36,409 bases of DNA from Candidatus Cloacimonadota bacterium. Its GTDB lineage: Bacteria; Cloacimonadota; Cloacimonadia; Cloacimonadales; TCS61. How positions within the stretch are numbered: position 1 is the stretch's first letter; every line of letters begins with the position of its first letter. The stretch is from assembly GCA_021736135.1 (NCBI GenBank), contig JAIPGO010000033.1, forward strand, positions 1 through 36,409. Direction: 5' to 3'. Positions 1 to 36,409 of this stretch are shown piece after piece. Below the pieces are notes generated by a model, which was not told the origin of the DNA, made no database searches, and saw only the letters and a program-made list of their open reading frames with translations. A program made the position numbers and the translations under genes.

Positions 1-133
1 TGTCTATAAAGATCAATTTTTTTACTGAGAATTACCACTAACACATAAACAGGGACTAAATTCTTAACCTATTTCCCTGCTGATCCATCTAATTTAAATT
101 TTCACCTCTGATATTCTGCCAATTATGCAGAAT

Positions 134-535
134 TCATGGATAATAATTGAACTCGGCATAGTCAATGAAAAAGAAAGTTGTATCTTCACAAAGTATCTGA
201 ATAAGATTCTCCACGTCAACACTATCATTAACTGTTACTTTATAGATATTTGAAAGATCATTTAGTAGAATTCCTCGACCGAAACAATCGCTTCCTAAAG
301 TATCTTCACGGGAAAAGGAAGGAAACACTTTTTCAATACTGCTTGCATTATGAGATAACAAAGTATCAAGCAGTGTCTGGTTAAGAATTGTTGATCCATT
401 CACTGAGAAAGTAGAATCTCCGGAGATATTTACATAATCTCCGGAATCCCTAATTAAAACTTCATTTCTGGGATTGCTGAACAGGGATTGACATAACAAA
501 CATGTCAAAACACACGCAATAAATCGTAATTTCAT
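134..535 (-). CDS. Small secreted protein resembling a stand-alone subtilase propeptide
   Basis: A 133-residue protein with a signal peptide at about residues 1-20 (Lys/Arg start, hydrophobic core, cleavage near SLFS/NP). The C-terminal 45 residues (DLSNIYKV, a segment DVENLIQIL, then DYAEFNYYP) resemble the end of the I9-type propeptide that precedes S8 subtilisin-like proteases, where a VEYAEPNY-like motif closes the domain. No protease domain follows: the frame stops right after the motif. It could be a free-standing inhibitor or chaperone, or the stump of a lost protease. The start is well supported, since AGGAGG lies just upstream and overlaps the TAG stop of the preceding propeller gene, so the two are probably co-transcribed. 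Family assignment is by eye only; the existence of the gene is much surer than its function. Confidence 0.6.
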   Translation of the reverse strand: MKLRFIACVLTCLLCQSLFSNPRNEVLIRDSGDYVNISGDSTFSVNGSTILNQTLLDTLLSHNASSIEKVFPSFSREDTLGSDCFGRGILLNDLSNIYKVTVNDSVDVENLIQILCEDTTFFFIDYAEFNYYP

Positions 536-544
536 AATAACCTC

Positions 545-1552
545 CTATTTAATAAACGTTATTTGTGTTTTTTCTGAGCCGTCCGGTTTCATAGTCCACA
601 AGAAACCATTAACATTTCCCTGGTTTGGCGAAGGAGAATAGGTATAAAGGATAGTATCATTATAATAATTCCAATCCCACGCCTCGGCATATTTATCGAT
701 AAGTTTCGTACGTTCTCCCGAATTTACATCATAACGATAGATATATGTACCACAGTCACCTCTGCTTATAGCAGAGAAGATAAGAATATCCTCATTCTTG
801 CTTGGTAATACATAATTTATATATTCAAACTCGTTAAAAGAAGTTAATTGCAAATAACTGTTCTCGATATAATCAATTCTGAATATCTCCGTATCATCAC
901 TGGAGAGGGGAAAAGCGCTGCAATATATAGAGTTATTGTCGTATGAAAAATAGGGATATCTGCCTCCCCATTGACCGACCATGTGCTTATCCGTTCCATC
1001 CGGATTCATGATGTATATTCCCGGATCTCCGAGTCGAATATCTAAAGCTAAGTATTTTCCATCACGCGACCACTTTGGATACAAATTAGGACCCGTTTCA
1101 CTACCAATTTTTTCCATTTGAGCGATATTAAATGGAATCTCATAAGGGATCCTGTATATATCATAAACTGCTTCAAATATCAGCCATTGCATATCTGGAG
1201 ACAAGGTTAGCCCTAATGAACCAATTTGCATTGAAGCATCCCAAATATAAGTACTGTCCGATATTAAATCTTTGATATATACTCCGAAAGTCGAATCTGT
1301 TACAGTGCCGTTTTCGTCAGAATGTGACCCATTATAGTAGATAAGTTGACTGTAATCTGAACTCCAACTCGCATTTTTATCATTTCCATAGGGATATAGG
1401 TCATAGTCTATTGTTGGATCAGCTATATTGATTTTTTCGCTACAACTTGTACAACTTACACATAATATTACTGATAAACAAAATATTATGAGGATAACTA
1501 CCTCTTTTTTTTGTCCTATTTGACTTTGAGATGTCTTGTCGTTCTTTTTCAT
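545..1552 (-). CDS. Secreted TolB/PD40-like beta-propeller protein, probable lipoprotein
   Basis: A 335-residue protein with a Lys-rich N-terminus, a membrane segment at about residues 18-33, and a Cys-rich stretch (Cys31, Cys34, Cys37) that may hold an imperfect lipobox. The rest consists of repeated PD40-type beta-propeller blades, seen as WSSDYSQLIYY, LSPDMQWLIF, YPKWSRDGKYLAL and YPYFSYDNNSIYCSA. Such blades occur in TolB and in many exported proteins of unknown function, so a periplasmic or surface binding role is the most that can be said. The start has a good Shine-Dalgarno (AAGGAG). It lies 9 bases upstream of the small secreted protein that follows on the minus strand, whose ribosome-binding site overlaps its stop codon. 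Confidence 0.8.
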   Translation of the reverse strand: MKKNDKTSQSQIGQKKEVVILIIFCLSVILCVSCTSCSEKINIADPTIDYDLYPYGNDKNASWSSDYSQLIYYNGSHSDENGTVTDSTFGVYIKDLISDSTYIWDASMQIGSLGLTLSPDMQWLIFEAVYDIYRIPYEIPFNIAQMEKIGSETGPNLYPKWSRDGKYLALDIRLGDPGIYIMNPDGTDKHMVGQWGGRYPYFSYDNNSIYCSAFPLSSDDTEIFRIDYIENSYLQLTSFNEFEYINYVLPSKNEDILIFSAISRGDCGTYIYRYDVNSGERTKLIDKYAEAWDWNYYNDTILYTYSPSPNQGNVNGFLWTMKPDGSEKTQITFIK

Positions 1553-1653
1553 TTTTCACTCCTTGTTTCTTTGGGTTATCTTCATATTCATCTATCGGTA
1601 AGATAATATTAAACATTCCTGTTTGTCAAAAGATTCGTATTTATGTATCTTGA

Positions 1654-1746
1654 TCAGGTGAAACCATAAATCATTATCATTCTACGGATATCATTTTGTA
1701 AATATTCATTAGCAAATAGTACTTTTTCGAGCTTCATCTTTCTCAT
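1654..1746 (-). CDS. Mini-ORF of 30 residues with a strong ribosome-binding site
   Basis: Begins MRKMKLEKVLFANEYL and is preceded at good spacing by GGAGG. Its start overlaps the stop of the mini-ORF before it as ATGA. It lies about 100 bases upstream of the propeller gene on the same strand, so it could be a leader peptide, a small gene or a fragment of a decayed gene. No homology is recognised. The good ribosome-binding site is the only positive evidence. Confidence 0.25.
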   Translation of the reverse strand: MRKMKLEKVLFANEYLQNDIRRMIMIYGFT

Positions 1747-1823
1747 AGAAAACCTCCAGTTACTTCAAAGATGATCTTATTCATTAAAACAACTCTTTTC
1801 ATTTTAAATAATCCGATCTTCAT
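1743..1823 (-). CDS. Mini-ORF of 26 residues, overlapped at both ends
   Basis: Begins MKIGLFKMKRVVLM. It overlaps the preceding mini-ORF by ATGA at 1820-1823 and the following one by ATGA at 1743-1746. No clear ribosome-binding site of its own; it would depend on translational coupling. It may equally be a chance reading frame or one piece of a frameshifted gene. Confidence 0.15.
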   Translation of the reverse strand: MKIGLFKMKRVVLMNKIIFEVTGGFL

Positions 1824-1960
1824 TTTATATCCGGAAAATGCCACATTGTGGCATATCTTATATATTTTACAATATTATCCAATTGTCCGTTTGATTCATA
1901 CCTTAAATGATCAAAAATTTCTGCATTAAATCTCATATTATCCTTTCTTTTCTCCAGCAT
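1820..1960 (-). CDS. Mini-ORF of 46 residues
   Basis: Begins MLEKRKDNMRFNAEIFDHL and has a protein-like mix of charged and aromatic residues. A purine-rich AGAAGAAAG precedes the start; an internal ATG (residue 9) has AAAGGA upstream and may be the real start. It is the first of three short frames joined by ATGA overlaps. It contains a 17-base palindrome at 1838-1854. Unrecognised; possibly the remnant of a larger gene. Confidence 0.25.
   Translation of the reverse strand: MLEKRKDNMRFNAEIFDHLRYESNGQLDNIVKYIRYATMWHFPDIK
1838..1854. repeat. 17-base palindrome
   Basis: ATGCCACA-T-TGTGGCAT, a perfect inverted repeat with 8-base arms and a single central base. It could be a protein-binding site or a small hairpin. 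Nothing nearby identifies its partner. Confidence 0.35.
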
Positions 1961-2918
1961 AAATCTTTCTTCTATATATATAGTCCCGAAGAATGACAAA
2001 GTGTGACAACACCACGCAATTTTTTATTATTTTAATACATTTTTTTCTATTAGCTTAATGGTTTGATAGTTATCAAATATATCACTGAATTATGTTAATG
2101 CTATCAATAATTGACTTATTAAAATAAATTATATAAAAGCTATTTACCGTTAAAATCAAATTAATTAATAGAAAATGTTCTTTTTGTGAATTTACTGATC
2201 AAGCTGAGTGGACGTTTAACATAGCTATTTTGAAGATTTTTTGGGTGTCTTATGAAAGTGAATCTCTCCAGATTGATCTTTTATGCTAAATCAGGAATGA
2301 TAAACTAATGCGTTGATGCATTTTCAGTGTCAGAAGTGTAAAAATCCCCTTAAAATAATAACCGGAATTATATCGCAGGTAAATATACAGCATTTATCCT
2401 CCTGTAGCACAGACGTCTCGTCTGTGAACCGCTTTAAACAATTTAAAATTTTTAATAAAACTGGTGTCAGGTCAAGCGTGAGTAAATTATTTATAACGTT
2501 CATTCTTTTTTCTATTAATTATATCTCCGTCCCGATTTTCATCTATTTTCCTGCAAATTATCTCCAATTTACGTTATATCTTCATATTTCATAACAATAT
2601 ATCACCATTTACCGTCCTAATGGTGAGGATGCTATGGGAATGCTGTGGCTTCTTATTCACAGTAATTTAATTTTGTAGTTTACCTCAAATAATTAGAACA
2701 ATTGTTTTAATAAAATTTAATCGATTTTACAGATTCTCCTGCCCTGAACCCATCGTGCCTGAACTGGCAATTATCAGCTTTAAAAATCTGCAGTATTAGT
2801 ATACCGGTTAATAGTTATAATAATATCTGAACTAAAAACAAGAGGGGGCAAATTAATAATATTACCTGGATAAATCCTGCCAGTTTGATTCTTTCAGAGC
2901 TTGATCAAGCAGACCATT
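1961..2918. other. About 960 bases without a convincing gene
   Basis: Strongly AT-rich spacer with short reading frames only. It holds one GTAGCA-type repeat near 2400-2438, listed separately. A plus-strand frame at 2313-2594 runs through that repeat and has no ribosome-binding site or recognisable domain. No tRNA, terminator or promoter could be assigned with confidence. Confidence 0.6.
2400..2438 (-). repeat. GTAGCA-type dispersed repeat, single copy
   Basis: CCTGTAGCACAGACGTC, then TCGTCTGTG and AACCGCTTT. The same string occurs on the opposite strand in the tandem block around 17046-17080 and 17194-17229. Inside it AGACG and CGTCT form a small hairpin. Confidence 0.7.
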
Positions 2919-2959
2919 AAGTGGACGTTCACCAGTGCGCAGCATGGGGAATGAACACG
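2919..2959 (+). repeat. 41-base exact repeat, copy 1
   Basis: Starts AAGTGGACGTTCACCAGTGC and ends GGGAATGAACACG. It matches 16894-16934 base for base in inverted orientation. Both copies border blocks of other repeats. Confidence 0.8.
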
Positions 2960-2980
2960 ACTTTAAACTCGCCGGCTCAA

Positions 2981-3321
2981 CGTATGGAGTACATCGACAT
3001 TGTCGATGTGAGAAAACGCAGTTTTCTGCAGAACTTTCTACCAGATATAAATCCTCAAGCACAAACTCTCTCCCCTGCGGCTCTATATGGAGTGCATCGA
3101 CAGTGTCGATGTGAGAAAACGCAGTTTTCTGCAGAATCTTCCAAGCAGATATAAATCCTCAAACACAAAATCTCTCCCCTGCGGCTCTATATGGAGTGCA
3201 TCGACAGTGTCGATGTGAGAAAACGCAGTTTTCTGCAAAACTTTCAACCAGATATAAATCCTCAAGCACAATGACTCTCGCCTGCGGCTGAACACATTGA
3301 CACGGTCAATGTACTCCAAAA
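2981..3321. repeat. Tandem repeat with period of 103-104 bases, built on two hairpins
   Basis: Three near-identical units begin near 2984, 3087 and 3191, followed by a divergent end unit to 3321. Each unit has the hairpin CATCGACA-n-TGTCGATG, then AGAAAAC-GCA-GTTTTCT, then a shared spacer ending CTGCGGCT. The final unit has a different stem, ACATTGAC-ACG-GTCAATGT, followed by ACTCCAAAA. The first three units read TGGAGT before the stem, the reverse complement of the ACTCCA found after the stem elsewhere, so they are inverted relative to the last. Frames within this block are low-complexity artefacts of the repetition. Confidence 0.8.
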
Positions 3322-3418
3322 TTAAATTGAGCAGGCAACTCAACTGGTAACTGGTAAGATACTTCAAGACTTCAATAAAAATAAAATCATTTATTTTATA
3401 TCATCGAAGCTCAATGTC

Positions 3419-4651
3419 TTATTTTCTGTCTCCTATTTCATACTTCCTGAACTGGTTATTAAAGCCTAAAGAGATCATTTTACCATCTCCGGATATTTGA
3501 AGATTAGCTTGACAACTGTCATATCGCGGAAGTTCTTCATAAAGCATTAACTCACCTGTTTCATAATTAGCTGCGTAAATTCGATTAACAGAAAATCCGG
3601 CAACGATTGGATATCCTTGATCAGCTATCGCAATTTTCTGTCCTTTAAAATCCGTCCTTGTCATTTCTCCTGTTTCAGGATGAAAAATAAAACAACCACT
3701 ATGTGTAATAATGAAAGCAATTGATTCATTTTCACTGAATGTAATTGTCATAAAACTTCCTACATTTTCCTCGTGAATAAGTTTATTGTCTTTGAATAAA
3801 TACATATAATCGCCATAATGTAGAATGAAGAATCGTCCGCTATCACTAAACTGAAATGGGAGTAGTAATAATTCTTCTTTTACCAGATCATAAGTATTAA
3901 GCAATTCTCCTTTTTCCGAATAAAAAAACATCCTGGTGCCTAAAGGAAACGATGAATAATCTGCAGGAGAAATATCCTCGCTTTCACTGGCAAATACTGC
4001 TGCGTTTCCTTGCGAAGACATCGCTGACGGTGAACCTAAACTACCACCAGGTAGGCGCCTTAGAGTTTCTTCCTTGTAAAAATCTCCAAATTCGTATGTT
4101 GTCTTATCTTTGTTGAGAATGTTTCTCTTATTCATTCCCATCGAAAAAAAAACATCACCATTGTCACTTATACCAGGGATTCGCGACTCTGAAGTATTGT
4201 CCATCGACCAGATCAGCCTGCCTTGTAAGTCATAAAGCATATATGAATATGCTATTGAATCAGATAATGCTTCATGACGAGTTTGAAAGGCAATATACTC
4301 ACCATGTGGAGAAATTTCAGTAAGTAAGATATTGCCATCAACATGGCAATCTAATTCTATCAAATTATCACTTGCATCGCATCTTAATAATCTCATTGAC
4401 CTGGATTCAACTAAAGATAGATCGCCACTGTTATTTAGCGTGGGTTTCGTAAAATAGATCCTTTTATAACCGCCTTCCAACCCGATTTTCTTGATCAGCT
4501 CACATTCATAAACTACTTCTCTTTTATGCAGGTTACCAAATGACACAAAATTCTCATCACTAAAAAGTCGCATTGTCGTCAAAGATATTATTGATAATAG
4601 TAATATTTTCATATTTACCTGACCATGCTTCCTTCTTGATTTGAACATCAT
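3419..4651 (-). CDS. Secreted beta-propeller-like protein of unknown function
   Basis: A 410-residue protein. A long positive N-terminus (residues 1-14) is followed by a hydrophobic signal segment at about 15-30. The body contains irregular propeller-like repeats, including ISPHGEYIAFQTR, ISDNGDVFFSMG, FSDSGRFFILHYG, FSENESIAFIIT and ISGDGKMISLGF, each a turn with Gly/Asp and then a hydrophobic strand, as in WD40/PD40-type folds. AAAGGAGGG lies directly before the double ATG at 4651, favouring this start; an internal ATG at residue 14 would give a more ordinary signal peptide but has a weaker site (AGGT). No enzymatic motif is seen. It stands alone between two repeat-filled spacers. A sensor-like, ligand-binding or surface role is possible but unproven. 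Confidence 0.75.
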   Translation of the reverse strand: MMFKSRRKHGQVNMKILLLSIISLTTMRLFSDENFVSFGNLHKREVVYECELIKKIGLEGGYKRIYFTKPTLNNSGDLSLVESRSMRLLRCDASDNLIELDCHVDGNILLTEISPHGEYIAFQTRHEALSDSIAYSYMLYDLQGRLIWSMDNTSESRIPGISDNGDVFFSMGMNKRNILNKDKTTYEFGDFYKEETLRRLPGGSLGSPSAMSSQGNAAVFASESEDISPADYSSFPLGTRMFFYSEKGELLNTYDLVKEELLLLPFQFSDSGRFFILHYGDYMYLFKDNKLIHEENVGSFMTITFSENESIAFIITHSGCFIFHPETGEMTRTDFKGQKIAIADQGYPIVAGFSVNRIYAANYETGELMLYEELPRYDSCQANLQISGDGKMISLGFNNQFRKYEIGDRK

Positions 4652-4870
4652 CCCTCCTTTATTAACCCGTAATGATCCTGTATTTTCTGTATTTACACTT
4701 ATTAATTGCTGTCACTTCCTTGCCATTTCCTGAAAATCCAATCCAGCCGGATTATATGATTTAACTTTTGTCCACTTATGTAAAATATGTCAATTACATT
4801 TTCCTTTATTTACTCTGGTAAGGAATAAATGATTATTCTTAACACAAATCGACCATTATAAATTGAAAAA

Positions 4871-4913
4871 GCTACCTTGCGAATGGTCGAATGACCTCCG
4901 CAATAGTGGCGAC
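4871..4913 (+). repeat. GCTACCTTGCG-type dispersed repeat
   Basis: GCTACCTTGCGAATGGTC, then GACCTCCGCAATAGTGGCGAC. The flank CTACATAAACCAAGGCAT that follows is nearly shared with the copy at 5031. Confidence 0.7.
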
Positions 4914-5030
4914 TACATAAACCAAGGCATAACTTTTAACGAAACCTAATGTAAAGCCAATTCCGATTAGTATCGAGAAATTAAGAGTGTCACTTTAACT
5001 TTCCAGACCAGGTATTCACTTTAGATCCAG

Positions 5031-5078
5031 CTAAGTTACCTTGTGAATGGTCTTCAGACCTCAGCAATGGTGACGACT
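5031..5078 (+). repeat. GCTACCTTGCG-type dispersed repeat
   Basis: Variant reading TTACCTTGTGAATGGTC, then GACCTCAGCAATGGTGACGAC, again followed by a TAAACCAAGGCAT flank. Confidence 0.7.
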
Positions 5079-5111
5079 AAATAAACCAAGGCATTCGACT
5101 GCGTCTCATTG

Positions 5112-5136
5112 CATTAGCAGGAGCTAATGTACTCCA
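5112..5136 (+). repeat. Hairpin-TACTCCA repeat, CATTAGC stem
   Basis: CATTAGC-AGGA-GCTAATG followed directly by TACTCCA. The flank matches other members of the family (3294-3321 and 17379-17406), while the stem sequence differs. Confidence 0.65.
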
Positions 5137-5253
5137 GAATTCCCCCTTTTAACGTAAATCCCAGAAATGAACAAATTATCTTCACAGGCTTCATTAACTG
5201 CTTAGTAACCTGGAACCAGCTTATGGCTTTTCAAGTAATAAGAACCGGGTATT

Positions 5254-5301
5254 GATCGCCACCATTGCCGAGGTCTGAAGACCATTCGCAAGGCGGCTTG
5301 G
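5254..5301 (-). repeat. GCTACCTTGCG-type dispersed repeat, inverted copy
   Basis: Reads GATCGCCACCATTGCCGAGG, then GACCATTCGCAAGGC on the plus strand, the reverse complement of the copies at 4871 and 5031. Confidence 0.7.
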
Positions 5302-5415
5302 CTGGGGGAGGTTAGTAAGTAACTGAATTTTGGATTGACAAATGATGGGACATAAATAATTTCATTCAGGATAGACGAGTCGATAGAGTTTATCCCTAGA
5401 AAAATCAGGAGAGCA

Positions 5416-6672
5416 ATGATGAGTGTTAGAGCTGTTCTTGGCTGTATGTATGGCGATGAAGCAAAGGCGAAAATGGTAGATTTTCTGGCAGAAGAGGCAG
5501 ATCTGGTAGTAAGGTTTCAAGGCGGGAGCAATGCCGGTCACACGATCAAATCGGCAGGAAAGAAATATGTCCTGCACCTGGTACCTTCGGGGATTTTATA
5601 TCCCGAAAAAAAATGCGTGATCAGCAGCGGAGTTGTGGTTGATCCATTTGCTCTGCTCGAAGAGATGCAGATCCTGCAGAAAGACGGCATAAGTTTTAAA
5701 GGCAGATTTTTTATCGATCCGCGTGCGGTGGTCATCTTACCTCTGCATAAGAATCTGGACAGCCGTAGTGAAACGAGTCTGGGCAAGAACAAGATCGGTA
5801 CTACCGGAAAAGGAATTGGTCCCGGTTATGCAGACGCCATTTCCCGGGTAGGAATACGAATGGGAGATCTGATCTATCCGGAATTTTTGCAAGCACGACT
5901 GATAGCACTGGCAGATTTTCATGGTCTGGAAATTGACATAGCTGAGCTGACGGCAAAACTACTTACGGCAGGCGAACAACTGAAGGAATATTTCATACAG
6001 GTTCCCTATCTTCTGGCAACAGCGCAAGAAAAGGGTGAGAGCATACTATTTGAAGGGGCACAGGGCACACTTCTGGACGTTGTTTTTGGCACATATCCAT
6101 ATGTGACATCATCGCATGTGATCGCCGGTGGAATTGGTGCCGGAGCGGGATATAATCCCCGGGGCATTGATGAGATCGTGGGCGTTTTTAAAAGTTATTA
6201 CACCAGAGTCGGCTCAGGACCTTTTCCCACGGAGTTGACTGATGAAACGGGTAACTGGATAAGGGAACGGGGCAATGAATATGGAGCCACCACGGGCAGA
6301 CCGCGGCGTTGCGGCTGGTTCGATGCTGTAAGCTCACGTTATTCTGTAATATTAAATGGAATCGACAGCATCGCATTAACGCTTCTGGATGTTTTAAGTG
6401 GATTGGACAATATCAATATCTGCACTTCCTATAAGATAGACGGTGTAATTACTCAGGAATTTCCGTCCCATATCAGTCAGTTCGGCGTTCTGGAACCACA
6501 ATATCTGGAATTGCCCGGCTGGCAGGAAGATATCAGTGAGATCAAGGATTTTTCTGAATTGCCGGCAAATGCACGGCACTATGTGGAAACTATTGAGAAG
6601 TTACTGGGTGTAAGGGTGAAGTATATTTCCGTGGGAGCTGAGCGTATGCAGACCATCCTGCGGGAATACTAG
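5416..6672 (+). CDS. purA: Adenylosuccinate synthetase
   Basis: Joins IMP and aspartate using GTP to form adenylosuccinate, the first committed step to AMP, in the cytosol. At 418 residues it is close to the usual 425-430. Visible family motifs are GDEAKAK at residues 13-19, with the expected catalytic Asp14; SNAGH with His42; GTTGKGIGPGY; GAQGTLLDVVFGTYPYVTS; GPFPTEL; and GATTGRPRRCGWFD. The oddity is the N-terminal phosphate loop, normally WGDEGKGK: two of its glycines are Ala (16 and 18) and the Trp is Tyr. All other motifs are intact, so the enzyme is probably active. AGGAGAG precedes the double ATG. It stands apart from other purine genes and is followed by a repeat-bearing spacer. Confidence 0.95.
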   Translation: MMSVRAVLGCMYGDEAKAKMVDFLAEEADLVVRFQGGSNAGHTIKSAGKKYVLHLVPSGILYPEKKCVISSGVVVDPFALLEEMQILQKDGISFKGRFFIDPRAVVILPLHKNLDSRSETSLGKNKIGTTGKGIGPGYADAISRVGIRMGDLIYPEFLQARLIALADFHGLEIDIAELTAKLLTAGEQLKEYFIQVPYLLATAQEKGESILFEGAQGTLLDVVFGTYPYVTSSHVIAGGIGAGAGYNPRGIDEIVGVFKSYYTRVGSGPFPTELTDETGNWIRERGNEYGATTGRPRRCGWFDAVSSRYSVILNGIDSIALTLLDVLSGLDNINICTSYKIDGVITQEFPSHISQFGVLEPQYLELPGWQEDISEIKDFSELPANARHYVETIEKLLGVRVKYISVGAERMQTILREY

Positions 6673-6683
6673 TATACAATTGA

Positions 6684-6711
6684 TGATGGACGATGGACGA
6701 TGGAGGATGGA
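6684..6711. repeat. Short GATGGACGATGG tandem repeat
   Basis: Slightly varied GATGGACGATGGACGATGGA units directly after purA. No function evident; it abuts the dispersed repeat at 6712. Confidence 0.5.
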
Positions 6712-6740
6712 GAGGTCTGCGACCATTCGCAAGGTAGCTT
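6712..6740 (-). repeat. GCTACCTTGCG-type dispersed repeat, inverted short copy
   Basis: GAGGTCTGCGACCATTCGCA, then AGGTAGCTT, the reverse complement of the family core. It lies in the purA-rpmH spacer. Confidence 0.65.
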
Positions 6741-6790
6741 AGATGGGAGGCGGAAAATATATCTTGACACTCAGGGTATATACAAAGATT

Positions 6791-6822
6791 TTGCAAATCC
6801 CTAATATATATGTAATTATAAT
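6791..6822 (+). promoter_or_regulatory. Possible promoter of the rpmH operon
   Basis: A perfect TATAAT lies at 6817-6822, about 48 bases before rpmH. The best -35 candidate, TTGCAA at 6791, sits 20 bases upstream, which is long. A TTGACA near 6763 is too distant to pair with it. Weak evidence overall. Confidence 0.3.
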
Positions 6823-6869
6823 GGGGTTAGCAAGGAAAAATAGAACAGGAAAAAGATAAAGGAGATGGC

Positions 6870-7010
6870 ATGAAACGGACTTATCAGCCACATAATCGAA
6901 AACGTCATAATAAGCATGGCTTCCGGATACGGATGTCAACCAAGAATGGGCGCAAAGTACTGGCTCGTCGTAGAGCAAAGGGTCGTGTACGTTTAACTGT
7001 ATGTGATTAA
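6870..7010 (+). CDS. rpmH: 50S ribosomal protein L34
   Basis: A 46-residue, very basic protein beginning [18 protein letters not shown] and containing [19 protein letters not shown], the typical L34 signature. It is part of the large ribosomal subunit. AAAGGAG precedes the ATG. Its TAA stop overlaps the rnpA ATG by one base (TAATG), so the two are translationally coupled, the usual rpmH-rnpA order. In many bacteria dnaA lies upstream of rpmH; here purA and a repeat-bearing spacer do instead. Confidence 0.97.
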
Positions 7011-7324
7011 TGCACCTTATAAAATCGTCAAGAGAGTACCATGAAGTTTATCAATTTCATCAGAAGCGGCATGGGGCTCTCTTTGTTTTTTTATGGAACG
7101 GGAGAGATACAACCTGCAAGGCATATGGGATAGTAGTCTCCAGGAAAGTAGGTTGCGCAGTAATACGCAACAAAGTTAAACGTCGGGTACGAGCTTATCT
7201 AAGGGAAAATCCCGAGATATTGCCTCAGGGAAAGCTGGTAATCATAGCAAGAAAAGAATCAGGCAAATCAACCTGGGCGAAGATAACAGCAGATTTACAG
7301 GAGAATTTGCAGGCATTTAATTGA
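7010..7324 (+). CDS. rnpA: Ribonuclease P protein component
   Basis: A 104-residue basic protein subunit of RNase P, which helps the RNA subunit cleave the 5' leader from pre-tRNA. The hallmark is the RNR-type helix, seen here as VVSRKVGCAVIRNKVKRRVR, with the flanking strand GALFVFLWNG and the C-terminal KLVIIARKES. Length is typical. It starts within the rpmH stop and ends overlapping the next gene's start. Confidence 0.95.
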   Translation: MHLIKSSREYHEVYQFHQKRHGALFVFLWNGRDTTCKAYGIVVSRKVGCAVIRNKVKRRVRAYLRENPEILPQGKLVIIARKESGKSTWAKITADLQENLQAFN

Positions 7325-7545
7325 AGATGAATATTTTAAATCGTCTGGCATTGGGATTAATAGGTATTTACCGCAGGTATTTATCACCGTTGTTGCCGGA
7401 CAGTTGCCGATTTGAGCCGACCTGCAGTATATATTCTCAGCAGGCTTTTCGGAAGTATAATTTTATAAAGGCGTTTTATTTGAGCCTGCGTCGTCTTCTA
7501 CGCTGCCATCCTTTTCACCCGGGAGGATTTGATCCCCTTCCCTGA
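7321..7545 (+). CDS. yidD: Membrane protein insertion efficiency factor YidD
   Basis: A 74-residue protein with the YidD signature: RYLSPLLPDSCRFEPTCS, then YSQQAF, and a C-terminal RCHPFHPGGFDPLP. Family knowledge places it at the inner face of the cytoplasmic membrane, aiding insertion by YidC. The TTG start overlaps the rnpA TGA (TTGA); an ATG two codons later (7327) is a possible alternative. The order rnpA-yidD-yidC is classical. Confidence 0.95.
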   Translation: MKMNILNRLALGLIGIYRRYLSPLLPDSCRFEPTCSIYSQQAFRKYNFIKAFYLSLRRLLRCHPFHPGGFDPLP

Positions 7546-7577
7546 TTTTTTGTTACTTAATTTTTTCAGGAGTTTTA

Positions 7578-9209
7578 ATGGATAAAAACACAGTTTGGGC
7601 ATTCATCCTGATTCTGGCGGTATTCTGGTTGAGCAGCGAGTTCCTCTGGAAACCTGCTGCAAAAGAAGCAGAAACCGGTGCCATTACAGAATCGGCAACA
7701 GAACATGCGATACAGGACAGCATTCCAGTTAATCAAGCAAAGGATATTTTACCCGCCACAACAGCATATATTGATAACCTCACCGACCTTTCACAGGACA
7801 TAGCGGTCAATGATGCCATTACTTTATCAAATGAGAAAGTAAAATTCAGCTTCACCAATCGAGGAGCCCGGATCAATGGCATCGTTCTCAACGATTATCA
7901 GCTTGCTGATAATGGCGGACAAGTAAATCTTATCCGGGAGCAAGGAACAGCATTTGGTTTAGAACTGAGTCAAACAGACGGGAATATGATGCTGGGAGCC
8001 AATTATATTTATGATTGGGACGTTACAGAAAGCCAGGTGACTTTTACTGCTACCAGCAGTGCCGGAAAGATTGAGAAGAGATTCATTTTAAGAGAAGATT
8101 ATCAACTGGAGATGGAACTGGTTATTGAGTCTAATCAGGAAAGGTTTAATTACAGCCTGCTTCTGGATGACGGAATTGCCGATACGGAGAAATATCTGAA
8201 GCATAAGAATCAAAATTACCAGACCATGATCCAGGTTGATAATAAGATTAAGCGAGACAATCTGGGAAGATTGAAGAAACAGGAAACATTAACAGGCGCT
8301 ATTGACTGGGCAGCGTTACGCTCGAAATTCTTCCTGATCGGCATAGTCAAAGATGAATTGAGTGACTGGAACAGTGCACTTGTTTACAGCAATGAGGGTA
8401 CACCGGCGATGAGAATATACGGCAGCAGCAGCCGGTTCCGTCTGGAATCAAATTTCCGCATTTATGCAGGTCCTGTGATCCAGGATAACCTGGAGAAACT
8501 CGGTTCCGGATTTGGTGATACTTATTACGCCGGTAACGGTATTTTCTTTGGTCAGGGAATTATTAAACCGGTAAGCAGATTTTTTGGCTGGATATTTAAG
8601 CAGTTCCATAAAGTACTACCGAATTGGGGAATGTGTCTGGTTTTATTTTCCATTCTGATCAAGATCATTCTTTATCCGCTTACGCACAAGAGCTTTGAGA
8701 GCAATCAGAAAATGCAGAAAGTGCAGCCCCAGGTTACTGCAGTCCGAGAAAAATACAAGGGCGATCCCCAGAAAATGAATGCCGAGATGCAGCGATTATA
8801 TCGAGAAAACGGGGTAAGTCCCCTTGGTGGTTGTTTGCCAATGCTTCTACAGATGCCCATCTTCTTTGCCTTGTATCCTGTAGTCCGCTATTCAATTGAT
8901 CTGCGACAGGCAGGATTTTTATGGTTGCGAGACCTTTCGGAACCTGATCCGTATCTGATATTGCCAATACTGATGGGAGTATTTATGTTTTTGCAGCAGG
9001 CTTTAATGCAGCCCACTAAAGAAGCCCGGGCACAAATGACCGAACAGCAGCAGGCGCAGATGCAAAGCCAGAAAATGATGATGTATATTATGCCGGTAAT
9101 GATGTTTTTCCTCTTCAAGTCATTTCCCGCTGGACTGGTGTTGTACTGGACTTTATTTAATATCATGTCCACCATTCAGCAGAGAATCATCAGGAACAAA
9201 TTTAGTTAA
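7578..9209 (+). CDS. yidC: Membrane protein insertase YidC
   Basis: A 543-residue inner-membrane insertase that integrates membrane proteins with or without Sec. Transmembrane segment 1 lies at about residues 8-24. It is followed by a linker and a large periplasmic P1 domain (about 80-320), the Gram-negative type. The conserved core follows: a segment around 350-370 with the hydrophilic-groove Lys362 in ILIKIILYPLTHKS, a cytoplasmic coiled region (MQKVQPQVTAVREKYKGDP), then GGCLPMLLQMPIFFALYPVV and two C-terminal segments. Length and order are typical. CAGGAG precedes the ATG. It is in one operon with rpmH, rnpA, yidD and khpB. Confidence 0.96.
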   Translation: MDKNTVWAFILILAVFWLSSEFLWKPAAKEAETGAITESATEHAIQDSIPVNQAKDILPATTAYIDNLTDLSQDIAVNDAITLSNEKVKFSFTNRGARINGIVLNDYQLADNGGQVNLIREQGTAFGLELSQTDGNMMLGANYIYDWDVTESQVTFTATSSAGKIEKRFILREDYQLEMELVIESNQERFNYSLLLDDGIADTEKYLKHKNQNYQTMIQVDNKIKRDNLGRLKKQETLTGAIDWAALRSKFFLIGIVKDELSDWNSALVYSNEGTPAMRIYGSSSRFRLESNFRIYAGPVIQDNLEKLGSGFGDTYYAGNGIFFGQGIIKPVSRFFGWIFKQFHKVLPNWGMCLVLFSILIKIILYPLTHKSFESNQKMQKVQPQVTAVREKYKGDPQKMNAEMQRLYRENGVSPLGGCLPMLLQMPIFFALYPVVRYSIDLRQAGFLWLRDLSEPDPYLILPILMGVFMFLQQALMQPTKEARAQMTEQQQAQMQSQKMMMYIMPVMMFFLFKSFPAGLVLYWTLFNIMSTIQQRIIRNKFS

Positions 9210-9220
9210 GGAATTATTTT

Positions 9221-9916
9221 ATGAAAACAATTGAACGTGAAGGAAAATCCACATCTTCGATTATCAGTGGATTTATGAAAGAGCACAATCTGCAACTGGA
9301 AGATTTCAAATTTGAAGTAGTAGATGCAGGGAAGAAGGGTTTTCTGGGTATATTTTCCACGAAACCGACACGAGTCCGTTTCACGATGCCGGATCAAAAT
9401 GATACCATATCAGAAATGACCCGAGCCTTTCTGCAGAGAATAGGCATTGAGTTTGATAATATTAGAACCACAGAAAATAATGATAATTATCAGGTTGATA
9501 TTTTAGGAGTTAAGGAAGCCGGATTTATCATCGGCAAAGAAGCAAGAATACTTGATGCTTTTCAGCATCTTCTGACGCAGATGGTCAGTAAGAAAGAGAG
9601 AAGGCAGCTTAAGATTGATATCGATGTGGATGGCTATCGGGAAAGAAAAAATGACCAGTTGCGTGAGAAACTGGAAATAGTTACGGAACGCATTAAAAAA
9701 ACCGGGAGAAGCTATACTTTCGAACCAATGCTGGCTCCCAGAAGAAAGATCATCCACCAGTTCGTGGAAAATGATCCCAAGCTGCAAACAATGACTATCG
9801 GAAAAGGTGACAGCAAGCGCGTTGTTATCTCGGTTGCCGGGAAAAAACCTCTGCCGCAACCTGCTAATAAAAGCCATATCCACCCTCACAAGCACGTGCC
9901 GAAAGATAAGAAATAA
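9221..9916 (+). CDS. khpB: KhpB/Jag-type RNA-binding protein
   Basis: A 231-residue protein with the three Jag domains in order: Jag-N at about residues 1-50 (IIREGKS-like start, then DAGKKGFLGIFSTKP), a KH domain at about 88-150 with the loop GFIIGKEARILDAFQHL, and an R3H domain at about 155-208 with Arg175 and His179 in RRKIIHQF. A Lys/His-rich tail follows. The family binds RNA and, in firmicutes, acts with KhpA in cell-envelope control. Its place directly after yidC is conserved in many phyla. The linker between Jag-N and KH is short. Confidence 0.92.
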   Translation: MKTIEREGKSTSSIISGFMKEHNLQLEDFKFEVVDAGKKGFLGIFSTKPTRVRFTMPDQNDTISEMTRAFLQRIGIEFDNIRTTENNDNYQVDILGVKEAGFIIGKEARILDAFQHLLTQMVSKKERRQLKIDIDVDGYRERKNDQLREKLEIVTERIKKTGRSYTFEPMLAPRRKIIHQFVENDPKLQTMTIGKGDSKRVVISVAGKKPLPQPANKSHIHPHKHVPKDKK

Positions 9917-9993
9917 ACCTGATTGAGATTGTGAATAAGAATATATACCCGGTGCTGGTTCATCGGGTATATTATTACTTCAAGGAGCGGAAA

Positions 9994-12702
9994 ATGCAAG
10001 ACAATGTACTTAAAAAACTCAATTTTACCTTTAAAATACCCGTTTGGGGTATCGGCTGTGGTGTTCTGGGCTTGAGTCTGGCAAAGGTTTCTGTTAAGCT
10101 GGGAGATTGGTCAGCAATCCTTCTAAAAGCGCTCGAATACCGAGGGTATGATTCCACAGGTGCCGTTTTTCAGGATAGCAAACATCAGATACGCCTGATG
10201 AAGGACGTAGGCGCACCCAGCATCCTTGTAAAGACCCTGGGCATAGAAAAAGAGCAGGGTAAAATCTTCTGTGGACAGGTGCGCTGGGCAACTTTTGGAG
10301 ACGTTAATCAGCGGAATGCGCAGCCTCACTGGGTGAAATGCAAAACAGAAATTTATGGCGCGCATAACGGTAACATTACCAACACGCATGAGCTGAAACA
10401 GTTTCTGCTTTCCGAAGGTCATAATGTAGTCAGCGATAATGACGGTGAAATGCTGGTACATACCGTCGAGCATTATTTCGATAATGAATTAAAGCGGCAG
10501 TCGAAAGAAACGCTTAAACAGACCGCATTTCGCCGGGAATGCATGTATAAAGCGCTGGTGCAAGCTTCCGAAAAAATGGTGGGCAGTTATGCCGCAGTGA
10601 TAGTTGACCCGTTCACGGAATATTCTTATGCCATAAAGGCAGGCAGCAGTCTTTATTTCGGGATTGGCGAAATTGAAGGCAACCGTTTTGGACTGGCGTC
10701 TTCCGACTTGACGGCTGTGCTCAAGTTCACCAAAGTTCTGGTTAATATGCGAGAAGGCGAATTTATCGAATTTAAGGATGAGCACTACCAGGTATTTGCC
10801 TTTCGCGATGTGAAAGTGAAACGTCCCAATCTGCCTGACCTCAACTTTTCCGCAGGTGATAAAATAGCCAAAGAACCGGTCATTTCCAGGTTACGTGCCG
10901 AAGATACCGAACTGATAAAGCCTTACAAATATTTTATGGAGCAGGAGATCCACGCGGAAGTGGATACGACTGGAAAGCTGGTGAAACTCTTTCAGGGTGG
11001 TTCCAATACCTGTCATTATATGCTTGATTTCATTCACAGTATTACGCTTTATGATGAATTGAACGAGCTGAGACACAGTATAGTCAATGAAGAAATGCCT
11101 CAGGCTCAACTCAAGTTATTTAATGATTATGTTTTTTCCGTGAAGGGGGAATATTTCTTCACTCAGGCTCAGAAAATGTATCCCAGGATCTATGCAGAAC
11201 TCTTCAAAGAGAAATTCGACCGCAAATATTTTTTCTCTTATGATAAAAACATCTTTCTGGAATTGATGGGAAGTGATTATAATAAGAGCAAACAGTTACT
11301 CGCTAAAGCCCTTGATTCCATAACCGAAGAAATGGATGTGCACAATTTTGACAGCCAGGTTAATTCCTTCCTGAACCTTATGGAAAACACTATCAGCAAT
11401 AACGGCAAGATTTACACTATTGCCTGCGGAACATCATTTCATGCCACGAAAGTAGCCTCTCTTTTCTTTAATGAAATTGCCTGTCAGGCAATTATTCCCG
11501 TATTGCCCGGTGATTTTCGCGGACAGTATTCCAGTAGTCTGCGTGATAATGACGTTATCATCGGAGTCTCACAGAGCGGCGAAACAAAAGACCTGATCGA
11601 TATCTTTAATGATGTGGAAGCTTCCGGGAAAAACGTGAAACTTGTTGTATTGGTAAATAATGTGAATTCCACGCTGGGACAGGAAAAAAGCGATGTGTGT
11701 ATTCCAATTTACTGTGGTCCTGAAATGGCAGTTCCGGCTACTAAAAGTTTTATGAACCAGATAATGCTTTTCTATTATCTGGCGATCAAAACCGCTCTTA
11801 TGAAATTTGATAAAGTACCTGATAAAATGAACGGCGTTGTTAAGGAAAACATTGAGAAACGCCTGAACAGCATCCATAAAATACCTTTGCTTCTTGATGA
11901 AACGATTCAAACCACTGCCGACCAGATCGAATATGTTGCCGGTAAAGCATATATGGAACCTTCTATGCATATCCTGGCAACAAAACTTACCGGAGTTGCC
12001 AAGGAAGGTGCACTCAAAATACGTGAAACGGTGCTTAATCATACAGAAGGCGGAGAAGCTTCCGAATTTAAGCATGGACCTAATACCATTTTGGGGAAAA
12101 ATACCATTTATGGCATAAAGAATGTGAGAGCACTGGTGAAAGATATGAATCAGAATCTCTTTCAACTGCACCGGAAAGCCCAGGCAAAAAATATTTCCCC
12201 GGAAGAAGTGATGAAGATCAACAGCGATATCGAAACGTATATTTTCCAGCGTATCTTCCCCTTTGATCTTACGAAAGACGGCACCAATATGTTTGAGCAG
12301 CACGTGAAAGATTATGATTTTTTTCAGAAGATCTACCGCAATTATCCCCTGCTCTATATCACAGGTCCCGATCAGCGTGATATTAACCTCACTATTTCCC
12401 AGATCAACACTCATAAGATCAGAGGTGCCGATACATTCGTAATCGCCGAAGAAAACGATGACCTGCTCAATAACGCGATGACAAATCCTCACGATAAAGG
12501 CTATTACGGCTGGGGTTATATACCTCTGCCCAAAACAGGTGATACGATGATGACCATCTTTTCTGCCAGTGTGGTACTGCAACTGCTCGCGCTGAAAATG
12601 AGTATTAAGAAGATGGCATACCTAGACCGCATCGGCATTATCGGACATGGCGTGCATCCTGACGTTCCCAAAAATGTCTCCAAATCAATTACGGTGGATT
12701 AA
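9994..12702 (+). CDS. glmS: GlmS-like glutamine-fructose-6-phosphate transaminase with leader and insertions
   Basis: Family role: makes glucosamine-6-phosphate from fructose-6-phosphate and glutamine, the entry to peptidoglycan and LPS amino sugars. It is 902 residues from the ATG at 9994, chosen because AAGGAG lies just upstream, against about 600 usually. Class II amidotransferase motifs: CGVLG at Cys22, EYRGYDSTG, RWATFG, NAQPH, HNGNITN. Two SIS domains follow: ACGTSFHA (Cys478), SQSGETKDL, GPEMAVPATKSF, EGALKIRE, FKHGPN; the C-terminus VPKNVSKSITVD matches the family. Odd points: the nucleophile Cys, normally exposed after Met removal, sits behind 21 residues, so PurF-like leader cleavage would be needed. 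Large insertions lie before SIS1 and inside SIS2. It could therefore be a GlmS paralogue with another substrate. Confidence 0.85.
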   Translation: MQDNVLKKLNFTFKIPVWGIGCGVLGLSLAKVSVKLGDWSAILLKALEYRGYDSTGAVFQDSKHQIRLMKDVGAPSILVKTLGIEKEQGKIFCGQVRWATFGDVNQRNAQPHWVKCKTEIYGAHNGNITNTHELKQFLLSEGHNVVSDNDGEMLVHTVEHYFDNELKRQSKETLKQTAFRRECMYKALVQASEKMVGSYAAVIVDPFTEYSYAIKAGSSLYFGIGEIEGNRFGLASSDLTAVLKFTKVLVNMREGEFIEFKDEHYQVFAFRDVKVKRPNLPDLNFSAGDKIAKEPVISRLRAEDTELIKPYKYFMEQEIHAEVDTTGKLVKLFQGGSNTCHYMLDFIHSITLYDELNELRHSIVNEEMPQAQLKLFNDYVFSVKGEYFFTQAQKMYPRIYAELFKEKFDRKYFFSYDKNIFLELMGSDYNKSKQLLAKALDSITEEMDVHNFDSQVNSFLNLMENTISNNGKIYTIACGTSFHATKVASLFFNEIACQAIIPVLPGDFRGQYSSSLRDNDVIIGVSQSGETKDLIDIFNDVEASGKNVKLVVLVNNVNSTLGQEKSDVCIPIYCGPEMAVPATKSFMNQIMLFYYLAIKTALMKFDKVPDKMNGVVKENIEKRLNSIHKIPLLLDETIQTTADQIEYVAGKAYMEPSMHILATKLTGVAKEGALKIRETVLNHTEGGEASEFKHGPNTILGKNTIYGIKNVRALVKDMNQNLFQLHRKAQAKNISPEEVMKINSDIETYIFQRIFPFDLTKDGTNMFEQHVKDYDFFQKIYRNYPLLYITGPDQRDINLTISQINTHKIRGADTFVIAEENDDLLNNAMTNPHDKGYYGWGYIPLPKTGDTMMTIFSASVVLQLLALKMSIKKMAYLDRIGIIGHGVHPDVPKNVSKSITVD

Positions 12703-12704
12703 TT

Positions 12705-13187
12705 ATGAAAATACGCACAGGTCTAGGATATGACGTTCATCAGTTAGTTCCCGGACGTCCGCTTATTTTAGGTGGCGTGAATATTCCTTTTACCAAAGGT
12801 CTTCTTGGTCATTCTGATGCAGATGTTTTGATCCATTCTGTAATAGACGCCATTCTGGGTGCTCTGGCTGCCGGTGACATCGGTTCTCATTTTCCGGATT
12901 CCGATCCGCAATATAAAACCATCGACAGCAGGCTGCTTTTACGAAAAACATGTAATCTGCTGCTGGATAAAGGTTTTGTACTCGGAAATCTCGACGTGAC
13001 CGTATGCGCGCAACAACCAAAACTTATGCCATTCATCCCGCAAATGCGGCAGAACCTGGCGGAAGATCTGCAGACGGAAATTGAAAATATCTCGGTGAAG
13101 GCAACAACGGAAGAACACCTCGGCATCAGCGGCAGCGAAAATGGCATGACAGCCACTGCCATTGTATTGATCACAGAAAGCATCTGA
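12705..13187 (+). CDS. ispF: 2-C-methyl-D-erythritol 2,4-cyclodiphosphate synthase
   Basis: A 160-residue enzyme of the non-mevalonate isoprenoid pathway; it cyclises the CDP-ME phosphate intermediate with loss of CMP. Metal ligands are visible in GYDVHQL (Asp10, His12) and GHSDADVLIH (His44). FPDSDPQYK and ATTEEHLGISG are typical. Length is normal. It begins 2 bases after the GlmS-like stop and its TGA overlaps the next gene's ATG by one base, so it sits in the middle of a tight operon. Other pathway genes are not in the window. Confidence 0.96.
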   Translation: MKIRTGLGYDVHQLVPGRPLILGGVNIPFTKGLLGHSDADVLIHSVIDAILGALAAGDIGSHFPDSDPQYKTIDSRLLLRKTCNLLLDKGFVLGNLDVTVCAQQPKLMPFIPQMRQNLAEDLQTEIENISVKATTEEHLGISGSENGMTATAIVLITESI

Positions 13188-15190
13188 TGAAAAAAACGGA
13201 ACTGCTGCTGCCCGTAGGCAATGTGGAAGCATTTTATGCTGCTCTGGAAGGCGGTGCTGATGCCATTTATCTTGGTCTGCGTCAGTTTAATGCTCGGGAA
13301 CGGGCAAGAAATTTCACTTTCAGCCAGTATAAAGCGATTTTGCAGGAAGCTGCCCGGAAAAATGTGAAAGTTTATCTTACTCTCAATACTTTGATAAAGA
13401 ACAGCGAACTACCTGAACTTCTCGATATTCTAAGCAGTCTAACTCAGAATAGTCCTGCTGCTGTGATCATTCAGGATCTTGGCGTTTTACATCTGATCAG
13501 AAAGTATTTTCCGCAATTGAAGATCCATGCCAGCACGCAGATGGCGCATCATAATTCTTCAGGAGCCCGATTTGCAGAAAAACTAGGTTTTGAGCGAGTT
13601 ATCCTGGCACGTGAACTCAGTTATGAAGAACTGACGTTGATCAAGAAGAACAGCAGTATTGAGCTGGAAATCTTCATCCATGGAGCGCTCTGTTATTCCT
13701 TTTCCGGTATGTGTCTTTTTTCCAGTTTTCTCGGAGGGATGAGTGCTAATCGCGGCAATTGCCGTCAGCCCTGCCGTCGTAAATATACGATAAAGAGTCA
13801 GGAAAATTACGCTTTTAATCTCAAGGATAATCAACAGACTGATCTTCTTAAAAAACTGCAAAAACTCGGTATTGCCTCCTTTAAGATCGAAGGCAGAATG
13901 AAATCCGCGGAATATGTTTTTAATACAGCTCAGGCATATCGCCAGCTTCTTGATGAACCGCGCTCTGCCAATGAAGCGAGGCAGCTTCTAAATTACGATC
14001 TCGGTCGCGAAAAAACTTCATATTTTATGGGTGGAAACGTCTCCGAGGCTATTTCGGAATTTCCCTATACCGGTTTGAAGATCGGAAATGTTACTTCAGT
14101 TAAACCCCGACTGAAAATATTTACTGAACATGAGATCAATAGCGGAGACCGCATCCGCATCCTCAGCTCAGAAGGTTTTGATACTCAAGCACATAAGATC
14201 AAAACCATATTATATAATGGAAAAGATATTTCATCCGCCACCGAGGACATGGAAATCGAATTGCCGGATATCAAAGACGATTGCCAAAACGGCGACAGCG
14301 TCTTTCTGGTCGGCACTTCCGGTAAAAATTTCCCCTCGCAGATGAAGAATTTCTCCTCTGATAATTCTCCTGCATATCCGCTGAAAAAGAAACAGGCTGT
14401 ATTGAAAGATCTGGCGCAAAGCAGACCTTCCGCCAAAGAAGAACTCTTTTTCCGTATCAATTCTCCCAACTGGCTGCGGAAACTCTTTTTGAACAATATT
14501 GACAGGCTGATCATCAATTTCAGTCTTACCGAGCTTGCCGGTTTTGACCTGAAATCGCTTTTCTGGCAGTCCAATATTCAAAAACTAATCATCCAGCTTC
14601 CGCGCTTTATTTCTGAAAAAAATATTCCCGACTGGCAGAAAGAAATCAGCAGACTTGCCGGTCTTAGCATAAATAATTTTATGCTCAGTCACCTCAGTCA
14701 GAAGCTGCTGTTTAAAGATTTCCGCAAGGTCAACCTCTATACCAGCGAAAACGTCTATGCCTTAAATGATGCTGCCATCACGCTGCTTATGGAGGAAGGC
14801 ATCTTAAACTGGATATTCCCCTTTGAAAATGATTATCCCAATCTTTTAGCTGGCAATGACCGCCGAGGGATCGTTCCGCTTTTCTTTTATCCGGAACTCT
14901 TCTTTTCGCGCATGCCGGTGAAAATACCGGACGAGGCTATGTTTGCCGATAACCGTCAGAATTTCATCAAGAAATCAGATTCCGGTATGACAATAGTCAT
15001 TCCCCAATACCCGGTTTCGCTGCTGCAATTCCATAAACGGCTTTATGATAAAAATTTTCGACGGTTCCTGATCGATCTTTCCTGGACTAATAGTTCTTCT
15101 AATACTTTCAATCGGCTGTTGAAACTCTTTAATGATTCTCAGCCTGAGCAGCCGGCATCGACCTTTAATTTCAAGATGGGACTCAAATAA
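13187..15190 (+). CDS. U32 peptidase-family protein (RlhA/TrhP-like)
   Basis: A 667-residue protein starting KKTELLLPVGNVEAFYAALEG, the U32 N-terminal barrel. The signature region at about residues 160-200 reads EIFIHGALCYSFSGMCLFSS, then SANRGNCRQPCRRKY, with Cys169, Cys176, Cys192 and Cys196 as likely iron-sulphur ligands. Well-studied members such as RlhA and TrhP act in hydroxylation of rRNA or tRNA using prephenate-derived chemistry; peptidase activity is reported for others. The C-terminal extension (about residues 300-667) resembles the long RlhA-like architecture. Which substrate this one uses cannot be told from the sequence. It overlaps ispF by one base, and the next gene begins directly after its stop. 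Confidence 0.88.
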   Translation: MKKTELLLPVGNVEAFYAALEGGADAIYLGLRQFNARERARNFTFSQYKAILQEAARKNVKVYLTLNTLIKNSELPELLDILSSLTQNSPAAVIIQDLGVLHLIRKYFPQLKIHASTQMAHHNSSGARFAEKLGFERVILARELSYEELTLIKKNSSIELEIFIHGALCYSFSGMCLFSSFLGGMSANRGNCRQPCRRKYTIKSQENYAFNLKDNQQTDLLKKLQKLGIASFKIEGRMKSAEYVFNTAQAYRQLLDEPRSANEARQLLNYDLGREKTSYFMGGNVSEAISEFPYTGLKIGNVTSVKPRLKIFTEHEINSGDRIRILSSEGFDTQAHKIKTILYNGKDISSATEDMEIELPDIKDDCQNGDSVFLVGTSGKNFPSQMKNFSSDNSPAYPLKKKQAVLKDLAQSRPSAKEELFFRINSPNWLRKLFLNNIDRLIINFSLTELAGFDLKSLFWQSNIQKLIIQLPRFISEKNIPDWQKEISRLAGLSINNFMLSHLSQKLLFKDFRKVNLYTSENVYALNDAAITLLMEEGILNWIFPFENDYPNLLAGNDRRGIVPLFFYPELFFSRMPVKIPDEAMFADNRQNFIKKSDSGMTIVIPQYPVSLLQFHKRLYDKNFRRFLIDLSWTNSSSNTFNRLLKLFNDSQPEQPASTFNFKMGLK

Positions 15191-16072
15191 ATGCATAAGC
15201 TCTTTTTCTTGATATTTTACCTGTTTTTTACTGTGTCTGCTTTTTCCTATACGATCATGGCACCGGATAATCCGTCCTCTTTACCTCTGCTCATTGCTGC
15301 TGATCATATTCCCGATCTGGAAGTGAAGCTTTTTTCTAATCACACACAGGCACACTCGCTTTTTCTCAGCGGAAAAATTCCCCTGCTGCTGACCGGTTAC
15401 GCCGTTGGCGAAAGCTTTGCCCGTCGCGATGTTCCCATCAAAATGGCTGCTTCCTGGATTAATGGTTTGAACTGGCTGGTTTCGGCAGATTCCACAATTT
15501 CCGGTTTTTCCCAGCTTAAAGGTGAAAAGATATATTTCCCTTTCCAGGGCAGTCCCATTGAAGAAATGTCACTCTGGCTGGCTGAAAAGGAAGGTCTGAA
15601 TGTAGAAACAGACCTGGAAACCGGTTATTTGCCCTTCGCATCCATGCTGGAAATGATGCGCCAGGGCAATGTAAAATTTGCCGTTATGCCCGTCTCCTCT
15701 GCTCTGCAGATCGTGGATAATAAAAATTACTTTTTCTCCTTTGATCTGAATGATAAATGGCAGCAGATAACTGATTCTGATTTCTATCCCCAGTTAGGCC
15801 TTTTCTATAATCCACAGCAGAAAAAAGATATTCCACTTGATACGCTGCTGACTGAACTCGAAAAGGCTATACACCAGATAAATGAAGACCCTCTAATGGT
15901 ACAGGAAAAATACGGTGATAAGTTAAGTTTTGCGCCGGAAGTTGTCCGCCAGTCGCTTAATATGATGCGCTTTCAATTCCTGAGAGGTGATGAACTGCAG
16001 AAGAAAATGGAGCTTTACTTTGAAAAAAACGGAATCAACCCACCTCCCCGCTCTTTTTATTCAACTGATTAA
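15191..16072 (+). CDS. ABC transporter substrate-binding protein, NMT1/ThiY/SsuA-like
   Basis: A 293-residue periplasmic protein with a signal peptide at about residues 1-19 (FLIFYLFFTVSAFS). The body fits the NMT1/SsuA-like fold: an early APDNPSSLPLLIA strand-loop, then GLNWLVSADSTI and GSPIEEMSLWLAEKEGL. The family binds sulphonates, nitrate, thiamine precursors or similar small molecules; the ligand here cannot be read off. It starts immediately after the U32 stop and its end overlaps the permease frame. No ATPase of this class is adjacent. Confidence 0.8.
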   Translation: MHKLFFLIFYLFFTVSAFSYTIMAPDNPSSLPLLIAADHIPDLEVKLFSNHTQAHSLFLSGKIPLLLTGYAVGESFARRDVPIKMAASWINGLNWLVSADSTISGFSQLKGEKIYFPFQGSPIEEMSLWLAEKEGLNVETDLETGYLPFASMLEMMRQGNVKFAVMPVSSALQIVDNKNYFFSFDLNDKWQQITDSDFYPQLGLFYNPQQKKDIPLDTLLTELEKAIHQINEDPLMVQEKYGDKLSFAPEVVRQSLNMMRFQFLRGDELQKKMELYFEKNGINPPPRSFYSTD

Positions 16073-16793
16073 GAAAAACCTGGTCGGTTTTTTCGCTTTT
16101 CTGCTGCTCTGGGAGATTCTTTCTCTCATCTTTCCTGCCTATATCATCCCTTCCCCGTGGCTGATCATTCGGAAGATACCAGAATTCCTCAACCAGGAAT
16201 TTGTTTTACATCTGCAAATATCCCTTTTCCGCCTCTTAACCGGTTTCGTTTCTGCGTTTCTGATTGCTACCTTTATCGGCATCGCAGCATACAAACTCAC
16301 CCTTTTTGAATATACTGAAAATATCCTTTCCCTTTTTCAGGTCATTCCAGGCGCTATTCTGGGAATTATATTTCTCATCATTTTCGGAGTTGGCAATAAC
16401 GTACCCATTGCTATGATCATCGTTATGTCCATTCCCATTATGGCAATTAATACGTCCACAGGGTTGAGAAAAATTGTGCGAGAACAGGAAGAAGTTGTCT
16501 ATATTTTCGGTGGCGGTACTCTTGAAATAGTTCGTTACGTATATATCCCGGTTCTGGTGCCGGTTTTCCGCAGTAATATTCTCATCGGTACGGGGCTTGC
16601 TCTGAAAGTCATAGTACTCGGTGAATATATCGGCTGCGAAAATGGTGTCGGCTTCCTGCTCAGTAATGCCCAGACACTATTCCGGATGGACATGGTATTC
16701 TTTTACCTGATGGTTATTATGACCATAGCCCTCATCTTCCAGATAATCGTAAATTTCCTCTTCGTGGAACTCTTCCGTAAATATCTCGACTGA
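15987..16793 (+). CDS. ABC transporter permease, SsuC/ThiX-like
   Basis: A 268-residue inner-membrane permease with about six transmembrane segments. The ATPase-coupling EAA loop is seen as REQEEVVYIFGGGTLEIVRYV, then YIPVLVPVF. The first ATG would give an 86-base overlap with the binding-protein gene, and the first 30 or so residues (MMNCRRKWSFTLKKTEST) look like an out-of-frame reading of that gene. The true start may be a non-ATG codon near 16055-16085. With the preceding binding protein it forms two of the three parts of an importer; the ATPase must be encoded elsewhere or be shared. Confidence 0.85.
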   Translation: MMNCRRKWSFTLKKTESTHLPALFIQLIKKNLVGFFAFLLLWEILSLIFPAYIIPSPWLIIRKIPEFLNQEFVLHLQISLFRLLTGFVSAFLIATFIGIAAYKLTLFEYTENILSLFQVIPGAILGIIFLIIFGVGNNVPIAMIIVMSIPIMAINTSTGLRKIVREQEEVVYIFGGGTLEIVRYVYIPVLVPVFRSNILIGTGLALKVIVLGEYIGCENGVGFLLSNAQTLFRMDMVFFYLMVIMTIALIFQIIVNFLFVELFRKYLD

Positions 16794-16820
16794 TCAAAAA
16801 ATAACAGACATCTCTTTCTA

Positions 16821-16860
16821 AGCTACCTTGCGATTAAATGACCTCTGTAATGGTCGCAAC
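16821..16860 (+). repeat. GCTACCTTGCG-type dispersed repeat
   Basis: AGCTACCTTGCGATTAAATG, then ACCTCTGTAATGGTCGCAAC; a diverged copy with a short deletion in the core compared with 4871. Confidence 0.6.
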
Positions 16861-16893
16861 TGATACCTCTTACCCACAATCTGGAAATAGTGC

Positions 16894-16934
16894 CGTGTTC
16901 ATTCCCCATGCTGCGCACTGGTGAACGTCCACTT
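16894..16934 (-). repeat. 41-base exact repeat, copy 2
   Basis: Exact reverse complement of 2919-2959, about 14 kb away. Confidence 0.8.
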
Positions 16935-16968
16935 TATTTATGAAAATTATACAAGTTATGAAGTTGCC

Positions 16969-17363
16969 TGTAGCATAGACGTCTCGTCTGTGTTTTCTTC
17001 TTTATGGGCTGAGCGATTTACGGTAAAGTCCAGTGGTCAGGCAAAGCGGTTCACAGACGGGGACGTCTGTGCTACAGGAAGATGATAACTTCTTTATTTA
17101 CACAATTTTCTCAGTTATAAAGTGGCTTGTAGCATAGACGTCTCGTCTGTGTTTTCTACTGGTTGTGAGTTTTGCGTAAATTTCGGAGGTCAGGCAAAGC
17201 GGTTCACAGACGGGGACGTCTGTGCTACAGGAAGATGATAACTTCTTTATTTACACAATTTTCTCAGTTATAAAGTGGCTTGTAGCATAGACGTCTCGTC
17301 TGTGTTTTCTTCTTTATGGGCTGAGTGAATTACGGTAAAGTCCAGTGGTCAGGCAAAAGACTG
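16969..17363. repeat. GTAGCA-type tandem inverted-repeat block
   Basis: Units begin with TAGCATAGACGTC at 16971, 17130 and 17283, so spacing is 159 and 153 bases. In a full unit the arm GTAGCATAGACGTCTCGTCT is mirrored about 60 bases later by CACAGACGGGGACGTCTGTG followed by CTAC, making a long imperfect inverted repeat around a variable centre. The third unit is cut off in its second half, where the hairpin-TACTCCA element joins it. A single arm also occurs at 2400. Confidence 0.8.
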
Positions 17364-17378
17364 CGGCTATCGCCGCAC

Positions 17379-17406
17379 ACATCGACACTGTCGATGTACT
17401 CCAAAA
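17379..17406 (+). repeat. Hairpin-TACTCCA repeat, CATCGACA stem
   Basis: ACATCGACA-C-TGTCGATGT followed by ACTCCAAAA, preceded by CTGCGGCT. The element stands just upstream of the arsR promoter. Confidence 0.7.
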
Positions 17407-17411
17407 AGAAC

Positions 17412-17440
17412 TTGACCTATTTGGCGGTTTTGCCAAATAG
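17412..17440 (+). promoter_or_regulatory. Promoter-operator of the ArsR-ArsP-thioredoxin cluster
   Basis: A -35 box TTGACC (17412-17417) and a -10-like CAAATA (17434-17439) are 16 bases apart. The palindrome CTATTTGGC-GGTTTT-GCCAAATAG (17417-17440) covers the spacer and the -10 box, so a bound repressor would block polymerase. The arsR ATG begins 28 bases downstream. Almost the same arrangement recurs at 25366-25393. ArsR at 17468 is the obvious candidate repressor. Confidence 0.65.
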
Positions 17441-17467
17441 TGTCTCATCTCTCTGGAGGTTAAATAT

Positions 17468-17803
17468 ATGGGTAAATGTGATTGTGATAATGAATGTTGC
17501 TGCCAGTCTGAAAAACAGGATCTGGGCAGAGAAGCGGCAATTTTTAAGGCGCTGGGGCATCCCTCGCGTCTTTTAATGCTGACGAGTCTGGCTGATGGCA
17601 AAAAATGCGTCTGTGAACTGCAACAGCTTTTAGGCGTCGATATGTCCACGGTTTCCAAGCATCTGAATGTATTGAAAAAGATAGGCATTGTGGATTTTGA
17701 AAAAGAGGGCAATTATATTTATTACCGTCTGCTAATGCCCTGCGTGATAGATTTTCTAAACTGCATACAAAAAGAAGGCGGATGTCAATGTTCAAATGGT
17801 TAG
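17468..17803 (+). CDS. arsR: ArsR-family metalloregulator
   Basis: A 111-residue winged-helix repressor. The DNA-binding core is AIFKALGHPSRLLMLTSLAD, then LLGVDMSTVSKHLNVLKK (about residues 24-75), followed by the wing GNYIYYRL. The classic metalloid site of the ArsR helix is present as Cys47-Val-Cys49 in KKCVCEL. Unusually there are further cysteines at both ends: CDCDNECCC at residues 4-12 and CQC near 106-108, which may add ligands or tune selectivity. GGAGG precedes the ATG. The gene is the first of its operon, sits behind a palindrome-covered promoter and overlaps the permease gene. Autoregulation by arsenite-type inducers is inferred. Confidence 0.92.
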   Translation: MGKCDCDNECCCQSEKQDLGREAAIFKALGHPSRLLMLTSLADGKKCVCELQQLLGVDMSTVSKHLNVLKKIGIVDFEKEGNYIYYRLLMPCVIDFLNCIQKEGGCQCSNG

Positions 17804-18753
17804 AAAACTTGATCTGGCTTTTAGTGGAAAACGTATTCGGACTTGATCCGGCAACATCTCTGGCAGGTAGTATTCATTTCTTTTTTTATGATGTGATCAA
17901 GATACTCATCCTGCTTTCGCTGATGATCTTTGCCATATCTTACGTCCGCAGTTTTTTCCAGCCGGAACGTACGAAACAGATCGTTTCCCGTTTTCGGGGT
18001 ATTACAGCCAATTTCATGGCATCTCTTTTAGGAATTGTAACTCCATTCTGCTCATGTTCCTCAGTTCCTTTGTTCATTGGATTCGTGGAAGGCGGTATTC
18101 CTTTAGGTGTAACCTTCTCTTTTTTGATCACCTCCCCTATCGTCAATGAAGCAGCCTTTGTAATTCTGCTGGCCTCATTCGGTATCAAAGTTGCCGTTGT
18201 TTATGTTGCCTGCGGTGTGATCATCGGAACCTTGGGCGGTTTCCTGATCGGCAGACTGAAAATGGAAAAATACGTGGAAGAATACGTCTGGAAAATGCAG
18301 ATGGGTGCAGCAGCAAATACGCAGCTTAATCACAAGCAGCGTATGCAGTTTGCCTGGGAGCAATTACACGAGATCATCAAACGCATCTGGATCTATTTAC
18401 TGATCGGTATCGGCATCGGCGCTGCCATTCATGGCTGGGCGCCAGAAGCGATTCTTGCCAGATATGCCGGACCGGAAAATCCTTTTGCAGTAATTGTTGC
18501 CGTAATTTGTGGTATTCCCCTATATTCCAATGCCATGGGTGCAATACCAATAGCGGAAGCGTTGATCGGAAAAGGAGTAGGACTCGGCACGGCATTGGCA
18601 TTTTTAATGGCAGTCACAGCACTTTCCCTGCCCGAAATGATAATCCTGCGTAAAGTCATCAAACCCCGGTTAATAGCCTCTTTTCTGATCATTACCGGTA
18701 TAGGCATCATCCTGGTAGGCTATCTCTTTAATGGGATATATTTTTACTTGTAA
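17782..18753 (+). CDS. arsP: ArsP/YraQ-family permease
   Basis: A 323-residue membrane protein with about eight to ten transmembrane segments. The family hallmark is TPFCSCSSVPLFIGFVEGGI, then SFLITSPIVNEAA; a second half contains GIPLYSNAMGAIPIAEALI. Members of the DUF318/ArsP group export trivalent organoarsenicals such as methylarsenite, although other members have unknown cargo. The ars context favours arsenic but does not prove organic arsenic. The start at 17782 gives a 22-base overlap with arsR; an ATG two codons later (17788) is also possible. AAGAAGGCGG lies upstream. Confidence 0.85.
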   Translation: MSMFKWLENLIWLLVENVFGLDPATSLAGSIHFFFYDVIKILILLSLMIFAISYVRSFFQPERTKQIVSRFRGITANFMASLLGIVTPFCSCSSVPLFIGFVEGGIPLGVTFSFLITSPIVNEAAFVILLASFGIKVAVVYVACGVIIGTLGGFLIGRLKMEKYVEEYVWKMQMGAAANTQLNHKQRMQFAWEQLHEIIKRIWIYLLIGIGIGAAIHGWAPEAILARYAGPENPFAVIVAVICGIPLYSNAMGAIPIAEALIGKGVGLGTALAFLMAVTALSLPEMIILRKVIKPRLIASFLIITGIGIILVGYLFNGIYFYL

Positions 18754-18901
18754 AAATATCGTGAGAAGTGAGACGTGAGAAGTGAAAAGTAATAAAGATA
18801 TCAGCCACTGATCACACGGATCAACATGGATAATTGCATAATTAACATATTTCTTATCCGTGCAAATCCGTGTAATCCGTGGCTAAAAAAAGGAGTTAAA
18901 T
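18754..18901. repeat. Imperfect inverted repeat of ATCCGTG type in the spacer
   Basis: After short GTGAGAAGTGA-like direct repeats (18768-18790), AGCCACTGATCACACGGATC (from 18803) is mirrored by AATCCGTGTAATCCGTGGCT ending at 18884. A related ATCCGTG cluster appears near 36199-36233. It separates arsP from the thioredoxin gene and could form a long hairpin in the mRNA. AGGAG at its right end is the next gene's ribosome-binding site. Confidence 0.55.
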
Positions 18902-19138
18902 ATGGTTATTAAAATTCTGGGATCCGGTTGCAGGAACTGCAATATTCTGGAAAAGAACGTCATTGATACCCTGGCGAAGCATAATATTGCCGCGTCTGTC
19001 GAGCACATTCAGGATATTGAAGTCATTATCGGTTATGGAGTAATGTCCACTCCAGCGCTGGTGATTGACGAAAAAGTTGTTTCCACGGGTAAAGTGCTCA
19101 AAGAAAAAGAGCTGTTGAAGTTCTTTAAGCCGGAATAA
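18902..19138 (+). CDS. Small cytosolic thioredoxin-like protein (redox-active disulfide type)
   Basis: A 78-residue thioredoxin fold without a signal peptide. The active site is Cys10-Arg-Asn-Cys13 in GSGCRNCN, near the N-terminus as in the archaeal/TM0996-like 'redox-active disulfide protein 2' group. A cis-proline loop follows in STPALVIDEKVV. Such proteins are often encoded beside ArsP-type permeases. It is inferred to supply or accept electrons on the cytosolic side of the CcdA-like protein encoded 1 base further on. AAGGAG precedes the ATG. Confidence 0.88.
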   Translation: MVIKILGSGCRNCNILEKNVIDTLAKHNIAASVEHIQDIEVIIGYGVMSTPALVIDEKVVSTGKVLKEKELLKFFKPE

Positions 19139-19139
19139 A

Positions 19140-19835
19140 ATGCTTGAAAATCTGGCAACCGCTCTGTATGGCGCACCCGTCATTGCAGCATTAGCTGCTT
19201 TGGGCTGGGGCATTCTCAGCGTATTGCTCAGCCCCTGCCATCTATCCAGTCTTCCGTTGATCATTGCCTATATAAATCGTCAGGATGGCATCAAACCACG
19301 CCAGGCGTTTAATATTTCGCTGGCATTTTCCTTAGGGATTCTGGTAACCATGCTGATCATGGCGGTGATCTCATTTACGATTGGCATTCTGCTTGGACCG
19401 GTGGAACTTTTACTCAATATATTCGTCAGTCTGCTCTTACTGCTGGCTGGATTATATTTTCTCGACCTTCTGCCCATAACCGGCGGCATTGAGCTGATCG
19501 ATAAACGCTTACATAAAAGCCCATACTGGAATGGTTTTTATCTGGGAATACTACTCGGCATAGGGCTCGGAGCATGTGCACTGGCATTTATGGCGCCTAT
19601 TTTAAGTATCAGCATCAGTAATATTTCCGTGCGACCGGTTTTCAGCATCACCCTTATGCTCGCCTTTATTATAGGACACTGCGGTATAATCGTGGCTGCC
19701 GGTACATTTATGGAAACCCTGAAAAAATACCTGCGCTGGAATCATACTTCCCGAGGAACCGTCTATATCCGCAGGATCAGCGGCATATTGATCATCATCG
19801 CCGCCATCTATAACCTGATCAAAAACATACTCTAA
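19140..19835 (+). CDS. ccdA: CcdA/DsbD-like transmembrane thiol electron carrier
   Basis: A 231-residue membrane protein with about six transmembrane segments. The two redox cysteines expected of the family are Cys33 in LLSPCHLSSLPLI and Cys146 in GLGACALAFMAPIL. CcdA-type proteins pass reducing power from cytosolic thioredoxin across the membrane to exported thioredoxins. Here it lies exactly between a cytosolic thioredoxin and a secreted one. The middle helix pair after the first Cys is normal in length. Its specific partner is inferred from gene order. Confidence 0.88.
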   Translation: MLENLATALYGAPVIAALAALGWGILSVLLSPCHLSSLPLIIAYINRQDGIKPRQAFNISLAFSLGILVTMLIMAVISFTIGILLGPVELLLNIFVSLLLLLAGLYFLDLLPITGGIELIDKRLHKSPYWNGFYLGILLGIGLGACALAFMAPILSISISNISVRPVFSITLMLAFIIGHCGIIVAAGTFMETLKKYLRWNHTSRGTVYIRRISGILIIIAAIYNLIKNIL

Positions 19836-19851
19836 GCGTAAGGAATTTTAT

Positions 19852-20226
19852 ATGAAAAAAATAATGCTGTTATTCTGTTTCGTCCTGATGATATCACTTT
19901 CCGCTGAAATCACTGTTCTTGATTCCACGGATTCCACAGCTACTATCAAACCGCAGATCACCTTTCACGAATTCGGTTCCACCACCTGCGTCCCCTGTAA
20001 AATGATGGAAAAGGTCATGGACGAGGTTCGCACCATTTACGGCAACCGGGTAGAAGTTATATTTCATAATGTAAATATCGAAAGGGAACTTTCTGCCAGC
20101 TACAATATTAAAATGATACCTACTCAGGTTTTTCTTGATGCCGAAGGTAAAGAATTCAACCGTCACGTAGGCTATTACCCCACATCCGAGATCGTCAAAC
20201 TTTTCGAAGCTCAGGGGATTAAATAA
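19852..20226 (+). CDS. Secreted thioredoxin
   Basis: A 124-residue protein with a signal peptide (about residues 1-18) and a thioredoxin domain with the active site Cys46-Val-Pro-Cys49 in GSTTCVPCKMMEKVM. The cis-proline loop is IKMIPTQVFLD. It has a close paralogue at 27403; by eye about three quarters of the mature residues agree and the nucleotide match around the active site is high. It is inferred to be reduced by the CcdA-like protein just upstream and to act on envelope thiols or arsenicals. AAGGA precedes the ATG. It ends 32 bases before the convergent ACR3 gene; no clear terminator hairpin is seen in between. Confidence 0.92.
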   Translation: MKKIMLLFCFVLMISLSAEITVLDSTDSTATIKPQITFHEFGSTTCVPCKMMEKVMDEVRTIYGNRVEVIFHNVNIERELSASYNIKMIPTQVFLDAEGKEFNRHVGYYPTSEIVKLFEAQGIK

Positions 20227-20258
20227 CTTTACTCAGCAATAAATACCCCAAAGTTTCA

Positions 20259-21320
20259 CTAATTACCCTTTTCCGGGAACCAGTGTTTTGTCTTATTGGC
20301 GATTTTTACTAAGGTCAGCATCACCGGCACTTCCACCAGCACTCCCACGATAGTTGCCAAAGCCACAGGTGATGTAGTGCCGAAGAGCGATATTGCCACG
20401 GCTACAGCAAGTTCAAAGAAATTTGAAGCTCCAATCATACCGGCTGGAGCGGCAATATTGTGAAGAAGTTTCAATTTCCTGGCAGCTAAATAAGCTATGA
20501 AAAATATCAGGAAGGTCTGAATTGTCAGGGGAATAGCAATCAGGATGATGTGCAAAGGATTATTAAGGATAACATCACCCTGAAAAGCAAAAATGATGAC
20601 CAGCGTCAGCAGTAGCCCGCCAATTGTCACGTTGTTGAATTTTGGAGTGAATGTTTTATTAAAATACTCTTCTCCATAGCTTTTTATTACGCTGGTACGC
20701 GTGATAATACCTCCAGCCAGAGGAATTACAACAAACAGCAGAACCGATAACAGCAACGTATTCCACGGTATGGTTATCCCGCCGATACCAAGCAGAAACG
20801 CCACAATCGGCGTAAATGCCACCAGAATTATCAGATCATTGGTTGCCACCTGCACAACCGTATAAGCCGGATCGCCTTTAATCAAATGGCTCCAGACAAA
20901 AACCATTGCCGTGCAGGGTGCTGCTCCCAGTAATATTGCACCCGCGAGGTAATCACGGGCAAGCTCTGTTGGTATCAATGCCTTGAAGATCACAAAAAAG
21001 AATAACCAGGCTATGCCATACATCGTAAAAGGTTTGATCAGCCAGTTGGAAACCCAGGTGACATATAATCCCTTCGGATTTCTGCCCACATTCCTGATAC
21101 TGGCAAAATCCACTTTCATCATCATAGGATAGATCATCAGCCAGATTAATATGGCAATCGGAAGGGAAACCCTGGCATATTCGAACTGACCCAGAAATGC
21201 CGGTATCCCTGGCAGATATTTACCAATCAGAACTCCTGCCGCCATACACAAAATCACCCACAGAGTTAAATATTGCTCGAAAAAACTGATACCTTCTTTT
21301 AAATTCTTTTTTCTGCTCAT
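20259..21320 (-). CDS. acr3: ACR3-family arsenite efflux transporter
   Basis: A 353-residue membrane protein with about ten transmembrane segments. Family motifs are visible: LPIAILIWLMIYPMMMKVDF, the essential Cys136 in GAAPCTAMVFVWSHL, then VVQVATNDLIILVAF. ACR3 expels arsenite driven by the proton gradient. It is the last gene of the minus-strand operon headed by the ArsR at 25259, separated by 75 bases from the ABC ATPase. Length is typical of bacterial ACR3. Confidence 0.95.
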   Translation of the reverse strand: MSRKKNLKEGISFFEQYLTLWVILCMAAGVLIGKYLPGIPAFLGQFEYARVSLPIAILIWLMIYPMMMKVDFASIRNVGRNPKGLYVTWVSNWLIKPFTMYGIAWLFFFVIFKALIPTELARDYLAGAILLGAAPCTAMVFVWSHLIKGDPAYTVVQVATNDLIILVAFTPIVAFLLGIGGITIPWNTLLLSVLLFVVIPLAGGIITRTSVIKSYGEEYFNKTFTPKFNNVTIGGLLLTLVIIFAFQGDVILNNPLHIILIAIPLTIQTFLIFFIAYLAARKLKLLHNIAAPAGMIGASNFFELAVAVAISLFGTTSPVALATIVGVLVEVPVMLTLVKIANKTKHWFPEKGN

Positions 21321-21395
21321 TATTATTTACTCCTAAGTCATATTATTCTTCAACTTCAATCCCGGGGATTGCAGTAGGGGAATGTATTTTGTCCT

Positions 21396-22058
21396 TTAAT
21401 ATTCAACAATCCTTCCCTCAGCAATTCTGATTATTCTGCCGGCAGCATGAGCAACCTGCGGATCATGAGTGATCACAACAACTGTTCTCCCCTCCTGGTG
21501 CTGCTTTGTGATTATCTGCATGATTTCTTTCCCTGTTTCAGGATCAAGATTTCCCGTTGGTTCATCAGCAAAGATAATGTTTGGATTTTTTATGAGGGCT
21601 CGTGCTAATGCCACACGCTGCTGCTGCCCGACACTTAGTTCCGAAGGCAAGTGGTCTTTGCGATCTGCAATTTTCATCTGCTCGAGCAATGGGATTATTA
21701 AGGCATCGCTTATATTTTTCTCCCCAGCCAGGGCAAGACCTGCACCGACATTTTCGTAAACCGTTAAATAGGGAATCAGATTAAAAGACTGAAAAACAAA
21801 CCCGATCTGACTTGCCCGCCATTTAGCCCTTTTATTCACATCCCAGTTATATACCGAATTCTTTTCAAATAAAACCGCACCTTTACTCGGTGAACTCATG
21901 CCCCCCAAAGCAAGTAACAGAGTACTTTTACCGCTTCCGCTCGGACCGGTAATCGCAATAAATTCCCCTTTCTCGATCTTTAACGAAACCTGATCAAGGG
22001 CAATAACTTCACCATGTTTTCTTTTAAATGTTTTAGTAATATATTCGGCTTGCAGCAT
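21396..22058 (-). CDS. ABC transporter ATPase, MacB/LolD-like
   Basis: A 220-residue ATPase with Walker [11 protein letters not shown]-loop [18 protein letters not shown], signature [15 protein letters not shown], Walker [13 protein letters not shown] and the switch His in VVVITHD. This set is typical of the MacB/LolD/FtsE group, which pairs with FtsX-like permeases. It starts 4 bases after the permease stop, so the two form one transporter. The presence of this pair in an ars operon is unusual; the cargo is unknown. Export of a peptide or lipoprotein, or mechanical work on the envelope, are possible. Confidence 0.94.
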
Positions 22059-22062
22059 TTTC

Positions 22063-23280
22063 TTAAATCTCCTTCATAATTATCGACGGATCTACTTTGG
22101 CTGCCTTGAGTGCAGGGATTGCACTGGCGATCAGGGCAATTATTACGGATATTAATAAACTGTAAACCGCATACCAGGGCAGAGGTAACACATTTATTCC
22201 TGCAATCTGAGGTCCAAGTATTATAGCCAGGACAGATCCAAGCAGGTAACCGATTATTCCTCCCGAAATTCCGATTATCAGGGCTTTCATGAGAAACATC
22301 CTGATTATCCAGTACTGGTTGGCACCCAGAGCCAGATAGATACCTATTTCCCTTTGCCTTTCCTGAACATTGGAAAACATATAGTTCGCTATACTTGCTC
22401 CTCCAACGAGCAAAATCACGATCAACAGGATTATTGATATGCGCTTCATAACTGTATTTGTCTTGATCTGCGTTTGGACAATCTGGGTAATAGTGACAAC
22501 TTTTGCGTCGGGTAAAAGTTTATTGATTTTCTGAATTAATCCACCCGATATAGCTGAACAACAGCCTACTATTTCGATGGAATGTAAAACGTCACTTTTC
22601 CCTGCCAGTTCCTGTACGGTGTGTAAATGGGCAAAAAGCCTGCCATCATCTACAGTTCCAGTTAACGGAAGTACTGCAATTATGATGAACTTCTTACCGA
22701 GAACTACCAGAGAATCATTTTCCGCAATTCCTAAAATTTTTGCGATATCCGCTCCGGCTAACATTTCCAGTGGAGATAAATCTTCTATTACCTGCCTGCG
22801 AACGGTCGTTTCTGCTGCATAAGTTACTCCGGGAATATTCACAGGGGTACCACATCCTTCCGGTTGAGAAAATATACCAAGTGCTCCCTGCCATATATAT
22901 TTTGATTTAAACTCATTTTTCGGTAATATACCCGTTAAGGTAGCTTGACGCCCATTTAAATCAATCGGAAGACTGAATTTCGGAGACATATTATCAATAC
23001 CCTGAATATCGCTTTCGGCAAGTATCGTCACATAGTCTTCGGGTATTTCTGACTGCTGAAAGTCTGCACTGTAATAATCCTGCACTGTTGCGTCTTTTGC
23101 TAATATCAGTACATTTGCCCCCAAGGCATCAAGTTCGCCTGCTACGGCTTTTTCAGAATAGTACGTTATACTCTGAATTGCCACCATCACTGCTATTCCC
23201 AGGGATACTGCTATAAGGCTGGAAATTAACTGATTTCGTCTCTGAAAAAGTTCTTTGATTACTATTTGCCTGATTTTCAT
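22063..23280 (-). CDS. MacB/FtsX-like ABC permease
   Basis: A 405-residue permease. An N-terminal transmembrane segment (about residues 15-40) is followed by a large periplasmic domain (MacB-PCD type, about 45-270) and three C-terminal segments (about 280-400). The typical NVQERQREIGIYLALGANQY loop and SAIPALKAAKVDPSIIMKEI end are present. MacB-type permeases move substrates from the periplasmic side outward or drive shape changes. No membrane-fusion partner or TolC is encoded nearby; the secreted thioredoxin-S74 protein next door may be its partner or substrate (inference). Confidence 0.9.
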   Translation of the reverse strand: MKIRQIVIKELFQRRNQLISSLIAVSLGIAVMVAIQSITYYSEKAVAGELDALGANVLILAKDATVQDYYSADFQQSEIPEDYVTILAESDIQGIDNMSPKFSLPIDLNGRQATLTGILPKNEFKSKYIWQGALGIFSQPEGCGTPVNIPGVTYAAETTVRRQVIEDLSPLEMLAGADIAKILGIAENDSLVVLGKKFIIIAVLPLTGTVDDGRLFAHLHTVQELAGKSDVLHSIEIVGCCSAISGGLIQKINKLLPDAKVVTITQIVQTQIKTNTVMKRISIILLIVILLVGGASIANYMFSNVQERQREIGIYLALGANQYWIIRMFLMKALIIGISGGIIGYLLGSVLAIILGPQIAGINVLPLPWYAVYSLLISVIIALIASAIPALKAAKVDPSIIMKEI

Positions 23281-23310
23281 TCATTCCTCTGATTAGCAAG
23301 TGCCAAACTG

Positions 23311-24384
23311 TTATTTTTTGCCTTCTAATTTATTGAGCCTTTTTTCCTGTTCCTGGATTATGATATCCTGCTGCTGTATCTGGTGTTCCATTTCCTTTAC
23401 TGCCTCAATGAGCAATGCTGCAAGTTTGTCATACTCCACAGATTTATACCCGTCTAAATCTGTATTCACAACTTCCGGAACAACCGATTCCACATCCTGG
23501 GCGATCAAACCTATTTGCCTGCCCTCCGGAAAAAATCTCTGGGGAAATTCTTCTCTATTCCAGGTAAATGATACTCCGTTAAGTTTTGACACTTTAGCAA
23601 GCGGAGATTCTATCGGACTGACATTATTTTTAAAGCGCAGATCAGAGCAGCCACCTGTGCCGCAACCGCCGGATGAACATGCCTGCAGAACGGATACAAG
23701 TTCACTTTTTGTCACTTTACCAGTTAATATCTTACCAATACTCCCGGGCGGAAGAAGCACTACAACCGTTGCTTCCATTACAGGAGTTATCAGTTTACAC
23801 TGTTTGATAAAATCCTGATTACCGGCAGCAGAAGGATCTGCTTTAACTACCGCAGTGATTTGACTATACTGCTTATCATCAGCGAATTCATTTACTCCTT
23901 GCAGAGATTCGGCATTGAACTCGGTCATTTCATTCTGTAGTGCGACTAACACAATTTTTTGTTCCTGAAGTGGTTTCAGGATCTGGAGCATTATATCTGG
24001 CACAGATATCCCTTCTCTTATTTGTTCGGTAGTAACCGTCTTAGGGAAACCGCCTGTTATGGCACCATTGGAAGCGATAATAATCAGTATGGGAAGATCT
24101 GCTGCCCGGCGAATGCCGTACTTTTTCGCTATCTCTTGATTAACAGGATCATTATAGTCCGCGAAATAATAAGATGTATTGTCACTTTGTGTAGTAGAAA
24201 ATTTTTCTATTACCGATGACATCTCATTAAATGATTGCTCTTCTTTATCATAAAAAGCAAGCAGCAAAAACTGCCCATCTTTTGCTGCTTTTTCCAAAGC
24301 CTCCTCAGTGCTGAAAGACATTGCAGAAGCAATTGAAGCCAGGAGCAGTAATGATATAATTACTAAAAGCATCTTTCTGTTCAT
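23311..24384 (-). CDS. Secreted thioredoxin-fold protein fused to an S74 intramolecular chaperone domain
   Basis: A 357-residue protein. Signal peptide at about 1-21. A degenerate thioredoxin-like fold at about 22-140 has no CXXC (the site reads FYDKEEQSF) but keeps a cis-Pro-like loop ADLPILII. A second alpha/beta segment spans about 145-235. Then comes a Cys/Gly hinge, Cys236-SSGG-Cys241-GTGG-Cys246, and an S74/ICA domain at about 247-330: SDLRFKNNV, then FTWN, GRQIGLIAQDVESVVPEVV and DYDKLAAL-like VEYDKLAALLIEAVKE. A C-terminal coiled coil ends the protein. The self-cleavage dyad of S74 proteins is matched by Ser247 and Lys252. Cleavage would leave a product ending in the Cys/Gly hinge. 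AGGAGG precedes the ATG. Confidence 0.85.
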   Translation of the reverse strand: MNRKMLLVIISLLLLASIASAMSFSTEEALEKAAKDGQFLLLAFYDKEEQSFNEMSSVIEKFSTTQSDNTSYYFADYNDPVNQEIAKKYGIRRAADLPILIIIASNGAITGGFPKTVTTEQIREGISVPDIMLQILKPLQEQKIVLVALQNEMTEFNAESLQGVNEFADDKQYSQITAVVKADPSAAGNQDFIKQCKLITPVMEATVVVLLPPGSIGKILTGKVTKSELVSVLQACSSGGCGTGGCSDLRFKNNVSPIESPLAKVSKLNGVSFTWNREEFPQRFFPEGRQIGLIAQDVESVVPEVVNTDLDGYKSVEYDKLAALLIEAVKEMEHQIQQQDIIIQEQEKRLNKLEGKK

Positions 24385-24416
24385 TTAAAATCCTCCTATA
24401 TTTGTTTAATCCGAAT

Positions 24417-24830
24417 TTATTTTCTCTTTCTGGGTCTTAGACTGCAGGCGCAACTTCCTATCAGTTCTTCATTTCTGTTAATCTTCAAGGGCAAGCCATC
24501 CTTTTCCCAATCAACAACTCCCCCTATCAGTACGGCAATTTCCTGAAAACCTTTTTCTCTCAGGAATATAACGGCTTCCCTGCTGTTTAATCCCACATAA
24601 TCTGCAAAAATCAAAAGCTTATCACTGGGGAGAATTTCCCATTCTTTTTCTAAAACTGAATACGGTAAATTGATTGTTGTTTTCACTATGAAAGTTCTGC
24701 CATTCCTGAAATATTCCTCCCTGATATCCACTAAAATTGCTTCGTTCTCCAGAAATGCAAGCGCTTTACGTGGAGTTATAAATAAAACTTCTTCTATTAA
24801 AAAGCAACTTTCAATAAAATTATTATCCAA
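24417..24830 (-). CDS. Rhodanese-like protein lacking the catalytic cysteine
   Basis: A 137-residue rhodanese-fold protein: AILVDIREEYFRNGR is the N-terminal strand and CH2A-like motif, INLPYSVLEKEWEILP follows, and IGGVVDWEKDGLPL closes the fold. The active-site loop, usually CxxGxRS, reads ADYVGLNSREA, so the persulphide Cys is replaced. Three other cysteines exist: Cys9, and Cys127 and Cys129 in GSCACSLRPRKRK at the C-terminus. Sulphur transfer of the normal kind is therefore unlikely; metalloid or thiol binding through the C-terminal CAC is a speculation. The start is TTG with a strong GGGAGGAG upstream. It follows arsR in the minus-strand operon. Confidence 0.85.
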   Translation of the reverse strand: MDNNFIESCFLIEEVLFITPRKALAFLENEAILVDIREEYFRNGRTFIVKTTINLPYSVLEKEWEILPSDKLLIFADYVGLNSREAVIFLREKGFQEIAVLIGGVVDWEKDGLPLKINRNEELIGSCACSLRPRKRK

Positions 24831-24866
24831 ATTACTCCTCCCTGTTGCTGATCAAAACTCCTCTGC

Positions 24867-25259
24867 CTAAACAGGGCAGCACTTGATCCCTCTTTGCCTC
24901 CGACAGAGTTCTTCAGGAGCATATTTTGTAATTCCTTCCAGAAGCTTTATATCCTGTTGAACCAGCGCTGATTTTTCAAATTCTGCTTTCATCCATTCAA
25001 TAAATGATTTATAATCACTCTGGGGTGCTTGAAAACTATAGTAAACCCAGCGCCCGTCGCGTCTGCTCTCAACCAGTCCCGCAGACATGAGGATTCCAAG
25101 CTGCCGTGATGCTGAAGCTCCTTTTACCTGCAAAAGCTCTATGATCTGAGTGGCACATAACTCGTCATATTGCGTCAAAGCTGCAATAATCCGTAACCGG
25201 TTACTGTCTGCCAGTGCTTTAAAAACAGTTAACAGCATTTTCATAACAACCAACTTCAT
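24867..25259 (-). CDS. arsR: ArsR-family regulator of the ACR3 operon
   Basis: A 130-residue winged-helix repressor: VFKALADSNRLRIIAALTQY, then LLQVKGASASRQLGILMSAG and the wing RDGRWVYYSF. Its helix has only one Cys (ELCATQ) in place of CxC, while the C-terminus ends with KCCPV, so its inducer site differs from the ArsR at 17468. The first ATG has no Shine-Dalgarno and directly abuts a palindrome; Met6 or Met8 could be the true start. It is transcribed away from the CxxC-protein gene and heads the six-gene minus-strand operon ending in acr3. Confidence 0.9.
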   Translation of the reverse strand: MKLVVMKMLLTVFKALADSNRLRIIAALTQYDELCATQIIELLQVKGASASRQLGILMSAGLVESRRDGRWVYYSFQAPQSDYKSFIEWMKAEFEKSALVQQDIKLLEGITKYAPEELCRRQRGIKCCPV

Positions 25260-25287
25260 TTACTTATTTAGCTAAATGACTAAGTAA
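25260..25287 (-). promoter_or_regulatory. Candidate operator of the ACR3 operon
   Basis: A perfect palindrome ATTTAGCTAAAT (25266-25277) is overlapped by TTACTTA (25260-25266) and TAAGTAA (25281-25287), a second inverted repeat. The site touches the arsR start codon. AT-rich palindromes of this form are common for ArsR-type repressors. It differs from the ATTTGGCG-type operator at 17412 and 25366. Confidence 0.6.
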
Positions 25288-25365
25288 TGTAAAATTAAAA
25301 AATCAGTCAAGTTATTTTAAACACGCGCCCATATTTTACCTGATCCTGCCGGTGTTATTAAATGC

Positions 25366-25393
25366 TTGACGGATTTGGCGGTTTCGCCAAATA
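25366..25393 (+). promoter_or_regulatory. Promoter-operator of the CxxC protein / thioredoxin cluster
   Basis: TTGACG (25366-25371) and CAAATA (25388-25393) are 16 bases apart, the same spacing as at 17412. The palindrome ATTTGGCG-GTTT-CGCCAAAT (25373-25392) covers the spacer and most of the -10 box. It matches the 17412 site at almost every position, so both clusters are probably under the same repressor. Confidence 0.65.
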
Positions 25394-25438
25394 GCTTTCG
25401 ATAGTGGAAAGGGTGATTATAAGTTGAAGGAGAAAATT

Positions 25439-25597
25439 GTGGAGAAAAAGACACAGGTACAATGTAATGCCTGCGGAGAGATTATTAATGCTGAAGAAAT
25501 TCACCAGTTACAGATAAAATCATGCTGTAGTGTGCAAAATGTTTCTCTCTGCAAATCTTGTTGGGAAACACATAAAAAACAAAATCGGAATAAATAG
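25439..25597 (+). CDS. 52-residue zinc-ribbon-like CxxC protein
   Basis: A GTG start with GAAGGAG upstream opens a frame of 52 codons. The protein has two CxxC pairs, Cys9-Asn-Ala-Cys12 and Cys38-Lys-Ser-Cys41, plus a Cys29-Cys30 pair between them, followed by a basic His/Lys tail. The pattern suggests a small zinc ribbon or a metalloid-binding protein. It is the first gene after the ATTTGGCG-type promoter and lies 51 bases before the thioredoxin-CcdA fusion gene. No family name is recognised. The ribosome-binding site, the promoter and the ordered cysteines support it as a real gene. Confidence 0.65.
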   Translation: MEKKTQVQCNACGEIINAEEIHQLQIKSCCSVQNVSLCKSCWETHKKQNRNK

Positions 25598-25648
25598 CTT
25601 AGAGATAATTATATTGCGTTTAAATAATTAAAGGTATTAAATAATATT

Positions 25649-27226
25649 ATGATATTAAGGATCGCCACTGGGATATTAGTGTTTCTTTGTTTAATATCTA
25701 ATTTACCTGCTGTGGAAACTGCTGGAACAAATCCGGTAAGATTTTATCTGTTTTATTCCGAAGATTGTGAGGACTGTGAAGAATTTTTAGAATACACATT
25801 ACCGTATCTGGAGCAGAAATATTCTATTGATTATCAATTATTTAGCGTTAATGACAGTAAAAACTTCGCGCTTCTCAATCAACTGGAGAAGCAATATGGG
25901 GCAACAAAAGATGTTCCGATAATCTTTATTGGTGATTACATTATCGGTGGTCTGGATGCTCACATTGACATTGAGAATATCATAATTGAATATAGTAAGA
26001 GTGGTTGTGAATTTCCTGAAGTAGTAAATAATTCTGCCGAAATTGATTCGGTAAAGAGTAACAGCTCCGGGCAACCACAACAGTTGGAAACAGAAAACGG
26101 CACAGAATCCATAACAAATATCAGCGACCCGGCAGCTTCTGTTTATATCGCTTATTTTTTTAAAGAAGGATGCAGTCATTGTGATAGAACCTATCTTGAT
26201 CTGCAACATATTAAAAAGAAATATCCCCAGGTAGTTATCCGCGAATATGATATTTCCACCCGTGCAGGCATGGAATTAAGTGAAGCATTAAGCACGCTAT
26301 ATGATCTCCCTGAAAACAAACATTCCGTTACACCAGTGGTATTTATTGGAGATAAATACCTCCTGCAGGAAAAGGCGCGCTGGCATAACCTGGAAAATAT
26401 TATTCTTTTAGGTACTTCGGATCTGGAAATACCTCCCTGGGAGAAAGCAGAACAATTTAAGGGTAATTCCGGGCTCTCGATTATTGAAAGGTTCAAATCT
26501 CTTGGAATTATTACAATTATTCTTGCCGGACTGATAGATGGTATTAATCCCTGCGCTTTTGCCACCATAATTTTCCTGGTCTCATATCTTTCATTATCAG
26601 GCAGAAAGGGGAAAGAGATATTAATAATCGGGTTTTCCTATACGCTGGCAGTCTTTCTTACCTATTTTCTCCTCGGGATTCTGGGGCTGAGTATTCTGGA
26701 GAAAATCAGGCAGATCAATTCTCTGGCAATCATTATTAATATTCTCTTCGTCGTTATCGGGACTCTGTCAATTATTCTGGCTGCTTATAGCCTTTATGAT
26801 TATTATTTATTCCGTAAATCCCGTACTTCTGAAATGGTTCTGCAACTGCCACGTAAAATTAAGCTGAAAATTCACCAGATTATCAGGGAGAAAACGAAAG
26901 TTCAACATTTCATCATCGGAGCTTTTGTGATTGGATTTCTGGTTTCTATCCAGGAATTATTCTGTACCGGACAGGTATATCTGCCTACTCTGGTTTACAT
27001 GAGTAATCTGATGCAGTACAGATTACAGGCATATATATATCTGATAATTTACAATATTCTCTTTATCTTTCCCCTTATAGTCGTATTCATGCTCATCTAC
27101 TGGGGAATATCTTCCAGAAAAATGGGCAATTGGGTGCAGCAGAAAACCGGAATTACCAAGATATTGCTGGCTGTTATTTTCCTGATTCTTGGTATAATTC
27201 TGATATATTCAGGTATAAGGGGTTAA
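25649..27226 (+). CDS. Double thioredoxin fold fused to a CcdA/DsbD-like membrane domain
   Basis: A 525-residue protein. Signal segment at about 1-20; first thioredoxin-like domain at about 28-115 with Cys40-Glu-Asp-Cys43; Ser/Thr/Asn-rich linker at about 120-160; second thioredoxin-like domain at about 163-255 with Cys175-Ser-His-Cys178; then about six transmembrane segments (285-520). The membrane part has the DsbD-type GINPCAFAT (Cys302) and a second Cys439 in QELFCTGQVYLP, the expected redox pair. Placement of both thioredoxin domains before the membrane domain resembles a DsbD with its parts rearranged. It is inferred to carry electrons outward and hand them to the secreted thioredoxin at 27403. 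No strong Shine-Dalgarno is seen at this ATG. Confidence 0.88.
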   Translation: MILRIATGILVFLCLISNLPAVETAGTNPVRFYLFYSEDCEDCEEFLEYTLPYLEQKYSIDYQLFSVNDSKNFALLNQLEKQYGATKDVPIIFIGDYIIGGLDAHIDIENIIIEYSKSGCEFPEVVNNSAEIDSVKSNSSGQPQQLETENGTESITNISDPAASVYIAYFFKEGCSHCDRTYLDLQHIKKKYPQVVIREYDISTRAGMELSEALSTLYDLPENKHSVTPVVFIGDKYLLQEKARWHNLENIILLGTSDLEIPPWEKAEQFKGNSGLSIIERFKSLGIITIILAGLIDGINPCAFATIIFLVSYLSLSGRKGKEILIIGFSYTLAVFLTYFLLGILGLSILEKIRQINSLAIIINILFVVIGTLSIILAAYSLYDYYLFRKSRTSEMVLQLPRKIKLKIHQIIREKTKVQHFIIGAFVIGFLVSIQELFCTGQVYLPTLVYMSNLMQYRLQAYIYLIIYNILFIFPLIVVFMLIYWGISSRKMGNWVQQKTGITKILLAVIFLILGIILIYSGIRG

Positions 27227-27402
27227 AATTGAAATTCTGTGGCAGTTTTACAACCTATTTCACCACACTTCATCTGATCAACCCGCGCTCAGTGGATCAT
27301 AAAAGATTTGTGCACCTCGCAGTTCGCCTTTCAAGGAATTATCACCGTTACTGTTACTCTTCTGGATATTTTAAAAAATACTATAATTATAAGGATTTTT
27401 AA

Positions 27403-27798
27403 ATGAAAAAACTGATGTTATTCTTCTCCCTTTTCCTGATAATATCCCTGGCTGCGGAAATAACTCCTGCTGATACTTCGCAAATAGTCAAACCGCAGAT
27501 CACTTTTCTCGAATTCGGTTCCACCACCTGCATTCCCTGCAAAATGATGGAAAAAGTAATGGAAGAAGTGCGCACTATTTACGGCGACAGCGTAGCCGTG
27601 ATCTTTAACAACGTAAATGAGGAAAGAGAACTTTCCAAGACCTGGAACATCAAACTGATACCCACCCAGATATTCCTCGATGCTGATGGCAAAGAATTCT
27701 TCCGTCACGAAGGCTATTACCCCACTGAAGAAATAGCAAAGCTCTTCGCAGAAAATGGTCTGCCAAAACCGGAAGTAAAAGAAGAAATAAAAGAATAA
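27403..27798 (+). CDS. Secreted thioredoxin, paralogue of the one at 19852
   Basis: A 131-residue protein with a signal peptide at about 1-18, active site Cys43-Ile-Pro-Cys46 in GSTTCIPCKMMEKVM, and cis-proline loop IKLIPTQIFLD. It differs from its paralogue mainly in the surface loop and in a Lys/Glu-rich tail (PKPEVKEEIKE). AAGGA lies upstream. The 176 bases between it and the fusion gene hold no gene that can be supported; a 32-codon frame beginning TTG at 27308 ends in an ATGA overlap with this start but has no ribosome-binding site. Confidence 0.92.
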   Translation: MKKLMLFFSLFLIISLAAEITPADTSQIVKPQITFLEFGSTTCIPCKMMEKVMEEVRTIYGDSVAVIFNNVNEERELSKTWNIKLIPTQIFLDADGKEFFRHEGYYPTEEIAKLFAENGLPKPEVKEEIKE

Positions 27799-28126
27799 AG
27801 ATTTTTCAACCGCGAAAGGCGCCAGTCTTCGTTTTACTACGCCTCGACAAGCGAAAGGCGCGAAAGAAGATAATTAAGAGTATTATTTTTTATTCATTCT
27901 TCTTTTTTCGTGTGGTTCGTGCCTTTCGCGGTTCTATGTCTTCTCTTCTTTTTTTTTGCATACGCTTTATTTACCGTTAATTAAAAGAATGAAGATTTTC
28001 AACCACGGACGACACCGACAGCACTGACAAGTGAACAATTATGTAATAAAGTTATGTAAACCTTGACGAAAAGAAATAATTGTTTTTATAAGGGAATAGA
28101 ATAATCATAATATTTAATGAGGCGTT
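27799..28126. repeat. Spacer with CGCGAAAGGC inverted repeat before the kinase cluster
   Basis: AACCGCGAAAGGC (27808-27820) is mirrored by GCCTTTCGCGGTT (27921-27933), with an internal AAGCGAAAGGCGCGAAAG copy near 27850. The pair could form a long hairpin and might end transcription from the thioredoxin cluster. The rest is AT-rich leader of the first kinase gene, with ATATTTAATGAGG at 28110-28122 just before its ATG. No gene is seen. Confidence 0.6.
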
Positions 28127-30022
28127 ATGAAAAGTGATGACTATAAAAAGAAGATAGCAGAGAGCAGTGGTCGAGAGAAAGGCAGTTTATTATTACAGTA
28201 TTCCAATTACCTGTTACAGATAGATACGGAAAAGAGCTGTCTGATGGCACTGGAAGCCTTGAAGTTGAGCAGGAAACTGGCAGATAGAGAATTTGAAATA
28301 CTCTGCCAGATCCATCTGGGCTATGCCAGACTTTATAACGGCAATTTTGAGCAGATAACTCCGTTAGTGGAAGATTTGTTAATTATGGGTAAAGATCTAG
28401 ACAATCAACGGGCCCTGGGAGCGGCTTACAATCTGAAGGCAGATGTAGCACTGCAGCAGAATAAACCGGATGAAGCCATAGAAAATTACCTTCTGGCAGA
28501 GAGATATTACCGTCAGGGGAATATAAAATATAATCAAATGAGCTGCCTGAATAACCTGGGAAAGATCCACCATCATTTAAAGAATTATGAGGAAGCATAT
28601 CATTATATGGCTTTAGCTCTGGAAATTGGAGAAGAACTTCAGACACCTACCTGTGACACGATCAGGATGAATATGGGCAGCATTAAATATGAAGATAATA
28701 ATTATGAACAGGCACTGGAACTTTATCAGGCATCCGCCCGGTCATTTAAAGCGCAGGACTTGAAGAATAATGAAGCTTATGCCATCTTTAATATTGGTCT
28801 GGCTTATGGAGCGCTTGATAAACCGGAACAACAGCTTGAATGTTATAATGAATCATATAGACTGCTGAAGGAAATAAACGACTGGAAAGAACTGAGCAGG
28901 ATCTGCCGTAAAATTGCCGAGGTATATATTGACAGCGAAGAATATTCCGACGCAATGAAATACCTGGAGGAAGGAGAGACACTTGCCCGTTCTCATGAAC
29001 TGGAAAGCAGCCTGATCGAAATATTGAAGAGCTATGCTCACTGCCTGGAAAGGCAGGGATTATTTAAGCAATCGTTAGGCTATATGCACCAGTATCTGGA
29101 ACTGCATAATGCCTATATGACACGGATAAACAATGAGAAAATAGCCGAGATGAATTCCAGGTTCAAAACGGAAATCTACCGCCTTCAAAATCAGGAATTG
29201 AAAGAGAAAACGCGAACATTGAACAATCAAATTGGCAAGCTGGCAGGATCATTAAAGCAATTGCGTGAAGAGCATAAGCTGCTTGAGGGTAAATTCCAGT
29301 CCGCGATCACCCTGCTTAATACTCAGGACAACCTGATATCTTCGCAATCCCGCATGGCAGTAATGGGAGAGATGATTTCACTGATCGCACATCAATGGCG
29401 GCAGCCATTAAATGTGATCGGAATTCTGGTGCAATCATTTCAGGATGCGTGGGAATATGATGACCTTTCGGAAGAATTCGTTTCACAGCAGGTAACGGAA
29501 GCGATGGAGCAGATCAAGTATATGTCTGACATGATCACAGATTTCCGTAATTTTTTCAAGCCGGAAGGAATTAGTAAGTTTAATTTAAAGGATGCCATAG
29601 AAAATGCCATTCACTTACTCAATTATCTGCTGCAGAAATCTGAGATAGAACTGGAAACGGAACTTTCTAATAATTGTTTCTTTAACGGGGTAAGAAATGA
29701 CATCACGCAAGTGATACTGAACCTGATGAATAATGCCCGGGATGCCATGCTGGCAGCAGGTATAAGCAAGCCATTGATCCGTATATCTCTGGAAAAAGCC
29801 TCTGATGAGATCGTCATCAGGGTTTTTAACAAAGGCGAGCAGATCCCGGAAGAAACAGTTGCAAAGCTCTTTCAACCTTATTTCACAACCAAGGAAGAAA
29901 ATGGAACCGGAATTGGATTATATTTATGCCAGATGATCATTGAAAATAAGTATAAAGGCAAAATCAGGGGAGGAAACTGCCCTGAGGGAGTGGAATTCAT
30001 CATCAGGCTTCCCCTTCAATGA
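28127..30022 (+). CDS. Soluble TPR sensor histidine kinase 1
   Basis: A 631-residue cytosolic kinase, with no transmembrane segment. About eight TPR units fill residues 20-335 (for example NLGKIHHHLKNYEEAYHYM and NIGLAYGALDKPEQQLECY). A coiled coil follows at about 340-405. The HisKA region has MAVMGEMISLIAHQWRQPLN with phosphoacceptor His422, then the N box around 527-541 (NLMNNARDAM), a G1-like FNKGEQI, F-box-like QPYFTTK and G2 GTGIGLY at about 593. The G1 position holds Asn instead of the usual Asp. TPRs suggest sensing through a protein or peptide partner. It is the most diverged of the four paralogues together with kinase 2. No response regulator is adjacent. Confidence 0.93.
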   Translation: MKSDDYKKKIAESSGREKGSLLLQYSNYLLQIDTEKSCLMALEALKLSRKLADREFEILCQIHLGYARLYNGNFEQITPLVEDLLIMGKDLDNQRALGAAYNLKADVALQQNKPDEAIENYLLAERYYRQGNIKYNQMSCLNNLGKIHHHLKNYEEAYHYMALALEIGEELQTPTCDTIRMNMGSIKYEDNNYEQALELYQASARSFKAQDLKNNEAYAIFNIGLAYGALDKPEQQLECYNESYRLLKEINDWKELSRICRKIAEVYIDSEEYSDAMKYLEEGETLARSHELESSLIEILKSYAHCLERQGLFKQSLGYMHQYLELHNAYMTRINNEKIAEMNSRFKTEIYRLQNQELKEKTRTLNNQIGKLAGSLKQLREEHKLLEGKFQSAITLLNTQDNLISSQSRMAVMGEMISLIAHQWRQPLNVIGILVQSFQDAWEYDDLSEEFVSQQVTEAMEQIKYMSDMITDFRNFFKPEGISKFNLKDAIENAIHLLNYLLQKSEIELETELSNNCFFNGVRNDITQVILNLMNNARDAMLAAGISKPLIRISLEKASDEIVIRVFNKGEQIPEETVAKLFQPYFTTKEENGTGIGLYLCQMIIENKYKGKIRGGNCPEGVEFIIRLPLQ

Positions 30023-30092
30023 GCTTGACAAAAGGAACAGAATTTAAGAGTTAGATAAATTAAGTGGGATGACAAAAATAAAAGAGTGTGAT

Positions 30093-31997
30093 ATGAAAGA
30101 AGCAGAATTACAGTCAATGTTGAGAGATAGCCAGGGTAAAGAGAGAATAAAGGTATTAATCAAATATTCGGAGTTTTTAAGACAATCAGGAGACCGGCGG
30201 AGTATTACATTTGCAGAGGAAGCGCGACAGATTGCGTTAGCCAATGAGAATGATGACGAAGAGATAGCGGCACTTGTTTGCATTGCTTATGCTCATTTTT
30301 ATCTGTCTGAATTCGAAGAAGCGAAAAAGTTTACCCATGAATTATTACAGAGAGGATTAAAAATAAATGATCCCGAAACTCTGGGGACTTCTTATAATAT
30401 CAGGGCACGCATAGCATATAAATCGGAAAATCCCGGCAAAGCGCTGGAATTATTTTTAAAGGCACTGGAATATTACCTTCAGAAACCTCAGGGCTGGAAT
30501 CTGATGAGTTGTTATAACAATCTTGGAATGTGTCATTTACATCTAGGCAACACTGAGGAGGCATATAATTATTATCAGTTAGCCCTGGAGCAGGCGGAGA
30601 AATTGAATCATCCGGCCCGGGAGACCATTTTGATGAATATTGGCAATATCCATTATAATCGGGAAGAATTTGATCAGGCACTGAAATATTATAAACGAGC
30701 CGAGACAATGTTCCGGGAAAATAATTTAGTGGTAAATCTGGGGAATGTCTGCTACAATCTGGGATTGGTATATCATCAACTAGGTGATAGAGAGCAAAGC
30801 ATGACCTATTTCGAGAAATCGTATAAACTGCAAAAGGAGATCAATGATCCCAAGGGTTTAAGCACAAGCTGCGTTACGATAGGTTCTGAACTGCTCCATC
30901 TGGGCAGATATGATGAAAGCTATCGTTATCTTCAGGAATCACTGCGCATTTCTGAGGAAAACAATCTTAAGTGGAATCTTCTGGAAACCAGCGAAGCTTT
31001 TGCCAGGTATTGGCACTATAAAGGAAATTTTGAGGAAAAGAGCAAATATCTGGAACAGGTAATAACTTTAACCAGTGAATTGAATAAAGAATTGAACCGA
31101 GAACAACTATCTGAGATGGAAGCGAAATATAAAACACAGATATATATGTTGCGTTCGCAGGAACTGGATGCAGAGAATAAGTCAATGTCGGAGCAGATAG
31201 TCCGTCTAAAAGAGGCAATGGAAGGCTTACGGGATATCCATGAGCAATTGAAGCAGGAATTTCAGCAGGCAGTTACTAAGATCAATGAGCAGGATAACCT
31301 GCTATCCACGCAATCGCGCATGGCAGTGATGGGGGAGATGGTATCAATCATCGCACACCAGTGGCGACAGCCTTTGAACATAATAGGGCTATTAGTGCAA
31401 TCCTTTCAGGATGCCTGGGAATTCAACGAGATATCCGGAGAATTTATCGATGAGCAGGTGAAGATCGTTATGGAGCAGATACAGTATATGTCTGAAACGA
31501 TAACAGATTTCCGTGATTTTTTCAAGACGGAATATGTGAATGACTTTAAACTTGAGGACGTGATATCCAGATCATTACAATTGCTTGATTATAGTTTGAA
31601 AAAGGCAAGGATTGAGGTTGAAACGGAATTTGAGGGAGACTGCCGTATAGGCGGCAATCCCAATGAGATCGTGCAGGTGCTTTTAAACATCATCAATAAT
31701 GCCCGGGAAGCGATGCAGGAAAATAAAATACCCGAACCCTTGATCAGGATAAGATTAAGTCTTGAGCAGGAAAATATTTTCATCAGAATATTCAATAAAG
31801 GCAACCTGTTATCAGAAGAAGTAAGGAATAAACTATTTGAACCATATTTTACAACGAAAAGTAATGAAGGTACCGGTATAGGATTATATATCTGCCGCAA
31901 AATAATAGAAAACAAGTATCAGGGCAAATTTGATGTCGAGTGCCGGGAAGATGGCGTGGAATTCGCGATATCCCTTCCCGCAGAAATTTTGAAATGA
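30093..31997 (+). CDS. Soluble TPR sensor histidine kinase 2
   Basis: A 634-residue paralogue of the preceding kinase with the same order: TPR array, coiled coil (about 340-410), HisKA with MAVMGEMVSIIAHQWRQPLN, HATPase with NEIVQVLLNIINNAREAM, FNKGNLL, EPYFTTK and GTGIGLYICRK. An upstream ATG at 30069 would add eight residues, but the start at 30093 puts the SQG of the N-terminus at the same distance from Met as in the other three and gives His422, as in all of them; it is therefore preferred despite a weak Shine-Dalgarno. It begins 70 bases after kinase 1 stops. Partner and signal unknown. Confidence 0.93.
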   Translation: MKEAELQSMLRDSQGKERIKVLIKYSEFLRQSGDRRSITFAEEARQIALANENDDEEIAALVCIAYAHFYLSEFEEAKKFTHELLQRGLKINDPETLGTSYNIRARIAYKSENPGKALELFLKALEYYLQKPQGWNLMSCYNNLGMCHLHLGNTEEAYNYYQLALEQAEKLNHPARETILMNIGNIHYNREEFDQALKYYKRAETMFRENNLVVNLGNVCYNLGLVYHQLGDREQSMTYFEKSYKLQKEINDPKGLSTSCVTIGSELLHLGRYDESYRYLQESLRISEENNLKWNLLETSEAFARYWHYKGNFEEKSKYLEQVITLTSELNKELNREQLSEMEAKYKTQIYMLRSQELDAENKSMSEQIVRLKEAMEGLRDIHEQLKQEFQQAVTKINEQDNLLSTQSRMAVMGEMVSIIAHQWRQPLNIIGLLVQSFQDAWEFNEISGEFIDEQVKIVMEQIQYMSETITDFRDFFKTEYVNDFKLEDVISRSLQLLDYSLKKARIEVETEFEGDCRIGGNPNEIVQVLLNIINNAREAMQENKIPEPLIRIRLSLEQENIFIRIFNKGNLLSEEVRNKLFEPYFTTKSNEGTGIGLYICRKIIENKYQGKFDVECREDGVEFAISLPAEILK

Positions 31998-32035
31998 TGC
32001 CCAAAAAATGCTTTGATCATATTTAATGAGGTTTT

Positions 32036-33934
32036 ATGGAGAGGAAAAAGTTTTTAGACAAGATCGCCAATAGTGAGGGAATTGAAAAAACGAACGCCCT
32101 AATGAAGTATTCCCGTTATTTACAACAGATAGATCCTGAGGAAAGCGCCAGGCTGGCGAAACAGGTGCTCGAAATAGCCCGTACAGAAAACGATGTGCAG
32201 TTGGAAATGAATGCCATGATACATCTTGCCACTGCCTTTTTCAATAAATCAGACATACCAGAAACTGAGCACTGGGTAAATCTTTTAATCAAGACCGGGG
32301 TGAAAAACAAGTTAGCTAAAGCCCTGGGAACAGCCTATGCAATAAAATCGCGAATTGCCTTAAATCAAAATAACGGTACACTTTCACTAAAACATATGCT
32401 GCTGGCTCTGGATTATTTTCTGGAATCAAATGATCAATATGATCTGATGAGTTGCTATAATGGGCTGGGGATAATTCACCTGATGAAAACCGAATTAGAT
32501 GAAGCAACTCACTATTTTCAATTAGCTTTACAGGTAGCTGAAGAAATTGGCAGTGAAGCCAGACATTCCATCAGAGTTAATATTGGCATTATCCAGCAGG
32601 ATCAGAAAAAGTATAAAGAGGCTTTGGAATCCAACTTTATATCTCTAAAATACTTTCAAGAAACTGACCAGAAGACTTCAGAAGCCAGTACATTGTATAA
32701 TATTGGATTTTGTTACTACCAGTTAGAGGATTTTGAAAAATCTTTTAACTACCTGGAAAAGTCTTATACGCTCAGTAAGGAATTGAATGAGCAATACCTT
32801 ATTAGTAAAAGGAGTAATGCCGTAGCCACAAATTTGATAAAAATGGGAAAGTTAGAAGAAGCTCTACCCTATATTGAAGAATCTGTGGAACTGGCAGAAA
32901 AGTATGACCTGCAATGGGATATGGCTTTAGGGTATGAAACTTTTTCTCTTTATTATAAGGAAAAGAGAGATTATCAACAGGCATATGAGTATCTGCAAAA
33001 AGTATTAGTGCTGAAAGAGAAAATATCTAAAGAAAATACCCAGGAAAAATTAGCCGAACTGGAAGCAAAACATAAAACTCAGATCTACAAATCAAAAAGT
33101 AGTGAACTGGATAAGAAAAATAAAGCTATGAGTAATCAGATCAGTATTTTAAATAAATCACTGCAAGACCTTAATAATACTCATCAGTTATTAAAAAAAG
33201 ACTTCCAGGAAGCAGTAAATAAAATGAATACTCAGGATGATATTTTGTCTTCGCAATCACGCATGGCTGTAATGGGTGAAATGGTTTCATCAATTGCTCA
33301 TCAATGGAGACAGCCTTTGAATATTATCGGTATTTTAGCCCAATCAATAGGTGATGCCTGGGATTTTAATGAAGTTACGGGAGTATTTCTGGACAAGCAG
33401 ATTGAGCATATCACGGAGCAAATCAGCTATATGAATGAAACCATCAATGATTTCCGTAATTTCTTCAAGCCCGATCTGATTGAAGAATTTGAGTTACAGG
33501 ACATGGTTGCCAAGTCATTAAAACTTATTGATTTTACTCTTCAACAAGCGGACATAAAGCTAGAAACTCAATTTGAAGGGAATTGCAGCATAAGCGGCAA
33601 TCCCAACGAGATTGTGCAGGTTTTGCTGAACATTATCAATAATGCACGGGACGCTATGCTGGAGGAAAATATTCCCGATCCCTATATTAAAATAACCGTA
33701 AAACCAGAAAAGGATAGCTGCAAGATCAGTGTATTCAATAAAGGTTCAGCCTTGCCTCCGGAGATCAAGGCAAAACTCTTTGAGCCCTATTTTACTACAA
33801 AAGGCAAAGACGGAACCGGTATTGGATTATATATTTCACGCATGATAATCGAAAATAAATATCATGGTAAACTGGAAATGGAAAACCTTACTGGGGGCGT
33901 GGAATTCACAATAAACATCCCTGTTACAGTTTAA
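32036..33934 (+). CDS. Soluble TPR sensor histidine kinase 3
   Basis: A 632-residue paralogue starting MERKKFLDKIANSEG. TPR units at about 20-335 (NGLGIIHLMKTELDEATHYF, NIGFCYYQLEDFEKSFNYL), coiled coil with KNKAMSNQISILNKSL, HisKA with MGEMVSSIAHQWRQPLNIIG (His422), N box NEIVQVLLNIINNARDAM, FNKGSAL, EPYFTTK, GTGIGLYISRM. It is closest to kinase 4 in sequence and length, so these two are probably the most recent duplicates. The leader ATATTTAATGAGG (32019-32031) is identical to that of kinase 1. Spacing from kinase 2 is 38 bases. Confidence 0.93.
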   Translation: MERKKFLDKIANSEGIEKTNALMKYSRYLQQIDPEESARLAKQVLEIARTENDVQLEMNAMIHLATAFFNKSDIPETEHWVNLLIKTGVKNKLAKALGTAYAIKSRIALNQNNGTLSLKHMLLALDYFLESNDQYDLMSCYNGLGIIHLMKTELDEATHYFQLALQVAEEIGSEARHSIRVNIGIIQQDQKKYKEALESNFISLKYFQETDQKTSEASTLYNIGFCYYQLEDFEKSFNYLEKSYTLSKELNEQYLISKRSNAVATNLIKMGKLEEALPYIEESVELAEKYDLQWDMALGYETFSLYYKEKRDYQQAYEYLQKVLVLKEKISKENTQEKLAELEAKHKTQIYKSKSSELDKKNKAMSNQISILNKSLQDLNNTHQLLKKDFQEAVNKMNTQDDILSSQSRMAVMGEMVSSIAHQWRQPLNIIGILAQSIGDAWDFNEVTGVFLDKQIEHITEQISYMNETINDFRNFFKPDLIEEFELQDMVAKSLKLIDFTLQQADIKLETQFEGNCSISGNPNEIVQVLLNIINNARDAMLEENIPDPYIKITVKPEKDSCKISVFNKGSALPPEIKAKLFEPYFTTKGKDGTGIGLYISRMIIENKYHGKLEMENLTGGVEFTINIPVTV

Positions 33935-33966
33935 CTTAGCCAGACATTTTTTAAGGAATATAGTAA

Positions 33967-35865
33967 ATGGAAAGAAAGAAGTTTTTAGACAGAATAGCTG
34001 CCAGCGAGGGCAAAGAGAAACTAAACGCCATACTGGATTATTCCAGATATCTGCGTCAAATAGACCCGTCGGAAAGTATTATACAGGCCAGACGGGTATT
34101 TGAGCAGGCAGTAGAGATTAATGATCATATCCAGGAAATATCTGCTCTGGTCTGTATGTGTAATGCCGGTTTTTATAACCCGGACATTGAAGAAACCGAG
34201 AGCATGATCAATCAACTATTGAAAACAGGTCTAAGGTATAAAGATCCCAATGCAATTGGAGCAGCTTATAATATGAAATCACGCCTGGCACTAAACCAGA
34301 ACAACTCAACTTTAGCTCTGCAATATATGATGCGCTCACTCGATTATTATCTGGAAATAAATAATAAGCAACAACTGCTGAGCTGTTATAATGCTCTGGG
34401 AATGATACATCAAAAGAGAGGAGAAGACGATGAGGCATATCATTATTTTGAGCTTTCCCTACAGATAGCCGAAGAAATAGATAACCTGGCAAAGCACTCC
34501 ATCAGAATGAATTTAGGGCATATATTATATGGACAGAAGAAATATCTGGAAGCTCTTGAAATAAATTTTAAGTCTCTGGAATATTTCCGTGAGCAGGACA
34601 TGAAAGCTTTCGAAGCAACTGCTCTTTTAAATATCGGGCTTTGCTACGCTTATTCAGGAGGTTTTGAGCAGGCAGTGCAATATCTGAAGGAATCACATGC
34701 ACTCAGAACATATATAACAAATCCCAATGATATATCGACCATATGTCTGGGCCTGACTACAACTTTAATCAATATCGGAGATCCTGCTGATGCCCTGCCA
34801 TATCTGGAAGAAGCGATGAATCTGGCTGACACCAATAACCTGAAATGGCTGCAGGCAGATTGTTATAAAGCATTTTCATCCTATTATGAAGCAATGGAGA
34901 ATCTGCCGGAATCGTTAAGATATTTGAAAAGGTATATTGACTTAAATGCAGATATCACTCAAGAGAATAATCAGGAAAAAATAACAGAACTGGAAGCAAA
35001 ATATAAGACTCAAATCTATAAACTTAAATCTACAGAATTAGATGAAAAAAATAAAGCTATGAGTAATCAGATAGCTGAGTTAAACAGTACTCTGCAAAAT
35101 CTGCAGCTTACGCATCGCCAGCTGCAGGAGGAATTTCAAGCGGCGGCAAACCGCATTAATACTCAGGATGATCTTCTCTCTTCGCAATCAAGAATGGCTG
35201 TTATGGGCGAAATGGTTTCTTCCATTGCTCATCAGTGGCGGCAACCCTTGAACATTGTAGGAATATTGGCACAGTCGATCGGTGATGCCTGGGATTTTGA
35301 GGAGTTGAATGATGAATTTTTGAAAAAGCAGCTGGAATTGATTTCGGGGCAAATACAATACATGAATGAGACCATCAATGATTTCCGCAATTTCTTTAAG
35401 CCGGAATTCATCAAAGAATTCAATCTTAAGGACGTAATTACCAGGTCATTACAACTATTGGATTTTACTTTAAAGAATGCCCAGGTAACGATTGTGACTG
35501 AATTCGAGGACGACTGCCGCAGTAGTGGTAATCCCAATGAAATAGTACAGGTACTGCTGAATATCATTAATAATGCCCGGGAAGCGATGCAGGAGAATAA
35601 TATTCCTGATCCCTTGATCAGGATAACTCTGCAGCAGCAGGAGGAGCAGATAATAATCGGGATATTTAATAAGGGACCGCAATTATCAGAAGAAACAAGA
35701 GCAAAACTTTTCGAGCCCTATTTCACTACAAAAGATAAAGACGGTACCGGTATTGGATTATATATCTCCCGCCTGATCATCGAAAACAAATTTCAGGGTA
35801 AACTGGAAATGAAAAATCTTGGTGACGGTGTGGAATTCTCGATAATATTGCCATCAGTGATATAA
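33967..35865 (+). CDS. Soluble TPR sensor histidine kinase 4
   Basis: A 632-residue paralogue starting MERKKFLDRIAASEG, last of the tandem set. TPR units at about 20-335 (NALGMIHQKRGEDDEAYHYF, NIGLCYAYSGGFEQAVQYL), coiled coil with KNKAMSNQIAELNSTLQNL, HisKA with MGEMVSSIAHQWRQPLNIVG (His422), N box NEIVQVLLNIINNAREAM, FNKGPQL, EPYFTTK, GTGIGLYISRL. AAGGA lies 9 bases before the ATG. The kinase half is nearly the same as that of kinase 3, while the TPR half differs more, as expected if the input side is the part that diversifies. Confidence 0.93.
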   Translation: MERKKFLDRIAASEGKEKLNAILDYSRYLRQIDPSESIIQARRVFEQAVEINDHIQEISALVCMCNAGFYNPDIEETESMINQLLKTGLRYKDPNAIGAAYNMKSRLALNQNNSTLALQYMMRSLDYYLEINNKQQLLSCYNALGMIHQKRGEDDEAYHYFELSLQIAEEIDNLAKHSIRMNLGHILYGQKKYLEALEINFKSLEYFREQDMKAFEATALLNIGLCYAYSGGFEQAVQYLKESHALRTYITNPNDISTICLGLTTTLINIGDPADALPYLEEAMNLADTNNLKWLQADCYKAFSSYYEAMENLPESLRYLKRYIDLNADITQENNQEKITELEAKYKTQIYKLKSTELDEKNKAMSNQIAELNSTLQNLQLTHRQLQEEFQAAANRINTQDDLLSSQSRMAVMGEMVSSIAHQWRQPLNIVGILAQSIGDAWDFEELNDEFLKKQLELISGQIQYMNETINDFRNFFKPEFIKEFNLKDVITRSLQLLDFTLKNAQVTIVTEFEDDCRSSGNPNEIVQVLLNIINNAREAMQENNIPDPLIRITLQQQEEQIIIGIFNKGPQLSEETRAKLFEPYFTTKDKDGTGIGLYISRLIIENKFQGKLEMKNLGDGVEFSIILPSVI

Positions 35866-36409
35866 TATCAGATATAAGGGCGTAATCGCCAGACATCCCA
35901 GCTGAGTTACTTTGCGTATGTCTTGTTCTGGTCAATTGCGGAGGTCTGCACCATTCGCCAGATTTCAGCCAAGGATTTGGCGAGTTATTGATGAACCCAC
36001 TTTGTACAAGAGTACCTTACAAGTAATATTCTGTCACTTTTGGGATAATATTTTATTCACCCTTTCAAACTCATTTCAAAGCTCTGCCTGGAATGTATCT
36101 TTTGTCAATTCTGCTGATATTTGTCATTTACCGGTAAATTTGCAAAATGTATCAGTATTTACAGCTCATATAAATCTTCTTTTTTCTAATCCTCTTATCT
36201 TTTATCCGTGCTATCCGTAAAATCCGCGGTTCAAATTCTTCTTTTTTTGGTTCTGGCTTGTCCAGGTTAGGAGATACTGTTCAGTGTAACTCTTTATATA
36301 ATTACCAAAATTCTTAAAATGAAGATGAAATGTGCACATCTGCTACGCTTTAGGCAGGATTATCGTAATTGACAAAACTAAATTTCCTGAGATAGTTTAG
36401 GGAATGTTA
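35866..36409. other. Non-coding right end with repeats
   Basis: No gene is supported after kinase 4. A GCTACCTTGCG-type copy is at about 35900-35970. A block of ATCCGTG-like sequence near 36199-36233 (TTATCCGTGCTATCCGTAAA, then ATCCGCGGTT) resembles the arm at 18855-18884. A plus-strand frame at 35912-36220 lies on repeat and has no ribosome-binding site. Confidence 0.65.
35900..35970 (-). repeat. GCTACCTTGCG-type dispersed repeat, diverged copy
   Basis: GCTGAGTTACTTTGCG on the left and GCGGAGGTCTGCACCATTCG, then CCAGATTTCAGC on the right. The ends are roughly inverted to each other, unlike the shorter copies. Confidence 0.55.

Follow-up and report, generated by a model that had tools for sequence, protein, structure and literature searches.

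How does an S74 self-cleaving domain come to stand at the C-terminal end of a secreted thioredoxin (Trx)-fold protein in an arsenic-resistance operon, and what would it do there? The gene is found in the window, i.e. the whole stretch of 36,409 nucleotides analysed (contig JAIPGO010000033.1 of a Candidatus Cloacimonadota bacterium). A first-pass annotation had placed it at 23311-24384 and named no strand. The coordinates are right and the gene lies on the minus strand, which carries a 357 aa open reading frame, while the plus strand of the segment displays many stops. The annotated layout also holds: a signal peptide, a Trx fold, a Cys-x4-Cys-x4-Cys sequence and an S74/ICA domain with Ser247 and Lys252 (Table 1).

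Table 1. Features of the fusion gene and its neighbourhood (window coordinates)
Feature	Position	Strand	Remarks
Trx-tail-S74 fusion gene	23311..24384	minus	357 aa open reading frame
Signal peptide, residues 1-21 (MNRKMLLVIISLLLLASIASA)	24322..24384	minus	by eye from the sequence
First Trx fold (predicted), residues 26-123	24016..24309	minus	without CXXC; Pro98 family-invariant
Second Trx fold (predicted), residues 128-238	23671..24003	minus	Trx order repeated; fold matches to tandem-Trx protein disulfide oxidoreductases
Cys tail CSSGGCGTGGC, residues 236-246	23647..23679	minus	Cys246 column invariant
Ser247, predicted nucleophile; predicted cut Cys246/Ser247	23644..23646	minus	invariant in alignments A3 and A4
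Lys252, dyad partner	23629..23631	minus	invariant in alignments A3 and A4
S74/ICA domain, residues 247-357	23314..23646	minus	closes with long helix 318-355
FtsX/MacB-type permease, 405 aa, partner gene	22063..23280	minus	FtsX 1.6e-18; MacB_PCD 9.8e-6, slightly under cut-off
ABC ATPase, FtsE/LolD/MacB type	21396..22058	minus	ABC_tran 5.6e-35
ACR3 arsenite efflux transporter	20259..21320	minus	385 bits vs cut-off 283
Rhodanese-like protein	24417..24830	minus	
ArsR/SmtB-family regulator, first gene of operon	24867..25259	minus	metalloregulator family model E = 5e-23
20-bp palindrome ATTTGGCGGTTTCGCCAAAT, candidate operator	25373..25392	none	between divergent operons
Second palindrome copy	17419..17438	none	differs by one base; lies 29 bp upstream of the other arsR

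The genes on the same strand run in the order arsR, rhodanese-like gene, fusion gene, ftsX, ABC ATPase gene and acr3, flanked by divergent genes and a second ars cassette. The ArsR and ACR3 neighbours annotated earlier are real. A 20-bp palindrome, ATTTGGCGGTTTYGCCAAAT, is situated upstream of both arsR cassettes (2 found vs 0.34 expected) and is likely their shared operator. The FtsX/MacB_PCD permease and separate ABC ATPase are the components of a type VII ABC transporter. Transporters of this type usually use a periplasmic partner and pass no substrate through the inner membrane (PMC12646458). The protein formed by the Trx part and the Cys tail (Trx-tail protein) fits the place of such a partner because of its gene position and predicted export.

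Other sequences in the window are recorded here. An open reading frame at 25649-27226 consists of two glutaredoxin-like CXXC domains fused to an ArsG/DsbD-like membrane part, and the ars genes are flanked by a 78 aa CXXC protein (18902-19138) and two similar secreted CXPC thioredoxins (19852-20226 and 27403-27798). The cluster resembles an ArsR-ArsF-ArsG-Trx-permease-ArsC-ACR3 cluster of a Prevotella plasmid. Positions 28127-31997 encode two TPR-histidine-kinase proteins, neighbours that resemble each other and appear to be a tandem duplication. Positions 1-5000 show a GC content of 0.32-0.37, vs about 0.43 for 5001-24000.

Pfam Thioredoxin_6 matches residues 28-105 of the fusion protein (E = 2.5e-6, barely above cut-off). 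The full-length model has zero alignment rows covering the Trx part, and this part was modelled separately. The single-sequence model (mean pLDDT 58.5, moderate confidence) displays the order helix-strand-helix-strand-helix-strand-strand-helix twice in succession. Its best matches among solved structures are 1a8l and 1j08, both tandem-Trx protein disulfide oxidoreductases (PDO), and 1j08 is also a weak match at the sequence level. The conserved Pro that precedes a strand in Trx folds is present as Pro98, which is invariant in the family alignment. On the model, then, the Trx part is two tandem Trx folds. The CXXC active site of thioredoxins and PDO is absent, cysteines being found only at positions 196, 236, 241 and 246. 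Thus the earlier description of a Trx fold without CXXC was correct as to the motif but not as to the number of folds. As there is no CXXC in the Trx part, the protein is not an ordinary oxidoreductase.

Whole-genome searches, with the loci then fetched for protein extraction, yielded 57 relatives from 51 genomes in at least four other phyla. They are found in 6 of 387 genomes of a broad set, and in 5 of 40, 4 of 39 and 39 of 392 genomes of the G380, G279 and G260 phyla, respectively. There is no clear relative among 125 genomes of the same phylum as the window. Exact-short-peptide scans of genome contigs, which are insensitive, and tblastn against plasmids gave no relatives; the family alignment shows no stretch conserved enough for peptide scanning. 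Pfam and NCBIfam give weak general Trx matches and no model of the family's own. The Trx-tail proteins are a family previously unmodelled in these two collections, and in the fusion a member of this unmodelled family of transporter partners carries a self-cleaving domain of known kind.

At 56 of the 57 loci the Trx-tail gene is situated just upstream of genes for an FtsX permease and an ABC ATPase, both of the window type; in 54 loci ftsX lies 300 bp or less downstream of it. The sole locus without the pair runs into a contig edge. The fusion gene, with its Cys tail, is likewise situated directly upstream of the FtsX and ABC genes. Trx-FtsX-ABC is a conserved module and not an oddity. The first-pass annotation had considered the combination with a MacB-like pair unusual, but the unusual part is the S74 domain alone, a fusion that is so far unique. 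A description of the module was not found in the open papers searched. Several genomes of the G260 phylum encode small Cys-rich proteins, without a match in Pfam, upstream of the module (L126 2524-2985, L128 4004-4699, L069 9912-10394).

The relatives end in a short Cys-rich tail, as a rule with three cysteines: 40 of 57 have exactly three within the last 60 residues, and 26 of 57 display CCx4C. All 40 aligned members have a cysteine in the Cys246 column. A stop follows this column within 14 residues in 26 of 39 relatives, the closest ones ending one residue past it. The closest relative terminates in ...ACSSGGGCGSGGCK-stop and other relatives in ...SSCGSGCGSGGCK, where the fusion protein reads ...ACSSGGCGTGGC|SDLRFK. 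The view that the mature protein would end in three cysteines is now much stronger than when first put forward: the family, in which the Cys246 column is invariant, has this tail as its native C-terminus.

Arsenic genes recur near the family. ACR3 is found near 12 of the 57 loci, and ArsR of the window types near 12 (ArsR2-like) and 7 (ArsR1-like). The closest relative (46%) is situated between arsD-arsA and arsC-acr3, and another member has an ArsR-family gene on one side and a heavy-metal P-type ATPase on the other. The CCx4C spacing is that of Cys12, Cys13 and Cys18 of ArsD, which PMC4562236, citing Lin et al. 2007, gives as essential for the arsenic metallochaperone function. The tail most likely binds a thiophilic metal or metalloid, given the repeated association of three-Cys tails with ArsR and ACR3. 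Copies without ars neighbours are common, and As(III) is therefore likely but unproven as the ligand. Most copies in the G260 phylum have no ars gene nearby, and the substrate may therefore be another metal or a thiol compound. Membership in two known arsenic families was considered and rejected: the fusion protein has no Pfam ArsD match, and no NCBIfam match to ArsF (NF040494), to which 1 of 40 members matches weakly (E = 0.0035).

Locus L136 (G738:C202) carries tandem family copies at 4844-5593 and 5590-6435, each with an in-frame UGA within the Cys tail (...DACG-UGA-GSVCAPVGC... and ...SGSG-UGA-GGGGCAPAGCK). The position of the UGA suggests that selenocysteine may replace a tail Cys in both copies. 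The hairpin downstream of copy 1 is no better than shuffles, that of copy 2 is modest (z -1.8), and Rfam gives no SECIS match for these UGA copies. A third member, at L162 1015-1030, ends in ...ASCGSG-UGA-K-stop, a candidate tail selenocysteine.

The identity of residues 247-357 as S74 is borne out. Pfam Peptidase_S74 matches residues 247-306 with E = 1.2e-15 (58 bits vs cut-off 22), and the S74 profile finds the MyRF ICA 7dc3 (5.5e-12) and the tail fibre 6f45 (2.1e-16) in the PDB. The S74 model, with viral relatives aligned, shows pLDDT 80-98 from residue 251 in blocks of ten, and 90-98 over most of 251-357. Its top Foldseek match is again 7dc3, with an rmsd of 2.2 A. A 38-residue C-terminal helix is predicted at 318-355.

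The Ser247/Lys252 spacing also corresponds to a cleavage dyad. The SDxxxK residues Ser247 and Lys252 are invariant in alignments A3 and A4, and SDLRFK of the fusion protein compares with the catalytic motif (S587A)DLRAK in 7dc3; S247, K252, R250 and F273/W275 all match MyRF catalytic-site places. MyRF is cut between P586 and S587, S587A and K592A each abolish cleavage, and Y615 and Y617 line and shape the site (PMC8326128). The same SDxxxK chemistry is found in a bacterium, in Bdellovibrio Bd3182, where cleavage before the Ser (S782) has been shown (PMC10769870). The residues MyRF requires for cleavage are present, which supports, as a prediction, the earlier proposal of a cut before Ser247. 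The residues that precede the catalytic Ser vary among S74 proteins, and Cys246 at that place is therefore no obstacle. Cleavage of MyRF involves no residue of the stalk, whereas endosialidase uses one from the upstream triple beta-helix (PMC8326128); a missing stalk here is thus a caution and not a contradiction.

In the alignment, the S74 domain follows the native C-terminus of a Trx-tail protein immediately and in frame, so that cleavage at Cys246|Ser247 would restore that end. If cut at the usual S74 position, the mature protein would be the normal family form minus one residue. An uncut S74 would bury the one feature conserved throughout the family, and this is the strongest argument for cleavage. 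A junction that gives back the native end almost to the residue is, at the same time, what would be expected if the S74 domain were a tolerated hitch-hiker that recombined in behind the tail and persists only through self-removal, with no benefit. The origin of the domain fits this as well. None of the 57 relatives carries S74 and a profile scan of their loci is empty; the fusion beside ars genes, for which a survey had been suggested, is not repeated in these relatives. The domain is phage-like: its identity to viral S74 is 40-54% for most of the 26 rows aligned, vs 32-41% to surface proteins of the phylum, in which S74 otherwise forms the C-terminal part of secreted, repeat-rich proteins. 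In an S74 tree of 100 columns the fusion-protein row is unplaced and its nearest rows are viral; a viral scan with the full-length fusion protein gave no matches. The other S74 gene of this genome was rejected as donor (32% identity over the shared stretch). Against a hitch-hiker, the S74 domain is intact and keeps its C-terminal helix as well as every catalytic position tested, and its absence elsewhere is bounded by sampling. We consider a domain without benefit unlikely, though it is the strongest of the alternatives. As one fusion is known, selection on the S74 part is not measurable.

S74 acts as a trimer. The domain could stay uncut and serve as a trimerising clamp, with nine tail cysteines from three chains forming one metalloid site for the transporter. 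The predicted helix 318-355 does resemble the C-terminal helix that forms the MyRF trimer (PMC8326128). But no residue of the SDxxxK motif or the aromatic pair is missing, and the tail with which the relatives work is a free one that an uncut S74 would block, all of which makes a permanent clamp improbable. The trimeric product proposed in the first-pass annotation is not supported as stated, no relative having S74 and the Trx part not necessarily staying trimeric after cleavage. A chimera of assembly or binning, conceivable in a draft genome of 148 contigs with a fusion seen in one genome only, is very improbable indeed, as the open reading frame is continuous, ftsX begins 30 bp past its stop as in relatives, GC is 0.418 before the junction and 0.408 after, and two exact joins, each preserving frame and operon, would be needed.

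The explanation that we favor, and consider probable as a whole, is a secreted type VII ABC partner with a metal- or metalloid-binding tail and an S74 domain as self-removing cap. The fusion gene would encode the secreted partner of a MacB/Lol/FtsEX-like type VII ABC transporter in an arsenic-resistance operon. This partner would have two Trx folds without redox CXXC and a flexible three-Cys tail that binds a thiophilic metal or metalloid, probably As(III), and would work at the outer face of the inner membrane together with FtsX and the ABC ATPase. This lineage appears to have gained a phage-type S74, fused in frame so that it starts right after the last conserved Cys; the S74 domain most likely trimerises and then cuts itself at Cys246/Ser247 by the Ser-Lys dyad, leaving the end displayed by the relatives. 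The S74 would be a disposable cap, either a folding aid or a shield for the tail thiols in export. More tentatively, this may be a further kind of type VII ABC system, one for metalloid handling, in which a secreted tandem-Trx partner presents a three-thiol C-terminal tail, made here by S74 self-cleavage, the S74 finishing a metal-binding C-terminus rather than folding a fibre. If true, S74 self-cleavage would no longer be confined to trimeric fibres and MyRF but would occur in a soluble envelope protein too. The locus further suggests that metalloid-resistance clusters harbour a widespread transporter module for which there is no Pfam or NCBIfam family model.

Several known systems share parts of this arrangement. 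PDO (PDB 1a8l, 1j08) also have two Trx folds in tandem, but the fusion protein lacks CXXC in both. ArsD is likewise Trx-related (one ArsD protein matches Pfam ArsD and, weakly, Thioredoxin_3) and binds As(III) with three cysteines, whose CCx4C spacing is common to many Trx-tail family members; the fusion protein itself has Cx4Cx4C. However, ArsD is cytosolic, has N-terminal cysteines and feeds ArsA, whereas the Trx-tail family is secreted with a C-terminal tail. MacAB-TolC, LolCDE-LolA, FtsEX-EnvC and YbbAP-TesA (PMC12646458) resemble the module in an FtsX-type permease, a separate ATPase and a dedicated periplasmic partner, but in none of the four does the partner combine a Trx fold with a Cys tail, and the context of the fusion gene is metalloid resistance. 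Phage endosialidase and tail-fibre proteins and Bdellovibrio Bd3182 share the C-terminal S74 with SDxxxK but are trimeric beta-helical fibres, and the fusion protein is not a fibre. The MyRF ICA (PDB 7dc3) shows the same fold and SDLRxK motif, and MyRF is a non-fibre protein released by S74 cleavage with a new C-terminus left, as is predicted here. MyRF is, however, a transcription factor of the eukaryotic ER membrane and has a beta-helical stalk, whereas the fusion protein is secreted, with a Trx-fold part and a Gly/Cys linker.
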